Below the pieces are notes generated by a model. That model saw only the letters and a program-made list of their open reading frames with translations, had not been told where the DNA came from and did no database searches. From an uncultured Bacteroidota bacterium (lineage in GTDB: Bacteria; Bacteroidota; Bacteroidia; Flavobacteriales; Flavobacteriaceae), in the NCBI GenBank assembly GCA_902561795.1, contig CACERG010000002.1, forward strand, positions 1-64,000: a stretch of DNA of 64,000 nt, in the 5' to 3' direction. The translations under genes were made by a program, and so were the position numbers. The number at the start of each line of letters is the position of its first letter. The stretch's first letter is position 1. Positions 1 to 64,000 of this stretch are shown here, in pieces.

Positions 1-1650
1 TGCTGGAGATACAATATGTAGTGGCGATGCAATAGCAATTACTGCGAGTCCAGCTGGACTTGCCAACTATGAGTTCCAAATAAATGGTGTTACTCGTCAA
101 AACGGAGCAGCACGTATTTTCAACACAACATTAATAACAGGAACCTCAACTATTACAATAATAGCGACTAATGCATCAGGCTGTTCGGGAACAGCAACAC
201 GTGTTGTATTTGTCCCTGAACTTGTAAGCTCAGGAGACATTACCACACCTGCAGATACGACGATCTGTCCTGGAGATGATCAACCGGCTATTAACAGCAA
301 TACTTTGGCTACAGCTTCAGGTGCTGCAACAGTTACTTATCAGTGGCAGTATCGTAGTATTGGTGATCCGTGGCAAGATATACCAGGAGCTACTACATCG
401 AGTTTAGCTACTGCTACTATAAATATTACAGAGACAAGTCAATTCCAAAGACTTGCATTTGCTATTCAAAATGGCGTTCCTTGTGATGCGACCGCATCGA
501 CCAAAGACGGTGGAGCTGCTGGTAGTATTACCATTATAGTTGATAACAGAACAGTCCCTACGATAACTACAAATGATGCAGACAACATCATATGTGATTC
601 ATTTGCTATAAACTTTACTGCAGCAGGAACTGTGGGTACAGATACTATAGCATGGTTAGTGAATGACAATCCGGTAGGCGTGGCTACTCAGGTTTGGAGT
701 CCACCCGCAGGAACAATAAATGATGGGGACTCAGTAAAGGTAAGAATAACCACTGCAGGTCCAGGGGGATGTGAATATGAGTCACTTCCAACTGTAGTGA
801 CAGTTCAGCCAGGACTATCACCTTCATTAAGCACTAATGCTGCTGGAGATACAATATGTAGTGGCGATGCAATAGCAATTACTGCGAGTCCAGCTGGACT
901 TGCCAACTATGAGTTCCAAATAAATGGTGTTACTCGTCAAAACGGAGCAGCACGTATTTTCAACACAACATTAATAACAGGAACCTCAACTATTACAATA
1001 ATAGCGACTAATGCATCAGGCTGTTCGGGAACAGCAACACGTGTTGTATTTGTCCCTGAACTTGTAAGCTCAGGAGACATTACCACACCTGCAGATACGA
1101 CGATCTGTCCTGGAGATGATCAACCGGCTATTAACAGCAATACTTTGGCTACAGCTTCAGGTGCTGCAACAGTTACTTATCAGTGGCAGTATCGTAGTAT
1201 TGGTGATCCGTGGCAAGATATACCAGGAGCTACTACATCGAGTTTAGCTACTGCTACTATAAATATTACAGAGACAAGTCAATTCCAAAGACTTGCATTT
1301 GCTATTCAAAATGGCGTTCCTTGTGATGCGACCGCATCGACCAAAGACGGTGGAGCTGCTGGTAGTATTACCATTATAGTTGATAACAGAACAGTCCCTA
1401 CGATAACTACAAATGATGCAGACAACATCATATGTGATTCATTTGCTATAAACTTTACTGCAGGAGGAACTGTGGGTACAGATACAATAGCATGGTTAGT
1501 AAATGACAATCCAGTAGGTGTGGCTACTCAAGTTTGGAGTCCACCCGCAGGAACAATAAATGATGGGGACTCAGTAAAGGTAAGAATAACCACTGCAGGT
1601 CCAGGGGGATGTGAATATGAGTCACTTCCAACTGTGGTTACAGTTCAACC
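1..1650 (+). repeat. 840-bp tandem repeat within the giant adhesin gene
   Basis: Bases 1-810 recur at 841-1650 with an exact 840-base offset, so the 280-codon period keeps the reading frame. Bases 1-623 and 841-1463 are identical. Six substitutions fall between 624 and 691 relative to 1464-1531, five of them silent third-position changes and one Ala/Gly change; identity then resumes for about 100 bases before the copies diverge near 800/1640. The left copy begins outside the window, so the copy number is unknown. Each unit carries three Ig-like modules. Confidence 0.97.
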
Positions 1651-4600
1651 TAATCCAATAGCTACCATCAATGTTAGTGCACCTGCTGGTACAATTTGTG
1701 GAGGATTAGATCAGTTTAATGTACCTTTTGCAGACAGTGTTACTATTTCTACGACTTTAATTCCTGGCGCTTCCTATCAATACTTTATTGATGGAGCTCC
1801 AATTTCAGGAGTCTTAGCAGGTGTTAATTCATTTACAACAGATAATTTTTCAGTTTATGATACGGATTTACATTTTGAAGTTGGTGTCAATGTTATTACG
1901 GCAGGAGGGTGTACTGGAATTGCAACAACAACAATAAATCTAAATTACGTTACAGCAGATCCTATTCAATTAAGTAACGGAAGTATATCACAAAATATAT
2001 GTGCAGGTACTAATCCAAATTTAGATTTACAGTCAGTTGGGGGTGAACAAGCACCTGATGGGGTCGACGATTTTAACGATGGAGCAGATTATCCAGATGG
2101 AGCTGCTATAACTTACCAATGGCAAAAAAGAATCAATGGTGGAACATGGGAAGATATCATAGGTGCCACAACAAGAAATATTTCATCCACAATTTTACTT
2201 GAAACAACTTTCTTCAGAAGAAAATCAACAAGTACACTTAACGGAAAACCTTGTGAGGCTATATCCTCTAACATAATAACAATTAACGTTGCTCCTGACG
2301 CTACAGGTGGGAATGTAGAAAGGAATACAGACCCTGTTTTAAATACTTGGGTCGACTTAGACGAGGTAATATGTGTAGGCGATTCACCTCAAGAATTAAG
2401 AATAGCAAATAGTGTTACAGGTCCAGGAACAATCTATCAATGGCAATATTCAAGGGATAATTTAAATTGGGAGGATATAACTATCGCAAATGGTTATGTC
2501 CTAGATGCTACTTCAACACAGTATCAACCCGAAGCTATAACAGCGGCGAACATTTCATCAGTATCTTCATTTACAATAACAGCAGGTGGGGCATTAGGGG
2601 CAGGAAACTTCTATAGAATTTCTGTTGGTGCAGATGTATTTACCGTCCTCATTGGAGAAGATAATAGTATCTTAGGAGGAGATGGTAATGTAAATACAGT
2701 AGATGAAGTACTAGCCCTTTTAGAATATAAGATTAACAATTCTGGTTCTGGTATAACTGCAGTTGATAATTCTGTAACAGACAATATTTTAGTAACACTT
2801 GCCCCTGGCTCATTATTGACTCCAACCTATCTCATAACCAATGGTGCTACAACATCAGCGAATTCAACATCTACTGTTACTTATAATGCTCAAGGTTCAA
2901 AAAGGTATTATAGGAGATTAATGACACAAAACTTTGGAGGTGCTATTCTTCCTGTTTGTCAAACTTTTAGTGACACTCACACTGTTGAAGTAAGCTCTGT
3001 GATTGCAGGAAAAGTGACAAATACAAACTTAGTTATTTGTCATAATACAAGCCCAACCCAATTTACATCTGAGCGAAATGCACTCTCAACCAATGCAGGA
3101 GCTGCTATTGCTTATCAATGGTATCGAACTACTGATGCGGCCAGAACAGTTTGGCAAGCAATTGCTGGAGCTAACTTATCAACATTAAATTTTGGAACAG
3201 CTCTTACGCAATCAACCTCATTTAAAAGAAGAGCAACAAGCACATATAGTGGGCAAGTTTGTTTCTCTGAAACTGATCCTGTAACAATAACGGTCCTTGA
3301 TCAAGTAAATTCAGGTTTTATCCTAGCAAACCAATCTATTTGTAGAGAACCAGGGGCACCACTTACAGTAGATGTAAACGATCTTGTAGATGTTGTCGCT
3401 AATGCTGCGGAAACTGATAATGGTGTTGGAGACGGGATTAATTACCAATGGCAGTTTTCAGCAGATAATAATAATTGGGATGATATTGTTGCAGGAAATA
3501 GAGCAGATCTTTTGGATGGTGGTTTTGCTGCAACTATTTCGCAAACTACAACCATTTCAGCAGCTCAATTAGATACAGATATTGAGAGAAGACTGCGAAC
3601 ATTAATCGCTCCTGATATATCAACCACAGTATATTATAGGCTTAAAACCACAAGGTTCAATGATATTAATAATAATAATATACTAGATGTGGGAGAGGTG
3701 TCTTGCGAAGTTCTTTCTGGAGCCACTGAGATTGCAATAAGTGAACAGCCAACTTTAGTTCAAACAACTGCACCATTAGGCGGTCAAACAGTTTGTATCG
3801 GCACAGCAATAGATCCTATAACATTCCAATTTGGCGGATCAGCAACAGGGATTAGACTTGTAAATATTCCTGGAGGTCTAACAACTGCCACAGACGCTGC
3901 AGCCAAAACGGTTACTATCAGCGGAATTCCAACAGGTACAGGTTTTGTGAGAGTAACTACCGAAGGAACTACATGTCAAATTCAAACACTCCAGCATTTT
4001 GTTAGGGTTACAACCGCACCTCAAATACCAGATTACATATTAATTGATGATGCAGCTGGTGGAACTGACCCAATTCCAATTATTAATAGACAGGATGGTA
4101 ATATTTATAACGGTCAAGTATATTTGTGTGAGCAGGCATTAGCATCATCTCCAGGTTCTGCCTTCTTTAGTGCTTGCTACAATGACGGTAGAATTGCACC
4201 ACTTACAGAATCTTACAATTGGTTTATCTCACCACCTGATGCTGGAACAATATCAAGAACTACAGGTTTTGCAACATGGAATGATGGATTTATTGGTGAT
4301 GTAACTGTTCAAGTTGTTGCTGTTGGTTGTGATGGAAGTGCTACTGCCACATTAACAACAGTTGTTACTGTTAATCAGTTTAATTCTTCCGCTTCAAATC
4401 CAAGTGAACCAGTACCACTTCTAGAGCAGGAAAGTGAAATTATTTATATAAGAGAAAATGCAGGCAACATAAGATCAGAAGAAAGATTTAACATCAGCCT
4501 TAATGGGGTTAGATATACTTTCGAAACAACAGATACTGATGTCCCTGCTGATGGAATTGCAAATCAAACAAGTGCTCAGATAGCTCAACAGTTAAGAGAT

Positions 4601-7600
4601 CTCATTAATAATGACACAACATCTCCAATAGCAGGTTTATTTACTGCAACTTCAGGTACATTTAATCCAGGAGATGCAAATAATAATGGACTAAATGATG
4701 ATGTAGGTGGATTTGTCAGAATTACAGCCCAATATGAGGGTAATTCTGCCCCACCAAATCCTCCTGGTGATCCAAGAGGAGCGGGGGGTGATATGAGGAT
4801 TTCATTTAGTGTTACAAAATCTCCTGTTGAAGGACGTGCTTTTGGTTCTATGTTTGGATTTGAAACAAATCCAACTTCAGAGGTAATTTGCGGCGTTTCT
4901 ACTGGGGCAGAACCAATATGTGAAACTACAGCCGCTACTCCAAACACACAGTATTTTTCAACAGCATCAAATTATGCATCAATTAGATATGCAATTTCAA
5001 ATATTGTTGCAGGACCTGGTAGTGTTGCCTCTCCGGGTAGTCTGGTTGGTTCCAGTACAATCGATTGGAACGCAGGTTTCCACGGGACATTTAATATTGA
5101 ATCCTACGCAACAGGTTGTGATGGTATAGAAAATCCAATACCAGGAGTGCGAACTGTAAGAATTTATGAAAATACTGATGCCCCTCTAGATATTAGTTAT
5201 GACCCATTAACACTTCCAAACTGTCCTCCCCAAGCTGGAGACACAACTCAATTTAATTCAAGTGACTTGGTTACTTGGTCATGGAATAATGAAACTGCAG
5301 GAAATCTAGATAGCGTGACAGGTCTTGTTACTTGGGAACCTGGATTTTCAGGAACAGTAATAATTACCGCCACTTCGTTTGGTTGTGGAGCAGCCTCATT
5401 ATCTAGAACTATTGTAATTCCTAGTTCTCCAACTGTTACAAGAACATCAGCTTTATTTACGACCAATCAAAGTGTCTGTGTTGGATCTACAATCACGCCT
5501 ATTAGATATGAACTTACAGGTGCAGCTACTGGGGCTGATATTACAGGTATTGATGACTTAAACCTTTTTGAACAACTTACATCTGAAAATCAAGTTGACA
5601 GGTTTACAATCAGTGATGACTTTGCTGATGACGGGGATTCTTATACTTTAACAATTGACCAAGTTCCATACACAGTTACTATTGGTGAAAACAATCAGAC
5701 TCTTATTCCAGCCTCAGATGGTGATGTTGATACTTTTACTGAGGTTGCACAATTATTTGTTGCAAAAATAAATAATGCATCTCTTGGTATTACTGCGGCT
5801 CATGGTGGTGGAGGTGTATTTACATTAACTTCAAATGGATTTGATTTTTCAGTAAGTACCTCACTAAATGATGTAGCCGGTAATGAGCCTTTAGTAACAT
5901 TTACTAGAACAGTTGTAGCAGATGGAGGAACCTTTATAGAAATTTCTGGCACAGTTTCTTCTAATCTAGCAATTACAGTCCCAACAACATATCAATATAC
6001 GATAAGAACAACAGGTGGGAACTGCCAGCCATTTGAAGCTCAAGGATTTATTGCAGTAAGTCCAAACTCGATAATGACTATTCAGCCAGGTATGGATATA
6101 GGACAAATTATATGTAATAACTCAGTAGGTTCACTAACCCCAATAGTTTACGATCTTACAGGAGCCTCAACAGTTAATGTTGATTGGACACCTTCAAGAC
6201 CAACTGGTATTAATCACTCTCACGTGATACAGAATCAAATATCTACAATAGCAATTGGTGGTGTAAATGCAGATGTAGCTGCTAACAATGGTCAAGATTA
6301 TACAATTACGATAAATTCAACAACAGTTACTTACACAGTTAACACTGCAGCACCCCAAAGCGATAACGAAGTTGTAGATATATTAAATGGACTTAGAACA
6401 CAAATAATCAATGCTAATTTACAAGTAGACCCCGTTGTTGTAGGTGGTAATTTGTTGAGAATAACCTCTAGAAATGGATTACCTTTCAGTTTGTCATCTA
6501 CAAGCCCAGCTATAAATGCGTTAGTATTTGCTGCTCCAGCTACAGCCCAAACTGCAACAAATTCAGTTACAATATTCGGTGATCCTGCAGTTGCAGGCTT
6601 AGCAGCTGATACAGTATTTGGATTTACTATTACAACTACCAATAATGCTTTTGGATGTAATGATCCTGCTAGCCAAGTTTCTGCTACGGGCTCTATAACT
6701 ATCGCTGTTGAACCATCAATAGTACTTACCTCTGGAAGTGCTAACCTAACTATATGTAGATCTGAAACTATTTCGTCAACACAGGGTGGTGTAGATATTG
6801 AGTGGGATATTTCTGGTTTTGCTTTAGGAGCTTCTGTGAGCCCTACACAACTCCCTAACGGAGTAGATGCTTCTTACACTGAAATACCTCAAATTACTGA
6901 AATTACTTTTAATGGAAACCAGGCTAATCTTGATGACAATGACATATACAGAATTACAGTTAATGGCATAGTTAATAATGTTTCTGTTGATGTAGGTGGA
7001 GGTGTAAACACTTTCGAAACAATTTTACAGAGTTTTGAAGCTTTAATTGATAGCAATGTACCTCAAGTAGATGCTTCATATGCTGCAAATACACTAACAA
7101 TACAGTCAAACACTGGTGATGCGGTAACTATTTTAGTTAATTTTGTTGGTCCTGTTGATGCGGGAGATCCTACATTTAACGCTCCTAATGTAATTCAAGC
7201 TAACAGGAAGTTTTTAAGAATCTTTGGAACTGCGAATGATGCTGAGGGGATTTATAATTATACTGTATCGACTTTTGGCGGAAACTGTGATCCTACAACT
7301 GCAAATGGAATTATAAGGGTTGTTGGAGTTCCGACAATTGCAGTTGCAGCTGGAAGCAACGCTTTCCCAAATACGGTATGTAATTTGTCACCTATGACAC
7401 CAATTAATTTTGACATATCTACTTTTGCTACTTATACTGTCACCTGGACTGGTGCTGCAGGACAACCTAATGGTATTTCCCTTGTAAGAACAACGAGTTC
7501 AACAATTTCCTTAATATCTGATCCAGTAGTAAATATACCTGGTGCACTTCCTGCAGGAGGTGTAAGCTATACCTATAGAATACTCTCAACAGTTAATAAT

Positions 7601-10600
7601 AATGGATGCTCTACTGAGGCAAGTTTTGACGGGGTTGTGAATATTGTGAACGGTACAGCAACTTTAGCTCTTAATACTGGAAGCTCAGTTCAAGATGATC
7701 AAATAGATGCAAACGGAGATGGTTTCGATCCTAGCACAGCACCTGATTATGTTTTAATTGAAGCTTGTGAAGGTGCTCTTCTTGATAATGTTTTATTTGA
7801 TGCATCGGCTGATATTACAAACGTTACGATAGCTGCAGGTGGTAATTTACCGAGTGGATTGTTTGTTGATTTTAATGCTGGTGCTGGTGCTGGTGGAACA
7901 GGACAACTAGAAATCTATGGAACCCCTGATACTGCAACTACAGAAGATTTTGTTCTACAGGCCGTTACTGATGCCTGTGTTCCTGCTGCCGATATAAGAG
8001 TTCGTATTGTGGTATTTGGAAACTCTACAATATCACTTGATGCAGGTTCGAATGATAATCAAACAATTTGTAATAATACTGCGCTCACAAACATAACATA
8101 CACGATAGGTAATGCCTTGGATGCTAATGTTGTTGATTTACCTACTGGTCTATTTGGTAACTTCCAAGCTCCTAATAAATTTGTAATATCTGGAAATGTG
8201 AATGTTGCAGGTTTAACTGAAACAACATCTTATACATATACTATTACAACAACAAATAATTCTGGAGGAACACTTCCTGGTGTTGGACCCTGCACAGAGG
8301 CCTCTATTACAGGAGTAATTACTGTAAGACCAGAAGAATCTTTAACAGTAAGTCCAGCTAACGGTCCTGTAATCCAACAAGTTTGTTATGGTGAGGATAT
8401 TACTCCTATTGTAATTCGTGTAGTAGGAGATAATACCTTTGCAAGCATAGTTAATCCAGCTAACTTCCCGGCAGGTATGAATTTTAATTTTGTTGAAGAT
8501 GCAGATAATATGGGAGGTGTTTTAACTATTTCCGGAAGTCCTAGTGCAGCCATTGCTGGTAACGATCCTGTAGATTACTCATTTACCATTACTACAGATG
8601 GAGCTAATACTAGTCCATGTGCAGGCTCCACTCAGCAAGTTGACATAACAGTTGTTCCACCTTCAACTTTGGTTTATGCAGGAGCTGATCCAGCAATTTT
8701 AAACCAAACAGTTTGTGAGGGAACACTAATATCAGATATTGAGTTTAGAATTGGTGGTGGTGCAAATAACGTAGCAGTTACATTTGACGCAGGTTTAGGA
8801 TTTACAAGGGTAGGTAATGTTAGAGTAAACGATCCATCTGATGCAAATAATTCTGTAATTTACGGTACAGCACCAAATGTGGTAAACAAGACCACTTATA
8901 ATTTTGAAATTACTACTGTCAATCAATGTAACCCTGGCACCAATGAGATATCATTAGCAGGAACTATAACTGTAATACCTGAAGAAACAATAGTTCACAG
9001 GGGTGCCTCTGGAGCAACCACTCAGATAGCATGTGTAAACCAAGATATAACTCCAATTATATTTGATGTTACAGGTCAAGACACTTATGCAAAGTTTGTA
9101 GATCCGAATTTAGTGCCTTCTGGTATTTCTCTTGATTTTGCTCCTGACCAAGCAAATAATAATGGGGGAGTAGCCTCAATTATAGGAAGTCCTGACAGTT
9201 CCAATGCAGCTGGGGATTACACTTTCGAAATTACAACTGGAGGTGGTGTTAATACGAGCCAATGTTCTGATCAGACTCAATCAATTACTATAACAGTAAA
9301 TTCTCTTCCAACAATGGTTTTTTCAGGAGCAGATCCGACAGTTATGAATCAATCGGTTTGTGAGCAAACAGCAATTACTCCGATTGAATTTACATTGGGT
9401 GGTGGAGCTAATGATGTAACTTTCAGTTCTTCGCCAGCCGGCTTGGGCTTCACAAGAGCTGCAAATGTTTCTGTAAATGCTAACTCAGTTCAAATTTTTG
9501 GAACTGCACCTGCAGTTGGAGTTGAAACAACTTACACATACAGCATAAGCACAGTAAATCCGAATTCTTGTACACCAAGTATTACACTTGGAGGCTCAAT
9601 TACTGTATATCCACCAGTACAATATAATAATTGGGCTGGAAATCATACTGTCAATGACCCGCTTTGTAGTGATGATGGTGGCTCAATTGTTGTAAATGCT
9701 GCAGCTGTTTCAGGTGGCTTTGTTGCTGTAAAACAACAATCAAGAGTAGAATTAAATAATCAGTTTGGAGTTGGAAATATAATAACTATAAATGTTGGTC
9801 CTCAGTCATTTAATTATACTGTTCAAGGAGTTGATAATGCAACTGGAAATCTTTCTAACAATCCAGCTATTTATGATAGAGCTCAAAGTAAATCTGAAAT
9901 TATTACAGAAATTGTTGCTCTAATCAATGATGCAACATCTGGCTCTACACTTGTTACTGCAGTTGGTAATTCTCCATCTGTTGGAATAGCTACTTTAATT
10001 GCAAAAACTTCTGGTATTGGATTTACAGTTACATCAAGTAAACAACCTGCGGCGTCAGCTGGAACAATAACAATAACCACACCAGTTGCAAATCAGTCAT
10101 TAACTTATGGTTATTATTGGAGACAAACTAATGCAATTGGAACTCCTGTATCAACACTCGATACATCAGATCCAAACACATATGTTGATACTGGTTTGAC
10201 ATTAAACTTAAATAGTGTTACGGGCTCAGAATACTACATGTTAACCACTGTATCAAACAATTGTCAAGCCGACTCTCCATTTGTTACAATTACTGCACCC
10301 GATCCTTTGGCACTTTCAATTACGACTATATGTGATACTGAAATTACCGCAAATGGAAGTGGAGGAACGGGACAATTAACTTATATTTTATATAACTCTG
10401 GGGGTACAGAAATTGGAAGATCACCAGCAACTTTCGGATCACATACGTTTAGTGATGGAGATGCTAATAACCTTCCTGGTGGTGGATCCATAAGTATTGA
10501 CCCAGGATTCCGATACAATATTGGAATTAATGATGCAAATGGGTGCTCATTAAATGGAAATGATTCTACTGTTCAAGTAAATACTCCAATAGCTCTTGCA

Positions 10601-13600
10601 ATTGACGAGACTACTATCGTGGTTACAAACCCGGGCTGTAATGCTAACGATGGGAGTATAAGACTAGATGACGGTGGATTTACAATTACTGGAGGTTCAG
10701 CAGGGAATATTGGAGATTACTCAAATCTTACGTTTTTGTGGACAAGAAGTGGGGGTGGAACATTTAATACACCAAACATTTCAGGTCTTTCACCTGCTGA
10801 TTATACACTTACAGTTACAGATAATTTATGCAATACTTTATTTATTACCTCGAATCCAATTACACTTCAAGATTCAACTGACTTTACTGTAACAAATGCG
10901 GTGGATAATTCTACTATTTCAAACTGTTCAGACGGTCATTTACAAGTTTCAGTTGCTGGAGGTTCTGGTAATTTTAGTTATAGATGGACAGACCAGAACG
11001 GAGTCATAAGAGGTACAACAAATCGAATTGAAGATTTAGAAGCAGGAACATACACTCTTCTTGTAGAAGACACTACAACAGGATGTAATCAGCAATTTAC
11101 CTATACAATTACTGGCTCTACAGGCCCACTAAGAATGATAAATCCAATTGCTGTAAATCAAGCAAATTTTGAAACTACTGATATTATTTGTAGCGGTGAA
11201 AGTACAGGTAAATTTGAAGTTGAATTTACAGGTGGTAATCCACCGTATCAATATTCATTAAATGGAGGGGCATATCAAGGAGCAGGGTCAGGGTTCTCAA
11301 CTAAAACCGTAACTGTAACAACGGGAGGTGCAAGTGCTACAATAGTTTCTTATACAACACAACTTTTAACCGTAGATACTTTAGAAGGAGGAACTTATTC
11401 AGTAAAAATAAAAGATAGCGGACTGTGCACGGACAATGCAGGAAATACAATTGAATTAAATCTTGGATCTGTAACAATTACTGAACCGGACCCACTAGAA
11501 ATAGGTATTAATTCAGCAAGCACTGATGAAATCAATTGTTCTGAAGGTATTCAAGGTTCCTTATCAGTAATTATTGGGGGTGGGACGATTACTGCAGATA
11601 CTCCTTATAGCGTATTATGGGAACTATATGGACCAGATGGACAAGTACTTTATAAAAGAACCACTTCAGGCTCACCGTCAGACCCTGATGACTTAACCAT
11701 AACAGGTCTTGATTATGCAGGTGACTACACGGTAACAGTTACAGATGCGAATGGTTGTACAACTAGTGAAATAATTACATTAGAAGATGGTTCTGATGAA
11801 GATCCATTTACTGTAGGTGAGACTCCTACAGTTACTCAACCAGGTTGTAATTCAGAAGAGACAGGATCTATTGAGCTTGAAATGAGCGGAGGCGTACAAC
11901 CCTACGATATAAAATGGTATAAACTTTCGGTAGCCCAAGAAAGTGCTACCTCTTCTTCTACAAATTCGTCGTCAACAATAGAGTTTTCAGACGGAGGTTA
12001 TGTGAGTATGAATAAAGACGGGTTCTATTTAATAGATAATCTTGAAGCTGGAAAATATAGAGCCATAATTACTGATGCAAGTGGTTGTCAGATTTTCTCC
12101 AGATCTGGTCTTATAAAATCAAATACCTTTAATATGATAAGTCAAAGGATTTATAATAAAGAAGTTATTGACTGTGATTCAGGAACTGTAGAGGCTGACT
12201 TCTCATTTCAATTATCGGGTACATCTCTCGCATACAATATTTATTTAGATGGTGAGGCAATTTATGGTGGAAATTCAGGACAAATAAGTGGAACAACTGT
12301 TGTGAGCAGTCCAACGTTTGCAAACAGCATTATTAAGCAAGGAAGTACATTTGTAATTAGAGGGCTAAGTGAAGGAAGGCATGTTGTTGAAGCACAGGAC
12401 GCATCTAATCCTGCATGTTCTATAGATTATGCATTTGATATTGAAACCTACGTTCCGATTACATTTGAAGGACAATTAGAATATGAATTTGATATTTGCG
12501 AAAGCACCTATCCTTTCGAATTGGATACAGCTTCAATTCTTGGAGGTAATCCAATTATAGATGATGAAGATAATGTGATATATAATTTAAGGTGGACCTT
12601 TACCCCACTAGATCCTAATGAGCCAGGGGCAAGTTTCATAGGTCGTACTTCATTTGACGCTGGACGAGGTACCTACCAATTAATTATATCTGATGGCACT
12701 TGTGAATCAGAACCGATAGATTTTGTATTTAGTGGTGAAGTGGATATCTTATCAATAAGTGGCTTATTAACTGATGAGGAAGTTTCCAAACCTGTAAGTT
12801 GTGAGTTAGGCGCACAGGATGGTAGAATTTCAATTCAAATATCTGGTGGACAAGAGCCTTACGATATCACATGGGAATTACTTGATCCTACCCAAATATC
12901 ACTTACTCCTCCAACTGGTGGTACTTCTCCCACCAATCCTTGGATTGAATTACCTGATTATCGAGGTTTTACAACCTTAAATGATTTAGCACCAGGATTA
13001 TATCGATATAGAATTACAGGCGGTGGTGGCTGCCCTGACGATAACCTTTTCAACGAATTAGAAGGTGAAATTAGCGTTGATGACGACAATACCCTAGTTA
13101 TAACTGACGGTCCTTACATAGATCCAAAACTTTGTGAAGGATTACCAGGACTATTAATTTTAGATGCCGTTGATAATTCATCAACCTCATCCTCATCATT
13201 AAACTTCTTCTACATTAATACAAAAGGTACCGAAGATACTAGTGACGACGGCGCTCCAGTAGCTCTTAACGGAAATACTACAAAATTAGATGAAGATACT
13301 TATCAAATCCTGGTTGAAACTCCATTTGAATACGGTAAAATTGTCGTGACTACTAATGATGGTTGCGGAAGAGAGGTTGAATTTAATTTGGCTCTTGGAA
13401 ATCCATTTTTCTCATATACTTCTCCTTCTTTCGAAGAAGCAGGAGAGATTCCGGCGAGAGAAACTGTCACATTTACAGATGAATCAGAGGGAGAATTTTC
13501 TAGGCTGGAATGGGATTTTGGTGATAATTCGGAGCCACAAGTTATAAATGTATCAGGTACATCCTCTGGGGTTACACAAGTAACTCACGTTTATGGTAAT

Positions 13601-14044
13601 TCAGGAACTTACTATCCAACATTAACTATTTTTAACGAAATAGGGTGTTATGAGTCAGTTACGAATCCAATCATAGTTGGAAGAGGGTATAGTGTATATT
13701 TGCCGAACGTATTTACTCCTAATAATGATTGTTTAAATGATTTCTTCAGACCTTTATTTACTGGGTTTGAAAGTTTAACATTTAACGTTTATGATAATAA
13801 AGGAAATTTAATATACACAGAACAAGCTCAGGACGGATCTATCGATAGAAATGCATGTCCTAATGTAATTAATCCTCTAGGAAATGGTAAATCTATTCTG
13901 GGTTGGGATGGAAAAAGGTCAGACGGTTCATCACTAGATTCCTTCAGTCCATATTACATATATTCTATTGAAGCTATACCGTTAAACAGGGCAAACGATG
14001 AACAAGTTGTAGAGAGAAGTGGTATTTTCACAGTATTAAAATGA
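1..14044 (+). CDS. Giant SprB-like T9SS-secreted surface adhesin, 3' part (5' end outside window)
   Basis: The frame is open from the first full codon at base 2, so the track start (TTG at 305) is an artefact; about 4,680 residues are visible. Visible order: two copies of a 280-residue repeat; many Ig-like modules with 'YQWQ' and 'ICxGD'-type motifs; a long array of about 100-residue modules typically opening 'VCxxTxITPI' and closing with 'YTITT'; SprB-like repeats (roughly residues 3540-4400, e.g. 'AGTYTLLVEDTTTGC'); a PKD domain with 'WDFGDNSEP' near 4500; and a gliding-motility-associated C-terminal domain from about 4564 ('LPNVFTPNNDCLNDFF'), the type B sorting signal of T9SS clients. By family knowledge it should be exported to the cell surface and serve in adhesion or gliding. 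The TGA stop overlaps the ATG of the PorP/SprF-family gene. Gliding itself is inferred; it could be a plain adhesin. Confidence 0.93.
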   Translation, partial: AGDTICSGDAIAITASPAGLANYEFQINGVTRQNGAARIFNTTLITGTSTITIIATNASGCSGTATRVVFVPELVSSGDITTPADTTICPGDDQPAINSNTLATASGAATVTYQWQYRSIGDPWQDIPGATTSSLATATINITETSQFQRLAFAIQNGVPCDATASTKDGGAAGSITIIVDNRTVPTITTNDADNIICDSFAINFTAAGTVGTDTIAWLVNDNPVGVATQVWSPPAGTINDGDSVKVRITTAGPGGCEYESLPTVVTVQPGLSPSLSTNAAGDTICSGDAIAITASPAGLANYEFQINGVTRQNGAARIFNTTLITGTSTITIIATNASGCSGTATRVVFVPELVSSGDITTPADTTICPGDDQPAINSNTLATASGAATVTYQWQYRSIGDPWQDIPGATTSSLATATINITETSQFQRLAFAIQNGVPCDATASTKDGGAAGSITIIVDNRTVPTITTNDADNIICDSFAINFTAGGTVGTDTIAWLVNDNPVGVATQVWSPPAGTINDGDSVKVRITTAGPGGCEYESLPTVVTVQPNPIATINVSAPAGTICGGLDQFNVPFADSVTISTTLIPGASYQYFIDGAPISGVLAGVNSFTTDNFSVYDTDLHFEVGVNVITAGGCTGIATTTINLNYVTADPIQLSNGSISQNICAGTNPNLDLQSVGGEQAPDGVDDFNDGADYPDGAAITYQWQKRINGGTWEDIIGATTRNISSTILLETTFFRRKSTSTLNGKPCEAISSNIITINVAPDATGGNVERNTDPVLNTWVDLDEVICVGDSPQELRIANSVTGPGTIYQWQYSRDNLNWEDITIANGYVLDATSTQYQPEAITAANISSVSSFTITAGGALGAGNFYRISVGADVFTVLIGEDNSILGGDGNVNTVDEVLALLEYKINNSGSGITAVDNSVTDNILVTLAPGSLLTPTYLITNGATTSANSTSTVTYNAQGSKRYYRRLMTQNFGGAILPVCQTFSDTHTVEVSSVIAGKVTNTNLVICHNTSPTQFTSERNALSTNAGAAIAYQWYRTTDAARTVWQAIAGANLSTLNFGTALTQSTSFKRRATSTYSGQVCFSETDPVTITVLDQVNSGFILANQSICREPGAPLTVDVNDLVDVVANAAETDNGVGDGINYQWQFSADNNNWDDIVAGNRADLLDGGFAATISQTTTISAAQLDTDIERRLRTLIAPDISTTVYYRLKTTRFNDINNNNILDVGEVSCEVLSGATEIAISEQPTLVQTTAPLGGQTVCIGTAIDPITFQFGGSATGIRLVNIPGGLTTATDAAAKTVTISGIPTGTGFVRVTTEGTTCQIQTLQHFVRVTTAPQIPDYILIDDAAGGTDPIPIINRQDGNIYNGQVYLCEQALASSPGSAFFSACYNDGRIAPLTESYNWFISPPDAGTISRTTGFATWNDGFIGDVTVQVVAVGCDGSATATLTTVVTVNQFNSSASNPSEPVPLLEQESEIIYIRENAGNIRSEERFNISLNGVRYTFETTDTDVPADGIANQTSAQIAQQLRDLINNDTTSPIAGLFTATSGTFNPGDANNNGLNDDVGGFVRITAQYEGNSAPPNPPGDPRGAGGDMRISFSVTKSPVEGRAFGSMFGFETNPTSEVICGVSTGAEPICETTAATPNTQYFSTASNYASIRYAISNIVAGPGSVASPGSLVGSSTIDWNAGFHGTFNIESYATGCDGIENPIPGVRTVRIYENTDAPLDISYDPLTLPNCPPQAGDTTQFNSSDLVTWSWNNETAGNLDSVTGLVTWEPGFSGTVIITATSFGCGAASLSRTIVIPSSPTVTRTSALFTTNQSVCVGSTITPIRYELTGAATGADITGIDDLNLFEQLTSENQVDRFTISDDFADDGDSYTLTIDQVPYTVTIGENNQTLIPASDGDVDTFTEVAQLFVAKINNASLGITAAHGGGGVFTLTSNGFDFSVSTSLNDVAGNEPLVTFTRTVVADGGTFIEISGTVSSNLAITVPTTYQYTIRTTGGNCQPFEAQGFIAVSPNSIMTIQPGMDIGQIICNNSVGSLTPIVYDLTGASTVNVDWTPSRPTGINHSHVIQNQISTIAIGGVNADVAANNGQDYTITINSTTVTYTVNTAAPQSDNEVVDILNGLRTQIINANLQVDPVVVGGNLLRITSRNGLPFSLSSTSPAINALVFAAPATAQTATNSVTIFGDPAVAGLAADTVFGFTITTTNNAFGCNDPASQVSATGSITIAVEPSIVLTSGSANLTICRSETISSTQGGVDIEWDISGFALGASVSPTQLPNGVDASYTEIPQITEITFNGNQANLDDNDIYRITVNGIVNNVSVDVGGGVNTFETILQSFEALIDSNVPQVDASYAANTLTIQSNTGDAVTILVNFVGPVDAGDPTFNAPNVIQANRKFLRIFGTANDAEGIYNYTVSTFGGNCDPTTANGIIRVVGVPTIAVAAGSNAFPNTVCNLSPMTPINFDISTFATYTVTWTGAAGQPNGISLVRTTSSTISLISDPVVNIPGALPAGGVSYTYRILSTVNNNGCSTEASFDGVVNIVNGTATLALNTGSSVQDDQIDANGDGFDPSTAPDYVLIEACEGALLDNVLFDASADITNVTIAAGGNLPSGLFVDFNAGAGAGGTGQLEIYGTPDTATTEDFVLQAVTDACVPAADIRVRIVVFGNSTISLDAGSNDNQTICNNTALTNITYTIGNALDANVVDLPTGLFGNFQAPNKFVISGNVNVAGLTETTSYTYTITTTNNSGGTLPGVGPCTEASITGVITVRPEESLTVSPANGPVIQQVCYGEDITPIVIRVVGDNTFASIVNPANFPAGMNFNFVEDADNMGGVLTISGSPSAAIAGNDPVDYSFTITTDGANTSPCAGSTQQVDITVVPPSTLVYAGADPAILNQTVCEGTLISDIEFRIGGGANNVAVTFDAGLGFTRVGNVRVNDPSDANNSVIYGTAPNVVNKTTYNFEITTVNQCNPGTNEISLAGTITVIPEETIVHRGASGATTQIACVNQDITPIIFDVTGQDTYAKFVDPNLVPSGISLDFAPDQANNNGGVASIIGSPDSSNAAGDYTFEITTGGGVNTSQCSDQTQSITITVNSLPTMVFSGADPTVMNQSVCEQTAITPIEFTLGGGANDVTFSSSPAGLGFTRAANVSVNANSVQIFGTAPAVGVETTYTYSISTVNPNSCTPSITLGGSITVYPPVQYNNWAGNHTVNDPLCSDDGGSIVVNAAAVSGGFVAVKQQSRVELNNQFGVGNIITINVGPQSFNYTVQGVDNATGNLSNNPAIYDRAQSKSEIITEIVALINDATSGSTLVTAVGNSPSVGIATLIAKTSGIGFTVTSSKQPAASAGTITITTPVANQSLTYGYYWRQTNAIGTPVSTLDTSDPNTYVDTGLTLNLNSVTGSEYYMLTTVSNNCQADSPFVTITAPDPLALSITTICDTEITANGSGGTGQLTYILYNSGGTEIGRSPATFGSHTFSDGDANNLPGGGSISIDPGFRYNIGINDANGCSLNGNDSTVQVNTPIALAIDETTIVVTNPGCNANDGSIRLDDGGFTITGGSAGNIGDYSNLTFLWTRSGGGTFNTPNISGLSPADYTLTVTDNLCNTLFITSNPITLQDSTDFTVTNAVDNSTISNCSDGHLQVSVAGGSGNFSYRWTDQNGVIRGTTNRIEDLEAGTYTLLVEDTTTGCNQQFTYTITGSTGPLRMINPIAVNQANFETTDIICSGESTGKFEVEFTGGNPPYQYSLNGGAYQGAGSGFSTKTVTVTTGGASATIVSYTTQLLTVDTLEGGTYSVKIKDSGLCTDNAGNTIELNLGSVTITEPDPLEIGINSASTDEINCSEGIQGSLSVIIGGGTITADTPYSVLWELYGPDGQVLYKRTTSGSPSDPDDLTITGLDYAGDYTVTVTDANGCTTSEIITLEDGSDEDPFTVGETPTVTQPGCNSEETGSIELEMSGGVQPYDIKWYKLSVAQESATSSSTNSSSTIEFSDGGYVSMNKDGFYLIDNLEAGKYRAIITDASGCQIFSRSGLIKSNTFNMISQRIYNKEVIDCDSGTVEADFSFQLSGTSLAYNIYLDGEAIYGGNSGQISGTTVVSSPTFANSIIKQGSTFVIRGLSEGRHVVEAQDASNPACSIDYAFDIETYVPITFEGQLEYEFDICESTYPFELDTASILGGNPIIDDEDNVIYNLRWTFTPLDPNEPGASFIGRTSFDAGRGTYQLIISDGTCESEPIDFVFSGEVDILSISGLLTDEEVSKPVSCELGAQDGRISIQISGGQEPYDITWELLDPTQISLTPPTGGTSPTNPWIELPDYRGFTTLNDLAPGLYRYRITGGGGCPDDNLFNELEGEISVDDDNTLVITDGPYIDPKLCEGLPGLLILDAVDNSSTSSSSLNFFYINTKGTEDTSDDGAPVALNGNTTKLDEDTYQILVETPFEYGKIVVTTNDGCGREVEFNLALGNPFFSYTSPSFEEAGEIPARETVTFTDESEGEFSRLEWDFGDNSEPQVINVSGTSSGVTQVTHVYGNSGTYYPTLTIFNEIGCYESVTNPIIVGRGYSVYLPNVFTPNNDCLNDFFRPLFTGFESLTFNVYDNKGNLIYTEQAQDGSIDRNACPNVINPLGNGKSILGWDGKRSDGSSLDSFSPYYIYSIEAIPLNRANDEQVVERSGIFTVLK

Positions 14045-15057
14045 TTTTAAGAAATAAAATTTTTACAATTATCGCTTTGTTTTTGATTACCACATCAATA
14101 GCACAAGAAATGGTATTTAATTCTCAACCAAAACTAATGCAGGTTAGCAATCCCAGCTTTTTTGGATTAAACAGTTGGAATAGATCAGGATTACTTTACA
14201 ATTCGACGGAAATAAACCCCAACGAGACTCAGAATAATAAGTTTTTTTATGGATCCTATTCTTTTGATCTTTTAGACTTTAGCCTTGGAATCCAATTCAA
14301 TAATTTTAGTGCACCAAATATTGGTTATAGAAAAAATGATTTAAATCTAAGTTATATTTATAAAATTGAGTTAGGTAATGATATGTGGTTTCTTCCATCA
14401 GTTAATGTTGGATTTGTTTCAAAAAATTTGAATCCATCAAATCTAATTTTTGAAGATCAAATTAATTCTATAACTGGATATATTAATCAAGAATCTATAG
14501 ATCCTTTAGCGGACTTTTTCTTAGCTAAAAATTATTCGGATTTGGGAGCTTCTTTTATAGTTCACAATACTGATTTTTTAATTGGGATTAATTTTGACTA
14601 TTTAAACCAACCCAATACTGCATATGATACTGACGTGGAATTTTTAGTACCAATTTCATATGGTATTCAGGCTGCATACGAATTTAATTTGAACCCTTAT
14701 GATAGGAGATTTTTACCGCGATATTCGTACCTATATGCATATTCTTCGGTAAGAAGAGATTCGGAATCGATTAATATTTTTTCATCCCAAGAGTTTCAAC
14801 TTGGTGAATTTAGTGTTGGAATTAATCAACAATTTGGACTTTTTGAAAATTTTTCATTTCTGAATTTAGGCTTAAGTGCAGGACTTACCTATGAAAATTT
14901 TGATTTTGGAGTTTCATATGCCTTTTCAATCCAGGATTTAACTAATACTTACAGATACCCACCAAGAATTTTTGATTTGTATTTAAGTTTTGATTTTAGT
15001 CCTTTTTTAAGAAATAGGAGGGGTCAATATAAGAGACTTCAGGTGGATAACTACTAA
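14041..15057 (+). CDS. PorP/SprF-family type IX secretion outer-membrane protein
   Basis: A 338-residue protein with an N-terminal signal peptide (hydrophobic 'IIALFLITTSIAQ'), followed by alternating aromatic and polar strands and ending in aromatic-rich segments, as expected for an outer-membrane barrel. The start 'QEMVFNSQPKLMQVSNPSFFG' resembles the 'NPAyaG' opening of PorP/SprF proteins. In Flavobacterium johnsoniae sprF lies directly after sprB and is needed for SprB secretion; here the gene overlaps the adhesin stop (ATGA), which supports a dedicated partner role. Family assignment rests on length, topology, the opening motif and context, because overall sequence similarity in this family is low. 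Confidence 0.82.
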   Translation: MILRNKIFTIIALFLITTSIAQEMVFNSQPKLMQVSNPSFFGLNSWNRSGLLYNSTEINPNETQNNKFFYGSYSFDLLDFSLGIQFNNFSAPNIGYRKNDLNLSYIYKIELGNDMWFLPSVNVGFVSKNLNPSNLIFEDQINSITGYINQESIDPLADFFLAKNYSDLGASFIVHNTDFLIGINFDYLNQPNTAYDTDVEFLVPISYGIQAAYEFNLNPYDRRFLPRYSYLYAYSSVRRDSESINIFSSQEFQLGEFSVGINQQFGLFENFSFLNLGLSAGLTYENFDFGVSYAFSIQDLTNTYRYPPRIFDLYLSFDFSPFLRNRRGQYKRLQVDNY

Positions 15058-15455
15058 TATTGAATAGTATACATGCTATCTTTAAAATAGTATTTCCAAA
15101 TCCCTATCCTGTTATTTGCTAGAAAATATCCCTCACTGTTTAATTTACCGTCGGGATTAAATATTACTTGATAGCCTTTGTTGCAGGAATCAAAAGATTT
15201 TTCAGTTAAAAGCTTTTCATTCATAAACGTTTTTTCACTTTTTAAAACACCTTTTTTGACTTTACTTAAAACGTATTTATTTGATTGAAACACTTCAAAT
15301 TCACCGGAGAATAAGTCACCCTCAAAAAAAACCTTACAATTATTAAAAGTTAATTCGTTTTTACTTACAGTAAATTCCTTGCATCCAAAAAAAAGTGATA
15401 TAAGAAATATCTTAATAGTTATAGATCGCAATACCCCCACTTTTGAAAAATTCAT
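15054..15455 (-). CDS. Small lipoprotein, divergent MORN/YwqK-like repeat protein
   Basis: About 133 residues from the ATG at 15455 ('MNFSKVGVLRS'). The track start at 15494 adds 13 residues ahead of the signal sequence and is less likely. 'FLISLFFGCKEF' is a lipobox, so it is probably a membrane-anchored lipoprotein. The body ('FNNCKVFF', 'GKLNSEGYFLANNRIGIWKYYF') follows the pattern of MORN_2/YwqK repeats and resembles its upstream neighbour, suggesting tandem paralogues. Its 5' end overlaps that gene by 44 bases, and its stop overlaps the convergent SprF-like stop by four bases. Function unknown; YwqK proteins are often labelled antitoxins, but no toxin gene is visible. Confidence 0.7.
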   Translation of the reverse strand: MNFSKVGVLRSITIKIFLISLFFGCKEFTVSKNELTFNNCKVFFEGDLFSGEFEVFQSNKYVLSKVKKGVLKSEKTFMNEKLLTEKSFDSCNKGYQVIFNPDGKLNSEGYFLANNRIGIWKYYFKDSMYTIQY

Positions 15456-15906
15456 AAAACTCCCCAATCCTTTTTCCTTTATAATAATTACCACAAATTT
15501 TTAATTTTCCATTTTCATGAAATTCTTCATAACTTCCATTACGATTGTTATAGTGATAAAAAGTAACAATCTGTTCATTTCCACTTTCGTGATACGATGT
15601 AAATTTTCCATGTATTTCGCCTTTTATGAAGTTAGATTGTGTTTGTAGATTACCATTCGAATGAAATTGATTAAATGAGCCATGTTTTAACCCTTTCAAG
15701 ACAAACATCTCCATTTTAGTTTTGCCATTATAATAGTATTCATTGATTGTTCCAGTGAATGGTTTTGAATTTTTTTTAAAAAACATTTCTTCATTATTAA
15801 AAGTTATTTCAACCTTACTAATGTCTATAGACCTATTACAATTATAAAAAATAGATATAATCAATAGTATTGTTATTATTCTTATAGTAGAAAATACCTT
15901 TATCAT
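15412..15906 (-). CDS. MORN/YwqK-family repeat lipoprotein
   Basis: A 164-residue protein with a signal sequence ending in the lipobox-like 'SIFYNC', so it is probably lipid-anchored. The mature part has about five repeats of the MORN_2 kind, each with an aromatic pair, 'NG' or 'SG', and 'G..HG' turns ('GLKHGSFNQFHSNGNLQ', 'GEIHGKFTSYHESGNEQ', 'NRNGSYEEFHENGKLK'). Such repeats form beta-hairpin sheets found in many Bacteroidota exported proteins; their biochemical role is unknown. The 3' end overlaps the following paralogue, implying co-transcription. The automatic 'antitoxin' label given to this family is not supported here. Confidence 0.8.
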   Translation of the reverse strand: MIKVFSTIRIITILLIISIFYNCNRSIDISKVEITFNNEEMFFKKNSKPFTGTINEYYYNGKTKMEMFVLKGLKHGSFNQFHSNGNLQTQSNFIKGEIHGKFTSYHESGNEQIVTFYHYNNRNGSYEEFHENGKLKICGNYYKGKRIGEFYEFFKSGGIAIYNY

Positions 15907-15973
15907 AAAGATTTAAAGCTTAAAATTTTTTTAAGACTTTTCTCTGTGCAATTACTGAAAAGGATAAAATAAC

Positions 15974-17767
15974 TTAAATAAAATAAGAGTTATGTTTGAT
16001 AAATGAATCTGCAATTTCATTTTTTAGGTTTATAATATCTGGATATTCAGAATATGAACAGTTTTTTTTCATAACAGCTAAAAGCTTTCTCTTTTCTTGT
16101 CCTGATGCAATCCTAGCAATAATTTCGGTACTTTTTTTGTGAATTATATTTTGAGCTTCAAAAATATAAAGCTTTGTAATATCTATTTGTGTTTTTTGTA
16201 ATTCACAACTAGTCCGGTTGATATTTTTCAAAGTTCTTAGCAAACCAGATTCAGAAAAGTAGGTTTCTATTAGTATGTCAGACAAACAGAGAAGTATCTG
16301 TTGATGATTTTCAAGATTTTCACCATATTTTTGAACACAATTACCAAGTAAGACTAAAAATACTTGTTTAAACTTGTAAATTAATTTCTGCTCTTCAATA
16401 AGTTCATCACCTGTTATCTCTTCTTCATTGTTATTTATAGAAGAAGCAGCTTGCATGACAGCTGCCATAAGATCTATCTGACCTTTCATCCCTTTTTTTA
16501 ACAACATTCCCACAGAAAGCATTCTATTAATTTCATTTGTACCTTCATAAATTCTGCCAATACGAGCATCACGCCAAGCTGATTCCATTGGCGTATCAGC
16601 TGAAAAGCCCATACCTCCAAAAATTTGTATTCCTTCATCCGCACAGTTTTGTATATCTTCGGAAGCACCAACTTTAATTAATGAACATTCAACTGCGAAG
16701 TCTTCAACTCCCTTTAATTCAGCTTCTTGATCTGACATACCTTTTGAAATAAAATATTCTATTCGGTCTTCAATATCCTTAGCAACTCTATAACAGGCTG
16801 ATTCACCTATATAGCATGAACTAGCCATATTTGCTATTTTCTCTTTTATTGCTCCAAATTTTGAAATTGGGACTTTGAATTGAACTCTTTCATTGGCATA
16901 TTTTATTGATTCAGTAGTAATTCTTCTTTGGGCATCTAAACAAGCTACTCCTAGTTTAACTCTTCCAACGTTTAAAGCATTCATTGCGATTTTAAATCCT
17001 CCATTTCTTTCACCTAAAATATTTTCTAAGGGAACAACGGTTTCATTAAAAAAGACCTGTCGTGTAGATGAAGAATGTATGCCTAATTTATTCTCTTCTT
17101 CACCAAGCTTTATGCCATTTGATGGATCATAATCTACTAAAAATGCAGTTATATTTTTATCATTTTCTATTCTTGCAAATACTATCATTAAGGACGCAAA
17201 ACCTGCATTAGATATCCACATTTTTTGACCTGATATTTTGTAAAATTTTCCATCGTCAGATATAACAGCTTTACTTTTTCCTGAGTTAGCATCAGAACCT
17301 GCGCCCGGTTCAGTCAGACAATAACAACCAAAACATTCACCAGAGCTTAATCTAGGTAAGTACTTTTTCTTTTGATCCTCTGTTCCATATAATAAGACTG
17401 GAAGTGTTCCAATACCAGTGTGAGCACCAAAAGCAGTTGATAATGATCCGGTTGACCCCGATATATAATCACATACCAACATAGAAGATATAAAACCCAT
17501 ACCCATTCCTCCATATTCTTCAGGAATTGAAACGCCTAGAAAACCGAGTTCTCCAGCTTTTTCCATTAAAGATTTTGTAAAACCGTAGTCTTTTTTTTCA
17601 AATCTATCTTTGTATGGCCACACCTCTCTATCAATAAACTCTTTAACAGAATCTTTCATCATTATTTGTTCTTCACTAAAGTCTTCAGGAGTAAAAATTG
17701 ATTTTAGTTTATCATCATGAATAATAAAATCCCCTCCACTTATTTCTTTGCCTTGCTTTACTTCCAT
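15974..17767 (-). CDS. Acyl-CoA dehydrogenase (FadE-like)
   Basis: A 597-residue flavoprotein that would introduce the alpha-beta double bond into acyl-CoA, the first oxidative step of beta-oxidation. Seen: N-terminal helical domain, the acyl-CoA dehydrogenase signature 'CYCLTEPGAGSDA' (about 148-160), the FAD-side 'GQKMWISNAG' (about 180-189), and 'RIGRIYEGTNEINR' (about 402-415), whose Glu408 matches the catalytic base of medium-chain enzymes. The roughly 180-residue C-terminal extension makes it longer than the classical 380-residue enzyme, as in other long bacterial forms. It starts two bases after the marR stop, and the ligase gene lies upstream on the same strand, so the group is a fatty-acid catabolic unit. 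Chain-length preference cannot be read from sequence. Confidence 0.95.
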   Translation of the reverse strand: MEVKQGKEISGGDFIIHDDKLKSIFTPEDFSEEQIMMKDSVKEFIDREVWPYKDRFEKKDYGFTKSLMEKAGELGFLGVSIPEEYGGMGMGFISSMLVCDYISGSTGSLSTAFGAHTGIGTLPVLLYGTEDQKKKYLPRLSSGECFGCYCLTEPGAGSDANSGKSKAVISDDGKFYKISGQKMWISNAGFASLMIVFARIENDKNITAFLVDYDPSNGIKLGEEENKLGIHSSSTRQVFFNETVVPLENILGERNGGFKIAMNALNVGRVKLGVACLDAQRRITTESIKYANERVQFKVPISKFGAIKEKIANMASSCYIGESACYRVAKDIEDRIEYFISKGMSDQEAELKGVEDFAVECSLIKVGASEDIQNCADEGIQIFGGMGFSADTPMESAWRDARIGRIYEGTNEINRMLSVGMLLKKGMKGQIDLMAAVMQAASSINNNEEEITGDELIEEQKLIYKFKQVFLVLLGNCVQKYGENLENHQQILLCLSDILIETYFSESGLLRTLKNINRTSCELQKTQIDITKLYIFEAQNIIHKKSTEIIARIASGQEKRKLLAVMKKNCSYSEYPDIINLKNEIADSFIKHNSYFI

Positions 17768-17769
17768 AA

Positions 17770-18228
17770 TTAAATTGTTTTTATAGTTTTACTTGAAAAA
17801 TATTCGAATTCTTTTGCAATCTCCCTTATAGACTCCATAACTTCAAAAAAATGTTGAATTTTAGTTTCACTAAGTTTTTTTTCAATCTCAGAATTAAAAT
17901 TCAAAACAACAGATTTTGAATCTTCTCTCTTTTCAGCACCAAATGGCGTTAGGTGTATTAAAATACTTCTACCATCACGTGGGTTTTGTGTTCTAAAAAT
18001 TAGCTTTCTGTCTTCCATTGTGTTAAGAAGCCTTGAAAGACTCGTTGGTTCCATTCCCATTTTTGGTCCAAGAGTTGTAGATGGAGTACCCTCCGAATCA
18101 ATACTTAATAAAGCAAATCCAGTAGCCATTGTTGAGTCAAATTTTCCTGCCTCTTTATTATACATTTTACTCACAACTTGCCAAGTTGATCTTAATACAC
18201 TGTCAAAAGTTTCTTTTTTCATCAACAT
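17770..18228 (-). CDS. MarR-family transcriptional regulator
   Basis: A 152-residue regulator with the MarR winged-helix layout: N-terminal dimerisation helix, recognition segment 'MGMEPTSLSRLLNTMEDRKLI', and wing 'RTQNPRDGRSILIHLTPFG'. ATG codons at 18228 and 18222 (MLMKKE or MKKE) are both possible; the first is used. It sits between acyl-CoA ligase and acyl-CoA dehydrogenase genes, so it probably senses acyl-CoA or a fatty acid and controls these genes. A 24-bp palindrome lies 12 bases upstream of its start codon and is the obvious candidate operator for autoregulation. Confidence 0.93.
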   Translation of the reverse strand: MLMKKETFDSVLRSTWQVVSKMYNKEAGKFDSTMATGFALLSIDSEGTPSTTLGPKMGMEPTSLSRLLNTMEDRKLIFRTQNPRDGRSILIHLTPFGAEKREDSKSVVLNFNSEIEKKLSETKIQHFFEVMESIREIAKEFEYFSSKTIKTI

Positions 18229-18240
18229 AAATATAATAAT

Positions 18241-18264
18241 TTTTATTATGCATGCATAGTAAAA
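18241..18264. promoter_or_regulatory. 24-bp inverted repeat, candidate MarR operator
   Basis: TTTTATTATGCA followed by TGCATAGTAAAA forms an inverted repeat in which 11 of 12 base pairs match, with a perfect 12-bp core TATGCATGCATA at 18247-18258. It lies between the acyl-CoA ligase stop and the marR start, 12 bases from the latter. MarR dimers bind palindromes of this size, usually overlapping their own promoter, so it is probably the operator. Binding is inferred. Confidence 0.7.
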
Positions 18265-18298
18265 TAATAACCGTTTGTGTTGACTATAATTAATTAAT

Positions 18299-20065
18299 TT
18301 AATTGTACATATTATCGATTAGATTACTATACTTCTCTGATATAACCTTTCTTTTGAGTTTCATCGTAGGTGTTAAGTGGCCTCCATCAATACTCCATTC
18401 ATCTGGAGTAAGTTCAATTTTTTTGACTTGTTCCCATGAACCGAAATTTTGATTATGATGTTCTATTTCGGCTTCAATAACTTTCTTCAGAGTTGGTTCT
18501 TGAACAGCTTCTGAAAGAGAATTACACTTAATACCATTTTCATTGAGCCAGTTCTTAACATGATCTGTATTGGGTTGAATTATTGCTGTAGCCATTCTTC
18601 TTCCTGCACCAACTACCATAATTTGCTCAATAAAAAGAGATTGTTTCATTTGGCTTTCTATAACCTGAGGTGCTATGTATTTACCACCTGAAGTTTTAAA
18701 CATTTCTTTTTTTCTATCAGTAATTTTTAAAAAACCCTCATCATCAACTTCACCTATATCACCAGTATGAAAATAATCACCGGACATAACTTCTTGAGTC
18801 ATTTTTTCTTCCTTATAATACCCCATCATTACATTAGGTCCTTTACAAAGAATTTCACCATCTTCAGCTATTTTTACTTCAACCCCTTCAATAACCTTAC
18901 CAACAGTTCCCATTTTTAGATTATTATTTCTCATATCACCAACTGAAATTATTGGAGACGTTTCTGTTAGACCATATCCTTCAACTAAAATCATATCAGC
19001 GGCAGTAAAAACTTTAGCAAGTCTTGATTGGAGAGGAGCACTTCCCGAAACAATTATTTCTAAATTACCTCCCAAGGCTTCTTTCCATTTTGATAGAATC
19101 AATTTTCTTGCAATTTTTAATTTAAACTCATACCATATTCCGTTTTGTCCATAAGGTTGGTACTGTAGACCTAAGTTTACTGCCCAATAAAAGAGAGATT
19201 TCTTTATCCCAGAAAGTTCACCACCTTTAGCATAAATTTTATCGTAGACTTTTTCTAATAGACGAGGTACTGCTGTCATTGTATTTGGTTTAATCTCCTT
19301 TAAATTATCAGCAATTGTCTCAAGTGACTCTGCAAAATAGACTGAAATCCCATTAAATGTATATATGTAAAGAATTACCCTTTCAAAGATGTGACAAAGG
19401 GGTAAGAAACTTAACGCTTTGGCTTTCCCTTTGATCAAAGGCAACCTTTTTGATCCAGAAATAACGTTTGTTACTATATTTTCATGGCTTAGCATCACTC
19501 CCTTAGGGGTACCAGTTGTACCAGAAGTATATATAATAGTAGCAAGATCTTTTGGATTTACTTTCTTACGCATCTCAGCTAATTTTTTGTCATGATCTTT
19601 ATTTGATCCTTCATCTAAAAGTTCGGACCAATGAGCACATCCTTTAATTTTGTTAAAGCTGTATATTTTTTTTAGTGATTTGATATCCTTAGATACTGCT
19701 TTTAACTTGTCATAAACCTCCTTATCAGAAACAAAACAATAAACACTTTCTGAATGATTTAAAATGTACTTGTAATCTTTTGATGAAATTGTTGGATATA
19801 TAGGAACAGTAACAGCACCTAATGAAAGAATACCAACATCCATTAAACACCATTCAGTTCTATTGTTTGTAGAGATCATGGCAATTTTATCACCAGCTTT
19901 TATGCCTTTACCAATCAGCGCTCTGCTGATAGCACTTGACTTGTCAATGAAATCATAGGTAGAAAGGTTCTCCCAAGTACCTTCATTTTTTGTAGAAAAA
20001 GCTTTTTCAAGTGGAAGATTGTCCTTTTGGAATTCGATAAATTCAAATAATCTTGTCGGTTTCAT
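18299..20065 (-). CDS. Long-chain fatty acid-CoA ligase (AMP-forming)
   Basis: A 588-residue adenylate-forming enzyme that would activate fatty acids to acyl-CoA in the cytoplasm. Seen: P-loop-like 'IIYTSGTTGTPKGVM' (about 177-191), 'GYGLTETSP' (about 363-371), 'GDYFHTGDIGEVDDEGFLKITDRKK' region containing the conserved Asp and Arg, and 'TSGGKYIAPQVIE' near the C-terminal hinge. Length matches Bacteroidota FadD-type proteins. It is the first gene of the ligase-marR-dehydrogenase group, separated from marR by 70 bases containing the palindrome, so it may have its own promoter. Confidence 0.95.
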   Translation of the reverse strand: MKPTRLFEFIEFQKDNLPLEKAFSTKNEGTWENLSTYDFIDKSSAISRALIGKGIKAGDKIAMISTNNRTEWCLMDVGILSLGAVTVPIYPTISSKDYKYILNHSESVYCFVSDKEVYDKLKAVSKDIKSLKKIYSFNKIKGCAHWSELLDEGSNKDHDKKLAEMRKKVNPKDLATIIYTSGTTGTPKGVMLSHENIVTNVISGSKRLPLIKGKAKALSFLPLCHIFERVILYIYTFNGISVYFAESLETIADNLKEIKPNTMTAVPRLLEKVYDKIYAKGGELSGIKKSLFYWAVNLGLQYQPYGQNGIWYEFKLKIARKLILSKWKEALGGNLEIIVSGSAPLQSRLAKVFTAADMILVEGYGLTETSPIISVGDMRNNNLKMGTVGKVIEGVEVKIAEDGEILCKGPNVMMGYYKEEKMTQEVMSGDYFHTGDIGEVDDEGFLKITDRKKEMFKTSGGKYIAPQVIESQMKQSLFIEQIMVVGAGRRMATAIIQPNTDHVKNWLNENGIKCNSLSEAVQEPTLKKVIEAEIEHHNQNFGSWEQVKKIELTPDEWSIDGGHLTPTMKLKRKVISEKYSNLIDNMYN

Positions 20066-20124
20066 TTATTCATTTTAATGCAAAATATGAAATATTTTGA
20101 AGTAAATGAAGAAGTTTTTAGCTC

Positions 20125-23100
20125 CTATTTACAAAGCCAATTGTACGCGTTTTCAAAAGCTAAAATCCAGGGGCTCACTTCATCTTTTCGATTATCGGGG
20201 TAATGACCCCAATTCCAAGGAAATGTGGAACGCTCAAGATGAGGCATCATTACGAGATGGCGCCCATCATTACTTGCTAACATTGCAGCATTATAATCTG
20301 AGCCATTTGGATTTGATGGATATCCTTCATAAAGGTATTTTGCTGGTATTTGGTAATTAATTTCCGCTTTTGGAAAGGAAAATCTTCCCTCACCGTGAGC
20401 CGCCCAAATTCCTAATATACTTCCTTCTAGTCCCTTTAACATTATTGATGAACTTGGCATAATATTAACTGCTGTAAAGATACATTCGAATTTCCCTGAT
20501 TTATTGTGCATCATTTTTGGCCTTTGAGTTTGATTTGTATTAAGTAAGCCTAGTTCAATAAATAATTGACATCCATTACATACTCCAAGAGAAAGAGTGT
20601 TTTTCCTGCTAAAAAAGTTTTCTAAGGCAGCTCTTGCTTTTGCATTATATCTAAATGCACCAGCCCAGCCTTTAGCAGAACCAAGCACATCTGAATTTGA
20701 AAAACCTCCAACAGCAACTAATAGCTGAATATCTTCGAGAGTTTCTCTGCCCTCAATCAAATCAGTCATATGGACATCACGAACTTTAAAGCCACAAAGA
20801 TCCATCATATAAGCCATTTCTCTTTCCGAATTACTCCCTTTTTCTCTTATTACTGCTGCATTTAATCTCTTTATTTTTTGAAGGGGTCTTTTTCCAGAGA
20901 ATTTAATTGGAAACTTATACTTTAGAGGCTGTTTGATTACATTATCTAGACGAAGTAAAGCCAATTCACTATTAGTTTGTTTCAATTCAAATTGTGTAGA
21001 TGTTTTCATCCATTCCTTTCGCATTTCATTAATTGATATATTATTATCCCCAATTTTTAACATGCTGTTTTGATTTACAATACCTATTTTTAAAGCTTTA
21101 ACTCCATTTTTTGAAAAAGAACTATTAAGATCAAAATTTGATTGCAAAATAATACCAACCTTTTCAGAAAATAAAATTTTCACCAGATCAGTCTCTTCAA
21201 GGCAGGAAAAGTCAAGATCCATTCCAATATTTAAAGACGGAAAACAGAGCTCGAGTAAAGAGGTTATTAAACCTCCTGATCCAATATCGTGACCTGCTGA
21301 AATTTTGCCAGCTTTTATGTGATCTTGTACAGTATTAAATGCCCTTTTAAAATAAGCAGCATCTGTAACACCAGGGGTATCATTTCCAATACACTCTTGA
21401 CTCTGCGCGAAAGAAGAGCCACCTAAATAAAATTCATCTTGTGAAAAATCAACATAAAAAATTTCTCCTTCTTTGGCGGTGGCTACTGGTTTAATTATAT
21501 TTTTCACATCTGAACATTGACCAGCTGCTGATATTATAACAGTTCCTGGAGATAAGACATCATAATTTGAATATTTTTGTTTCATTGACAGTGAATCCTT
21601 GCCCGTAGGAATATTTATACCTAAATCAATTGCAAATTTTGAACACTCCTCAACAGCTTCATATAAACGTGTGTCTTCACCAGGGTTATTGCAAGGCCAC
21701 ATCCAATTAGCAGATAACGATATACTATGAATTCCCTTTTCAAGTGGTGCAAAAACAATGTTTGTAAGCGCTTCTGCAATTGCATTTTTGCTTCCTTTTC
21801 TAGAATCAATCAATCCACTAATCGGTGCATGCCCAATAGATGTAGCAATCCCTTTATTACCGGTATAATCTAATGATACAACTCCGCAGTTACTTAATGG
21901 TAGCTGTAACTCACCTACACATTGTTGCTGAGCTACTCTTCCAGTAACACATCGATCAACTTTATTAGTAAGCCAATCTTTACATGCTACAGCCTCTAGT
22001 TGGAGTACTTGTTTTATATAGCTTAAAAGTTTGTTCTGTGAATAAGGGATTGCTTTAAATTCTCGAAAGACTGAAAAGTCGTGCATTACTGTTTTTGGGG
22101 AACTACCGAATAATGCAGAAAGATCCAAATCAATTGGAATTTCTTTTTTAGTTTCATTTTTAAATATAAGTCTTTCATCACATGTAACTTCACCTACTAT
22201 GTATAACGGGGCTCTTTCTCTCTCAGCTATTTTCTTTAATTTTTTAGTGTCTTTGGGAGATATTATTAATCCCATCCTTTCCTGTGATTCGTTACCAATT
22301 ATTTCTTTGGCTGATAGTGTAGGATCCCCCAATGGAAGAGAATCAATTTCAATTGTACCTCCAGTATTTTCGACTAATTCAGACAGACAATTCAAATGTC
22401 CTCCTGCTCCATGATCATGAATAGAAACTATTGGATTTATGTCACTTTCAACTAGAGCTCTAATAACGTTAGATACTCGTTTTTGCATTTCTGGATTTGA
22501 ACGTTGAATAGCATTAAGTTCAAGTATATTGCCGTATTTACCAGTGTCTGCAGAAGAAACAGCAGCACCACCCATTCCAATGCGATAATTATCTCCACCC
22601 AAAATAATAATCTTGTCACCTTTTTTTGGAACACCTTTCTCTGCTTCATGCTTTTTACCATAACCAACTCCGCCAGCAAGCATTATAACTTTGTCATACC
22701 CTAATAGTTGGTTATTTTCTTTATGCTCAAAAGTTAAGATAGAACCTGCTATAAGTGGTTGTCCAAATTTATTTCCAAAGTCAGAAGCACCATTAGAAGC
22801 TTTAATTAGTATATCTGTTGGATTTTGATATAGCCAATCACGTTCAGCAAATGATTCTTTTTTAGAATTTTTTTGGATACGAGAATATGAAGTCATGTAT
22901 ACAGCAGTTCCAGCTAAAGGTAAAGAGCCTTTACCACCAGCTAATCTATCTCTTATTTCACCCCCTGATCCTGTCGCTGCACCATTAAAGGGTTCTACAG
23001 TAGTAGGGAAATTGTGTGTTTCTGCCTTTAGTGATATAACACTTTTAATTTTTTCTTTAGAAAAGTTACTAGGTGTAGTGGCGTCTTTTGGTACAAATTG

Positions 23101-23757
23101 TTCAATCTCTGGTCCTTCAATAAAAGCGACATTATCTTTGTATGCTGATACTATATTGTTCGGATTTTTCTTCGATGTTTTTTTAATTAATTCAAAAAGA
23201 CTATTTTCCTTTGGCTTCCCGTTAATTACGAACTTACCATTAAAGATTTTATGCCGGCAGTGTTCTGAATTAACTTGTGAAAATCCAAAAACTTCAGAGT
23301 CTGTAAGAAACCTACCTAGAGTTTTAGAAAGATCATTAAGATATTTGACTTCATCATCATTTAAAGCTAATCCTTCTGTTAAATTATATTCAGCAATATC
23401 TTTTATATTGATAATATTATCAGGTTTGATGTCAACATCAAAAATGTTTTGTTCTAAACTCTTATATTCTGAATACAGCATGGGATCAACACTTTTTATT
23501 GTTGATTTTGAATGAAATTTTTCAATCCGAAGTATATCTTTTATTCCCATATTTTGAGTAATCTCTACAGCATTTGTACTCCAAGGGGAGACCATCGAAG
23601 CTCGAGGTCCAATAAAGGCACCTTTAATTTCTTGGGAATTTATAAATGGTGCTTCCTGAAAAAGCCACTCAAGTTTTTTGATGTTTACGACTGAAAGGTC
23701 AAAATTAGTTTGGACTACAAAAATCTTGGTTTTTTTCTCGCCAAAAAACAATAGCAT
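20125..23757 (-). CDS. purL: Phosphoribosylformylglycinamidine synthase, single-chain type
   Basis: A 1,210-residue enzyme that makes FGAM from FGAR, glutamine and ATP in purine synthesis. It is the large form with the glutaminase fused at the C-terminus: N-terminal PurS-like part, two AIRS-type synthetase halves ('KAETHNFPTTVEPFNGAATG', 'SIHDHGAGGH', 'SAGHDIGSGGLI'), and a class I glutamine amidotransferase with 'LGVCNGCQLF' (Cys1060) and 'MPHLERS' (His1173, Glu1175). Length is close to the family norm. It is not tightly coupled to its neighbours, with gaps of about 60 and 110 bases. Track ORFs antisense to it are shadows. Confidence 0.98.
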   Translation of the reverse strand: MLLFFGEKKTKIFVVQTNFDLSVVNIKKLEWLFQEAPFINSQEIKGAFIGPRASMVSPWSTNAVEITQNMGIKDILRIEKFHSKSTIKSVDPMLYSEYKSLEQNIFDVDIKPDNIINIKDIAEYNLTEGLALNDDEVKYLNDLSKTLGRFLTDSEVFGFSQVNSEHCRHKIFNGKFVINGKPKENSLFELIKKTSKKNPNNIVSAYKDNVAFIEGPEIEQFVPKDATTPSNFSKEKIKSVISLKAETHNFPTTVEPFNGAATGSGGEIRDRLAGGKGSLPLAGTAVYMTSYSRIQKNSKKESFAERDWLYQNPTDILIKASNGASDFGNKFGQPLIAGSILTFEHKENNQLLGYDKVIMLAGGVGYGKKHEAEKGVPKKGDKIIILGGDNYRIGMGGAAVSSADTGKYGNILELNAIQRSNPEMQKRVSNVIRALVESDINPIVSIHDHGAGGHLNCLSELVENTGGTIEIDSLPLGDPTLSAKEIIGNESQERMGLIISPKDTKKLKKIAERERAPLYIVGEVTCDERLIFKNETKKEIPIDLDLSALFGSSPKTVMHDFSVFREFKAIPYSQNKLLSYIKQVLQLEAVACKDWLTNKVDRCVTGRVAQQQCVGELQLPLSNCGVVSLDYTGNKGIATSIGHAPISGLIDSRKGSKNAIAEALTNIVFAPLEKGIHSISLSANWMWPCNNPGEDTRLYEAVEECSKFAIDLGINIPTGKDSLSMKQKYSNYDVLSPGTVIISAAGQCSDVKNIIKPVATAKEGEIFYVDFSQDEFYLGGSSFAQSQECIGNDTPGVTDAAYFKRAFNTVQDHIKAGKISAGHDIGSGGLITSLLELCFPSLNIGMDLDFSCLEETDLVKILFSEKVGIILQSNFDLNSSFSKNGVKALKIGIVNQNSMLKIGDNNISINEMRKEWMKTSTQFELKQTNSELALLRLDNVIKQPLKYKFPIKFSGKRPLQKIKRLNAAVIREKGSNSEREMAYMMDLCGFKVRDVHMTDLIEGRETLEDIQLLVAVGGFSNSDVLGSAKGWAGAFRYNAKARAALENFFSRKNTLSLGVCNGCQLFIELGLLNTNQTQRPKMMHNKSGKFECIFTAVNIMPSSSIMLKGLEGSILGIWAAHGEGRFSFPKAEINYQIPAKYLYEGYPSNPNGSDYNAAMLASNDGRHLVMMPHLERSTFPWNWGHYPDNRKDEVSPWILAFENAYNWLCK

Positions 23758-23867
23758 AAGTATAATCCTTTGAAAAATAAAAATAACTTATTTATCGAAA
23801 ATTTTTTCTTCAATAAGTTCATATATTTCCTAAGTTGTTGTAGAGTTATTCACAATTGAATGAAATG

Positions 23868-25079
23868 TTAAGACTTTAATAATTTTGCCATATAAAATCC
23901 ATCCCCATCAGTATTTTGGGATAGTAAAATTTCTTGCTTTTCTAAATTAAATTCAAGTCCAATCTTAGATTTTAAAAAATTTTTAATCTGGTTTTGATTC
24001 TCATTTGGAAAAATTGTACAAGTGGCGTATATAAGATTACCTCCGCTTTTAACAAGAGTGGCATATTCCTGTAGAATTTGTTTTTGAATGCCAACTAGCT
24101 GTCTGATGCGATTTGGGTTTATATGCCATTTTGCGGCAGGATTTCTCTTCAAAACACCAAGTCCACTGCAAGGAGCATCTATAATTACAATATTTGCAGA
24201 ATTATAGTATTTTTTTAACAGGCCTTTATTTTCAATATTTAGGTATTCAACTATAGAAATACCATTTCTTTTTAACCGGTTTTCTAGTTGTTTTCTTTTT
24301 CTATCTGAAGAATCAGTAGCTATAATTCTACCCTTATTTCTCATAATTGTAGCAAGATGAAGGGTTTTTCCACCACTACCTGCACAAGTATCAATTATTA
24401 GCATATTTGGTTTTGGATTTGTAAAAATTGATATTTTTTGTGAATTCAAATCCTGAATTTCAAACCAACCCTTTTTGTATATATCCAAATTAGTTAATAT
24501 CTTATTTTCTTCTACAACTAAAGCATTTGGAATATTTGAAACTTTGTTTGTGTTAACTTTATGGTTTTCTTTTAAATAGGCTTGAAGTTTTTTTACATTA
24601 GTTTTTAAGGTATTTGTTCTTAAGAATAATTTTGCAGGTCTGTTTAAAGCTTGAATTTCTTTCTCCCAAATTACTTTTCCATAGGTTTTCATTCCCAAAC
24701 TGTCTAGCCAATCCGGAATAGAATTTTTAAAGGCTCTTTTGGAATTTGTGATTGAAATGTTGTTGCAGATATTATCTTTTTTCAATTCAGAAAAAGTTAA
24801 ACACTCTTCGAATTCAATATCATTATAGATGCTCCAAACAACTATTAGATTCTTATAGTAATTTTTTGATTTGACATTTAATTTTCCAATTACATCAAAT
24901 TTTCTTTTCCACCTTATTATCTCTATTATTCCTTTACCGACTAATTTCCTGTCATTGGACCCCCATTTACGATTTTTTATTAAAATATTTTTAAGCGTGG
25001 GTCTTAAAGCTCTTCTATTTCCTAGAACTTTTTGCACTCCTTCTAATATTCCGTGGGCAAGATTTCTATATAATTTCAT
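23868..25079 (-). CDS. RsmB/NOP-family RNA (cytosine-C5)-methyltransferase
   Basis: A 403-residue SAM-dependent methyltransferase expected to form m5C in RNA, probably 16S rRNA. The N-terminal part is a NusB-like/FMU extension; the catalytic domain has SAM motif I 'IDTCAGSGGKT' (about 229-239), 'ATDSSDRK', the 'DAPCSGLGVLKRNP' loop (Cys304) and 'YATCTIFPNEN' (Cys354), the two cysteines needed for m5C chemistry. It could be RsmB itself or another family member; position specificity cannot be read from sequence. Located 32 bases downstream of the ABC exporter gene on the same strand, so it may share its transcript. Confidence 0.92.
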   Translation of the reverse strand: MKLYRNLAHGILEGVQKVLGNRRALRPTLKNILIKNRKWGSNDRKLVGKGIIEIIRWKRKFDVIGKLNVKSKNYYKNLIVVWSIYNDIEFEECLTFSELKKDNICNNISITNSKRAFKNSIPDWLDSLGMKTYGKVIWEKEIQALNRPAKLFLRTNTLKTNVKKLQAYLKENHKVNTNKVSNIPNALVVEENKILTNLDIYKKGWFEIQDLNSQKISIFTNPKPNMLIIDTCAGSGGKTLHLATIMRNKGRIIATDSSDRKRKQLENRLKRNGISIVEYLNIENKGLLKKYYNSANIVIIDAPCSGLGVLKRNPAAKWHINPNRIRQLVGIQKQILQEYATLVKSGGNLIYATCTIFPNENQNQIKNFLKSKIGLEFNLEKQEILLSQNTDGDGFYMAKLLKS

Positions 25080-25111
25080 TTTTAATTAGATATATTATGA
25101 AAACTTATAGT

Positions 25112-26938
25112 TTAGTTTATTTGCTGTTTTTTAACCCAACTTTTGTAATAACTACTTTTTACTAATAGTTCTTCATGTTTTCCCGAATTAATAATTTTGC
25201 CTTTATCTAAAATCAAAATAGTATCAGCCCTTTTAATTGTCGAAATTTTGTGAGCAATAATCAATGAAGTTCTGTTTTTCATTAATTTATCAAGAGCCTG
25301 TTGTACTTTCATTTCTGCTTCTGAATCCAGAGCAGAAGTCGCTTCATCGAGTATTAGTAGGTCAGGATCTTTAAGTAATGCTCTTGCAATTGTTATACGT
25401 TGCTTTTCACCTCCCGAAAGTTTATTACCCAATTCTCCAATATTTGTTTGATAACCTTTGGGAAGTTTCTTTATAAATTCATGAGCATTTGCAACTTTGG
25501 AAGCATTCAAAATTTCAGTCTGCTTAGCGCTTTTTTTTCCAAGCAATATATTATTGTATATGCTATCATTAAAAAGGATTGGGTCTTGAGTAACAGTCCC
25601 TATCATTTCGTAAAGACTTTTTAGTAGAATTTTTTTATATGGGATACCATCTATTTTTAAGTTCCCTTTATCAACATCATAAAAGCGATTTAATAAATGT
25701 GTTAAAGTTGTTTTTCCGCTTCCAGATGGACCAATTAAGGCTACTACTTCACCTTTCTTAATTTCAAAACTAAGATCATTTATTACAGTTCGATTTTCAT
25801 AGTTAAACCATACTTTGTCAAAGACAATATTTTTTTCTAATTTATTTTTTGGGATTGCATTTTTGTCATCTTTCAGCACATAATTTAAATCAAGAATTTC
25901 TTGTATACGATCAGCAGCAGCAATTCCTTTTTGTATCGAATAGCTTGACTTACTCATACCTTTTGCTGGCGTCAATATATTGTAAGCTAATCCAATGTAA
26001 ACTAAAAATGTAGTATTTGAGAGATTACCCTCAACAAGTACCATATTTCCGCCAAACCACAATAAAATTCCAATGGCAACTACACCTAGAAATTCACTTA
26101 CTGGTCCAGCAAGGCTTGACCTCTGATATAGTTTATTTGAAAAGAGATAAAAACTTTTTGAAGCCTTGTAAAACTTTTCTTTAAATAAAGGAATTGCATT
26201 TGATGATTTAATGATTCTTTGCCCATTTATTGTTTCATCCAGGATGGAAATAAAATCACCCTGTTTTTGTTGAATTTTTGATGAATCAATTTTTAAACGT
26301 TTTCCAATAGTTGAGATAATTAGTCCTGATAAGGGAACAAAAACTAAAACAAAAAGAGTAAGCTTAATGCTAAAAAAAAACATAACCAATAAAGAAAATA
26401 GTATAGTGAATGGTTCCCTAAAGATTAATTCTAGGATTGACAAATATGAATTTTGAATTTCGTTGATATCAACTGTAACTCTCGTAATTAGATCTCCTTT
26501 ACTTTTTTTAATAAAATAGGATATTGGGAAATGAATAATTTTATTGTAAGTAGTGTTTCTTAAATCCCTAAGAATACCATTTTTTAAAAATGTTATAAAA
26601 AATAATGCTAAATAATTGCAAACATTTTTTAGTAGAAAAAGCACAATGACTAAGCTTATACTAAATACTAATGTTGATTCAACATCATCTTCAAGTCTTT
26701 TTGATAAATAGTTCTTAAGGCTTTCCTTTACATAAATGTGTATATTCATTATGCCTTTATATTCCGCCTCAACAAAATTATTTTTATTTGTATTGAAAAG
26801 TACTTTAAGCATTGGTATTAGTGAAACGAAGCACAGTGCACTAAAAAACGCATAAAGTAGATTAAAAAAAATATTTAAAAACGCAAAAGCTTTATAAGGG
26901 TAACCAAAACGAAGTATTTTAATTAAAGATGTAAACAT
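25112..26938 (-). CDS. ABC exporter, fused permease and ATPase (MsbA-like)
   Basis: A 608-residue half-transporter. The N-terminal 330 residues carry about six membrane helices; the nucleotide-binding domain has Walker A 'GPSGSGKTT' (403-411), Q-loop 'VTQDPILF', signature 'LSGGEKQ' (508-513) and Walker B with catalytic Glu 'LLILDEATSALD' (about 527-538). Bacteroidota homologues next to sugar genes are annotated as lipid or glycolipid flippases of the MsbA type. Its ATG overlaps the preceding mutase stop (TAATG), so the two are translationally coupled, which fits a role in moving a glycosylated lipid. Substrate is inferred only. Confidence 0.93.
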   Translation of the reverse strand: MFTSLIKILRFGYPYKAFAFLNIFFNLLYAFFSALCFVSLIPMLKVLFNTNKNNFVEAEYKGIMNIHIYVKESLKNYLSKRLEDDVESTLVFSISLVIVLFLLKNVCNYLALFFITFLKNGILRDLRNTTYNKIIHFPISYFIKKSKGDLITRVTVDINEIQNSYLSILELIFREPFTILFSLLVMFFFSIKLTLFVLVFVPLSGLIISTIGKRLKIDSSKIQQKQGDFISILDETINGQRIIKSSNAIPLFKEKFYKASKSFYLFSNKLYQRSSLAGPVSEFLGVVAIGILLWFGGNMVLVEGNLSNTTFLVYIGLAYNILTPAKGMSKSSYSIQKGIAAADRIQEILDLNYVLKDDKNAIPKNKLEKNIVFDKVWFNYENRTVINDLSFEIKKGEVVALIGPSGSGKTTLTHLLNRFYDVDKGNLKIDGIPYKKILLKSLYEMIGTVTQDPILFNDSIYNNILLGKKSAKQTEILNASKVANAHEFIKKLPKGYQTNIGELGNKLSGGEKQRITIARALLKDPDLLILDEATSALDSEAEMKVQQALDKLMKNRTSLIIAHKISTIKRADTILILDKGKIINSGKHEELLVKSSYYKSWVKKQQIN

Positions 26939-28641
26939 TAAGGGATTATGTCATTTAATAGTAAATCAATCTTTTTGTTAAGTATTTGTTGTTGTTTTTC
27001 CCATGTAACATTTGGTTTATAGTTGTCACAAACTGAAAAATAAAATTTTATCTTTGGTTCTGTACCACTTGGTCTCAGCCCAATTCTACTTTTATCTTCT
27101 AAAATGAATATTAAAACATCTGACTTTGGAAGAGAAATACTCTCTTTTTTACCACTTTTCAAATCTAATATGGTTCTTTGAGAATAATCTTCAACTATAA
27201 TTGTATTAATTCCAGCTATTTGCAGAGGTGGATTTTTTCTGAATTTAGCCATTATATTTTTTATTTCTTCTAAACCCTCCTTGCCTTCCTTTGTTATGGA
27301 TTTCAATCTTTCATTATAAATTCCATATTTTTTATAACAGTTGATTAAAAATTTATAGATACTTTTATTTTGAGATTTCAATTCTGATGCTAATTCACAT
27401 GCAAGTAACGAGGCTGAAATAGCATCCTTATCTCGAACTTTATTTCCAACCAAAAATCCAAAACTTTCTTCTCCACCGCAAACGTATTCTAATTCAGGAT
27501 GATCTTTAATAAGTTTAGCGATCCATTTAAATCCTGTTAAACAGTAAATGTGTTTTATATCATATGCATTCGCTATAATTTTAATTATTGGAGAAGAAAC
27601 TATAGTTGATGCAATAAAATTCTTAGAATTTAATTGTTTAATCGCCTTTTTTTTAGAGAGTAAATATTCGGTTAAAACAGTCATTATCTGGTTACCATTT
27701 AGATAATACCAACCATCTTTAGAATCACGGATAGCAATTCCCAAGCGGTCTGCATCCGGATCTGTTCCAATAACAATGTCAGCATTTTTCTTATCTGCTA
27801 GGTCTACAGCCATCTTAAGTGCTTCTTTTTCTTCTGGATTTGGAGAACTCACCGTAGAGAAATTACCATCAGGCTTTTCTTGTTCTTTAACTATATAAAT
27901 TTTTTTATAGCCTGCTTTTTTTAAAACTTGAGGAATAGCAGTTATGGATGTGCCATGAATTGGAGTGAAAACAACTTTTAGCTCATCCTGGTTTTTTTGA
28001 TGCATTTGAGCCTCTTGAAGAACAATTTTGTGATATTCGTTATCAATTTCATTATCAATGTAGTTTAATAGTTTTTTATTTCTATTAAATAAAATTGCAT
28101 TGTATTTTATATCATTGATTTCTTTTGTGACTAAAATGTCATCGGGAGGGACTAGTTGACCCCCGTCTTCGCCGTACACCTTATATCCATTGTATTCAGG
28201 GGGGTTGTGGGATGCCGTTAATACAATACCGCAGTTTGCTTTTAAATATCTAATGCAAAAGGATAATTCAGGTGTTGGTCTAAGGTCACTAAACAAAAAG
28301 CAGTAAATTCCATTTGCAGTTAATACGTCTGCAACATCATGTGCAAAATTTTTACTTTGGTTACGACAGTCATATGCAACTACAGCTTTAATTTTTTCTC
28401 CTGAATATTTTTTTTTCAAGAAATTAGATAATCCTTGAGTACATTTTCCAAGGGTATACTTGTTAATCCTGTTAGTCCCAACACCCATTATTCCACGAAT
28501 ACCACCTGTTCCAAAGTCTAAAGAGGTGTAAAAAGCATCTTCTAATTTTTTTGGTTCTTTTTTTAACGAGAGTATGGCGTCTCTAACATTTCTATCAAAT
28601 GGAGGTGAAAACCATTCTAAAATCGTTTCTTCTAAACTCAT
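26938..28641 (-). CDS. Phosphoglucomutase/phosphomannomutase family (phospho-sugar mutase)
   Basis: A 567-residue alpha-D-phosphohexomutase of the PGM2-like subgroup, interconverting hexose 1- and 6-phosphates. Seen: phosphoserine loop 'TASHNPPEYNGYK' (Ser144), metal loop 'GTDPDADRLG' near residue 295, sugar loop 'GGEESFGF', and phosphate-binding 'GLRPSGTEPKIKF' near the C-terminus. All four functional loops are present. It abuts the upstream glycosyltransferase gene and overlaps the downstream ABC exporter gene, so it probably supplies sugar-1-phosphate for surface glycan or glycolipid synthesis as well as central metabolism. Confidence 0.95.
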   Translation of the reverse strand: MSLEETILEWFSPPFDRNVRDAILSLKKEPKKLEDAFYTSLDFGTGGIRGIMGVGTNRINKYTLGKCTQGLSNFLKKKYSGEKIKAVVAYDCRNQSKNFAHDVADVLTANGIYCFLFSDLRPTPELSFCIRYLKANCGIVLTASHNPPEYNGYKVYGEDGGQLVPPDDILVTKEINDIKYNAILFNRNKKLLNYIDNEIDNEYHKIVLQEAQMHQKNQDELKVVFTPIHGTSITAIPQVLKKAGYKKIYIVKEQEKPDGNFSTVSSPNPEEKEALKMAVDLADKKNADIVIGTDPDADRLGIAIRDSKDGWYYLNGNQIMTVLTEYLLSKKKAIKQLNSKNFIASTIVSSPIIKIIANAYDIKHIYCLTGFKWIAKLIKDHPELEYVCGGEESFGFLVGNKVRDKDAISASLLACELASELKSQNKSIYKFLINCYKKYGIYNERLKSITKEGKEGLEEIKNIMAKFRKNPPLQIAGINTIIVEDYSQRTILDLKSGKKESISLPKSDVLIFILEDKSRIGLRPSGTEPKIKFYFSVCDNYKPNVTWEKQQQILNKKIDLLLNDIIP

Positions 28642-29595
28642 TTACAATGTCTGTTCTTTAATTTTATATTCACTAGTAGTCTTTCTGTTTTTTAGAATAA
28701 TTTCACCTAAAAAACCTGCTATAAAAAATTGGCTACCTAACAACATTAAAGTAAGAGAAATATAGAATTCTGGGCGACTAGTGATTAATCTCGCCTCTTT
28801 AAATAAAAAAAGTTTTTCAAATCCAAGATAAGCTGTAAATGCAAAACCAATAAGAAGCATAAAGCTGCCCCATAAACCAAAAAAGTGCATTGGTCTTTTA
28901 CCAAACTTATTTATAAACCAAATAGTTAGAAGGTCAAAAAAACCTCTAAAAAAACGGTCTGAACCAAATTTAGTTTTTCCAAACTGACGTGCTTGGTGTT
29001 TTACAATTTGCTCTCCAATTTTATTAAACCCCTCTTGTGCAGCAAGAACTGGAATAAACCGATGCATTTCACCATAAATATTAATAGTTTTTGCTACCTC
29101 TTTTTTGTAGGCTTTTATGCCACAGTTAAAATCGTGTAATTTTATTCCTGAAACACATCTCGCTGCCCAATTAAAAAGTTTAGAGGGTAAGTTTTTAAAT
29201 AAAATGGAATCATATCGTTTTTTTTTCCAACCCGATATTAGATCATAACCATCATCTAGAAGATCAATCATTTTAGTTATCTCTTCAGGTGAATCCTGAA
29301 GATCTGCGTCGAGTGTTACAATAAAATCACCTCTTGCACTTTTAAAGCCAGCGTGTAAAGCTTGTGACTTTCCATAATTTTTTGTGAATCTAATACCGCT
29401 TATGTTTTTGAACTTTTTAGATAGCTCAATAATTATACCCCATGAAGAGTCTTCGCTACCATCATCTACAAAAATAATTTCAAAACTAAATCCGCATCCT
29501 TTAAGCGATTCAAAAATCCAATTACTAAGTTTTACTAACGATTCCTCCTCATTTAAAAGAGGAACTACAATAGAAACTAAAGTAGAATTTTGCAT
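28642..29595 (-). CDS. Glycosyltransferase family 2 (dolichyl/undecaprenyl-phosphate sugar transferase type)
   Basis: A 317-residue GT2 enzyme. The GT-A domain starts 'VSIVVPLLNEEESL', has 'FVDDGSEDSSW' and the metal-binding 'TLDADLQDSPEEI', and is followed by two C-terminal membrane helices, the arrangement of GtrB/ArnC/DPM1-like enzymes that load a sugar onto a polyprenyl phosphate. Its stop directly precedes the mutase start, with DUF4199 upstream on the same strand. Together these suggest a polyprenyl-linked sugar made at the inner membrane. Sugar identity is unknown. Confidence 0.93.
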   Translation of the reverse strand: MQNSTLVSIVVPLLNEEESLVKLSNWIFESLKGCGFSFEIIFVDDGSEDSSWGIIIELSKKFKNISGIRFTKNYGKSQALHAGFKSARGDFIVTLDADLQDSPEEITKMIDLLDDGYDLISGWKKKRYDSILFKNLPSKLFNWAARCVSGIKLHDFNCGIKAYKKEVAKTINIYGEMHRFIPVLAAQEGFNKIGEQIVKHQARQFGKTKFGSDRFFRGFFDLLTIWFINKFGKRPMHFFGLWGSFMLLIGFAFTAYLGFEKLFLFKEARLITSRPEFYISLTLMLLGSQFFIAGFLGEIILKNRKTTSEYKIKEQTL

Positions 29596-29619
29596 ATTAG
29601 CAAAATTACAAAATTTGGC

Positions 29620-30144
29620 TTACTCAGGTTTTGATTTTTTTACAATTAGGCCTCCAATTAGTGATATTACAAATCCAAAAAATAATGCAAAAATTATCTG
29701 TATAGCTGAAAAAATCAAAGGAGATGACATTTTTTTTTGAATAGATCTGACACTTTCAAGGGCTTCCTTTGGCATTTCAGGGTTTTGAATCCGCATATTC
29801 TCAATAGTCAAATCTAAAGACTTATTCATGGTTTCTGGATCCAAAAAATTTATTAAAATTTGGGTATATATAATACTTATAATTGCAGATACAAGAGAAA
29901 TTCCTAATCCAATTTTCAAAGCTTCACTTAGGGAAATAAAACCTTCATTAGCTTTTTTAAACTGAATAAAGCCGTAAATAAGAATTCCGATCATAATAAT
30001 TAAGGATATCATTCCTGCAGTAGTATCATTTTTATAATGCATATCAAAAAAGTATAGCATAAGTTGGAATACAACCGAGGTTAGACCTAAAATTATACCG
30101 AAGTTGATTACAATTGTTTTAATTGAAGTAGATGATTCACCCAT
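29620..30144 (-). CDS. DUF4199 membrane protein
   Basis: A 174-residue protein with four predicted membrane helices, two at the N-terminus, one in the middle and one at the C-terminus, plus the conserved 'GFISLSEALKIGLGISLVSAI' segment typical of DUF4199, a Bacteroidota-specific family of unknown function. A polar loop of about 40 residues (rich in Glu, Met and Asn) lies between helices three and four. It is the first gene of the run leading through the GT2, mutase and ABC exporter genes, only 24 bases from the glycosyltransferase, a neighbourhood often seen in this phylum. Confidence 0.85.
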   Translation of the reverse strand: MGESSTSIKTIVINFGIILGLTSVVFQLMLYFFDMHYKNDTTAGMISLIIMIGILIYGFIQFKKANEGFISLSEALKIGLGISLVSAIISIIYTQILINFLDPETMNKSLDLTIENMRIQNPEMPKEALESVRSIQKKMSSPLIFSAIQIIFALFFGFVISLIGGLIVKKSKPE

Positions 30145-30239
30145 AATTTATTAATTATAATTCATTTCGAAATTAAAAAAAAAACATGGGTTTGATGTTT
30201 TTAAAAAAATAAAATTAAATTTACACTCTAATTAATAAA

Positions 30240-30491
30240 ATGAAATCAAATATCCATCCAGACAACTACAGGCTGGTAGCCTTTAAAGATATGTCAAATG
30301 ACAACGTTTTTATTACAAAATCAACTGCAAACTCGAAAGAAACTATTGAAGTTGATGGGGTTAAGTATCCTTTGGTAAAACTCGAAATATCAAGAACTTC
30401 TCATCCCTATTATACTGGTAAATCTAAATTAGTAGATACTGCTGGGCGTATTGATAAGTTTAAAAACAAATATTCAAAGTTTAAGAAGTAA
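30240..30491 (+). CDS. rpmE2: 50S ribosomal protein L31, type B
   Basis: An 83-residue protein matching L31 of the zinc-free type B: '[17 protein letters not shown]' at the start, '[32 protein letters not shown]' in the body, and no cysteine pair. Type B forms replace the zinc-containing L31 in many bacteria under zinc limitation but are the only form in many Bacteroidota. It is transcribed alone, divergent from DUF4199 and convergent with the lipoprotein gene that ends four bases away. Confidence 0.97.
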
Positions 30492-30494
30492 TAT

Positions 30495-32114
30495 CTAATT
30501 TCTAGCACTTATTTTTTTTACGTTTTTTAATACTAATAAGTTGATAGGATTTATTTCCATCCCCTCAATATCTTTTTGGACAAAACGCACAACTTGATCA
30601 TAATAAAGTGGTATGATTGGGAAATCACTAAAAGCTAATGAATCCATTTGCTTATATTTTTTAAAACGTAAAGAATCTGAGATAATTACTAATGAATTTT
30701 TATACATTTTATCAAAGTTTAGGTTTTTATAATGCGTGTAATTTGGACCACTAGGTGAAAAGTTAATACTGTTAAAAAGCGAAAGATAGTTTTCGGCATC
30801 TGGATAATCTGCTATCCAACTAGCTCTGAAAAGTTCAAGTTTTCCTGAAGATTTAGCTTGACGTAATGATGCTGTTGGCATTACATCAATTTTAATTTCG
30901 ACACCAATTTTTTGAAACTCTCTTTGTAGATATTCACATAAGTTTAAATAATTAGAATCGGTAGCTAATTTTATAGAAGGCCTCTCTCCAGTCTCTTTTA
31001 TATAATTTTCCACTAATCTTTTTGCTAATTTAGGATCATATTTAATTTCATCATTACTAGTCCCAGGAAGCCCCTTGGGGATAAAGCCTTTTTTCGCTGG
31101 ATAACCTATATTATTTCTTAAGAATGCCACCATCAATTTTCTATCAAATCCTATGTTAAGTGCTTTTCTTATGTTTTTAGATTTGATTGCTGGGTTTTTA
31201 CTACCTAGAAAAATACCTATATATTCGGAATTTAAATAAGGTCCCTTAAGCATATTTATTTTTTCAAAGTATTTACTTCGCAAAGTTCCATCATAATCAA
31301 GTAGTTCATCTTTGTATGACGCATCTAGGGAATTTATAAAATCAAACTTTCCCTGTAAAAAAAGCATAAATTCACTCTGAATATCTGGAATAAATCTTAC
31401 TGAGATTGCATCAAGAAAAGGTAATTTATTGCCGCTTACATCTTTTTCAAAATATTTTTGATTTTTTAATAAAACTAATTTTACATTTTCATCCCATCTC
31501 TTAAAATAAAAAGGACCAGTACCTATTGGGTTGGATCTGAAATTCACTCCATAATAAGTGGTTATTTCCTTTGGTACAACAGAACAATAGCGCATTGTGA
31601 GAAGTCCCAAAAAGGCCGGGAATGGATTTTTTAGGGTAATAGTTAAAATATCTTCTGCTGTTGCTTCGTAATTTTCTACATTCAGGAGAACCCAACTCCC
31701 AGGCGATGCAACAACAGGATCTTTTAAACGATCAAAACTGAAAACAAAATCCTTAGCCTCTACTCTTCTTGTTTTTTTTTCTCCAAAAATTGGTGATTCA
31801 TGAAAGTAAACATCATTACGAAGATAAAATGTATAAGTTAGACCATCAGAACTTATTGACCAGGAGCTAGCGATCTCTGGTTCGATATTTAAATCTTTAT
31901 TCAATTGAACTAAACCATTAAATAATTGATTAATTGGCCATATGTTTTGTGGATTTCTTGAAAATGCTGGATCAAGGGATGTAACATTTCTGTGCTCATT
32001 ATAACGAAATACCGTTCTATTTTCGATATTTTTTGTGTTATTACAACTTAATAGAAAAAAAAATAATGCCAGGTAGAGATAAACCAAATATTGAATAGAA
32101 AGTAGCTTAGGCAT
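30495..32114 (-). CDS. ABC transporter substrate-binding lipoprotein, family 5 (peptide type)
   Basis: A 539-residue lipoprotein with signal sequence and lipobox 'LFFFLLSCNN'. The body follows the SBP_bac_5 (OppA/DppA) fold: 'SLDPAFSRNPQNIWPINQLFNGLVQLNKDL' early region, 'YTFYLRNDVYFHESP', 'VEAKDFVFSFDRLKDP', 'NPIGTGPFYF' and 'RKALNIGFDRKLMVAFL'. Family members bind oligopeptides or related solutes in the periplasm for an ABC importer. No permease or ATPase genes lie beside it, so it is an orphan here. Divergent from mtaB across a 49-base spacer. Confidence 0.9.
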   Translation of the reverse strand: MPKLLSIQYLVYLYLALFFFLLSCNNTKNIENRTVFRYNEHRNVTSLDPAFSRNPQNIWPINQLFNGLVQLNKDLNIEPEIASSWSISSDGLTYTFYLRNDVYFHESPIFGEKKTRRVEAKDFVFSFDRLKDPVVASPGSWVLLNVENYEATAEDILTITLKNPFPAFLGLLTMRYCSVVPKEITTYYGVNFRSNPIGTGPFYFKRWDENVKLVLLKNQKYFEKDVSGNKLPFLDAISVRFIPDIQSEFMLFLQGKFDFINSLDASYKDELLDYDGTLRSKYFEKINMLKGPYLNSEYIGIFLGSKNPAIKSKNIRKALNIGFDRKLMVAFLRNNIGYPAKKGFIPKGLPGTSNDEIKYDPKLAKRLVENYIKETGERPSIKLATDSNYLNLCEYLQREFQKIGVEIKIDVMPTASLRQAKSSGKLELFRASWIADYPDAENYLSLFNSINFSPSGPNYTHYKNLNFDKMYKNSLVIISDSLRFKKYKQMDSLAFSDFPIIPLYYDQVVRFVQKDIEGMEINPINLLVLKNVKKISARN

Positions 32115-32128
32115 CTAAATTTTGTTAA

Positions 32129-32136
32129 TATATTTG
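32129..32136 (+). promoter_or_regulatory. Candidate promoter -7 element for mtaB
   Basis: TATATTTG matches the Bacteroidota -7 consensus TAnnTTTG exactly, 27 bases before the mtaB ATG in a 49-base divergent spacer. No clear TTG -33 element was found at the expected distance, so this is tentative. Confidence 0.4.
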
Positions 32137-32163
32137 CCCTGAATTTACGGCTTTAAAACGGTT

Positions 32164-33516
32164 ATGGAAAAAATTGCTCCTTTTCAAGATAAAAAAAATA
32201 TAAACTTTATAAAAGTTGCTTTTTACACTCTTGGTTGTAAAGTCAATTTTTCTGAAACATCAACTATTTCTAGAGAATTTACTTCTTCACACTATCAGGT
32301 TGTTTCATTTACTTCTTTTGCAGATTTATATGTTATTAATACTTGTTCAGTTACTGAGAATGCTGATAAAGAGCTTAGTTTTCTGGTTAAAAAAGCCCTT
32401 AAAAAAAATCCAAATGCATTTATCGCTGTTATCGGATGTTACGCTCAATTAAAGCCACATGAAATTGCCTCTTTAGATGGTGTAGATTTAGTTCTTGGAG
32501 CAACCGAAAAATTTCAAATAATTGAATTCGTTCAGAACCTTGAAAAAAATAAATCAACACAAGTATATTCCTGTGAAATTGAGGAAGCCAATTTTTATCA
32601 GACTAGTTATTCCATAAATGAAAGATCGAGAGCTTTCTTAAAAATTCAAGATGGTTGTGATTACAAATGTTCATATTGTACTATTCCAAAAGCAAGAGGA
32701 ATTTCTAGAAGTGATTCTTTATTAAATATAATTAATAATGCCCAAAAAATTGCTGATTCCGGTTTAAAAGAAATTGTTCTTACAGGAGTCAACATAGGTG
32801 ATTATGGTAAAGGTGAGTTTGGTAACAAAAAACATGAGCATACATTTTTAGATCTTGTTAAAGCCTTAGAAAATTTAAAATCTGTTTATCGTTTTCGTAT
32901 ATCATCAATTGAACCTAACCTATTGAGTGAAGATATTATCAAGTTCATTGCAAATAGTAAGCGTTTTGTTCCACATTTCCATATTCCATTGCAAAGTGGT
33001 AGTGACAAAATTTTAAAAAGTATGAAACGAAGATATTTATCTTCTCTATACTCTGAAAAAATAAAGCAAATTAGATCCTTAATTCCAGATGCATGTATAG
33101 GTGCTGACGTAATAGTAGGTTATCCAAGTGAAACAGATGAAGATTTTTTAGAGACTTATAACTACATTTCTGGGTTAGAAATTTCTTATCTCCATGTTTT
33201 CACTTATTCAGAAAGGGCTAATACAGATGCAATTAAAATAAAACACAAAGTGGATAAATTAACTCAAAATAAACGAAGTAAAATGTTGAGATCATTATCC
33301 ATAAAAAAACGTCGGTGTTTTTATGAATCCCAGCTTGGGAAAAATTATGAAGTTTTATTTGAAAGTGAGAACAAAAAAGGCTACATAACTGGTTTCACAG
33401 AAAATTATATTAGGGTACGGACACCTTGGAATCCAGCACTGACAAATACTTTGCTAAAAGTAAAGTTGGATAGAATTGATGATGAAGGATTCGTTAGGAT
33501 TAAAAATTATACTTAG
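32164..33516 (+). CDS. mtaB: tRNA t6A37 methylthiotransferase MtaB
   Basis: A 450-residue radical-SAM methylthiotransferase that converts t6A37 to ms2t6A37 in tRNA. Seen: UPF0004 domain with cluster cysteines in 'TLGCKVNFSE' (Cys25), 'INTCSVTENAD' (Cys61) and 'IGCYAQ' (Cys92); radical-SAM motif 'CDYKCSYC' (Cys165, 169, 172); and 'HIPLQSGSDKILKSMKR'. 'LGCKVN' and 'SVTENAD' separate MtaB from MiaB and RimO, and length agrees. The first Met precedes a short extension before the domain. The stop overlaps that of a convergent GNAT gene. Confidence 0.95.
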   Translation: MEKIAPFQDKKNINFIKVAFYTLGCKVNFSETSTISREFTSSHYQVVSFTSFADLYVINTCSVTENADKELSFLVKKALKKNPNAFIAVIGCYAQLKPHEIASLDGVDLVLGATEKFQIIEFVQNLEKNKSTQVYSCEIEEANFYQTSYSINERSRAFLKIQDGCDYKCSYCTIPKARGISRSDSLLNIINNAQKIADSGLKEIVLTGVNIGDYGKGEFGNKKHEHTFLDLVKALENLKSVYRFRISSIEPNLLSEDIIKFIANSKRFVPHFHIPLQSGSDKILKSMKRRYLSSLYSEKIKQIRSLIPDACIGADVIVGYPSETDEDFLETYNYISGLEISYLHVFTYSERANTDAIKIKHKVDKLTQNKRSKMLRSLSIKKRRCFYESQLGKNYEVLFESENKKGYITGFTENYIRVRTPWNPALTNTLLKVKLDRIDDEGFVRIKNYT

Positions 33517-33812
33517 AGTTTTATCCCCACTGGAAGCAGTTGTTTATATCTCCGATTAGTTCTTACAAATCTTGCTATTTTGGGTGAGGTTGGAACAACC
33601 CTTAAATTTTTTTCAGAAATAAATTCAAGAACCTTGATAATAAAGGCTTCTTCTAGTTCTTTATTTTCAATTTTTTTAGGGATGTGTAATTTCGTAAGAA
33701 AAATTTTTCTCTCTTGTTCAGAGTACTCTATTCTTGCCAGACTATCTTCAATTTTAACTTCAAACTGTCTTAGGAACTCGTTATTTATCAAAGTTAAATT
33801 CTCCATAATCAC
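33513..33812 (-). CDS. Small GNAT-type N-acetyltransferase (YjdJ/NATD1-like), divergent
   Basis: A 99-residue protein with the minimal GNAT layout of the YjdJ/NATD1 group: beta strands around 'FEVKIEDSLARIEYSEQERKI', then 'FLTKLHIPKKIENKELEEAFIIKVLEFISEKNLRVVPTSPKIARFVRTN'. The last part lines up with the family's 'GLKVVPxCpfVaxyvrrhpey' ending. The usual acetyl-CoA loop (RGxGxA/G) is not recognisable; 'IENKELEEA' stands in its place, so activity is doubtful. Acceptor substrate unknown. Convergent with mtaB with overlapping stops. Confidence 0.72.
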   Translation of the reverse strand: MIMENLTLINNEFLRQFEVKIEDSLARIEYSEQERKIFLTKLHIPKKIENKELEEAFIIKVLEFISEKNLRVVPTSPKIARFVRTNRRYKQLLPVGIKL

Positions 33813-33843
33813 AATACTTGATTATTTATTTGATGTAGTTGTT

Positions 33844-33851
33844 TAAATTTG
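33844..33851 (+). promoter_or_regulatory. Candidate promoter for the hydrolase/transglycosylase pair
   Basis: TAAATTTG matches TAnnTTTG, with a TTG at 33818-33820 (spacer 23 bases) as a possible -33 element. It lies 60 bases upstream of the alpha/beta hydrolase ATG in an otherwise featureless AT-rich spacer. Confidence 0.4.
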
Positions 33852-33911
33852 TTTTTAGGGATTGCTAAAATACAAAAAATAACAAACAATTAAATGATTT
33901 GAATTGACAAA

Positions 33912-34565
33912 ATGACACCAATTCATATATATTGTATGCCTGGAATGGCTGCAAGTCCAAAAATTTTTGAATATTTAAAATTTCCTACGAATTTTCAAAT
34001 TCATCTTTTGAGTTGGATTCCACCTATAAAGGACGAGCCTCTTAGTGTTTATGCAAAAAGAATGTGTAAACGCGTCATCCACAAAAATCCAATTCTTTTG
34101 GGTGTTTCCTTTGGGGGAATATTGGTTCAGGAAATGGCTAAATATGTTTCAGTTAATAAAATAGTTATAGTATCAAGTATAAAATCTAAGGAAGAACTCC
34201 CATTACCTATGAAAATGGCAAAGAGAACTAATGCGCATAAACTTCTTCCAACACAATGGATTGAAAATATTGATAATTTAGCAATTTTTGCATTTGGTAA
34301 AGGGATTAAAAAGCGTGTTGCACTTTATCAAAGATATCTTTCAGAGCGAAATTCAGAATATTTAGATTGGGCAATTAATGCATTGGTTTGTTGGGATCAA
34401 ATTAAATTTTCAAAAAAACTTGTACATATTCATGGAGACTCTGACTCTGTTTTTCCAATAAAAAACCTTATTAATCCTATTTTCAAAATCAAAGGAGGAC
34501 ATGCAATCATAATTACAGAATCAATTTGGTTCAATAAAGAATTACCAGCATTACTTCAAAAATGA
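33912..34565 (+). CDS. Alpha/beta hydrolase
   Basis: A 217-residue, probably cytoplasmic hydrolase with a complete candidate triad: nucleophile elbow 'GVSFGG' (Ser66), acid in 'HGDSDSVFP' (Asp176 or Asp178) and 'GGHAII' (His197). It has no signal peptide and is shorter than typical esterases, with a reduced cap region. The substrate is unknown. Its TGA overlaps the ATG of the lytic transglycosylase gene (ATGA), so the two are co-translated. Confidence 0.85.
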   Translation: MTPIHIYCMPGMAASPKIFEYLKFPTNFQIHLLSWIPPIKDEPLSVYAKRMCKRVIHKNPILLGVSFGGILVQEMAKYVSVNKIVIVSSIKSKEELPLPMKMAKRTNAHKLLPTQWIENIDNLAIFAFGKGIKKRVALYQRYLSERNSEYLDWAINALVCWDQIKFSKKLVHIHGDSDSVFPIKNLINPIFKIKGGHAIIITESIWFNKELPALLQK

Positions 34566-35503
34566 TTATTTTTAGTAAGATGAATTCTTTGATGGTTTCT
34601 ATTGTTAGGACTTATATTTTTCTGATTTTATTATCTTTTGTCTTTATCTTTCGTGCAACAAGTCAAGAATATGAAGTTACTCCAATACAGAATTATAAAA
34701 ATACTCTAAATGTTTTTGCACTTAAACCGCCTAACAATTTAAATTTTTGTGAAGAATATGTACCAATTAACTCTTCTGATATAAGAGAACGCTTTGATAG
34801 AGAATTATTGGTTAATACGTATTGGCAATCAAATATGATGCTCTTGATAAAAAGAGCGAATAAGTGGTTTCCTGTGATTGAAAAAATTTTAAATGAAGAA
34901 GGTATACCAGATGATTTTAAATATTTAGCAGTTATCGAAAGTGGTTTACAAAATTTACGTTCACCAAGAGGAGCAAAGGGATTATGGCAACTGATGCCTT
35001 CTACTGCAAAAGAGTTTGGTTTAGAGGTAAACAGTAATGTTGACGAGCGATATCATGTTGAAAAATCTACTCGAGTAGCTTGTCAATATTTAAAGAAGGC
35101 TAAAAATAAATTTGGAAATTGGACATTAGCAGCAGCCGCTTTTAATAGAGGAATTCATGGTATTCAAAAGGAATTACTTAGACAAAAAGTTAATAGTTAT
35201 TATGATCTTTTACTAAATGATGAAACTAAACGATATGTTTTCCGAATACTTGCAGTTAAAATTATCATGTCTAATCCTAAAAAGTATGGATATATTTTTG
35301 AACAATCTGATTTGTATGAACTCTCACCCTTTAGGATAATTAATTGGGATCTTCCAATTCAGAATATCGCTTCATTTGCTGAGGAACAAGGCATCAATTA
35401 CAAACTTCTGAAAATTTTTAACCCATGGTTAATACAAAATCATTTAAATAACAAGTCAAGAAAAAAATATCAGATAAAAATACCCTTAGTTTGTTGTGAT
35501 TAA
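34562..35503 (+). CDS. Lytic transglycosylase (SLT domain, MltD-like)
   Basis: A 313-residue exported muramidase-type enzyme that would cleave peptidoglycan glycan strands. A signal peptide ends near 'RATSQE'; the SLT domain has catalytic Glu126 in 'YLAVIESGLQNL', followed by 'SPRGAKGLWQLMPSTAKEFGL' and 'LAAAAFNRG'. The last 60 residues ('IASFAEEQGINYKLLKIFNPWL') resemble a single LysM-like segment in place of the multiple LysM repeats of MltD. ATG at 34562 overlaps the previous stop; an internal ATG at 34580 also precedes the signal sequence. Confidence 0.92.
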   Translation: MIIFSKMNSLMVSIVRTYIFLILLSFVFIFRATSQEYEVTPIQNYKNTLNVFALKPPNNLNFCEEYVPINSSDIRERFDRELLVNTYWQSNMMLLIKRANKWFPVIEKILNEEGIPDDFKYLAVIESGLQNLRSPRGAKGLWQLMPSTAKEFGLEVNSNVDERYHVEKSTRVACQYLKKAKNKFGNWTLAAAAFNRGIHGIQKELLRQKVNSYYDLLLNDETKRYVFRILAVKIIMSNPKKYGYIFEQSDLYELSPFRIINWDLPIQNIASFAEEQGINYKLLKIFNPWLIQNHLNNKSRKKYQIKIPLVCCD

Positions 35504-36027
35504 ATGCGTTTCATTTGTTGCTGAATAATTTTCATTTGACCTTTCAGCATGCCATGTTTGTCATGTTTTTTGGCCTCGTTTAATAGCTGCTGTGCTTCCC
35601 TTTTTCTTCTTTTTTGTAAATAAATACCTGCAAGACTCATCTTTGCCATAGCAAGGTCGTGATTCATAGATAATCCTAGTTTAATTGCCGTTTTGAAATA
35701 TCTTTCTGCTTGAGTAAGATTTTTTTGTGAATGAATAATTCCAAAGAGATAGTTATAATAACCCTGCTGTTTTCTAACCAAATTTCTTTCAATATTGGGT
35801 ATTCGCATTAACCACTTTTCAGTACCAATAAAGTCTTGTTTTCTCAATCTTAGAAAAGCTAAAAAAATGATTTCGTTTTTGAAATACAAAAGTATTAAAA
35901 GTCCTGAGACAATTATCATCATAATACCATTCCCGATATAATCGTCAATAAATAGATATATAGCATAGGTTAATGATAATGATGCTAAGAATAGTTTTAA
36001 AATTTTTGGAAACATTTTTTTTTTCAA
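35500..36027 (-). CDS. Membrane-anchored TPR-like protein of unknown function
   Basis: A 175-residue protein with two adjacent N-terminal membrane helices ('LFLASLSLTYAIYLF', 'GIMMIIVSGLLILLYF') and a C-terminal helical region that looks like two tetratricopeptide repeats ('NYLFGIIHSQKNLTQAERYFKTAIKLG', 'AMAKMSLAGIYLQKRRKREAQQLLNEA'). Such proteins usually act as scaffolds. The final 30 residues are strongly basic with Gln. The stop overlaps the convergent lytic transglycosylase stop by four bases. No function can be assigned. Confidence 0.78.
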   Translation of the reverse strand: MKKKMFPKILKLFLASLSLTYAIYLFIDDYIGNGIMMIIVSGLLILLYFKNEIIFLAFLRLRKQDFIGTEKWLMRIPNIERNLVRKQQGYYNYLFGIIHSQKNLTQAERYFKTAIKLGLSMNHDLAMAKMSLAGIYLQKRRKREAQQLLNEAKKHDKHGMLKGQMKIIQQQMKRI

Positions 36028-36066
36028 AGTTAAAAAAAAAGAAAAGCTAAATGTTTTTTATGATGG

Positions 36067-36096
36067 TTGGATGAAAAAAAAGTTGTCGTATATTTG
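36067..36096 (+). promoter_or_regulatory. Promoter of rpmH (TTG-N19-TATATTTG)
   Basis: TTG at 36067-36069 and TATATTTG at 36089-36096 are separated by 19 bases, a full match to the Bacteroidota housekeeping promoter pattern, 38 bases before the rpmH ATG. Confidence 0.7.
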
Positions 36097-36134
36097 GACC
36101 ACTTATGTTGACTTAAAATTCTGTCAAAACAATT

Positions 36135-36293
36135 ATGAAAAGAACATTCCAACCCTCGAAGAGGAAAAGAAAAAATAAGCATGGTTTTAGAGAAAGGATG
36201 GCTACAGCTAGTGGGAGAAAAGTTCTTTCTTCCAGACGTGCAAAGGGCAGAAAAAAGTTGTCAGTTTCTTCTGAACCAAGACACAAAAAATAA
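36135..36293 (+). CDS. rpmH: 50S ribosomal protein L34
   Basis: A 52-residue, highly basic protein missed by the ORF track: begins '[22 protein letters not shown]' in three-part L34 style and ends '[19 protein letters not shown]'. The '[23 protein letters not shown]' core is characteristic of L34. ATG at 36135, TAA at 36291-36293. It has its own promoter and is closed by a strong intrinsic terminator 22 bases downstream. The usual rpmH neighbours (rnpA, dnaA) are absent; that is common in this phylum. Confidence 0.98.
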
Positions 36294-36314
36294 ATGACAA
36301 AATATTATTTTCAT

Positions 36315-36352
36315 AAAGGTGTTACTTTTTTTATAGGTAACACCTTTTTTTT
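36315..36352 (+). terminator. Intrinsic terminator between rpmH and carB
   Basis: AAAGGTGTTAC (36315-36325) pairs perfectly with GTAACACCTTT (36337-36347) around an 11-base loop, followed by further T residues to give a run of eight. Only 15 bases separate the T run from the carB ATG, so it may also act as an attenuator. Confidence 0.9.
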
Positions 36353-36367
36353 ATTTAAATTATAAAC

Positions 36368-39217
36368 ATGCCTAAAGTCAATTCTATCAAAAGTATTCTT
36401 GTTATAGGTTCTGGTCCAATTATTATTGGCCAAGCATGTGAGTTTGATTATTCAGGGTCGCAAGCTTTAAGATCCTTAAGGGAGGATGGTATCAAAACAA
36501 TCCTTATAAATTCTAATCCAGCTACAATCATGACCGATCCTTCTATGGCTGATCATGTCTATCTTAAACCATTAAACACAAAATCTATAATTGAAATTCT
36601 TAAAAAACACAATATTGATGCTGTATTACCAACTATGGGAGGACAAACTGCTCTAAATCTTTGTATTGAAGCAGCAGATAAAGGAATTTGGGAAGATTTT
36701 AATGTAAAAATTATAGGAGTAGATATTGACGCTATTCAGATTACAGAAGATAGAGAAAAATTTAGAGAGTTAATGACTAAGATAGGTGTGGAAATGGCAC
36801 CACAAGCTACAGCTAATTCTTACTTAAGAGGTAAAGAAATTGCTCAGCAATTTGGTTTTCCTCTTGTAATTCGCGCTTCCTATACCCTCGGTGGGGCAGG
36901 AGCTTCTTTTGTTCATAAAGTAGAAGATTTTGATGAATTACTAACTAGAGGTTTAGAAATTTCTCCAATCCATGAGGTAATGATAGATAAAGCATTAATT
37001 GGGTGGAAAGAATACGAGCTCGAGCTGCTAAGAGATAAAAATGATAATGTTGTAATTATATGTACTATTGAAAACATGGATCCGATGGGAATTCATACAG
37101 GTGACTCAATCACTGTTGCACCAGCAATGACTCTTTCGGACAAAACTTTTCAAAGGATGCGTGATATGGCAATCCATATGATGAGAAGTATAGGAGACTT
37201 TGCAGGTGGATGCAATGTTCAGTTTGCAGTAAGTCCTGATGAGAAAGAAGATATTATTGCTATAGAAATTAATCCGCGTGTTTCTAGATCATCTGCTTTG
37301 GCTTCAAAAGCCACAGGCTACCCAATTGCAAAAATTGCTGCTAAACTTGCTATAGGATATAATTTGGATGAGCTTGAAAATCAAATCACTAAATCAACAT
37401 CAGCTTTATTTGAACCAACCTTAGATTATGTAATTGTAAAAATACCTAGATGGAACTTTGATAAATTTGAGGGATCGGATCGTACTTTGGGATTACAAAT
37501 GAAATCTGTTGGAGAGGTTATGGGAATAGGAAGATCTTTCCAAGAAGCACTTCATAAAGCAACCCAATCACTTGAAATAAAAAGAAATGGTCTTGGAGCA
37601 GATGGTAAAGGCTATAGTGATTATGATACAATAATAAGCAAATTAACTTTTGCGAGTTGGGATAGAGTTTTTGTAATTTATGATGCCATTCAAATTGGTA
37701 TTCCGCTCTCGAGAATTCACGAAATCACAAAAATAGATATGTGGTTTTTGAAGCAATATGAAGAGCTATATGAATTAGAGCAACAGATCTCGAAATTTAA
37801 TGTAAGTACGATTGATAGTGCAACGCTTCTCGAAGCAAAGCAGAAAGGTTTTGCTGACCGACAAGTAGCTCATATGTTAAAATGTTTAGAAAGTGAAGTA
37901 TATGACAAAAGAATTGAATATGGTATTAAAAGAGTTTATAAACTTGTTGATACTTGCGCAGCTGAATTTGCTGCAAAAACCCCCTATTATTACTCAACTT
38001 TTGAAGCTAAGGTAAAATTCAAAGGTAAAATCCCCTTAAGTGATAATGAAAGCAAGGTAACAAAACGAAAAAAAATTGTAGTTCTTGGTTCAGGACCCAA
38101 CCGAATAGGACAAGGTATCGAATTTGACTATTGTTGTGTTCACGGAGTTTTAGCTGCAAGTGAGTGTGATTATGAAACGATTATGATCAATTGCAACCCT
38201 GAAACTGTTTCAACTGATTTCGATACGGCCGATAAATTGTATTTTGAACCTGTATTTTGGGAGCACATTTATGATATTATTCAGCATGAAAAACCAGAAG
38301 GTGTTATTGTTCAATTGGGAGGTCAAACTGCATTAAAGCTAGCAGAGAAATTAGACCGCTATGGAGTAAAAATAATTGGAACCAGTTTTAAATCACTTGA
38401 CTTAGCCGAAGATAGAGGGAGTTTTTCTTCACTTTTAAAAGAAAATAAAATTCCATATCCAGAATTTGGAGTTGCCCAAACAGCTGACCAAGCATTAGAA
38501 CTTGCAGAAAAATTAGATTTCCCTATTCTTGTCCGACCCTCTTATGTGTTAGGTGGCCAGGGAATGAAAATAGTAATCAACAAAGAAGATCTTGAAGCTC
38601 ATGTTGTTGATTTACTTCAAAAAATACCAAATAATAAGTTATTACTTGATCACTATCTCGACGGAGCTATTGAGTGCGAAGCTGACGCGATATGTGATGG
38701 AAAAAATGTTCAAATAATCGGTATAATGGAGCATATTGAACCCTGTGGAATTCATTCGGGAGATTCAAATGCGACTTTACCAGTTTTTAATCTTGGTGAA
38801 TATGTAGTTCAGCAGATTAAGGATCATACCCATAAAATAGCTTTGGCACTGAAAACGGTGGGTCTTATAAACATACAATATGCTGTGAAAGAAGATAAAG
38901 TTTATGTTATTGAAGCAAATCCTAGAGCATCTAGAACAGTCCCATTTATAGCTAAGGCTTATAAAGAACCTTATGTTAATTATGCCACTAAAGTAATGTT
39001 AGGGAAAAATAAGGTAATTGATTTCGATTTTAAACCTCAACTTAAAGGATATGCCATAAAACAACCAGTTTTCTCATTCAATAAATTTCCAAACGTTAAT
39101 AAACAATTGGGTCCTGAAATGAAGAGTACGGGAGAGAGTATTTTATTCATAGATAGTTTAAAAGAAGATGAGTTTTATGATTTATATTCAAGAAGGAAAA
39201 TGTACCTAACTAAATAA
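36368..39217 (+). CDS. carB: Carbamoyl-phosphate synthase large subunit, without allosteric domain
   Basis: A 949-residue enzyme forming carbamoyl phosphate for pyrimidine and arginine synthesis with CarA, which is not in the window. It has the duplicated ATP-grasp architecture: first half opening 'SILVIGSGPIIIGQACEFDYSG', second half 'IVVLGSGPNRIGQGIEFDYC', each with 'VLPTMGGQTALN' or 'VIVQLGGQTALKL' and 'EINPRVSRSSAL' or 'EANPRASRTVP'. It ends soon after the second ATP-grasp ('GPEMKSTGE'), so the MGS-like C-terminal domain binding UMP or ornithine in the 1,070-residue E. coli enzyme is missing, as I recall for other flavobacterial CarB. It follows directly on the rpmH terminator. Confidence 0.97.
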   Translation: MPKVNSIKSILVIGSGPIIIGQACEFDYSGSQALRSLREDGIKTILINSNPATIMTDPSMADHVYLKPLNTKSIIEILKKHNIDAVLPTMGGQTALNLCIEAADKGIWEDFNVKIIGVDIDAIQITEDREKFRELMTKIGVEMAPQATANSYLRGKEIAQQFGFPLVIRASYTLGGAGASFVHKVEDFDELLTRGLEISPIHEVMIDKALIGWKEYELELLRDKNDNVVIICTIENMDPMGIHTGDSITVAPAMTLSDKTFQRMRDMAIHMMRSIGDFAGGCNVQFAVSPDEKEDIIAIEINPRVSRSSALASKATGYPIAKIAAKLAIGYNLDELENQITKSTSALFEPTLDYVIVKIPRWNFDKFEGSDRTLGLQMKSVGEVMGIGRSFQEALHKATQSLEIKRNGLGADGKGYSDYDTIISKLTFASWDRVFVIYDAIQIGIPLSRIHEITKIDMWFLKQYEELYELEQQISKFNVSTIDSATLLEAKQKGFADRQVAHMLKCLESEVYDKRIEYGIKRVYKLVDTCAAEFAAKTPYYYSTFEAKVKFKGKIPLSDNESKVTKRKKIVVLGSGPNRIGQGIEFDYCCVHGVLAASECDYETIMINCNPETVSTDFDTADKLYFEPVFWEHIYDIIQHEKPEGVIVQLGGQTALKLAEKLDRYGVKIIGTSFKSLDLAEDRGSFSSLLKENKIPYPEFGVAQTADQALELAEKLDFPILVRPSYVLGGQGMKIVINKEDLEAHVVDLLQKIPNNKLLLDHYLDGAIECEADAICDGKNVQIIGIMEHIEPCGIHSGDSNATLPVFNLGEYVVQQIKDHTHKIALALKTVGLINIQYAVKEDKVYVIEANPRASRTVPFIAKAYKEPYVNYATKVMLGKNKVIDFDFKPQLKGYAIKQPVFSFNKFPNVNKQLGPEMKSTGESILFIDSLKEDEFYDLYSRRKMYLTK

Positions 39218-39253
39218 TTTAGGATTGACATTATTTTTAAAAACTCAAAATGA

Positions 39254-39757
39254 ATGGGTAAGTTAGATAAGGTTAATATAAAAATGATTTTTGGTTTACT
39301 AACACTTGCTATATTGACTAGACTTTTACCACATCCTCCAAACTTTGCTCCAATAACTAGCATTGCTCTTTTTTCAGGGTTTCATTTTAAAGATAAAAGA
39401 TTTGCAATATTCTTCCCATTATCGTGTATGTTTATAACCGACATTTATCTTGGATTTCATTCTCTTATTCCTATTATATACAGCTGTTTTGCAATCAACA
39501 CTTATATTGGATTTAAATTCAAAAAACTTACTTTACCTTCAGTTTTACTAGCTTCATTTAGTTTTTTTCTAATTAGTAATTTAGGTGTATGGTTTCTTAG
39601 TTACCCTCTAAATTTGACAGGTTTAACTACATGTTTTGTTCTAGCACTTCCTTTTTTTGTTAATTCTCTAAGTGGTGATTTATTTTATAGTTTAGTTCTT
39701 GATTTATCAATAAAAAAAATAAAACAACCAAAGTCTATTTTAATTCGAAGTAATTAA
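39254..39757 (+). CDS. DUF6580 family putative membrane transport protein
   Basis: A 167-residue, highly hydrophobic protein with about five membrane helices. The opening 'LTRLLPHPPNFAPITSIALFSG' and 'FPLSCMFITDIYLGFH' are hallmarks of DUF6580, a small membrane family widespread in Bacteroidota and labelled a putative transport protein. Substrate unknown. It follows carB by 36 bases and overlaps the 3' end of the convergent S41 protease gene by 23 bases. Confidence 0.85.
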   Translation: MGKLDKVNIKMIFGLLTLAILTRLLPHPPNFAPITSIALFSGFHFKDKRFAIFFPLSCMFITDIYLGFHSLIPIIYSCFAINTYIGFKFKKLTLPSVLLASFSFFLISNLGVWFLSYPLNLTGLTTCFVLALPFFVNSLSGDLFYSLVLDLSIKKIKQPKSILIRSN

Positions 39758-41234
39758 AGTTTTTCTCAATAATCATTTTCTGCCTGCTTATCATCAGTGG
39801 ATCAATAATCAACAATTCTTTGTTTATTTTTGGTTTTAAAGGGGTTAGTTTTTTTGTTCCAGAAATTAAGTTCAGTGTTGAAGTCAATAATGGCTCCCCT
39901 AAAATTCCTAGAACTCCGAGGTTAGTTATATCTTCTTCAATTAATCTAGTTGGTTCTAGTCCATCTGAATAGTCAGCATAACCGTCACTATTAGCCATTT
40001 TTAAAACTATAGGTTGCATAGCATAAGTATGATCAGGATTTTTGGTTTGTTCATTATCAACGTAATCGTAAACTGTAATTGAACCAACATTTTTTCCTAC
40101 AGTACGTTCTCCAATTTGTATTACTTCGATATAAGAAGAAAGCCCATTTATTAAAAGCTCACTTGCTGAAGCAGACTCTGAAGATGTTATCATGTAAACA
40201 CGGTCTAAATTCAATGAGTTTATTTGACTTCCATTACTCAGTGTATCAACAAAACGATTAATTAATGATTCAGAACCAAATCTCTTTTCTAAATAAGAAA
40301 TAAGCTTTTTATTCCATTGTTCTTTTGCAAAAACTTCAGACTTAAATTGACCAGTTATCATACTTGCTAATTCAACACAATTTTTTACTGATCCACCACC
40401 ATTATATCTCAAATCTATAATTAGATCATTAATATTTTTATTATTGAATAAACCAAAAATATCATTTAAATCATCACTTTTATCTGCAACAAATTGATTA
40501 TACATTAAATAACCCACCTGCTGTCCATCAGCAATATCAAAAGTTTTATTAACTTGGATTGGATTGGTTTTAAAATTCTCTTCTTTTGTTAACTCAACAT
40601 TTACACCATTTGAAATTACTCTACCATTTGCAATTGAGGCCATGTTAAGAGTGTAATTAGGATCATCTCCGAATAATAGTGAGATGTAATTGCTATCGTT
40701 TAAAATAGTACCATTCACTCCATTAAAAAAATCCCCTCGTTTTATATTTTTACCGTCTGCATTTGAACCCTCTAAGATGTATTTTACAAAGCCTACAACT
40801 TCATTGCAATTTTCACATGCATATAATAGCCCAAATTCAACACCATTAGTTGCAAACACACCTTGTAAAGTATTTTCTAATTCGACATAATCATCTTGGA
40901 TCCAACTAAATCTATCATCAGGGTGTTTCAACGATTCAAAAAATATTTTGGGATTTGAATTATTTTTTATGTATTCAGCATACTCTTTTTCATCATTTAA
41001 CTTCTCATCAGAAAGTTCAGATACGTCTTCTTGCCAGTAATAAAATTCATTTAAACCTTTCCAAACGAAATCACTTACTTGTAGTTCTCCTTCAAGATTA
41101 ACTTCTAAGTCGTCTGTATCTAAATTCTGATTTAATTCATTATCCTCAGTAGTTATATCTTTAGAACAACTAATTACAGTAGCTATTAGAATTAGTAGTA
41201 TATTAAATCTTGTTTTTTTTATTTCGTTAAGCAT
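39735..41234 (-). CDS. S41-family (C-terminal processing type) peptidase lipoprotein
   Basis: A 499-residue lipoprotein protease: lipobox 'LIATVISCSKD', an acidic linker, an N-terminal helical domain with 'DDRFSWI', a PDZ-like region (about 125-225) containing the unusual Cys pair 'YACENCNE', and the S41 domain with 'DLIIDLRYNGGG', 'TSSESASASELLINGL' (catalytic Ser within SASASE, 354-359) and 'GERTVGKNVGS' (Lys381). It would cleave proteins at the periplasmic or outer-membrane face. Bacteroidota carry several such paralogues with unknown targets. Confidence 0.93.
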   Translation of the reverse strand: MLNEIKKTRFNILLILIATVISCSKDITTEDNELNQNLDTDDLEVNLEGELQVSDFVWKGLNEFYYWQEDVSELSDEKLNDEKEYAEYIKNNSNPKIFFESLKHPDDRFSWIQDDYVELENTLQGVFATNGVEFGLLYACENCNEVVGFVKYILEGSNADGKNIKRGDFFNGVNGTILNDSNYISLLFGDDPNYTLNMASIANGRVISNGVNVELTKEENFKTNPIQVNKTFDIADGQQVGYLMYNQFVADKSDDLNDIFGLFNNKNINDLIIDLRYNGGGSVKNCVELASMITGQFKSEVFAKEQWNKKLISYLEKRFGSESLINRFVDTLSNGSQINSLNLDRVYMITSSESASASELLINGLSSYIEVIQIGERTVGKNVGSITVYDYVDNEQTKNPDHTYAMQPIVLKMANSDGYADYSDGLEPTRLIEEDITNLGVLGILGEPLLTSTLNLISGTKKLTPLKPKINKELLIIDPLMISRQKMIIEKNFNYFELK

Positions 41235-41318
41235 TTAAAAAGTAGATAATGACAAAATTAAATAATATAAAGTTTTGAATGTCTTTAAATAGTTAAGTTT
41301 TATAATCTAATTTTTTAA

Positions 41319-42668
41319 TTATAATTTTAGGCCAGTATAATTAAATGGTGTGATTGACTTAAGTTTTGATTTAACTTGCTCATCTATGTTTAATTCCTCT
41401 ATAAACTTTTGTATTTCTTCTTGATCAACTTTTGTATTTGAACGTGTTAATTCTTTTAGAGCTTCGTATGGATTTTTAAATCCTTCTTTTCTTAGAATTG
41501 TCTGAATTGCCTCGGCAACTACTATCCAATTTTCATTTAGATCTTCATTTAGTTTATTTGTGTTCACTACTAACTTTTCTAAACCTTTTAAGGTAGATAA
41601 AAATCCTATTAAAGTGTGACCAAAAGGGACTCCTATATTTCTTAAAACAGTACTATCAGATAAATCCCTTTGTAACCTTGAAATTGGTAGTTTTGATGAT
41701 AAAAATTCAAATACAGCATTAGCCATACCTAAATTTCCCTCAGAATTTTCAAAATCTATAGGATTAATTTTATGCGGCATTGCAGAAGAGCCAATTTCAT
41801 TATTATTTATTTTTTGTTTGAAGTAGTCCATTGAAATATATTGCCACATGTCTCTATTTAGGTCTATAATGATATTATTAATTCTCTTTGTTGAATCGCA
41901 CAAAGCTGCAAAAGAATCATAATATTCAATCTGAGTTGTTGGGTAAGAATATTTTAATCCAAGTTTTAATTCAACAAATCTTTTACCAAAACTTTTCCAA
42001 TCTATTTTCGGGTATGCAACATGATGAGCATTAAAATTTCCAGTTGCGCCTGAAAACTTAGCACCATATGGAACATTAGAAAGCATTATTTTTTGTTCTT
42101 CTATGCGACTCACAAAAACTTGAATTTCTTTACCTAGAATAGAGGGTGATGCAGGTTGGCCGTGTGTTCTAGAAAGAATTGGGATTTCCTTATACTCTTG
42201 AACTAAGTATTTCAATTTATTAAGTATTTTTTCTAACATTGGAAGATAAACCTTTTCAATACCTTTTTTTACAGACAATGGAATTGCTGTATTATTTATA
42301 TCCTGAGAGGTCAATCCGAAATGAATAAATTCTTTGTATTTTCCGAATTTGAATTTATCGAATTGTTTCTTGATGAAATATTCTAGTGCTTTAACATCAT
42401 GGTTTGTAATTTTTTCAATCTGTTTTATCTCAACAGCATAATCAGTCGAAAAGTTTTCATATAATTTTCTTAGTTTTTTAAAATTACTTGGATCAAAATC
42501 TATTAGTTCGGGAAGTTTCAGTTCACAAAGCGCAATAAAATATTCTATTTCAACTTCTAAACGATATTTGATTAGTGCTTCCTCAGAAAAAAAAGTTGAA
42601 AAAATTTTTGTTTTTGCGCGATAACGGCCATCAATTGGAGAAATTGCATTGAGTTCAGTTAGCGACAT
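41319..42668 (-). CDS. purB: Adenylosuccinate lyase
   Basis: A 449-residue fumarase/aspartase-superfamily enzyme acting twice in purine synthesis, on SAICAR and adenylosuccinate. Seen: opening 'LTELNAISPIDGRYRAKT' of the E. coli-type PurB, 'FGLTSQDINNTAIPL', 'SRTHGQPASPS' with a catalytic His, and the signature loop 'GSSAMPHKINPIDFENSEG' containing the catalytic Ser. Length agrees with the family. A sequence TATCTTTG (minus strand, 42684-42691) matches the -7 consensus just upstream, but no TTG was found. It stands alone between the S41 and CarboxypepD_reg genes. Confidence 0.98.
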   Translation of the reverse strand: MSLTELNAISPIDGRYRAKTKIFSTFFSEEALIKYRLEVEIEYFIALCELKLPELIDFDPSNFKKLRKLYENFSTDYAVEIKQIEKITNHDVKALEYFIKKQFDKFKFGKYKEFIHFGLTSQDINNTAIPLSVKKGIEKVYLPMLEKILNKLKYLVQEYKEIPILSRTHGQPASPSILGKEIQVFVSRIEEQKIMLSNVPYGAKFSGATGNFNAHHVAYPKIDWKSFGKRFVELKLGLKYSYPTTQIEYYDSFAALCDSTKRINNIIIDLNRDMWQYISMDYFKQKINNNEIGSSAMPHKINPIDFENSEGNLGMANAVFEFLSSKLPISRLQRDLSDSTVLRNIGVPFGHTLIGFLSTLKGLEKLVVNTNKLNEDLNENWIVVAEAIQTILRKEGFKNPYEALKELTRSNTKVDQEEIQKFIEELNIDEQVKSKLKSITPFNYTGLKL

Positions 42669-42818
42669 TTCAATTATTTTTCACAAAGATACAAGGAAAT
42701 AAACCTTTGAAGAGTCGTTAGCACTTAAAATATATGGTTATTTGCAATAAAAAAATAATTTATTCAAATTAAAATAAATTATTTAACAAAATTATTATTT
42801 TAATTAATAAGCTTTCTA

Positions 42819-43571
42819 TTATAGCTTTAAAACCCTATATTCTTCGTAGCATCTTGAAATAGCTTCTAAAATTTGTAAATCATTAGCTTCATTCATAAAT
42901 GTGTCAGAATAATTACAATTTCTTAGAATTTCGTCAATGTCAATACGCTTTATACCTAAAAGTTGGATTAATACTTGTCGATCAAATTTGGATATTAACA
43001 AATTTTTGATCTCATTGTCTTCCCTCATAAGCTTAAGTTTTTTCATTTGAGTCCCATTTCTTCCAAACATATTATTCAAATAATCTACTGGATTAAACAA
43101 ATTTCCAATAGCTTTGGAAAAGTTTCCAAATTTTCCATCACTAGATTCATATCCAAGATTAGGAAGCCCTGAAATTTGATAGCGCCGGGCAGTATTTATA
43201 GGGGTATTTTTTACATCAATATCCAAATACCCGGTTAGCTGGTATGGGCGAACTTCTATTTCTTCTAAAGCGAAAGCAAGTTCTGTCATTACAAACTTAA
43301 AGTTTCCAAATTTTAGCATATCATTTGTTACAGCGATCTTTAATGGTTTAAAACCAAGATAAGAAAAGTATAAAGTATCATTTACTTCTGCTGGAATGTA
43401 AAATGTTCCTTTTTGATTTGTAATTGCGCCTATAACTTTAGTTAAATTCAGAACGTGTACACTAGACATAGGTAATCCTGTTGTTTCGTTTTCAACTACA
43501 GCGCTAAAGTCATTTTGTGAAAAACCCTTGAACGAAAAAAAAATAAAAACAGCAACACAAATCTTCCTCAT
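42819..43571 (-). CDS. Exported CarboxypepD_reg-like domain protein
   Basis: A 250-residue protein with a signal peptide ('AVFIFFSFKGFSQ') followed by the carboxypeptidase regulatory-like beta-sandwich ('FSAVVENETTGLPMSSVHVLNLTKVIGAITNQKGTF', 'LYFSYLGFKP'), the domain also found at the N-terminus of SusC/TonB receptors. The C-terminal half is helical and does not match a barrel; it includes 'NPVDYLNNMFGRNGTQMKKLK'. Such stand-alone proteins are common in Bacteroidota periplasm and of unknown role. Same strand as rdgB, 58 bases downstream. Confidence 0.87.
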   Translation of the reverse strand: MRKICVAVFIFFSFKGFSQNDFSAVVENETTGLPMSSVHVLNLTKVIGAITNQKGTFYIPAEVNDTLYFSYLGFKPLKIAVTNDMLKFGNFKFVMTELAFALEEIEVRPYQLTGYLDIDVKNTPINTARRYQISGLPNLGYESSDGKFGNFSKAIGNLFNPVDYLNNMFGRNGTQMKKLKLMREDNEIKNLLISKFDRQVLIQLLGIKRIDIDEILRNCNYSDTFMNEANDLQILEAISRCYEEYRVLKL

Positions 43572-43629
43572 GCCTTAAATTTATGTAAAAATCATTTAAA
43601 AAACTTTAGTGTTAGAAAGGATTTAATCG

Positions 43630-44208
43630 CTAAGAAGCACTAGAGATAAAGTTAATTAATTTCAAAGTTGCTTTTCCTCTATGACTAATTTGATCTTTAA
43701 TACCATTTCCTAACTCAGCAAATGTTTTTTTATATCCTTTTGGAATGAAAATGGGGTCATAACCAAAACCATTATTTCCCCGCTTTTCAAAAATAATTTT
43801 ACCATAAACTTTTCCTTCAAAGCAAAAGGTTTGATTGTTTAGGTGTAAATAGAAAATTGATCTTAAAGTGGCTGCTGGATTTGAAATATTTTCAAGTTTT
43901 TTCCAAATTTTTTCGATATTCTTATCATTATTTTTTGATGGACCAGCATATCTAGCTGATAAAACTCCAGGCTCACCTTCCAGAAAATCAATTTCTAATC
44001 CAGAATCATCTGCAAAACAATTTAAACCAAATTTTTTTCTAATGAAATCTGATTTAATTTTTGCATTTTCTTCCAAAGTTCTACCTGTTTCTTCTATAGG
44101 GTTTAAATAATTGATATCATTAAGACTCCAAAGAACTATTGATTTCGGAAGAATTCTTCTTAATTCAACAACTTTGTTTTCATTATGTGTTGCAAAGATT
44201 AAATGCAT
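43630..44208 (-). CDS. rdgB: Non-canonical purine NTP pyrophosphatase (RdgB/HAM1)
   Basis: A 192-residue housecleaning enzyme hydrolysing ITP, dITP and XTP to monophosphates to keep them out of DNA and RNA. Seen: 'IFATHNENKVVELRRIL' at the start, 'CFADDSGLEIDFLEGEPGVLSARYAG' with the metal-binding Asp, 'GFGYDPIFIPKG' and 'ISHRGKAT', all diagnostic of the family. It starts one base after the rlmH stop, so the two form a transcription unit. Confidence 0.97.
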   Translation of the reverse strand: MHLIFATHNENKVVELRRILPKSIVLWSLNDINYLNPIEETGRTLEENAKIKSDFIRKKFGLNCFADDSGLEIDFLEGEPGVLSARYAGPSKNNDKNIEKIWKKLENISNPAATLRSIFYLHLNNQTFCFEGKVYGKIIFEKRGNNGFGYDPIFIPKGYKKTFAELGNGIKDQISHRGKATLKLINFISSAS

Positions 44209-44209
44209 A

Positions 44210-44680
44210 TTAATTATTGTGATATGGGTGGTTATTTATAATAGTGAAGGCTCTATAAAGTTGTTCACAAAAAAATAATCTGATCATCTGATGAGAAAAC
44301 GTCATCCTTGAGAGAGCAATCCTAATGGGGAAATCATCATAAAACTTTTTTGATAAACCATAAGCCCCACCAATTATAAAGATAATTCTTTTTTTACCGG
44401 TATTTATATAGCTTTTAATTTCACAAGCAAAATCAATAGAATTTAACATCTTTCCTTTTTCGTCTAATATAACGACAATGTCATTGGGAGTTATTTTTTT
44501 TTGTATTTGCTGATATTCTTTTTCTTTTAGTTGTTTTATGTTAGTTTTTTTTGTCTTTGTCTCTTCGACACATACAAAAGAAAATTTAATGAAACGCAAT
44601 ATTTTTATTTTATAAGCTTCTAACTCATCTGAAAAATATTTTTTTTTGGTTTTACCAACGAATAATAGTTGAATTTCCAT
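44210..44680 (-). CDS. rlmH: 23S rRNA pseudouridine-1915 N3-methyltransferase RlmH
   Basis: A 156-residue SPOUT-class methyltransferase acting on the ribosomal decoding-site helix 69. Seen: 'IIFIIGGAYGLSK' SAM-binding knot and the conserved C-terminal 'SRMTFSHQMIRLFFCEQLYRAF' followed by 'NNHPYH'. Size matches E. coli RlmH (155). First gene of the rlmH-rdgB unit, divergent from the BrkB-family gene. Confidence 0.97.
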   Translation of the reverse strand: MEIQLLFVGKTKKKYFSDELEAYKIKILRFIKFSFVCVEETKTKKTNIKQLKEKEYQQIQKKITPNDIVVILDEKGKMLNSIDFACEIKSYINTGKKRIIFIIGGAYGLSKKFYDDFPIRIALSRMTFSHQMIRLFFCEQLYRAFTIINNHPYHNN

Positions 44681-44743
44681 TTAACAAATCTACAAATGCT
44701 TTTGATTTTTTTTGCATTTATATATTCTTATAATTAACCCTTT

Positions 44744-44751
44744 TATATTTG
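44744..44751 (+). promoter_or_regulatory. Candidate -7 element for the BrkB-family/priA unit
   Basis: TATATTTG matches TAnnTTTG, 24 bases before the ATG at 44776. No well-placed TTG was seen (nearest has a 29-base spacer), so this is provisional. Confidence 0.42.
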
Positions 44752-44775
44752 TAAAACATACATGATGTTTGAACA

Positions 44776-45711
44776 ATGAAATTTCTAAAGTTTCCACTTG
44801 TAAAATCTGCTTTACGATTTTTAAAGGCTATTAAGCCACCAGGATTTTATGGATTTTCAATATACGATCTTTTGGAAATGTATATTCTAGGGATTGTTAA
44901 AGGTGCTTTAACTTACAGGGCAGGAAGCATTTCATTTAGTTTTTTTATGGCTTTATTTCCATTTATACTTTTCATTCTTAATTTAATTCCATTTATTGAT
45001 TTAATACCATTTATTAAAATTGAAAACTTTGATCAAACTTTTTTAAATTATATAGAATTATTTCTTCCAGGCGAAACTCAAAGTTTTTTTGCACAAATAT
45101 TCGAGGATATAAGAACTAAGCCAAGAGCTGGATTACTTTCATCTGTTTTTTTGCTTTCAATATTTTTATCTGCTAATGGTATTTCTGCAATTTTTGGAAG
45201 TTTTGAATTTTCATACCATGTTAATTTCTCAAGAAGTTTTTTCAGGCAGTATTTTCTATCTGTTGGTGTTAGTGTCCTTTTAGCCTTTCTTTCACTAATA
45301 ACTGTAGTCATCTTTTTTTACTTCGAGTTTTATATTCTTAACAACTTAGACTCCCTAATAGCCTCTCAGATTAGATGGACTCGTATTGGGCAGATTACTT
45401 TTTTTGGACTATTTATTTACATAACCGTAAATATTCTATTTTATTTTGGCACAATTGAAGGAAGAAAAAATAAATTTTTTACACCAGGATCTTTAATGAC
45501 AACCCTTTTATTTTTTTTAACGACTTATTGTTTTGGTATTTACATCGAAAACTTTTCTAATTATAATCAGCTTTACGGTTCAATAGGTGCATTATTAATT
45601 TTTCTTTTGTATATATGGATTAATTCAAATATTTTACTTCTGGGATTTGAATTAAATGCAACATTAAGCAGATTTAAAAGAGAACCTAAGAGAAAAATTA
45701 ATGGAAATTAA
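44776..45711 (+). CDS. YihY/BrkB-family inner-membrane protein
   Basis: A 311-residue membrane protein with about six helices. The opening 'GALTYRAGSISFSFFMALFPFILFIL' and the later 'GSIGALLIFLLYIWINSNILLLGFELNA' are typical of the YihY/BrkB (UPF0761) family. Older labels (ribonuclease BN, serum-resistance factor) are unreliable; function is not settled. It overlaps the priA start by 11 bases, so the two genes are probably co-transcribed. Confidence 0.92.
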   Translation: MKFLKFPLVKSALRFLKAIKPPGFYGFSIYDLLEMYILGIVKGALTYRAGSISFSFFMALFPFILFILNLIPFIDLIPFIKIENFDQTFLNYIELFLPGETQSFFAQIFEDIRTKPRAGLLSSVFLLSIFLSANGISAIFGSFEFSYHVNFSRSFFRQYFLSVGVSVLLAFLSLITVVIFFYFEFYILNNLDSLIASQIRWTRIGQITFFGLFIYITVNILFYFGTIEGRKNKFFTPGSLMTTLLFFLTTYCFGIYIENFSNYNQLYGSIGALLIFLLYIWINSNILLLGFELNATLSRFKREPKRKINGN

Positions 45712-48169
45712 ACCTTCAAAATATTTTGTTGATGTTATATTACCACTAGCATTGCCGAAAACCTATACTTACCAGCTAAATCAAAAAGAAGCAGTTATTG
45801 TTAAGCCTGGATTTAGGGTAGCAGTTCAATTTGGAAAACAAAAGATATATACCGCTGTGGTAAAAAAAGTTCATTCTACATTTCCTCAATCATACGAACC
45901 AAAGCCTATTTCAATGATAATGGATGATTATCCTTTAGTGACAAACGCTCAACTAAAGTTTTGGGAATGGATTTCAAATTATTATATGTGCACTGAAGGT
46001 GAAGTGCTTCGCTCAAGCTTGCCAAGTGCACTACTTATTGAAAGTAAATCAATTATTATAATTAAAGAGGCTACAAGTAAACAAATAGAAAATTTGTCTG
46101 ATATTGAATTTATTATTTACGAAGCACTACAACAATCAAATCTAACAATTGACCAGATTATAAAAATTACAGATACAAAAAAAGTCATGCCTTTAGTTTT
46201 AGGATTGATTAAAAAAAAAGTAGCGATAATTGAGCAAAGTTTTGAAGAAAAATACAAACCAAAAAAACAACGTGTTGTAAGGCTAAATAAAGATTGTAAA
46301 AATAAAAATGTATTAAAACAAGTCTTTGAGACTTTAAAAAAAGCCCCAAAACAAAGAGCAGTTTTGATGGATTTGTTGAAAAGGCCAACAAAATTAAACT
46401 CTTGGACCCCTTTTGTTAAGTTGACCAATGAGTCAAACATAAAAGCCTATCATTTAAAAAGTTTAATTGATAAAGGTCTCATTGATGAAAGTTATCAAGA
46501 AATAAATAGAGTTTTAATCAAAAAATCAACAAATCTATCTGAAGAAAAAAAATTGTCTTTATCACAAGCAAAAGCACTAGATGATATAAAACAAAAGTTT
46601 AAGGAAAAAAAAGTAATACTTCTAGAAGGAGTTACTTCATCTGGGAAGACGGAAGTTTATATAAAACTAATTAAAAAAGAATTAAAAAAGGGAAATCAAA
46701 TTCTTTATCTTTTGCCTGAGATATCTTTAACTTCGCAGATTGTTCAAAGACTAACCTCTCACTTTAGAGAAAAAGTTTTAGTTTATCATTCAAAATTTTC
46801 TACTCATGAGCGAACAGAAGTTTGGAATCAAGTTTTGAAAAATGATAGGACTGGCAGCGTTATTGTAGGTGCACGTTCTTCATTACTTTTACCTTTCAAA
46901 AATTTAAGCTTATTAATTGTAGATGAGGAGCATGAAAATTCTTTTAAACAATTCGATCCATCACCAAGATATCAAGCAAGGGATAGTGCAATTTACTTAG
47001 CTCACAATTTAAAAGCTAAGGTTATTTTAGGTTCAGCTACACCATCAATTGAAACTGCTGAAAATGCAAGAAATGGTAAATACGGTTGGGTTAAATTAAA
47101 AGAGCGCTATGGCGGAGTTGAGCTACCAAAGATTGAATTGGTCAATCTTAAAGAAGAATACCAAAAAAATAGAATGTCTGGTATTTTTTCAAAACAACTT
47201 TTGTTGAAAATAAAAGAAACTATAGACCAAAGAAAGCAAGTAATTTTATTTCAAAACAGAAGAGGATACGCCCCAATATTAGAATGCTTATGTTGTGGAT
47301 ACTCTCCGCAATGTGTACAATGTGATGTTTCACTTACTTACCATCAAACTATTAATAAGTTAAGGTGTCACTACTGTGGTTATAATACAAATATGCCAAG
47401 TCAATGTGATGCATGTGGTATGACTTCCCTAAATAAAAAAGGTGTGGGTACACAACAAATTGAAGAACAGATAAAGAAAATTTTCCCAAATATCAATGTT
47501 TCAAGAATGGACTGGGATAGTACTAGAGGGAAGTGGGATTTTGATAATATTATTGAAAAATTTCATGAAGAAAAAATACAAATCTTAGTTGGTACTCAAA
47601 TGGTTGTTAAAGGTTTAGATTTTAAAAATGTATTACTTGTAGGTGTTATTAATGCTGACAACATATTAAATTTTCCTGACTTTAGAGCACACGAAAGAAG
47701 TTATCAAATGCTAACACAAGTAGCTGGGCGAGCAGGGCGACTTGATAAAAAAGGAAAAGTAATTATCCAAACTTTTCAGCCTGAGCATCCTGTTTTATTG
47801 CAAGTCTTAAATTATGATTATGAAAAACTTTTTCAAACCCAAAAAAAAGAGCGAATAAATTATAAATACCCTCCATTTTATAGGATGGTAAAAATTACCT
47901 TCAAATGTAGGCATTATGAGAATGTTAATAAAGCATCTGATTGGTTTTCAAATGTCTTAAAATCCTTATATAAGGGTACAATACTAGGACCTGTGTTCCC
48001 AACTATTATGAGAGTGAGAAATCAGTATCAAAAACAACTAATTATTAAACTTGATCATGATTTAAAGCCTAAAGAACTGAAAAAGATTCTAATGAAAATT
48101 TATAAGAGCTTTCAAACAATCGGTGAATTTAAATCTACAAGAGTGAATTTTGATGCCGATCCATATTAA
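45701..48169 (+). CDS. priA: Primosomal protein N', replication-restart helicase
   Basis: An 822-residue superfamily 2 helicase that recognises stalled replication forks and reloads the replisome. Seen: N-terminal DNA-binding part ('VDVILPLALPKTYTY'), Walker A 'LEGVTSSGKTEVYI', DEAH-box variant 'LIVDEEHENSFKQ', 'GSATPSIET', the zinc-binding insertion with paired cysteines ('CLCCGYSPQCVQCDVSL', 'LRCHYCGYN', 'QCDACG'), and motif VI 'QVAGRAGR'. All zinc cysteines are present. Its start lies inside the end of the BrkB-family gene. Confidence 0.97.
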   Translation: MEIKPSKYFVDVILPLALPKTYTYQLNQKEAVIVKPGFRVAVQFGKQKIYTAVVKKVHSTFPQSYEPKPISMIMDDYPLVTNAQLKFWEWISNYYMCTEGEVLRSSLPSALLIESKSIIIIKEATSKQIENLSDIEFIIYEALQQSNLTIDQIIKITDTKKVMPLVLGLIKKKVAIIEQSFEEKYKPKKQRVVRLNKDCKNKNVLKQVFETLKKAPKQRAVLMDLLKRPTKLNSWTPFVKLTNESNIKAYHLKSLIDKGLIDESYQEINRVLIKKSTNLSEEKKLSLSQAKALDDIKQKFKEKKVILLEGVTSSGKTEVYIKLIKKELKKGNQILYLLPEISLTSQIVQRLTSHFREKVLVYHSKFSTHERTEVWNQVLKNDRTGSVIVGARSSLLLPFKNLSLLIVDEEHENSFKQFDPSPRYQARDSAIYLAHNLKAKVILGSATPSIETAENARNGKYGWVKLKERYGGVELPKIELVNLKEEYQKNRMSGIFSKQLLLKIKETIDQRKQVILFQNRRGYAPILECLCCGYSPQCVQCDVSLTYHQTINKLRCHYCGYNTNMPSQCDACGMTSLNKKGVGTQQIEEQIKKIFPNINVSRMDWDSTRGKWDFDNIIEKFHEEKIQILVGTQMVVKGLDFKNVLLVGVINADNILNFPDFRAHERSYQMLTQVAGRAGRLDKKGKVIIQTFQPEHPVLLQVLNYDYEKLFQTQKKERINYKYPPFYRMVKITFKCRHYENVNKASDWFSNVLKSLYKGTILGPVFPTIMRVRNQYQKQLIIKLDHDLKPKELKKILMKIYKSFQTIGEFKSTRVNFDADPY

Positions 48170-48312
48170 CTTCTATGGAAGAAAAAAAATAAATTTTGAG
48201 TAATATCAAAAATTAAATAATCACAATTTTATTGAAATGATTGTTATTTCACCCATTTTGTATTTAAACCTTTAGATCAAGATTCATAGCGAGTTAAAAC
48301 TTTTCAAATTTT

Positions 48313-48343
48313 TTGGCAATATTAGAATAGAAATGTATTTTTG
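48313..48343 (+). promoter_or_regulatory. Promoter of the rpsF-rpsR-rplI operon (TTG-N20-TATTTTTG)
   Basis: TTG at 48313-48315 and TATTTTTG at 48336-48343 with a 20-base spacer match the Bacteroidota promoter pattern, 19 bases before the rpsF ATG. The rest of the 193-base gap after priA is AT-rich with no gene seen. Confidence 0.65.
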
Positions 48344-48362
48344 CAATCCAAAATAAATACGT

Positions 48363-48704
48363 ATGAATCAATATGAAACTGTTTTCATTTTGAATCCCGT
48401 TCTATCTGAAAAGCAGGTAGAGGAAGCAGTTCAGAAGTATGTAAGCTTTATAAAGACCCAAAAAGGCAAACTTTCAAACCAAGAGAATTGGGGTTTAAAA
48501 AAGCTTTCATATCCTATTGAGAACAAAAAAAGTGGGTTTTACCATCTCTTTGAATTCACTGCTCCAAAAGATTCAGTATCAGAACTAGAAATTGAGTTTA
48601 GACGTGATGAGCGTATAATGCGTTACCTTACTGTTAAACTTGACAAAAATGCTAAGGCCTGGGCTGATAAGAGAAAAAAACGAAATAGTACTAAAACAAA
48701 GTAA
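48363..48704 (+). CDS. rpsF: 30S ribosomal protein S6
   Basis: A 113-residue S6: 'YETVFILNPVLSEKQVEEAV' opening strand and helix, 'ENWGLKKLSYPIENKKSGFYHLFEF', and 'RDERIMRYLTVKLD', all standard S6 segments, with a basic tail. S6 binds S18 and 16S rRNA in the platform. First gene of the classic rpsF-rpsR-rplI operon; the next start is directly at the stop. The leader could bind S6:S18 for autoregulation as in other bacteria, but I could not identify that structure. Confidence 0.97.
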   Translation: MNQYETVFILNPVLSEKQVEEAVQKYVSFIKTQKGKLSNQENWGLKKLSYPIENKKSGFYHLFEFTAPKDSVSELEIEFRRDERIMRYLTVKLDKNAKAWADKRKKRNSTKTK

Positions 48705-49001
48705 ATGTCTAAAATAGAAGAAGAAAATTTAGGAAAAAAAGAAGGTGAAATTCGTTATTTAACACCACTAAACATTGATACTACAAATCAAAAAAAATAT
48801 TGTCGTTTTAAAAGATCTGGCATAAAATATGTTGATTATAAAGATCCTGACTTTCTCATGAAGTTTGTTAACGAGCAAGGAAAAATATTACCTAGAAGAC
48901 TTACTGGAACCTCCCTCAAATATCAACGAAAAGTTTCTGTAGCTATAAAGAGGGCTCGCCACTTAGCATTAATGCCTTATGTCGCAGATATGCTAAAATA
49001 A
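48705..49001 (+). CDS. rpsR: 30S ribosomal protein S18
   Basis: A 98-residue S18 with '[22 protein letters not shown]', '[39 protein letters not shown]', the invariant S18 core. It starts immediately after the rpsF stop with no spacer and is followed 11 bases later by rplI. The N-terminal 30 residues are an acidic extension relative to E. coli S18. Confidence 0.98.
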
Positions 49002-49012
49002 ATAAATCCGAT

Positions 49013-49474
49013 ATGAAATTAATTTTAAAAGAGGACGTTCAGAACCTTGGTTTTAAAGATGACGTAGTTAGCGTGAAAAGCGGTTATGGCCGAAACTTTT
49101 TAATTCCAAAGGGTAAGGCAATCATTGCTACAACATCTGCCTTAAAGATACTTCAAGAAAATTTGAAGCAACGCACATTCAAAGAAAAATCAATTGTTGA
49201 TGAAGCTTCAAAAAAAGCTGAGAAAATTAAAAATCTTAAAATAAAATTACCAAGTAAAGTTGGATCAGAGGATAAACTATTTGGATCAATAACTAATTCT
49301 GATTTAGCTGACGCAATTAGTAAAAAAGTTCTAGATATTGAAAAAAAACACATAACTATACCTGGAAAATCAATAAAGCGTTTGGGGAAATATGTTGCTA
49401 AAATTAGGATCCACCGAGAAGTAAGTTTTGAATTTCCTTTTGAAGTTATACCTGAAGAAAAGACTAATAAATAA
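49013..49474 (+). CDS. rplI: 50S ribosomal protein L9
   Basis: A 153-residue L9: N-terminal domain 'MKLILKEDVQNLGFKDDVVSVKSGYGRNFLIPKGKA' with the L9 signature, a long connecting helix, and the C-terminal domain ('DKLFGSITNSDLADAI'). Length is normal. Last gene of the ribosomal operon; a 122-base AT-rich gap without a clear terminator follows before hisS. Confidence 0.97.
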   Translation: MKLILKEDVQNLGFKDDVVSVKSGYGRNFLIPKGKAIIATTSALKILQENLKQRTFKEKSIVDEASKKAEKIKNLKIKLPSKVGSEDKLFGSITNSDLADAISKKVLDIEKKHITIPGKSIKRLGKYVAKIRIHREVSFEFPFEVIPEEKTNK

Positions 49475-49596
49475 AAATATCTACATCACTAACTTACTGC
49501 TAGTCTCTATTTAATTTTTTAAAAATTCATAATAAGCTTTTAAAAGTTCTTTTTAATTAATCAAAATAAAAGATATTTGTAGAAGTAAATTTAATA

Positions 49597-50964
49597 ATGG
49601 CAATAAAACCTTCTACACCAAAAGGTACAAGAGACTTTTCTTCTTATGATGTTGCGAAGAGAAATTATCTTAAAAACATTCTACAAAGTACTTTTGAGGA
49701 ATACGGTTTTACTCCAGTAGAGACACCTTCTTTTGAGAAATTAGAGACCCTTTCAGGTGTTTACGGTGAAGAGGGAGATCGATTGGTTTTTAAGATTTTG
49801 AATTCTGGCGAAAAGATAAACAAGGCAGATTTGAATGCTTTTAAAAATGGAGAAAATAAAAAATTTATAATATCATTATCAGAAAAAGCCTTAAGATATG
49901 ATTTAACTGTTCCATTTGCTAGATATGTCGCACAACACCAAAATGAATTAACTTTTCCATTTCGAAGATATCAAATTCAACCTGTTTGGAGAGCAGACCG
50001 TCCCCAAAGAGGAAGATACCAAGAATTTGTTCAATGCGATGCTGATATAGTTGGAACTCGATCTTTATGGCAAGAAGTTGAAGTATTACATCTTTATGAT
50101 CGAGTATTTAAAAAATTAAGAATTAATGATATTATTTTAAGAATCAACCATCGCAATCTTCTTGCTGCAATTATTTCTCTTTTTGAAGATGAATCAAGAA
50201 TTTATGACTTTACTGTAGTATTAGATAAATTTGATAAAATCGGTAAAAATGAGGTTTTTAAGGAATTAATTATTAAGGGTTTTAACTCAAAATTATTAGA
50301 TATTCTTGAAAAACTGATCGACCTTAAAGAAAATTATAAAGAACAAATCAAATATTTAAAATCTCTATTCAAAAAAAGTCAAATAGGTTTGGAGGCAATC
50401 TCGGAGTTAGAATTTATATTTAACTCATTTAAATTAGGATCATCAGATTCGACTGTATTAAAATTTGATTTTTCTTTAGCGAGAGGTTTAAGTTATTACA
50501 CAGGAATGATTGTTGAGGTTGATGCACCTAGAAAAACAAATATTGGTTCCATTGGAGGAGGAGGAAGATATGACGATTTAACAAGTGTTTTTGGAATGAA
50601 AAATATAAGCGGTGTAGGAGTTTCTTTTGGTTTCGAGCGTATTTATTTAGTTATGGACCAGTTAGGCCTTTATCCAGCTAATTTAATTTATTCAATTAAA
50701 GTCTTGTTTGTCAATTTTGGAGATTCTGCTGCAGAAGTTGCCTATAGTTATTTGATTAAATTGCGAGACAAAAAAATTTCATGTGAATTGTATCCTATTG
50801 AAGCTAAGCTAAATAAACAACTAGCTTATGCAAACTCAAAGGGTATAAAAAAAGTTATCTTGATGGGGTCAAACGAGATAAAAGAAAAAGTTTTTGAGTT
50901 AAAAGATATGGATAGTGGTAGTCAAACTAAATATCCTTTATCCAAACTCACTGATCTTTTTTAA
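49597..50964 (+). CDS. hisS: Histidine-tRNA ligase
   Basis: A 455-residue class II aminoacyl-tRNA synthetase charging tRNA-His. Seen: opening 'KGTRDF', motif 1 region 'FTPVETPSFEKLE', motif 2 'YQIQPVWRADRPQRGRYQEF', histidine-specific 'GLSYYTGMIVE', motif 3 'GVGVSFGFERI', and a C-terminal anticodon-binding domain with 'YPIEAKLNKQLAYANSKGIKKVILMG'. Its stop lies next to that of the convergent fatty acid hydroxylase gene. Confidence 0.97.
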   Translation: MAIKPSTPKGTRDFSSYDVAKRNYLKNILQSTFEEYGFTPVETPSFEKLETLSGVYGEEGDRLVFKILNSGEKINKADLNAFKNGENKKFIISLSEKALRYDLTVPFARYVAQHQNELTFPFRRYQIQPVWRADRPQRGRYQEFVQCDADIVGTRSLWQEVEVLHLYDRVFKKLRINDIILRINHRNLLAAIISLFEDESRIYDFTVVLDKFDKIGKNEVFKELIIKGFNSKLLDILEKLIDLKENYKEQIKYLKSLFKKSQIGLEAISELEFIFNSFKLGSSDSTVLKFDFSLARGLSYYTGMIVEVDAPRKTNIGSIGGGGRYDDLTSVFGMKNISGVGVSFGFERIYLVMDQLGLYPANLIYSIKVLFVNFGDSAAEVAYSYLIKLRDKKISCELYPIEAKLNKQLAYANSKGIKKVILMGSNEIKEKVFELKDMDSGSQTKYPLSKLTDLF

Positions 50965-50965
50965 A

Positions 50966-51814
50966 TTAATTTTTACTTTCTGATAATAAAGTTGGTTTAG
51001 AATATGGCTGGAAAGGTTGTTTTAACAACGTTCCAACTTTTCCATTTGCATCTTCATCAAAAAAAACGTCAACACCATAAACTAACTTTTCTCGACTAAA
51101 AGCCTTGTAGGTTCCAAATAAGCGATCCCAAATAGAAAAAATATTCCCAAAGTTTGAATCAGTGAAGGGGAGGCGATAGTGATGATGTGTTTTATGCATA
51201 TCAGGTGAAACAAAAAAATAACTCAAAAACAAATCAACCTTTTTAGGAAGTTTTATATTGGCATGGTTGAATTGAGTCGATATAAGAGATATTGATTGAT
51301 AAAGCATTACCATACCTATGTTAGCCCCTATTATCAATACTCCAATTAATGTAAATGTGAATCGAATCAAACTTTCTAATGGATGATGACGATTAGCTGT
51401 TGTTGTATCAACATGGTGATCACTGTGATGAACAAGGTGAATCATCCAAAGAGGTTTAATTTTGTGTTCCAACCAATGGGGTAGATATGCTCCTATAAGA
51501 TCGAGAAATAAAATACCTAAAAAAACATTAATCCAAATTGGAAGTATAGGAAGCCAGTTTAATAAACCAAATTCGTTTGAAGCTACTATATCGGCAGTAT
51601 TTAACAACAAAAAGGCTAATAAAAAATTTATCAATATGGTAGTCAGAGTAAAAAATAAATTTGGAATAGCATGTTTCCATTTATTGTATTTGAAACGAAA
51701 TAATGAAATATTATTTTCTAAAATCCAAAAAAAACTAAGCCCACTTATTAATAATAACGTTCTGTGAGATGAGGGAATTGTTTCAAAATATTCAATTATT
51801 GTTTGCATGCTCAT
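50966..51814 (-). CDS. Sterol desaturase/fatty acid hydroxylase family membrane protein
   Basis: A 282-residue integral membrane protein with about four helices and the histidine clusters that hold a di-iron site: 'HWLEHK', 'HLVHHSDHHVDTTTANRHH', and 'HKTHHHY'. Members hydroxylate or desaturate lipids using oxygen; bacterial substrates range from fatty acids to carotenoids and cannot be told here. It is the boundary gene between the housekeeping block and the carbohydrate locus, and is divergent from the first DUF1080 gene. Confidence 0.92.
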   Translation of the reverse strand: MSMQTIIEYFETIPSSHRTLLLISGLSFFWILENNISLFRFKYNKWKHAIPNLFFTLTTILINFLLAFLLLNTADIVASNEFGLLNWLPILPIWINVFLGILFLDLIGAYLPHWLEHKIKPLWMIHLVHHSDHHVDTTTANRHHPLESLIRFTFTLIGVLIIGANIGMVMLYQSISLISTQFNHANIKLPKKVDLFLSYFFVSPDMHKTHHHYRLPFTDSNFGNIFSIWDRLFGTYKAFSREKLVYGVDVFFDEDANGKVGTLLKQPFQPYSKPTLLSESKN

Positions 51815-51860
51815 CCAAAGTTATTAATAATAAAAAAAATATTTAGTATTTTGGATATTA

Positions 51861-51868
51861 TAAATTTG
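51861..51868 (+). promoter_or_regulatory. Candidate -7 element immediately upstream of the first DUF1080 gene
   Basis: TAAATTTG matches TAnnTTTG but ends only six bases before the TTG start at 51875, which would give a leaderless or nearly leaderless mRNA. No -33 TTG at the normal distance. Confidence 0.35.
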
Positions 51869-51874
51869 AAATAA

Positions 51875-52606
51875 TTGACAGCAACAAAATACAAGATAAT
51901 ATTTTTAGCTTTTTTTCTGTTATCAAAAATTAATGCACAAAAAATAGAATCAAAGGAAAAAAAAACAAATTACCTTGAACCAGAAATAGTTATTCCAGGG
52001 AATTTTTCTTCGCCACCTAGTGATGCAATTGTACTTTTTGATGGATCTAATTTTTCTTCCTGGCATCATTCAAAATCAAAAGAGCCTGTTAAATGGAGAC
52101 TGAATAATGATAAATCCTTTACAATCAAACCTGGAACTGGAAGTATTGAAACCAGGAAAGAACATGGGTCTGTTCAGCTTCATATAGAATGGAAATCACC
52201 AATAGAAAATAAAGGTGAAGGGCAGTCGAGAGGAAATAGTGGAATCTTTTTCCAAGGAAGATATGAGGTTCAAGTTTTAAATAGTTACCAAAACAGAACA
52301 TATCCTGATGGACAAGCAGGATCTATATATAAACAATATATTCCTCTTGTAAATTCAATGCGACCAACAGGGGAATGGCAGGTTTATGATATTGTTTTTA
52401 ATGCACCAAAGTATAATAATAATGGAGATATTATAAAGTCAGGAAGTTTTACTGTTTTTCATAATGGAGTTTTAATTCAAAATAATGTTGAAATTAAAAG
52501 ACCTACGATGAGTATAGAAAAAGCTACTAGAAAGACATTGATGCTTCAAGATCATGACAAAAACGGTACAGTTAGCTACAGAAATATTTGGGTGCGTAAG
52601 ATATAA
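51875..52606 (+). CDS. DUF1080 (3-keto-disaccharide hydrolase family) exported protein
   Basis: A 243-residue protein with a signal peptide ('IIFLAFFLLSKINAQ') and one DUF1080/PF06439 concanavalin-like beta-sandwich ('DAIVLFDGSNFSSWHH', 'EHGSVQLHIEWKSP', 'RGNSGIFFQGRYEVQVLNSY', 'LMLQDHDKNGTVSYRNIWVRKI'). Characterised members hydrolyse 3-keto-glycosides made by sugar oxidoreductases. The only start ahead of the signal peptide is TTG at 51875, directly after an in-frame stop. It is about 60% similar by eye to the following gene but lacks that protein's insertion before the last strand. Catalytic residues could not be assigned. Confidence 0.9.
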   Translation: MTATKYKIIFLAFFLLSKINAQKIESKEKKTNYLEPEIVIPGNFSSPPSDAIVLFDGSNFSSWHHSKSKEPVKWRLNNDKSFTIKPGTGSIETRKEHGSVQLHIEWKSPIENKGEGQSRGNSGIFFQGRYEVQVLNSYQNRTYPDGQAGSIYKQYIPLVNSMRPTGEWQVYDIVFNAPKYNNNGDIIKSGSFTVFHNGVLIQNNVEIKRPTMSIEKATRKTLMLQDHDKNGTVSYRNIWVRKI

Positions 52607-52683
52607 TTAACAGTTATTATTTAAATTTTAATTATTAGGGTTAAATCAATAAAATTTTAGAAGTGAACAAAAATTAAATTATA

Positions 52684-53493
52684 ATGAAAATCAAACTATT
52701 TATATTCCTATTTTTTCTCTCGAAACTAATTTTTTCACAGAGTCAGATTGATAAAAAAAAATATGATTCAATTATGAAATACTGGTTAGAACTTGCAAAA
52801 AAGTATGAAGTTTGGGATCCCGAACCAAAAAAAATTGAGCCAGGTATTTATGGATCACCACCAAGTGATGCAATAGTTCTTTTTGATGGAAATGGATTTT
52901 TAAATTGGCATCACTCAATCACAAAAGAGCCTGTCAAATGGTTTTTAAATGACGACAAATCAATGACAGTAAATGAAGGCAGTGGAAGTATAGAAACAAA
53001 ACTCGAGCATGGTTCTATTCAATTACATGTGGAATGGAAAGTTCCTGAAAAAGTTACAGGGGAAGGACAACTAAGGGGCAATAGTGGTATTTATCTACAA
53101 AGAAGGTATGAAGTTCAGGTTTTGGACAGTTACAATAATAGAACATATTCAAATGGGCAAGCAGCTTCTATTTATAAACAAAGTATGCCTTTGGTAAATG
53201 CATCGCGAGCCCCAGGTGAATGGCAATCTTACGATATAATATTTAATGAACCATTATATGATAATAATGGAAATCAAATCCAAGCTGGTACCATAACAAT
53301 ATTTCACAATGGTATTTTGGTTCAAAATAATTTTAAAATTAAGGGAACTACAAGTTTTATAGGAATGCATGAAACAAGCAAAGATGCGTTTCCTTTAGAC
53401 GGTGTAAAAGGGGGTGCACATAGGTCTCTATTAATACAAGATCACGCGGGTGGAGGTGTTTCTTATCGAAATATTTGGATGCGAAAGATTTAA
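52684..53493 (+). CDS. DUF1080 (3-keto-disaccharide hydrolase family) exported protein, second paralogue
   Basis: A 269-residue paralogue of the preceding protein with a signal peptide ('LFIFLFFLSKLIFSQ'), a charged spacer ('KKYDSIMKYWLELAKKYEV'), then the DUF1080 domain ('DAIVLFDGNGFLNWHH', 'RGNSGIYLQRRYEVQVLDSY', 'RSLLIQDHAGGGVSYRNIWMRKI'). It keeps a 20-residue loop ('GMHETSKDAFPLDGVKGGAH') that the first copy has lost. The pair probably arose by tandem duplication and may differ in substrate. A strong bidirectional terminator follows. Confidence 0.92.
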   Translation: MKIKLFIFLFFLSKLIFSQSQIDKKKYDSIMKYWLELAKKYEVWDPEPKKIEPGIYGSPPSDAIVLFDGNGFLNWHHSITKEPVKWFLNDDKSMTVNEGSGSIETKLEHGSIQLHVEWKVPEKVTGEGQLRGNSGIYLQRRYEVQVLDSYNNRTYSNGQAASIYKQSMPLVNASRAPGEWQSYDIIFNEPLYDNNGNQIQAGTITIFHNGILVQNNFKIKGTTSFIGMHETSKDAFPLDGVKGGAHRSLLIQDHAGGGVSYRNIWMRKI

Positions 53494-53496
53494 ATG

Positions 53497-53521
53497 AACC
53501 CTGCTTTTTAGGCAGGGTTTT
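53497..53521. terminator. Bidirectional intrinsic terminator between convergent genes
   Basis: AACCCTGC (53497-53504) pairs with GCAGGGTT (53512-53519) around a seven-base loop and is followed by TTTT on the plus strand. It sits between the DUF1080 stop and the end of the convergent oxidoreductase gene. Confidence 0.85.
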
Positions 53522-53538
53522 ATTAATTTGAAAAAATT

Positions 53539-54987
53539 CTATACTTGAAAACCTTCCCTGTATTTTCTAGTTACAAATTGATTAGCAGCTTCCAAGTTTG
53601 TAATTTTCATATTATCACCATCCCACAAAAGTTTCTTTCTAGCAAAAAATTCTTTTGTGTTTTGATCTCTTAACATGTAACTTCTGATAGCAAGATTACC
53701 CATTAGAACTGTTTCTGTCATTGGTCCGGCATAATCGAAAGATGATGTTAATGATTTGTGTTCTTTACTGTTGAACCCTGCTTTACAAGCATCAACCCAT
53801 TTTCTTTGATGACCATATTCAGGCTCATCAAATTTTTCCACTTCAGGTCCAAAGTCAGTAGACCCATCATTTAAATAAAGTTTTGGCATTAAGGGTGAGC
53901 TATCATTAATATTTGTTGATATAACTCCTTTTTCTCCGATAATCAAAACTCCATTTTCACTATTTTTTCCTCCAATATCATTATTTGCAGGAATTACTTC
54001 TGGGTGCGATGGTCTAATTCCACCGTCACTCCATGTCATTTTGATTGGTGATTTACTTTTTATAGTTTCGTCAAAACTAATAGTTATGAATGACGAAGGT
54101 GGGCAGCCTTCAGGATTATAATCTGCCGACCATGCTCTAGAATAAACATTCCCAACACTACATTCTGCCGATGTTGGATATTTTAAATTAAGAGTCCTAA
54201 AGGGAATGTCAATTAGGTGGCAACCAACGTCTCCTAATGCACCAGTTCCATACTCCCACCATCCTCTCCAGCTAAATGGGTGCATATATGGTGTAAAAGG
54301 TTTCTCTTTAGCTGGACCTAACCACATATTCCAATTTAATGAGTCAGGTTTAAGACTATTATCTGGTTTTGGCATCGGAACTCCTTGCGGCCATATAGGT
54401 CTGTTTGTCCAAATTTTTACATCTGTTATTTTACCTAACTTACCTGAGTCAACCCAATTGTGTACCATATTTAAATAAGGATTAGAAGCACCTTGGTTTC
54501 CCATTTGAGTAACAACTTTTTGTTTTCTCGCCATTTCAGTAAGAAGTCTTGCCTCACGAATATTATGGGCCATAGGTTTTTGAATATAAACATGCTTACC
54601 CCTTTCCATCGCATAAATTCCAGCAGGGGCATGGACATGGTCTGGAGTGGAAATTGTAACAGCATCTATACTTTTTTGCTTATCTAGCATTTTCCTATAG
54701 TCATCATAAAGTTTAGCCTTAGGAAATTTTTTTACTGAGTGTTTTGCATCCCCAGAAAAATCTACATCACAAAGAGCAACTACTCTTTCACGGCCTCTTA
54801 CGTAAGAGTTATTTATATCACTTCTTCCTTTACCACCGGCACCAATAGCAGCTATATGTAATTGGTCACTTGGAGCGGTATAACCTTTCCCACCGAGGAC
54901 ATTTCTTGGTACTATAAATATTGAAGAGGCTGCTACACCAGTTTTTATAAAACTGCGCCTTGAAGATTTTTGTTTCTTTGGTTTCAT
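53539..54987 (-). CDS. Gfo/Idh/MocA-family oxidoreductase with Tat signal
   Basis: A 482-residue NAD(P)-dependent oxidoreductase. The twin-arginine signal 'SRRSFIKTGVAASSIFIVP' indicates export folded with cofactor. The Rossmann domain has 'LHIAAIGAGGKG', 'ALCDVD', 'DAVTISTPDHVHAP' and 'HVYIQKPMAHN' in place of the usual EKP (Lys retained); the C-terminal domain has 'WRGWWEYGTGALGDVGCHLID'. Family members of this exported type act on sugars, some oxidising them at C3, which fits the convergent DUF1080 hydrolases. The substrate is inferred. Confidence 0.93.
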   Translation of the reverse strand: MKPKKQKSSRRSFIKTGVAASSIFIVPRNVLGGKGYTAPSDQLHIAAIGAGGKGRSDINNSYVRGRERVVALCDVDFSGDAKHSVKKFPKAKLYDDYRKMLDKQKSIDAVTISTPDHVHAPAGIYAMERGKHVYIQKPMAHNIREARLLTEMARKQKVVTQMGNQGASNPYLNMVHNWVDSGKLGKITDVKIWTNRPIWPQGVPMPKPDNSLKPDSLNWNMWLGPAKEKPFTPYMHPFSWRGWWEYGTGALGDVGCHLIDIPFRTLNLKYPTSAECSVGNVYSRAWSADYNPEGCPPSSFITISFDETIKSKSPIKMTWSDGGIRPSHPEVIPANNDIGGKNSENGVLIIGEKGVISTNINDSSPLMPKLYLNDGSTDFGPEVEKFDEPEYGHQRKWVDACKAGFNSKEHKSLTSSFDYAGPMTETVLMGNLAIRSYMLRDQNTKEFFARKKLLWDGDNMKITNLEAANQFVTRKYREGFQV

Positions 54988-55103
54988 TTTTATTCTTTAT
55001 TTAGTCAATTCCTAATAAAGATAGTTAATTTTTAAAAAAAATTAAAACTCTCTTGAAGCCTTTAAATACAGAAAATCATATATTCAATTTAGGTTTCTAT
55101 TTT

Positions 55104-55111
55104 TATATTTG
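55104..55111 (+). promoter_or_regulatory. Candidate -7 element for the 55143-57652 pair
   Basis: TATATTTG matches TAnnTTTG, 31 bases before the ATG at 55143. There is no TTG at the normal -33 distance. The rest of the 155-base gap is AT-rich without other features. Confidence 0.4.
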
Positions 55112-55142
55112 AATTAGCTTAGTGAATTCTTTTTTAAATCCC

Positions 55143-55559
55143 ATGAAAATTTACTTATTCGTTGTTTATTTTTCTTTTTTTTCCCTTGCATTTTCTCAAA
55201 GAGGAATTACAGGTGATAAAACATTCAGTTCAAGATTTCCTGAAGATAAATTTAACGAGATTTCAAACGCGTCATTAGAAATAGTCAATGAAGTTGATCA
55301 TGACATAATTGTTGTAATTAGGGATCAAAGAAAAAAATATATCCGTCACGTTTATATTAGAAATAAAGAAAAATTTAGATTTGATAATTTACCTATTACG
55401 CGCATATATGTTCAATTTAAGTCAAAAGAATTTTATTTTGAAGATTATGAAAGAACAACAATAAACTTTGGGGATCAACATATTTTTAATTTTTATTTTG
55501 ATCCAAGAGAACAAGAAAACTATTTTTTAATAACAGAGGAAGAGTTTTTTAAACCATAA
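55143..55559 (+). CDS. Exported protein of unknown function
   Basis: About 138 residues from ATG at 55143 (the track's GTG at 55122 only adds residues ahead of the signal peptide). 'IYLFVVYFSFFSLAFSQ' is a signal peptide. The mature part is beta-rich and charged: 'NASLEIVNEVDHDIIVVIRDQRKKYIRHVYIRN', 'EKFRFDNLPITRIYVQFKSKEFYFEDYERT', then a Phe/Glu-rich end. I do not recognise the family; the pattern resembles small periplasmic beta-sandwich proteins. It precedes the esterase gene by 20 bases and is probably co-transcribed with it. Confidence 0.72.
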   Translation: MKIYLFVVYFSFFSLAFSQRGITGDKTFSSRFPEDKFNEISNASLEIVNEVDHDIIVVIRDQRKKYIRHVYIRNKEKFRFDNLPITRIYVQFKSKEFYFEDYERTTINFGDQHIFNFYFDPREQENYFLITEEEFFKP

Positions 55560-55579
55560 ATTACAATCAGATTTTAGAT

Positions 55580-57652
55580 ATGTGTTTGTTTTTAAAAAAA
55601 ATAATGTTTTCATTTTTTTTATTTTTTTGTCTTCTTTCATGCTCTGAAAAATCAACAAATAGCTTAATAGTTGCACCACTTTTTTCTGATCATATGGTAT
55701 TGCAACAAAAAACTAAAGTACCAATATGGGGACAAGGTGAACCTGGAGACTCCATATTTGTAAGTTCATCTTGGTATGAAAAATCATCCACAACAGTTGG
55801 TCAAGATGGAAATTGGAAGATGTTTTTAAAAACTCCGCCTTATGGAGGGCCATACAAATTGAATATTTCTTCAACAACAGAGGAAATTAATTTAGAGGAC
55901 GTTCTAGTTGGAGAGGTATGGTTAGCTTCTGGCCAGTCTAACATGGAATATCCAATTAAAGCTAGAATACTTAATCAAAAAAAGGAAATTAAAAATTCAA
56001 ATTATCAAAATATTAGAATGTTTTCTGTGCCAAGAAACTTAAATGGACAAAACATATATTCAGCAAATTGGAAAATTTCAAATCCCAAAAACGTTAAGGA
56101 TTTCAGTGCAGTTGCTTATTTTTTTGCTCGTAAAATTCATAAAGAATTAGATATTCCTGTTGGAATTATAAATAGTTCTTGGGGAGGTACTCGAGTAGAA
56201 GCTTGGACAAGTATTGAAAAATTAGCAGATATCGCTGAGTCAGAAATAGAGGCTAAAGGCATAATTAAAAAAGGTGGTCTAACAAAGATTTTTATGGCTT
56301 ATGACTCAATTAATCTAAAAAATCAAAAAATAAATGAGGTTTTTTTAAATGCAAAAGGATATAAATTACCTCAAACTATCCAAGAATGGGAATCATTGAC
56401 CTTGAATGACTTAGAATACTCAAAATCAGATTTTGATGATGATAGTTGGGATAAGATTGAAGTAAATAAAGAAAAAAAGGATTTTTTAACATTCGAAGAT
56501 GTGTTCAGTAAAAATCTTTTTGCTGAAGATGGCGTAGCATGGTTTAGAAAAAAAATTTTTATAGATGATCCAAATCAATCATATGAGTTATTAAATTTTT
56601 CTGGGATTGGTGATTACGATTATTCTTACATAAATAACCAGCTTATTGGAGTAACATTAGCTTGTTGTCTTGATAGAAAATATAAGATACCCAAGGGGTT
56701 GTTAAAAAAAGGTGAAAATATTTTGGCAATTCGAGTCATTAACACAGAACAAAAAGGGGGATTTAAAGGGCCATTATATTTGGAAAGTAATACTAATCGG
56801 ATTGATCTAAACCAAGGAATTTGGAGATTCAAACACATCGCATTTTACCTTGGGGCTGTAATTCAAAAGCATAATTTTTTAACAAATGATCTTTTAACAA
56901 ATTTTTCAATTTTAAAATCTAATTTGAAAACCTTTTATTCAAAAGATCCAAACTATTATGGAGTTCTATACGAAACAATGATAAAGCCACTTGTCCCATA
57001 TAGTATAAAGGGTTTCCTTTGGTATCAGGGGGAAAGTAATGTTGCAAATTATTCTGAATATTATAATTTATTCACGGGAATGATATCTGACTGGAGAGAT
57101 AAATGGAATTCTGATTTGCCTTTTTATTATGTTCAGATTGCTCCCTTTTCCTACAATGATAAAGAAAATGGATGTAATGATTGCCTATCATATCTTTTAA
57201 GAGAAGCTCAACTTAAAAGTTCGAATTTTAAAAAAACTGGAATGGTTGTTACTTCGGATATTGGAGAACAATTTGATATTCACCCTGCAAATAAACAAGA
57301 AGTTGGAGAGAGACTTGCTAAATTGGCTCTTATAAATGATTATAATCGTAAAGATATTAGTGGATATGGACCAATATATTCAAATCAAATAAAATATGAA
57401 TACTATATTGATTTATATTTTAAAAATATTGGTTCAGGCCTTAAACAAAAAGATTCACTAAAGGATTTCGAAATCGCAGGTAGTGACAAATTTTTTTATC
57501 CAGCTCAAGCAAACATAATTGAAAATAAAATAAGAGTGTCCTCCAAAAAGGTCAAAAACCCTGAATATGTACGCTACGGATGGAAAAACTATTTTGAGGC
57601 AACGCTTTTTAACAACGAAGGATTTCCTGCCTCATCATTTAGAACTCCTTAA
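55580..57652 (+). CDS. Sialate O-acetylesterase-like SGNH esterase, lipoprotein
   Basis: A 690-residue exported carbohydrate esterase. Lipobox 'CLLSCSEKS' follows a signal sequence; Met at 55604 could be the true start since the first eight residues precede it. An N-terminal beta-sandwich ('FSDHMVLQQKTKVPIWGQGEPG') leads to the SGNH domain with 'WLASGQSNMEYP' (Ser120), a mid-protein jelly-roll insertion ('WFRKKIFIDDP'), 'GFLWYQGESN', and the C-terminal 'DIHPANKQEVGERLAKLA' with the Asp-His pair. It would remove acetyl groups from glycans. Beside GH16 and DUF1080 genes, plant or algal polysaccharide is more likely the target than sialic acid. Confidence 0.92.
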   Translation: MCLFLKKIMFSFFLFFCLLSCSEKSTNSLIVAPLFSDHMVLQQKTKVPIWGQGEPGDSIFVSSSWYEKSSTTVGQDGNWKMFLKTPPYGGPYKLNISSTTEEINLEDVLVGEVWLASGQSNMEYPIKARILNQKKEIKNSNYQNIRMFSVPRNLNGQNIYSANWKISNPKNVKDFSAVAYFFARKIHKELDIPVGIINSSWGGTRVEAWTSIEKLADIAESEIEAKGIIKKGGLTKIFMAYDSINLKNQKINEVFLNAKGYKLPQTIQEWESLTLNDLEYSKSDFDDDSWDKIEVNKEKKDFLTFEDVFSKNLFAEDGVAWFRKKIFIDDPNQSYELLNFSGIGDYDYSYINNQLIGVTLACCLDRKYKIPKGLLKKGENILAIRVINTEQKGGFKGPLYLESNTNRIDLNQGIWRFKHIAFYLGAVIQKHNFLTNDLLTNFSILKSNLKTFYSKDPNYYGVLYETMIKPLVPYSIKGFLWYQGESNVANYSEYYNLFTGMISDWRDKWNSDLPFYYVQIAPFSYNDKENGCNDCLSYLLREAQLKSSNFKKTGMVVTSDIGEQFDIHPANKQEVGERLAKLALINDYNRKDISGYGPIYSNQIKYEYYIDLYFKNIGSGLKQKDSLKDFEIAGSDKFFYPAQANIIENKIRVSSKKVKNPEYVRYGWKNYFEATLFNNEGFPASSFRTP

Positions 57653-57654
57653 AA

Positions 57655-58449
57655 TTATTTTTGTTGATAAACTCTCACAAAATCAACTTCCATCTGATCT
57701 TCAGAAAAATTGGGATCAATTGAGCCTCCTAGATTCCCCCCCATAGCAATATTTAATATAATGAATTGATCATTAACATAAGGCCAATTTTTAGGAGTTT
57801 TATTTTTTGGTTCGTACGTGAAATAATGGTTTCCATCAACAAAAAACTTGAGGTTTTCTTTTGTCCACTCTAAGCCATAAGTGTGAAAATTTTCAGTCAC
57901 ATCGGTAACATTTATTTGTTTAACAATTGTATTATCCCCATATGTATCTGGTGTATGAACTGCACATTGAACCATTTCAAAGTCTTCAAAAAGTTGCTCC
58001 ATAATATCTATTTCACCACAAGCTGGCCATATTACAGTTTCGAAATTGCTTCCCAACGTCCAAATTGCTGGCCATGTCCCTTTTGCTCTTGGTAGTTTTG
58101 CACTTACCTCAACTTTTCCATAAGTAAATGATAATTTTGAATTTAATCTTGCAGAGGTATACAATTTAGTTGTACCGGAAGATTGAAACTCTTCCTTTTT
58201 AGCGACTATTTTTAGGGTCCCGTTACTAACATAAGCGTTATCAATTCTATCGGTGTAGTGTTGTAATTCATTATTATACCAGCTACCATTATTTGGCGCA
58301 ATAGTTTCCAAGAACCATTTTGTAGAATCTAATCTTTTTTTCTCCTGATTAAATTCGTCACTCCAAATAAGTTGATAAGATTTTTCTTTTTTAACATCTG
58401 TTTTGCAAGATGTCAAGACAATAAAGATTATAAAGAGTAATTTTTTCAT
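57655..58449 (-). CDS. Glycoside hydrolase family 16 lipoprotein (beta-glucanase type)
   Basis: A 264-residue enzyme with lipobox 'VLTSCKTD' and a GH16 jelly roll. The active-site strand 'CGEIDIMEQ' gives nucleophile Glu146, Asp148 and acid/base Glu151. Flanking 'RAKGTWPAIWTLG' and 'YGLEWTKENLKFFVDG' match laminarinases and other beta-1,3-glucanases, and no agarase- or carrageenase-specific insertion was noticed. It would cut laminarin-like polysaccharide at the cell surface. Stops two bases from the convergent esterase gene; the small membrane gene lies 23 bases upstream. Confidence 0.94.
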   Translation of the reverse strand: MKKLLFIIFIVLTSCKTDVKKEKSYQLIWSDEFNQEKKRLDSTKWFLETIAPNNGSWYNNELQHYTDRIDNAYVSNGTLKIVAKKEEFQSSGTTKLYTSARLNSKLSFTYGKVEVSAKLPRAKGTWPAIWTLGSNFETVIWPACGEIDIMEQLFEDFEMVQCAVHTPDTYGDNTIVKQINVTDVTENFHTYGLEWTKENLKFFVDGNHYFTYEPKNKTPKNWPYVNDQFIILNIAMGGNLGGSIDPNFSEDQMEVDFVRVYQQK

Positions 58450-58472
58450 TTTCTAAATATATAGTTTTAAAT

Positions 58473-58658
58473 CTATTTTGATAAAAAGTTAAATAGCATC
58501 CACACATAAAAAATTAGAGTTGCAAATGTAGCCATTAGTCCAAAAAATTTGACTAACTCTTTTTCAGTTGTTTTGTTTATAAATTCTAGTGTAGGTTTAA
58601 TTCCTTTGGTAAAAATAAATAATCCAAAAATACCTAAAACATATCCCAATAATTCCAT
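58473..58658 (-). CDS. Small two-helix membrane protein of unknown function
   Basis: A 61-residue protein with two hydrophobic segments ('LLGYVLGIFGLFIFTKG', 'FFGLMATFATLIFYVWMLFNFL') separated by a charged stretch 'EFINKTTEKELVKF'. It begins with ATG and sits 23 bases upstream of the GH16 gene on the same strand, which makes it more likely to be a real gene than a shadow. No family recognised. Confidence 0.55.
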   Translation of the reverse strand: MELLGYVLGIFGLFIFTKGIKPTLEFINKTTEKELVKFFGLMATFATLIFYVWMLFNFLSK

Positions 58659-58732
58659 TTAGAAGTAAAATACATACTTTTTATTTACATTAAAATTAGT
58701 ATATCTAATTTTATATGAAATGAAAATTAAAT

Positions 58733-59260
58733 ATGATTTCAAATGAAATTATTTGTAACCCTATAAATGACAGAAGAAAAAGACTTTTATTGGGACGAAA
58801 AGGCAATTCAGAGCTGCTAGTAATAGGATTAAATCCAAGTACTGCGAACGAATCTTCTATGGATCCTACTTCAAAAAATATAGAATCTATTGCAATTCAA
58901 AATGGATTTGATGGTTGGTGGATAATAAATCTTTATCCGGGCAGGTATTCTAAACCTAAATATTTGCCTAAAAAGCCAAACAAAATTTATTTAAAAGAAA
59001 ATCTTGAAATCATTAATAAAATTGTAAAAAATAAAGATTTTAAGATTAAGAATGTTCTTTTATGCTGGGGGAACAATGTAAATAGACATGATTATCTTAG
59101 AAATCAAATGGAAATAATTTTAAAAATTTTAAAAGAGTCAAATTTTACTATTTCTTGTATTGGGATTACTAAACTTGGTAATCCATTCCATCCAAGTCCA
59201 CTTTCTATTAATAGGTTTTTAGGAGGAGTCAATGAATTAAAATTAAAAGATTTTAAATAA
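58733..59260 (+). CDS. DUF1643 domain protein
   Basis: A 175-residue protein with the DUF1643 hallmark 'VIGLNPSTANESSMDPTSKNIE', then 'GWWIINLYPGRYSKP' and 'VLLCWGNN', ending 'KLGNPFHPSPLS'. The family is widespread, sometimes on plasmids and near mobile genes; its function is unknown, though the fold resembles uracil-DNA glycosylase-like proteins. No signal peptide, so cytoplasmic. It stands 50 bases before the second Gfo/Idh/MocA gene and is probably not related to the sugar pathway. Confidence 0.87.
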   Translation: MISNEIICNPINDRRKRLLLGRKGNSELLVIGLNPSTANESSMDPTSKNIESIAIQNGFDGWWIINLYPGRYSKPKYLPKKPNKIYLKENLEIINKIVKNKDFKIKNVLLCWGNNVNRHDYLRNQMEIILKILKESNFTISCIGITKLGNPFHPSPLSINRFLGGVNELKLKDFK

Positions 59261-59310
59261 GCACAAATTTTTAATTTTAATGTATATTATATGATTGAAA
59301 CCAAAAATAA

Positions 59311-60672
59311 ATGAATAAAAACAACAATAGCCGTAGAAACTTTATAAAAAAAATATCTGTTTTACCTGGGTTAACTATTTTGCCTAGACATGTTTTAGGT
59401 GGAAAGGGTTACAAGGCACCAAGTGACAAGCTTAATATTGCTGGTGTAGGTGTTAGGAAATACGGAATGGGATCTGGAAATTTACATGCTTGTAGAGAAG
59501 AGAACATTGTTGCTTTATGTGATGTTGATTTCAGACAATCAGCATCGACATTTAAAAAATATCCCAAAGCAAAAGTATATAAGGATTTCAGAAAAATGTT
59601 TGAAAAACAAAAAGATATTGATGCTGTTATTGTTGCCACACCTGATCATAATCATGCTGTAATTACAATGATGGCAATTAAATTAGGCAAGCATGTTTAT
59701 TGTCAAAAACCACTTACTCACACCGTTTTTGAGGCGAGGAAAATTACTGAAGCAGCAAGAGAATACAAAGTGCAAACACAAATGGGTAATCAAGGCAGAT
59801 CTTCTGATGAAATAAGAAGTCTAAAGGAATGGATAAACGATAATGCGATTGGACCTGTTAGAGAGATTCATGCATGGACGGATAGGCCTGTTGGAGGACA
59901 TGCTTGGGATACATTTGCTGTGAAAGCTATGTCTAAAGAAAAGCCACCGGTTCCTGAAGGGCTTGATTGGGATCTTTGGCTTGGACCAGCTCCTTATCGT
60001 AATTATCATCCTGATTATCATCCTTTGTCATGGAGAGCGTGGTTAGATTTTGGTACGGGTTCTATGGGAGATATGGGATGCCATATTTTAGACCCTTCAT
60101 TTTACGCACTTGATTTAGGTTCACCGACAGAAATACAAGCAACTTCTACTCATTGGATTCCTGAAATTTCAACTCAAACATATCCCTCTGCTTCAATAGT
60201 AAGGATGAAGTTTCCGAAAAGAGGTAAGCATCCAGAAGTCAGCCTTACTTGGTCTGATGGTCGAATTTTACCTCCTATTCCAGAGGAATTTAAACCAGGA
60301 GAAAGGTTTACTTTAAGTGGAGCAATGTTGGTTGGTGACAAAGGTAAAATAATACATGATTCTCATGGGGCTAGTGGTTTAAGAATCTTACCAGAGCAGA
60401 AAATGAATGAATACGTAAAACCTAAAAAGACAATTCCCCGTGTTAAAACTTCTCATGAAGGTGATTGGATACGTGCTTGCAAGGACGGAAAAAAAGCTTC
60501 ATCAAATTTTGACTATGGCGGACCTTTAACTGAAATGGCTCTTTTGGGGATGATTGCTATTCGTTTAAAAGACCAAAGATTAATTTGGGATTCTAAAAAT
60601 CTAAGATTTACCAATAATCAAATGGCCAATGAATTAGTTCATAAGCAATATAGAAAAGGTTGGTCTCTTTAA
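59311..60672 (+). CDS. Gfo/Idh/MocA-family oxidoreductase with Tat signal, first gene of a catabolic run
   Basis: A 453-residue exported oxidoreductase: twin-arginine signal 'SRRNFIKKISVLPGLTILP', then 'HVLGGKGYKAPSDKLNIAGVG', 'ALCDVDF', 'DAVIVATPDHNHAV', and 'HVYCQKPLTHTVFEARKITEAA' with the catalytic Lys in QKP instead of EKP. The C-terminal domain carries 'WRAWLDFGTGSMGDMGCHILD'. It shares the 'VLGGKGYxAPSD' segment after the Tat signal with the gene at 53539, so the two are paralogues. The HUMPS gene follows after 16 bases, putting it at the head of a tight operon. Confidence 0.93.
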   Translation: MNKNNNSRRNFIKKISVLPGLTILPRHVLGGKGYKAPSDKLNIAGVGVRKYGMGSGNLHACREENIVALCDVDFRQSASTFKKYPKAKVYKDFRKMFEKQKDIDAVIVATPDHNHAVITMMAIKLGKHVYCQKPLTHTVFEARKITEAAREYKVQTQMGNQGRSSDEIRSLKEWINDNAIGPVREIHAWTDRPVGGHAWDTFAVKAMSKEKPPVPEGLDWDLWLGPAPYRNYHPDYHPLSWRAWLDFGTGSMGDMGCHILDPSFYALDLGSPTEIQATSTHWIPEISTQTYPSASIVRMKFPKRGKHPEVSLTWSDGRILPPIPEEFKPGERFTLSGAMLVGDKGKIIHDSHGASGLRILPEQKMNEYVKPKKTIPRVKTSHEGDWIRACKDGKKASSNFDYGGPLTEMALLGMIAIRLKDQRLIWDSKNLRFTNNQMANELVHKQYRKGWSL

Positions 60673-60688
60673 CAAACTAATTCAGAAA

Positions 60689-61393
60689 ATGAATCCTTTA
60701 GTTCAAATATCTCTTGATTTAACAAATATAGATGAGGCCATAGAAACCGCATCAATGGCTTTAAGAGCTGGTGTAGACTGGCTAGAAGCTGGTACACCTT
60801 TAATTTTAGCTGAAGGACTGCATGGTGTAAGAAATTTAAGAGATTCATTTCCTAACGTACCCATAGTTGCAGATTTAAAGACTATGGATGGAGGTTACCT
60901 TGAGGCAGAGATGATGGCAAAGGCTGGGGCTACTCACGTAGTTGTAATGGCTAGAGCTCATCCTGAAACTATCAAATGCGTTGTTCAAGCAGGAAAAGAT
61001 TTTGGTATCAAAGTAATGGGAGATAATATGATCAGTGATAATATGATTGACGGTGCTAAATTATTAGAAGATTTAGGATGTGATTATATTATTCATCATA
61101 TAGGGTATGATGAAAGAAGAGGTATTAGTGCACAAGGAGGAAAAATGCCAAGTCCGCTAGATCAGCTGCTAGAAGTTGTAAAAGCAGTAGAAGTCCCTGT
61201 TCAAGCTGTAGGCGGATTAACTCTTGAGCAAGCAATAAAGTGTCCTCAGTATGGAGCACCTTTAGTTGTTTTAGGGGCTCCGCTTGCAATCGATGCAGAT
61301 TCATTTAAAACCGCGGATGGAAATTTAGAATCATCTCTGAAAAAAATATGTAATGCTATTCATTCTCAAAAAGTATTATACAATAAAAATTAG
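60689..61393 (+). CDS. HUMPS-family decarboxylase/aldolase (3-keto-L-gulonate-6-P decarboxylase or hexulose-6-P synthase-like)
   Basis: A 234-residue TIM-barrel protein of the orotidine-phosphate-decarboxylase suprafamily. Active-site residues can be placed: Asp10 ('QISLD'), Glu33 ('WLEAGTPLI'), and the DxKxxD motif 'ADLKTMDGG' (Asp62, Lys64, Asp67), the numbers reported for UlaD-type decarboxylases; 'HHIGYDERRG' matches the 'HTGYD' of hexulose-phosphate synthases. The reaction could be decarboxylation of a 3-keto-hexonate phosphate or a formaldehyde aldol reaction. Its stop touches the dehydrogenase start. No sugar kinase is visible, so the source of a phosphorylated substrate is unclear. 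Confidence 0.9.
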   Translation: MNPLVQISLDLTNIDEAIETASMALRAGVDWLEAGTPLILAEGLHGVRNLRDSFPNVPIVADLKTMDGGYLEAEMMAKAGATHVVVMARAHPETIKCVVQAGKDFGIKVMGDNMISDNMIDGAKLLEDLGCDYIIHHIGYDERRGISAQGGKMPSPLDQLLEVVKAVEVPVQAVGGLTLEQAIKCPQYGAPLVVLGAPLAIDADSFKTADGNLESSLKKICNAIHSQKVLYNKN

Positions 61394-62431
61394 ATGTTGT
61401 TTCCAAAAAAAATACCAGCAGTTGTAAATTACTCAAGTATAAAAGGGTCAGTCGAGTTAAGAGAAATCAAATTACCTGAAATAGGCGATCATGATGTTTT
61501 ACTCCAAGTAGAAAATGTTGGTGTATGTGGTTCTGACCTTCATCAATGGACTTCAGAACATAGTTGGAAAGTAAATTACCCTGTTGTTTTGGGACATGAA
61601 TTTGGAGGGTTGATTACTAAAATAGGAGATAAAGTAAAAAAATGGAAAGTTGGAGATCGAGTAGTCAGCGAAACTGCCGCTGTTATTGATAATGAAAGTC
61701 CTTTAACTAAAGCGGGTCTTTATAATCTTGACCCTACAAGAAAAGGTTTTGGTTATGGTGTTGATGGTGCTATGACCAAATACGTTAGAACACCTGCTAG
61801 GTGTCTTCATCATATTCCTGAAAATTTATCATTTGAGGAAGCTTGTTTGACAGAGCCATGTTGTGTTGCATATAATGCTGTTGTAGTAAACTCAAAAATA
61901 AAACCAGGAGACAAAGTTCTAGTTATAGGACCAGGAACAATTGGAATTCTTTGTGCCATAATTGCAAAAATATGTGGGGCATATGTTGCCGTCCTAGGTC
62001 TTGAAAGTGATAGGTCTAGACTTGCTAAACTGAAAAATTACAATATTAAATCGATAGTAAAAAATGTTTCAAGTTGGACTAAAGAAAAAGATGGTCTTGG
62101 AGTTGATTTAGTAATTGATGCAGCTGGTGTTAGCCATACTCTTAAAATTGCTATGGATAATGTAAGACCAAATGGGCAGATAACTAAGGTTGGCTGGGGT
62201 CCACAACCATTGGATTTTTCTTTAGATATCATTGTTCAAAAAAATATTCGCTTGCAAGGAAGTTTTAGTCACAATTGGCCTATTTGGGAAAAAGTTATTC
62301 AATTGTTGTCTGAAGGAACTTTAAATGTAAAACCAATTATTGGCGGGGTTTGGACAATCGAAGAATGGGAAAAGGCATTTAGTGAAATGCATTCAGGAAA
62401 AATTATAAAAAGTATTTTAAAACCTATTTGA
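61394..62431 (+). CDS. Zinc-type alcohol/polyol dehydrogenase (MDR) lacking structural-zinc cysteines
   Basis: A 345-residue medium-chain dehydrogenase, probably oxidising a sugar, polyol or sugar acid with NAD(P). The catalytic zinc ligands are present: Cys45 in 'GVCGSDLHQW', His68-Glu69 in 'LGHEFGG', with 'LTEPCCVAYNAV' downstream; the nucleotide fold has 'VLVIGPGTIGILCA'. The lobe that normally binds a structural zinc through four Cys reads 'AAVIDNESPLTKAGLYNLDP', with no cysteine at all. The neighbours abut on both sides with no spacer, so it is an integral operon member. Confidence 0.93.
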   Translation: MLFPKKIPAVVNYSSIKGSVELREIKLPEIGDHDVLLQVENVGVCGSDLHQWTSEHSWKVNYPVVLGHEFGGLITKIGDKVKKWKVGDRVVSETAAVIDNESPLTKAGLYNLDPTRKGFGYGVDGAMTKYVRTPARCLHHIPENLSFEEACLTEPCCVAYNAVVVNSKIKPGDKVLVIGPGTIGILCAIIAKICGAYVAVLGLESDRSRLAKLKNYNIKSIVKNVSSWTKEKDGLGVDLVIDAAGVSHTLKIAMDNVRPNGQITKVGWGPQPLDFSLDIIVQKNIRLQGSFSHNWPIWEKVIQLLSEGTLNVKPIIGGVWTIEEWEKAFSEMHSGKIIKSILKPI

Positions 62432-63223
62432 ATGAGGTTAAAAGATAAAGTCATTATAATTACAGGAAGTACAATGGGAATTGGTAAGGCAATAGCAATA
62501 AAATTTGTTTCTGAGGGAGCCAAAGTTGTAATTCATGGTTTAGAGAAAGAATTAGCTGAGAATCTTAGAAAGATGCTAGGAAATGAAAATTGTATTTTTC
62601 ATATTGAAGACCTTTCAAATAGTGGATGTTCTGATAGATTAGTGTCAATAGCAATAAAAAAATGGAAAAAAATAGACGGGATTGTAAATAATGCTGCTAT
62701 GGTAATTAATTCCAATATTGATAATACTGATGAAAAATTCCTAAACGACGTATTAAAAGTAAATACGTTTGCTCCGTTTTTTCTAATTAAGTCTGCTTTA
62801 CCATATTTAACAAAATCTAGGGGCTCAGTATTAAACATTGGATCTGTAAATGCATGGAGTGGAGAACCAAATTTATTAGCTTACAGTATTTCAAAGGGAG
62901 CTTTAATGACTATGACACGTAATTTAGGTGATAGTCTTAATAGAAAAAATAATGTGAGAGTTAATCAAATTAATCCAGGATGGGTTCTAACTGAAAAGGA
63001 GGTTCAGCGAAAAAAAAATCATGGTCTTAAACATGATTGGTACAAAAACCTGCCAAATATTTATGCTCCCTCAGGTAGAATTCTTTTACCTGAAGAAATT
63101 GCATCATTAGCGACTTATTGGCTTTCAGATGAGAGTGGTCCTGTCAGTGGACAGGTAATTGATCTTGAACAATACCCGATGATTGGAAGAAATATCTCTA
63201 AGGACCCACTAAATTTAACTTAG
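62432..63223 (+). CDS. Short-chain dehydrogenase/reductase
   Basis: A 263-residue classical SDR: cofactor motif 'TGSTMGIGKA' (TGxxxGxG), 'VNNAAM', catalytic Ser138 ('NIGSVNAWSG'), Tyr151 and Lys155 ('YSISK'), and the C-terminal 'DESGPVSGQVIDLEQ'. SDRs of this type interconvert hydroxyl and keto groups on sugars or sugar acids. It starts at the base after the MDR stop, and the isomerase gene begins 26 bases later, so it belongs to the same transcript. Substrate unknown. Confidence 0.94.
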   Translation: MRLKDKVIIITGSTMGIGKAIAIKFVSEGAKVVIHGLEKELAENLRKMLGNENCIFHIEDLSNSGCSDRLVSIAIKKWKKIDGIVNNAAMVINSNIDNTDEKFLNDVLKVNTFAPFFLIKSALPYLTKSRGSVLNIGSVNAWSGEPNLLAYSISKGALMTMTRNLGDSLNRKNNVRVNQINPGWVLTEKEVQRKKNHGLKHDWYKNLPNIYAPSGRILLPEEIASLATYWLSDESGPVSGQVIDLEQYPMIGRNISKDPLNLT

Positions 63224-63249
63224 AAATGTTTTACAGTTAAACTTTTAAT

Positions 63250-64000
63250 ATGCCAAAATTAGCTGTTTTTCCAAAAGCATATATGAAAGCCTTGTGTAAG
63301 GACGGGTCCATGAAAATTTCAGAATGGATTTCACTAGCCTCAAAGCTTGATATTCAGGGATTAGAATGGTATGCAGGCTTTTTAGAAATGAGGGATAAAA
63401 CAAGATGGAAAGATTTCAAAAAAATGGTTGAAGATATTGGAAAAGAAATTCCAATGATGTGCTGTTCTCCAGATTTCACCCACCCTGACCAAAAATTTAG
63501 GGAAAAAGAAATCTTAAAGCAAAAACAATGGATAGATATGACAAATATTCTTGGAGGTAGCTACTGTAGGGTTTTATCTGGACAAAACAGACCTGGATTA
63601 TCTTTGGCGGATGGACTTCATTATGCATCACAATGTATTTCTGACTGTTTATCATATGCTGAAGAAAGAGGAATTACACTTGTTCTAGAGAATCACTATA
63701 AAGATGATTTTTGGAAATATCCAGAATTTGCCCAAAAAAAAGATGTTTTTAAATCTTTAGTAGAAAGTATCAATCATCCAAGTTTTGGTGTAAACTTTGA
63801 TCCAAGTAATGCTTTTTTAGCAGGAGAAGAACCGCTTGATCTTCTCTATTCCATATCTGATAAGGTTGTAACCATGCATGCAAGTGATAGATATCTAAAA
63901 TCGGGCACAATAGATGATTTAAAAAAAATTGATAGTGGTAAAATTGGCTATGCGAATATACTTAGTCATGGTGAGGTTGGTAAAGGGATGAATGATTATG
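63250..64000 (+). CDS. TIM-barrel sugar phosphate isomerase/epimerase, 5' part (runs off window)
   Basis: 250 codons are visible from ATG at 63250 ('MPKLAVFPKAYMKALC'); the frame is open at the right edge, so it was not in the ORF track. The sequence follows the AP endonuclease 2/xylose isomerase-like fold, with candidate metal ligands Glu in 'ITLVLENHY', Asp in 'GVNFDPSNAF', and His in 'VTMHASDRY'. Family members isomerise or epimerise keto-sugars. It is the fifth gene of the run starting with the Gfo/Idh/MocA protein. The lost 3' end probably covers the last 20 to 40 residues. Confidence 0.9.
   Translation, partial: MPKLAVFPKAYMKALCKDGSMKISEWISLASKLDIQGLEWYAGFLEMRDKTRWKDFKKMVEDIGKEIPMMCCSPDFTHPDQKFREKEILKQKQWIDMTNILGGSYCRVLSGQNRPGLSLADGLHYASQCISDCLSYAEERGITLVLENHYKDDFWKYPEFAQKKDVFKSLVESINHPSFGVNFDPSNAFLAGEEPLDLLYSISDKVVTMHASDRYLKSGTIDDLKKIDSGKIGYANILSHGEVGKGMNDY

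Follow-up and report, generated by a model that had tools for sequence, protein, structure and literature searches.

Introduction

Three described systems come closest to the arrangement between rpmH and carB treated here: intrinsic (Rho-independent) terminators, Bacteroidetes promoters of the sigma-ABfr type, and attenuators of the pyrBI or PyrR type, in which a terminator precedes a pyrimidine gene. Sigma-ABfr promoters carry a -7 element of the form TTTG or TAnnTTTG (PMC7366714; PMC6847099). In F. johnsoniae this element extends from T-12 and A-11 to G-5, AT-rich sequence occurs at -18 and -28, the -33 signal is weak, and transcription starts 4–5 nt after the -7 element (PMC6847099); the -7 consensus of B. 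fragilis is identical (PMC7366714). The searches made found no literature on control of rpmH-carB, and nothing on point for overlapping terminators and promoters or for PyrR in Bacteroidetes.

The rpmH-carB Locus and Its Terminator

The locus lies in the window, by which we mean the whole 64,000-nt stretch of Flavobacteriaceae DNA analyzed. The window genome is a fragmented assembly (81% complete), of which 275 kb was sampled for promoter counts; gene starts in control regions were taken from the longest ORFs. On the forward strand, rpmH (36135–36293) encodes the 52-aa ribosomal protein bL34 (Pfam L34, 7e-24), and carB (36368–39217) encodes the 949-aa carbamoyl-phosphate synthase large chain (Pfam CPSase domains), both gene names being confirmed by Pfam. 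The predicted rpmH promoter (36067–36096) is of textbook Bacteroidetes type, with TTG (36067–36069), a 19-nt spacer, and TATATTTG (36089–36096); it has the top -7 score near the locus (7.98) and is kept across the window's genus.

The 74-nt interval between the genes contains a predicted intrinsic terminator (36315–36352), consisting of a stem, a 7-nt loop, and eight T (36345–36352). The arms, AAAGGTGTTAC (36315–36325) and GTAACACCTTT (36337–36347), form 11 perfect pairs, reaching 13 when T-G and T-A are added, and 15 nt separate the end of the T-run from the carB ATG at 36368. The interval folds with -15.7 kcal/mol (z -4.4), a value equaled by none of 200 shuffles. In these particulars the sequence-only reading, which had reported a perfect 11-bp stem, a T-run ending at 36352, and a carB start at 36368, was correct.

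That reading had also named relatives as a check on the hairpin and its spacing. We fetched 130 rpmH-carB loci (at least one record occurs twice). They come from the window's own genus, from almost every genus sampled in the family, and from nine further families of the order; a clear terminator is kept in 128 of them, representing about ten families. An rpmH gene directly before carB was not found in Cytophagales, Sphingobacteriales, or Chitinophagales loci, or outside the phylum. When 107 distinct homologous hairpins are compared, pairing is preserved in 98.8% of pair cells, and several kinds of pair occur at almost every position; because pairing persists through compensatory changes, we infer that the hairpin is under selection as a structure. 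A general terminator scan of a 15-kb region found five candidates vs. 5.1 in shuffles, i.e., no excess, and the argument for a terminator is therefore drawn from the strength and conservation of this particular hairpin. On both counts, it is best regarded as the ordinary, strong, and conserved intrinsic terminator predicted for rpmH.

Part of the family additionally has a 14-bp palindrome, TTAACAATTGTTAA, immediately 3′ of the rpmH stop codon (L051, L154, L176, and others); it was counted in 12 loci, or 18 when one variable base is allowed, and none was seen in the window's genus.

A Predicted carB Promoter Downstream of the Terminator in Relatives

In relatives, the sequence that follows the T-run is enriched in -7 elements. 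Strict TAnnTTTG occurs in 25 of 128 post-T-run tails vs. 3.7 (sd 1.9) in dinucleotide shuffles, in a count over related genomes, which are non-independent samples. The spacing from T-run to -7 element is fixed, as 20 of the 25 strict matches begin 15–16 nt after the run, but the distance to the ATG varies (mostly 18 to 43 nt). In 34 of 92 loci the looser motif TAnnTTT begins 15–19 nt past the T-run, vs. 0–9% in every other 5-nt window, and the -7 shape is visible in alignment columns +16 to +22 (family) and -13 to -7 (genus). A recognizable -7 element at the expected place is missing from more than half of the family and order loci. Because the -7 element sits 15–16 nt on, applying the F. johnsoniae geometry would place the T-run at about -34 to -28 of the carB promoter.

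This layout is rare elsewhere in the one relative in which other terminators and promoters were compared: none of 24 other co-directional terminators in 400 kb has a TAnnTTTG-type -7 element at 15–16 nt, and a T-run is correspondingly placed at just 3 of 41 other promoters. For this reason the terminator-promoter composite is not a general by-product. We conclude that, in part of the loci of family relatives, a predicted sigma-ABfr-type carB promoter is fused to the rpmH terminator.

Directly after the T-run, ATAYC is strongly conserved in carB loci of the family; in the genus, ATAC likewise comes after the terminator that separates rpsA from pyrR.

Gap Shortening and Loss of the -7 Element

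Within the window's genus, the gap between T-run and ATG is 23–28 nt (about 25) in 24 loci outside the window's species group, and TATATTT commonly lies about 5 nt before the carB ATG; the predicted start site would therefore be at or adjoining the ATG, giving a near-leaderless carB mRNA. Two further relatives have a gap of 22 nt and an intermediate stage of -7 decay. The window species (G000) and its two closest relatives (G018 and G010) have a 15-nt gap and have lost the -7 element. The window gap, ATTTAAATTATAAAC (36353–36367), is the site of the carB -7 element in relatives and is eroded to TAAATTAT / TATAAAC. Thus, the statement of the sequence-only reading that TAnnTTTG is absent between rpmH and carB holds for the window; moreover, no -7 element above chance was found in the rpmH-carB gap of the window genome or its two nearest relatives, and 87% of shuffles match the highest -7-like score obtained for the window gap with a -7 model seeded with TAnnTTTG. 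In most single sequences of the genus, too, the -7 element is not significant alone (p 0.12–0.45).

Such an absence is to be read against the window genome as a whole. In the 275 kb sampled, 132 genes have 50 nt or more of upstream sequence, and strict TAnnTTTG precedes just 43 of them; for this reason the lack of a consensus -7 element by itself counts for little against the presence of a promoter in these bacteria. Where they occur in the same 275 kb, TAnnTTTG elements concentrate within 30 nt of start codons, and several are only 4–9 nt away, so that tight placement of a -7 element against an ATG does occur in this genome. The earlier assertion that the terminator leaves no room for a separate promoter consequently fails for the genus, given also the -7 elements after the T-run in relatives. 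Its corollary, that carB must depend on read-through or on a promoter overlapping the terminator, is borne out by relatives as regards overlap (-7 element 12–16 nt past the T-run); read-through may occur in the window species, because the carB promoter is eroded there.

Gap length falls as genome size falls (rho 0.44, p 0.0007, n 57 genera, in a statistic that ignores kinship).

The pyrR-pyrB Operon

A layout like that of carB recurs in the window's genus at the pyrR-pyrB operon, which sits behind the rpsA terminator. Upstream of pyrR, many members of the genus have a T-run, ATAC, and then TACTTTTG or TATTTTTG about 16 nt past the run; in the window genome, the -7-like TATTTTTA lies 15 nt past the rpsA T-run (L049 2200–2240; G000:C13, about 44200–44240). 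In other Flavobacteriaceae, pyrR is mostly not behind rpsA with such a layout, which suggests that the pyrR composite is restricted to the genus and a small number of relatives.

A pyrimidine-specific promoter motif, TTTTTTATAY-N10-15-TAnnTTTG, was tried on 13 genomes. It gave 17 matches, and a reversed control gave a similar number, so a genome-wide pyrimidine regulon was rejected. Eight of the 17 matches belong to carB or pyrR; of the rest, at least two likewise lie behind a hairpin, one of them before an aroQ-like gene.

Many Flavobacteriaceae genera have a short inverted repeat (typically TCCAAATACGTTTGGA) downstream of the predicted start site and upstream of the pyrR ATG (L270–L295). Its arms are at least 5 bp in 16 of 29 cases vs. 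2.8 expected, and one CTGAA/TTCAG case has changed on both sides. This repeat may serve pyrR as an autoregulatory RNA hairpin or as an operator.

Transcription of carB

We favor, with a probability of roughly 0.6, the reading that carB is a separate transcription unit with its promoter fused to the rpmH terminator. Transcription of rpmH would end at the intrinsic terminator and carB would be transcribed separately; the T-run would form the AT-rich upstream promoter region (about -34 to -28), with the TAnnTTTG-like -7 element following 15–16 nt later. Genome streamlining may have shortened the gap, so that in the genus TATATTT, 5 nt before the ATG, would yield a carB mRNA with almost no leader. 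The window's own species group has a 15-nt gap and a decayed -7 element, and carB is probably transcribed there from a weak relic promoter together with basal read-through, and attenuation would play no part. A different account of this group, which we consider rather unlikely, is that the carB promoter has been lost altogether, leaving unregulated read-through of the rpmH terminator as the only source, such that the carB level tracks rpmH transcription. The 15-nt gap and the chance-level -7 scores in G000, G018, and G010 are what it predicts, as is the weaker terminator of G018 (-11.5 kcal/mol); however, the terminator of G000 is still strong (-15.2 to -15.7 kcal/mol), and two thirds of the window-genome genes whose upstream sequence reaches 50 nt or more have no strict -7 element, yet most of these must be transcribed. 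Initiation of carB transcription within the hairpin or 5′ of it is highly improbable. Moderate -7 scores (3.8 and 3.7) belong to TATTTTCA at 36306 and TACTTTTT at 36323, and TATTTTCA was seen by eye in G000, G018, and G010, all three of which have lost the downstream element; nevertheless, the gap shuffles score equally well in 87% of cases, and any transcript begun there would run into the terminator immediately.

The sequence-only reading proposed attenuation control of carB. A regulated attenuator of this kind, with the hairpin sensing pyrimidines or arginine (in the manner of pyrBI, PyrR, or a leader peptide, with Arg-rich rpmH as the leader), is not supported. It is true that the terminator has a strong promoter on one side and a pyrimidine/arginine gene on the other, that the window genome codes for PyrR, and that the rpmH product is Arg-rich, but an antiterminator was not found: duplexes with the 5′ arm were no better than in shuffles (4 of 86 at p < 0.05, the chance level), and a longer fold retained the terminator and offered no alternative structure. 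No Rfam leader family passes at gathering or permissive thresholds, and the PyrR-site family has no match upstream of carB or of pyrR. The stem starts 18–34 nt past the rpmH stop codon in all rpmH-carB loci except one, and a ribosome stopped at that codon would usually not reach so far, given its footprint, which sets these loci apart from pyrBI. In the window, the stop lies 21 nt before the stem, and translation therefore does not overlap the hairpin; a leader-peptide role for Arg-rich rpmH is possible in principle, without supporting structure. On the duplex, Rfam, and spacing results, and with the predicted promoter of relatives lying downstream of the terminator, attenuation was rejected as very improbable.

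Returning to the fused terminator and promoter, the locus illustrates how a compact genome can let a terminator and the promoter that follows it occupy the same DNA. The graded series, from fixed spacing through a shrinking gap and near-leaderless start to loss, offers a test case for promoter erosion before an essential biosynthetic gene. A bolder version, which we put forward as doubtful, would have the composite fixed in Flavobacteriaceae carB, driven by compaction to a near-leaderless form in the genus, and destroyed in one species group, where carB would have come to depend on terminator leakage; were this dependence true, the supply of pyrimidine and arginine precursors would follow ribosome synthesis.

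Comparison With Known Systems

With pyrBI- and PyrR-type attenuation, the locus shares a terminator before a pyrimidine gene; it differs in having no leader overlap, antiterminator, or PyrR-binding element, and in that the predicted carB promoter of relatives is downstream of the terminator. With Bacteroidetes sigma-ABfr promoters (PMC7366714; PMC6847099), it shares the TAnnTTTG-like -7 element in relatives and AT-rich sequence near -28, whereas the AT-rich part at carB would be the terminator T-run and the -7 element is unrecognizable in the window species. With intrinsic terminators, it shares the GC-containing perfect stem, the eight T at the gene end, and the compensatory pairing; the sole difference is that in relatives the rpmH T-run would double as upstream promoter sequence for the gene that follows.

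What the first reader, a model, noticed from the sequence alone, without database searches (positions are those of the whole stretch)
51875..64000. Candidate glycoside-oxidation (keto-sugar) catabolic locus without SusC/D or kinase
Within 12 kb lie two DUF1080 proteins, two Tat-exported Gfo/Idh/MocA oxidoreductases, an SGNH acetylesterase, GH16, a HUMPS decarboxylase/aldolase, an MDR, an SDR and a sugar isomerase. DUF1080 and Gfo/Idh/MocA are known partners in 3-keto-glycoside cleavage. Adding a HUMPS enzyme with two further dehydrogenases suggests a route in which the keto-sugar (or a sugar acid) is decarboxylated or retro-aldol cleaved. I know of no described pathway with this exact set. The substrate, the entry system and the phosphorylation step are all unseen, so this is a hypothesis from co-occurrence.
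Basis: partly seen in the sequence, partly recalled or inferred. Interest (0 to 1): 0.7.

Follow-up and report, generated by a model that had tools for sequence, protein, structure and literature searches.

The report
Conserved keto-sugar decarboxylation gene cassette
A set of four to five neighbouring genes, kept in the same order in three bacterial phyla and repeatedly found beside enzymes that oxidise and cut sugars, looks like an undescribed route that burns one carbon off an oxidised sugar to give a five-carbon sugar, which would answer where 'keto-sugars' go after they are made.

Summary
The genes are really there. Beyond the window edge the operon continues with an SMP-30 lactonase. What is conserved is not the 12-kb region but a cytosolic cassette, HUMPS–MDR–SDR–TIM barrel(–lactonase). 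It is colinear in Bacteroidota, Verrucomicrobiota and Planctomycetota, with the HUMPS protein 79–92% identical. The HUMPS enzyme keeps the family's catalytic residues but matches neither the UlaD nor the HxlA specificity signature, and hxlB or ulaF were never nearby. The link to keto-glycosides is independently supported. DUF1080 lies inside or directly beside the cassette in other families, and GMC/Gluconate_2-dh3 pairs or BT_2158-like Gfo enzymes recur beside it. All 11 HUMPS-positive genomes in a Bacteroidota sample carry DUF1080, against 149/381 others (p=4e-5). One cluster ends with a pentulose kinase, so phosphorylation probably comes last. Best reading: oxidation of an unphosphorylated (3-keto-)hexose to a 3-keto-aldonate, HUMPS decarboxylation to a pentulose, then epimerisation and phosphorylation. 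Substrate and reactions are inferred. DUF1080 is not coupled to the cassette within the window's own genus, and GH16 and the esterase are probably bystanders.

The parts
51875..52606 (+). DUF1080 (3-keto-disaccharide hydrolase family), exported; satellite gene, not part of the conserved core
   Evidence: PF06439 124 bits; signal-peptide-like N terminus; near the cassette only in a subclade of the genus
52684..53493 (+). second DUF1080 protein, exported; satellite
   Evidence: PF06439 105 bits; a single DUF1080 at this place in L014 and L122
53539..54987 (-). Gfo1: Tat-exported Gfo/Idh/MocA oxidoreductase, BT_2158 (glycoside 3-dehydrogenase)-like; satellite
   Evidence: NF058561 442 bits, below its 750-bit cut-off; 47-48% identical relatives beside the cassette in Spirosoma and G484
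55580..57652 (+). SASA-type acetylesterase, lipoprotein-like N terminus; satellite
   Evidence: PF03629 65 bits; 56% identical gene at the same place in L014 and L122 only
57655..58449 (-). GH16 lipoprotein-like; probable bystander
   Evidence: PF00722 90 bits; not found beside the cassette in any other locus
59311..60672 (+). Gfo2: Tat-exported BT_2158-like Gfo/Idh/MocA, first gene of the operon, 16 bp before HUMPS
   Evidence: NF058561 510 bits, below cut-off 750; kept at this place in 5 of 8 HUMPS+ genomes of the genus
60689..61393 (+). HUMPS enzyme, new subgroup: proposed 3-keto-aldonate decarboxylase; core gene
   Evidence: PF00215 78 bits; below all NCBIfam HPS/KGPDC cut-offs; active-site comparison; model closest to HPS and KGPDC
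61394..62431 (+). MDR: zinc medium-chain dehydrogenase, core gene
   Evidence: PF08240/PF00107; nearest solved relatives sorbitol and threonine dehydrogenases; catalytic-zinc motifs invariant in the family
62432..63223 (+). SDR: short-chain dehydrogenase, core gene
   Evidence: PF13561 147 bits; TGxxxGIG and YSxxKG motifs conserved
63250..64000 (+). xylose-isomerase-like TIM barrel (continues to 64134), core gene; proposed pentulose 3-epimerase or keto-glycal hydratase
   Evidence: PF01261 114 bits for the full 294 aa; putative metal ligands E147, D184, H210, E269 invariant (role inferred from the family); fold matches. Followed outside the window by an SMP-30 lactonase at 64174-65049 and PF10142 at 65062-66498

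Best explanation
A cytosolic cassette that removes one carbon oxidatively from an unphosphorylated hexose or 3-keto-hexose. One dehydrogenase (SDR or MDR) makes the aldonolactone and the SMP-30 lactonase opens it. If C3 has not already been oxidised in the periplasm by a Gfo or GMC enzyme, the other dehydrogenase makes the 3-keto-aldonate. The HUMPS enzyme then decarboxylates it through the family's enediolate to a pentulose: ribulose from a gluco-configured sugar, xylulose from a galacto-configured one. The TIM barrel 3-epimerises the pentulose and an FGGY kinase phosphorylates it into the pentose phosphate pathway. In many genomes the feed is the DUF1080 / 3-keto-glycoside system. Shown: the conserved cassette, the separate HUMPS subgroup and the repeated linkage. 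Inferred: every reaction, the order of steps and the substrate.
For: Cassette order is kept across three phyla and down to 57-67% HUMPS identity. The HUMPS protein keeps D10, E33, D62, K64, D67, H137 and the GG phosphate-loop motif, but has D112, Y140 and V174 where UlaD has E112, R139 and T169, and where HPS has D, I/T and A. UlaD-UlaE in E. coli is the same pair of folds working in sequence. DUF1080 is the gene directly before HUMPS in G484 and G268 and sits between MDR and SDR in G276. GMC oxidoreductases (62-65% identical to each other) with Gluconate_2-dh3 partners lie beside the cassette in G259, G268 and G484 in three different arrangements. The G268 cluster ends in an FGGY pentulose kinase, 661 bits against a cut-off of 408.7. 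HUMPS+ genomes are DUF1080+ in 11/11 against 149/381 (p=4e-5), at genus level 9/9 (p=0.0012).
Against: By sequence and in a FastTree tree the HUMPS protein sits with HPS (aldolase) rather than with KGPDC. No enzyme here has been assayed. Most Algoriphagus and Arenibacter cassettes have no DUF1080, Gfo or GMC gene within 8 kb. The lactonase is missing from many cassettes. DUF1080 copy number is unrelated to HUMPS inside the genus. The adjacency count is small: 3 seen against 0.23 expected within 2.5 kb, p=0.0016, and two of the three are from one family. Some Verrucomicrobiota have HUMPS without the other genes nearby.
Confidence: 0.42

Rival explanations
1. The HUMPS protein is an HPS-type aldolase that splits (or makes) a 3-hexulose, with formaldehyde as one partner, and the dehydrogenases act on the C1 or the polyol.
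For: Nearest characterised relative is a 3-hexulose-6-phosphate synthase (9lj9, 40% identity in the fold match); D112 as in HPS; true hxlA clusters also carry an MDR formaldehyde dehydrogenase.
Against: No hxlB isomerase near any of 107 loci; the MDR is only about 25% identical to the formaldehyde dehydrogenase of a real hxlA cluster and is closer to sorbitol/threonine dehydrogenases; score below the HPS cut-offs; the cassette recurs beside sugar-oxidation genes and no methylotrophy genes were seen.
Confidence: 0.17
2. A gulonate-type shunt like that of animals: a 3-keto-hexonate is decarboxylated to L-xylulose, then the SDR reduces it and the sorbitol-dehydrogenase-like MDR re-oxidises it to D-xylulose.
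For: MDR best solved relative is human sorbitol dehydrogenase; lactonase best solved relative is regucalcin/SMP-30, the animal gulonolactonase family; xylulokinase-type kinase in the genome.
Against: Leaves no step for the TIM barrel, which is in every full cassette; no hexonate 3-dehydrogenase would remain; SDR shows no particular closeness to L-xylulose reductase.
Confidence: 0.12
3. A keto-sugar interconversion route like E. coli YcjQRS or the levoglucosan Lgd pathway: MDR/SDR oxidise and reduce C3, the TIM barrel is a keto-epimerase or 2-hydroxy-3-keto-glucal hydratase, and the HUMPS protein has a side role.
For: YcjQ is an MDR and YcjR a PF01261-type barrel; the TIM model matches AtHYD, a 2-hydroxy-3-keto-glucal hydratase, at rank 6; in the Lgd pathway PF01261 proteins are eliminase and hydratase (PMC10066097).
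Against: TIM and YcjR show no significant sequence relation and MDR to YcjQ is remote; HUMPS is the most conserved gene of the set, so a side role is unlikely.
Confidence: 0.15
4. The cassette is an ordinary sugar-acid pathway and its nearness to DUF1080, Gfo and GMC genes only reflects that sugar genes cluster in carbohydrate-rich genomes.
For: Every genome searched in the genus has DUF1080 irrespective of the cassette (p=0.91); HUMPS+ genomes are mostly large and DUF1080-rich; most Algoriphagus loci lack such neighbours.
Against: DUF1080 is inside the operon in G276 and directly before HUMPS in G484 and G268; orthologous GMC genes accompany the cassette in different arrangements.
Confidence: 0.14

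Closest known systems
E. coli ulaDEF / sgbH-type 3-keto-L-gulonate 6-phosphate route
   Same: A HUMPS decarboxylase next to a PF01261 3-epimerase; same catalytic residues D11, E33, D62, K64, D67, H136
   Different: Here no phosphotransferase, no 4-epimerase (UlaF), KGPDC-specific E112/R139/T169 replaced, two dehydrogenases added, 29% identity
hxlAB ribulose-monophosphate formaldehyde pathway
   Same: HUMPS protein nearest to HPS; an MDR may lie beside hxlA
   Different: No hxlB; different MDR; below HPS cut-offs
DUF1080 3-keto-glycoside pathway (BT2157-BT2159; LacABC + DUF1080 of Caulobacter)
   Same: DUF1080, BT_2158-like Gfo and GMC/Gluconate_2-dh3 partners occur beside the cassette
   Different: [quoted passage not shown] no HUMPS step described
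Levoglucosan Lgd pathway
   Same: Gfo 3-dehydrogenase plus PF01261 barrels acting on 3-keto sugars
   Different: Ends by reducing 3-keto-glucose to glucose (PMC10066097); no HUMPS, SDR or lactonase
E. coli ycjQRS guloside/glucoside route
   Same: MDR + PF01261-type barrel + Gfo trio
   Different: No significant TIM similarity, remote MDR similarity, no HUMPS

Membership tests
HUMPS / OMP-decarboxylase suprafamily | (beta/alpha)8 fold with D, E, DxKxxD and His active-site set | tested here: met
   D10, E33, D62, K64, D67, H137 aligned and invariant in 12 sequences; model pLDDT 84 matches HPS/KGPDC first
3-keto-L-gulonate-6-phosphate decarboxylase (KGPDC) | E112, R139, T169 (UlaD numbering) and score above the family cut-off | tested here: not met
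   D, Y and V at these places; 65 and 86 bits against cut-offs 294 and 250
3-hexulose-6-phosphate synthase (HPS, HxlA) | score above HPS cut-off, hxlB partner | tested here: not met
   137.6 bits against 200; no hxlB in 107 loci
3-hexulose-6-phosphate synthase (HPS, HxlA) | formaldehyde-dependent aldol activity | not testable with these tools
   needs purified enzyme
3-keto-disaccharide hydrolase (PF06439, DUF1080) | profile match and export | tested here: met
   124 and 105 bits against 26.8; signal-like N termini by eye
BT_2158 glycoside 3-dehydrogenase | NCBIfam equivalog cut-off 750 bits | tested here: not met
   442 and 510 bits: related, not equivalog
Polysaccharide utilisation locus | SusC/SusD pair at the locus | tested here: not met
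   none recognised among the ORFs of window 48-64 kb or L002; SusD is present at the related locus L114
Xylose-isomerase-like TIM barrel (PF01261) | fold and E/D/H/E metal site | tested here: met
   114 bits; E147, D184, H210, E269 invariant; matches Art22, AtHYD, D-tagatose 3-epimerase, UlaE
Ketose 3-epimerase (within PF01261) | which reaction (epimerase, hydratase or eliminase) | tested here: inconclusive
   fold matches include D-tagatose 3-epimerase and a 2-hydroxy-3-keto-glucal hydratase at similar scores

The most novel reading that the evidence does not exclude
A widespread, undescribed 'decarboxylating' end-route for 3-keto sugars: the products of DUF1080/Gfo/GMC glycoside oxidation are oxidised to 3-keto-aldonates and decarboxylated, without prior phosphorylation, by a third functional class of HUMPS enzyme, giving pentulose plus CO2. 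It would be an unphosphorylated counterpart of the oxidative pentose phosphate pathway.
Probability: 0.3. Interest if true: 0.8.

Novelty: new variant of a known kind. Interest (0 to 1): 0.6.

Why it matters
The fate of the 3-keto sugar in the DUF1080 pathway is stated to be unknown in the literature read here (PMC9007349). A cassette kept at about 80% HUMPS identity in three phyla and repeatedly attached to that pathway gives a concrete, testable answer. If right, it adds a third reaction class to the HUMPS family and a route from glycosides to pentose phosphates that avoids hexokinase and glycolysis.

Tried and rejected
Window operon as a ulaD or hxlAB pathway: rejected (no partners, wrong residues). 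Formaldehyde-detox operon: not favoured (MDR unlike formaldehyde dehydrogenase, no hxlB). DUF1080 coupling within the genus: tested, none. Plasmid collection for annotated relatives: only distant hxlA (30-34% among the best hits). TIM to YcjR homology: none. Algoriphagus upstream genes (methyltransferase-like, dipeptidase-like and PEGA-like proteins, read by eye from their sequences) judged unrelated. GGT-like gene beside the Arenibacter cassette judged unrelated. Placement of L113 in the tree is unreliable, probably a strand error in my script. Papers: no 3-ketogluconate decarboxylase, and none linking HxlA-type proteins to this kind of locus, in the held library.
Full report
OBSERVATION. The 'sugar isomerase' is cut by the window end; it finishes at window position 64134 and is followed by an SMP-30/regucalcin-type lactonase (64174-65049), a PF10142 protein and, on the other strand, a GH3. 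From Gfo2 to the lactonase the genes are on one strand with gaps of 0-39 bp, so they read as one operon. No SusC/D or kinase was recognised within about 16 kb upstream or 18 kb downstream of the window end.

WHAT IS CONSERVED. The nearest relatives of the HUMPS protein in public genomes (79-92% identity) come from the window's own lineage, from Algoriphagus, Spirosoma, Larkinella, Arsenicibacter and Arenibacter, and from Verrucomicrobiota and Planctomycetota (the list is the best 80 of 561, so it is biased to close relatives). Around them the order HUMPS-MDR-SDR-TIM recurs on one strand, with the lactonase added in Algoriphagus and the window's genus. Of 107 loci, many on truncated contigs, 85 have the MDR on the same strand within 6 kb and 68 have all of MDR, SDR and TIM. 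The order holds in genomes where HUMPS is only 57-67% identical. An even sample of the phylum gave HUMPS in 12 of 393 Bacteroidota genomes, own genome included, and another gave 10 of 241 in the Verrucomicrobiota phylum; the gene is widespread but patchy. In the own genus 8 of 38 genomes have it, and Gfo2 precedes it in five of those eight.

WHAT IS NOT. The DUF1080s, Gfo1 and the SASA esterase accompany the cassette only in a subclade of the genus, and the GH16 was seen only in the window. All 37 genus genomes searched carry DUF1080 (1-11 copies); numbers do not differ between those with and without HUMPS (7.6 v. 7.4; p=0.91).

INDEPENDENT LINK TO KETO-GLYCOSIDES. Elsewhere the link reappears. 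A DUF1080 gene is directly upstream of HUMPS on the same strand in G484 and G268, and lies between MDR and SDR in G276. It is also close by on the opposite strand in G055 (3.5 kb) and in one Prosthecobacter MAG (0.9 kb). GMC oxidoreductases 62-65% identical to each other, with Gluconate_2-dh3 partners, stand beside the cassette in three different arrangements in G259, G268 and G484. BT_2158-like Gfo proteins stand beside it in the window's genus, in Spirosoma and in G484. In the phylum sample all 11 HUMPS+ genomes other than the window's are DUF1080+, against 149 of 381 HUMPS- (p=4e-5; by genus 9 of 9, p=0.0012). Eight HUMPS+ genomes taken from the loci have 15-41 DUF1080 copies each. Caveats: genome size and lifestyle confound the genome-level test; for adjacency, 3 were seen within 2.5 kb against 0.23 expected (p=0.0016, treating loci as independent, though two share a family).

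THE HUMPS ENZYME. It keeps the suprafamily's catalytic set but has D112/Y140/V174 where KGPDC has E/R/T and HPS has D/(I or T)/A. It scores below NCBI's cut-offs for HPS and for KGPDC. A FastTree tree puts it as its own clade next to an archaeal-type (PRK07028-like) HPS, and the AlphaFold model matches HPS first, then KGPDC. The significance of residues 112/139/169 for KGPDC v. HPS specificity is from established knowledge of UlaD mutants; the mutant structures 1xbx, 1xby and 1xbz carry just these changes. Invariant R89, R143, R144 and K207 are specific to this clade in the alignments seen. No hxlB or ulaF relative is near any of the 107 loci.

MECHANISM. The same two folds, HUMPS then PF01261 epimerase, work in series in E. 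coli ulaD-ulaE. Two dehydrogenases and a lactonase in front of them are what is needed to make a 3-keto-aldonate from a hexose. With C3 already oxidised in the periplasm by Gfo or GMC enzymes, only C1 oxidation is needed. Decarboxylation of 3-keto-gluconate would give D-ribulose, and of 3-keto-galactonate D-xylulose (stereochemistry by reasoning). The TIM model resembles non-phosphorylated ketose 3-epimerases and also the 2-hydroxy-3-keto-glucal hydratase AtHYD, so its step is open. The G268 cluster contains an FGGY pentulose kinase on the same strand (661 bits against 408.7), and the window's genome has a xylulokinase-type kinase elsewhere. Which dehydrogenase does which step, and the sugar itself, are not determined. 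In G484 a second cassette sits among six sulfatases and a 1033-aa ORF (SusC-like in size only, not searched), suggesting sulfated glycans as one source.

NOVELTY. In the held literature, 3-keto-glucose is reduced to glucose (PMC10066097) or the fate of the keto-sugar is called unknown (PMC9007349); no 3-ketogluconate decarboxylase turned up. Subscription papers on 3-keto-glycoside pathways are not in that library, so prior description cannot be excluded. I rate it a new variant of a known kind, with a plausible but unproven new pathway behind it.

Noticed in passing
window 2-14044: A 4,680-aa open reading frame with near-identical repeats ending in a gliding-motility/T9SS-like C terminus (read by eye, family not searched).
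   Followed up: no
L115 (G484:C11:103801-123800): HUMPS cassette embedded among six sulfatases, a ceramidase-like protein and a 1033-aa ORF; G484 carries two copies of the cassette.
   Followed up: partly
L150 (G000:C7 near 62.9 kb): Xylulokinase-type kinase divergently placed from another Tat-signal, PF01261-looking protein in the window's own genome.
   Followed up: partly
L135, L136, L143 (Verrucomicrobiota): HUMPS orthologues 72-84% identical with none of MDR, SDR or TIM found within about 10 kb: cassette dispersed or HUMPS acting alone.
   Followed up: no
window 58733-59260: DUF1643 gene sits between the satellite genes and Gfo2 and is kept there in L014 and L122 (73-74% identity); role unknown.
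   Followed up: no
L002:3062-4498: PF10142 (PhoPQ-related) protein follows the lactonase in the window's subclade, 97-98% identical among close relatives.
   Followed up: no
G000 whole genome: Eight DUF1080 proteins in a 1.73-Mb genome, a high density for such a small genome.
   Followed up: partly
L044, L061, L076: In Larkinella an HpcH/HpaI-type aldolase gene is divergent from HUMPS, and Spirosoma and Arsenicibacter have an ORF of similar size there; Arsenicibacter has an SSF symporter directly upstream, a candidate transporter.
   Followed up: no
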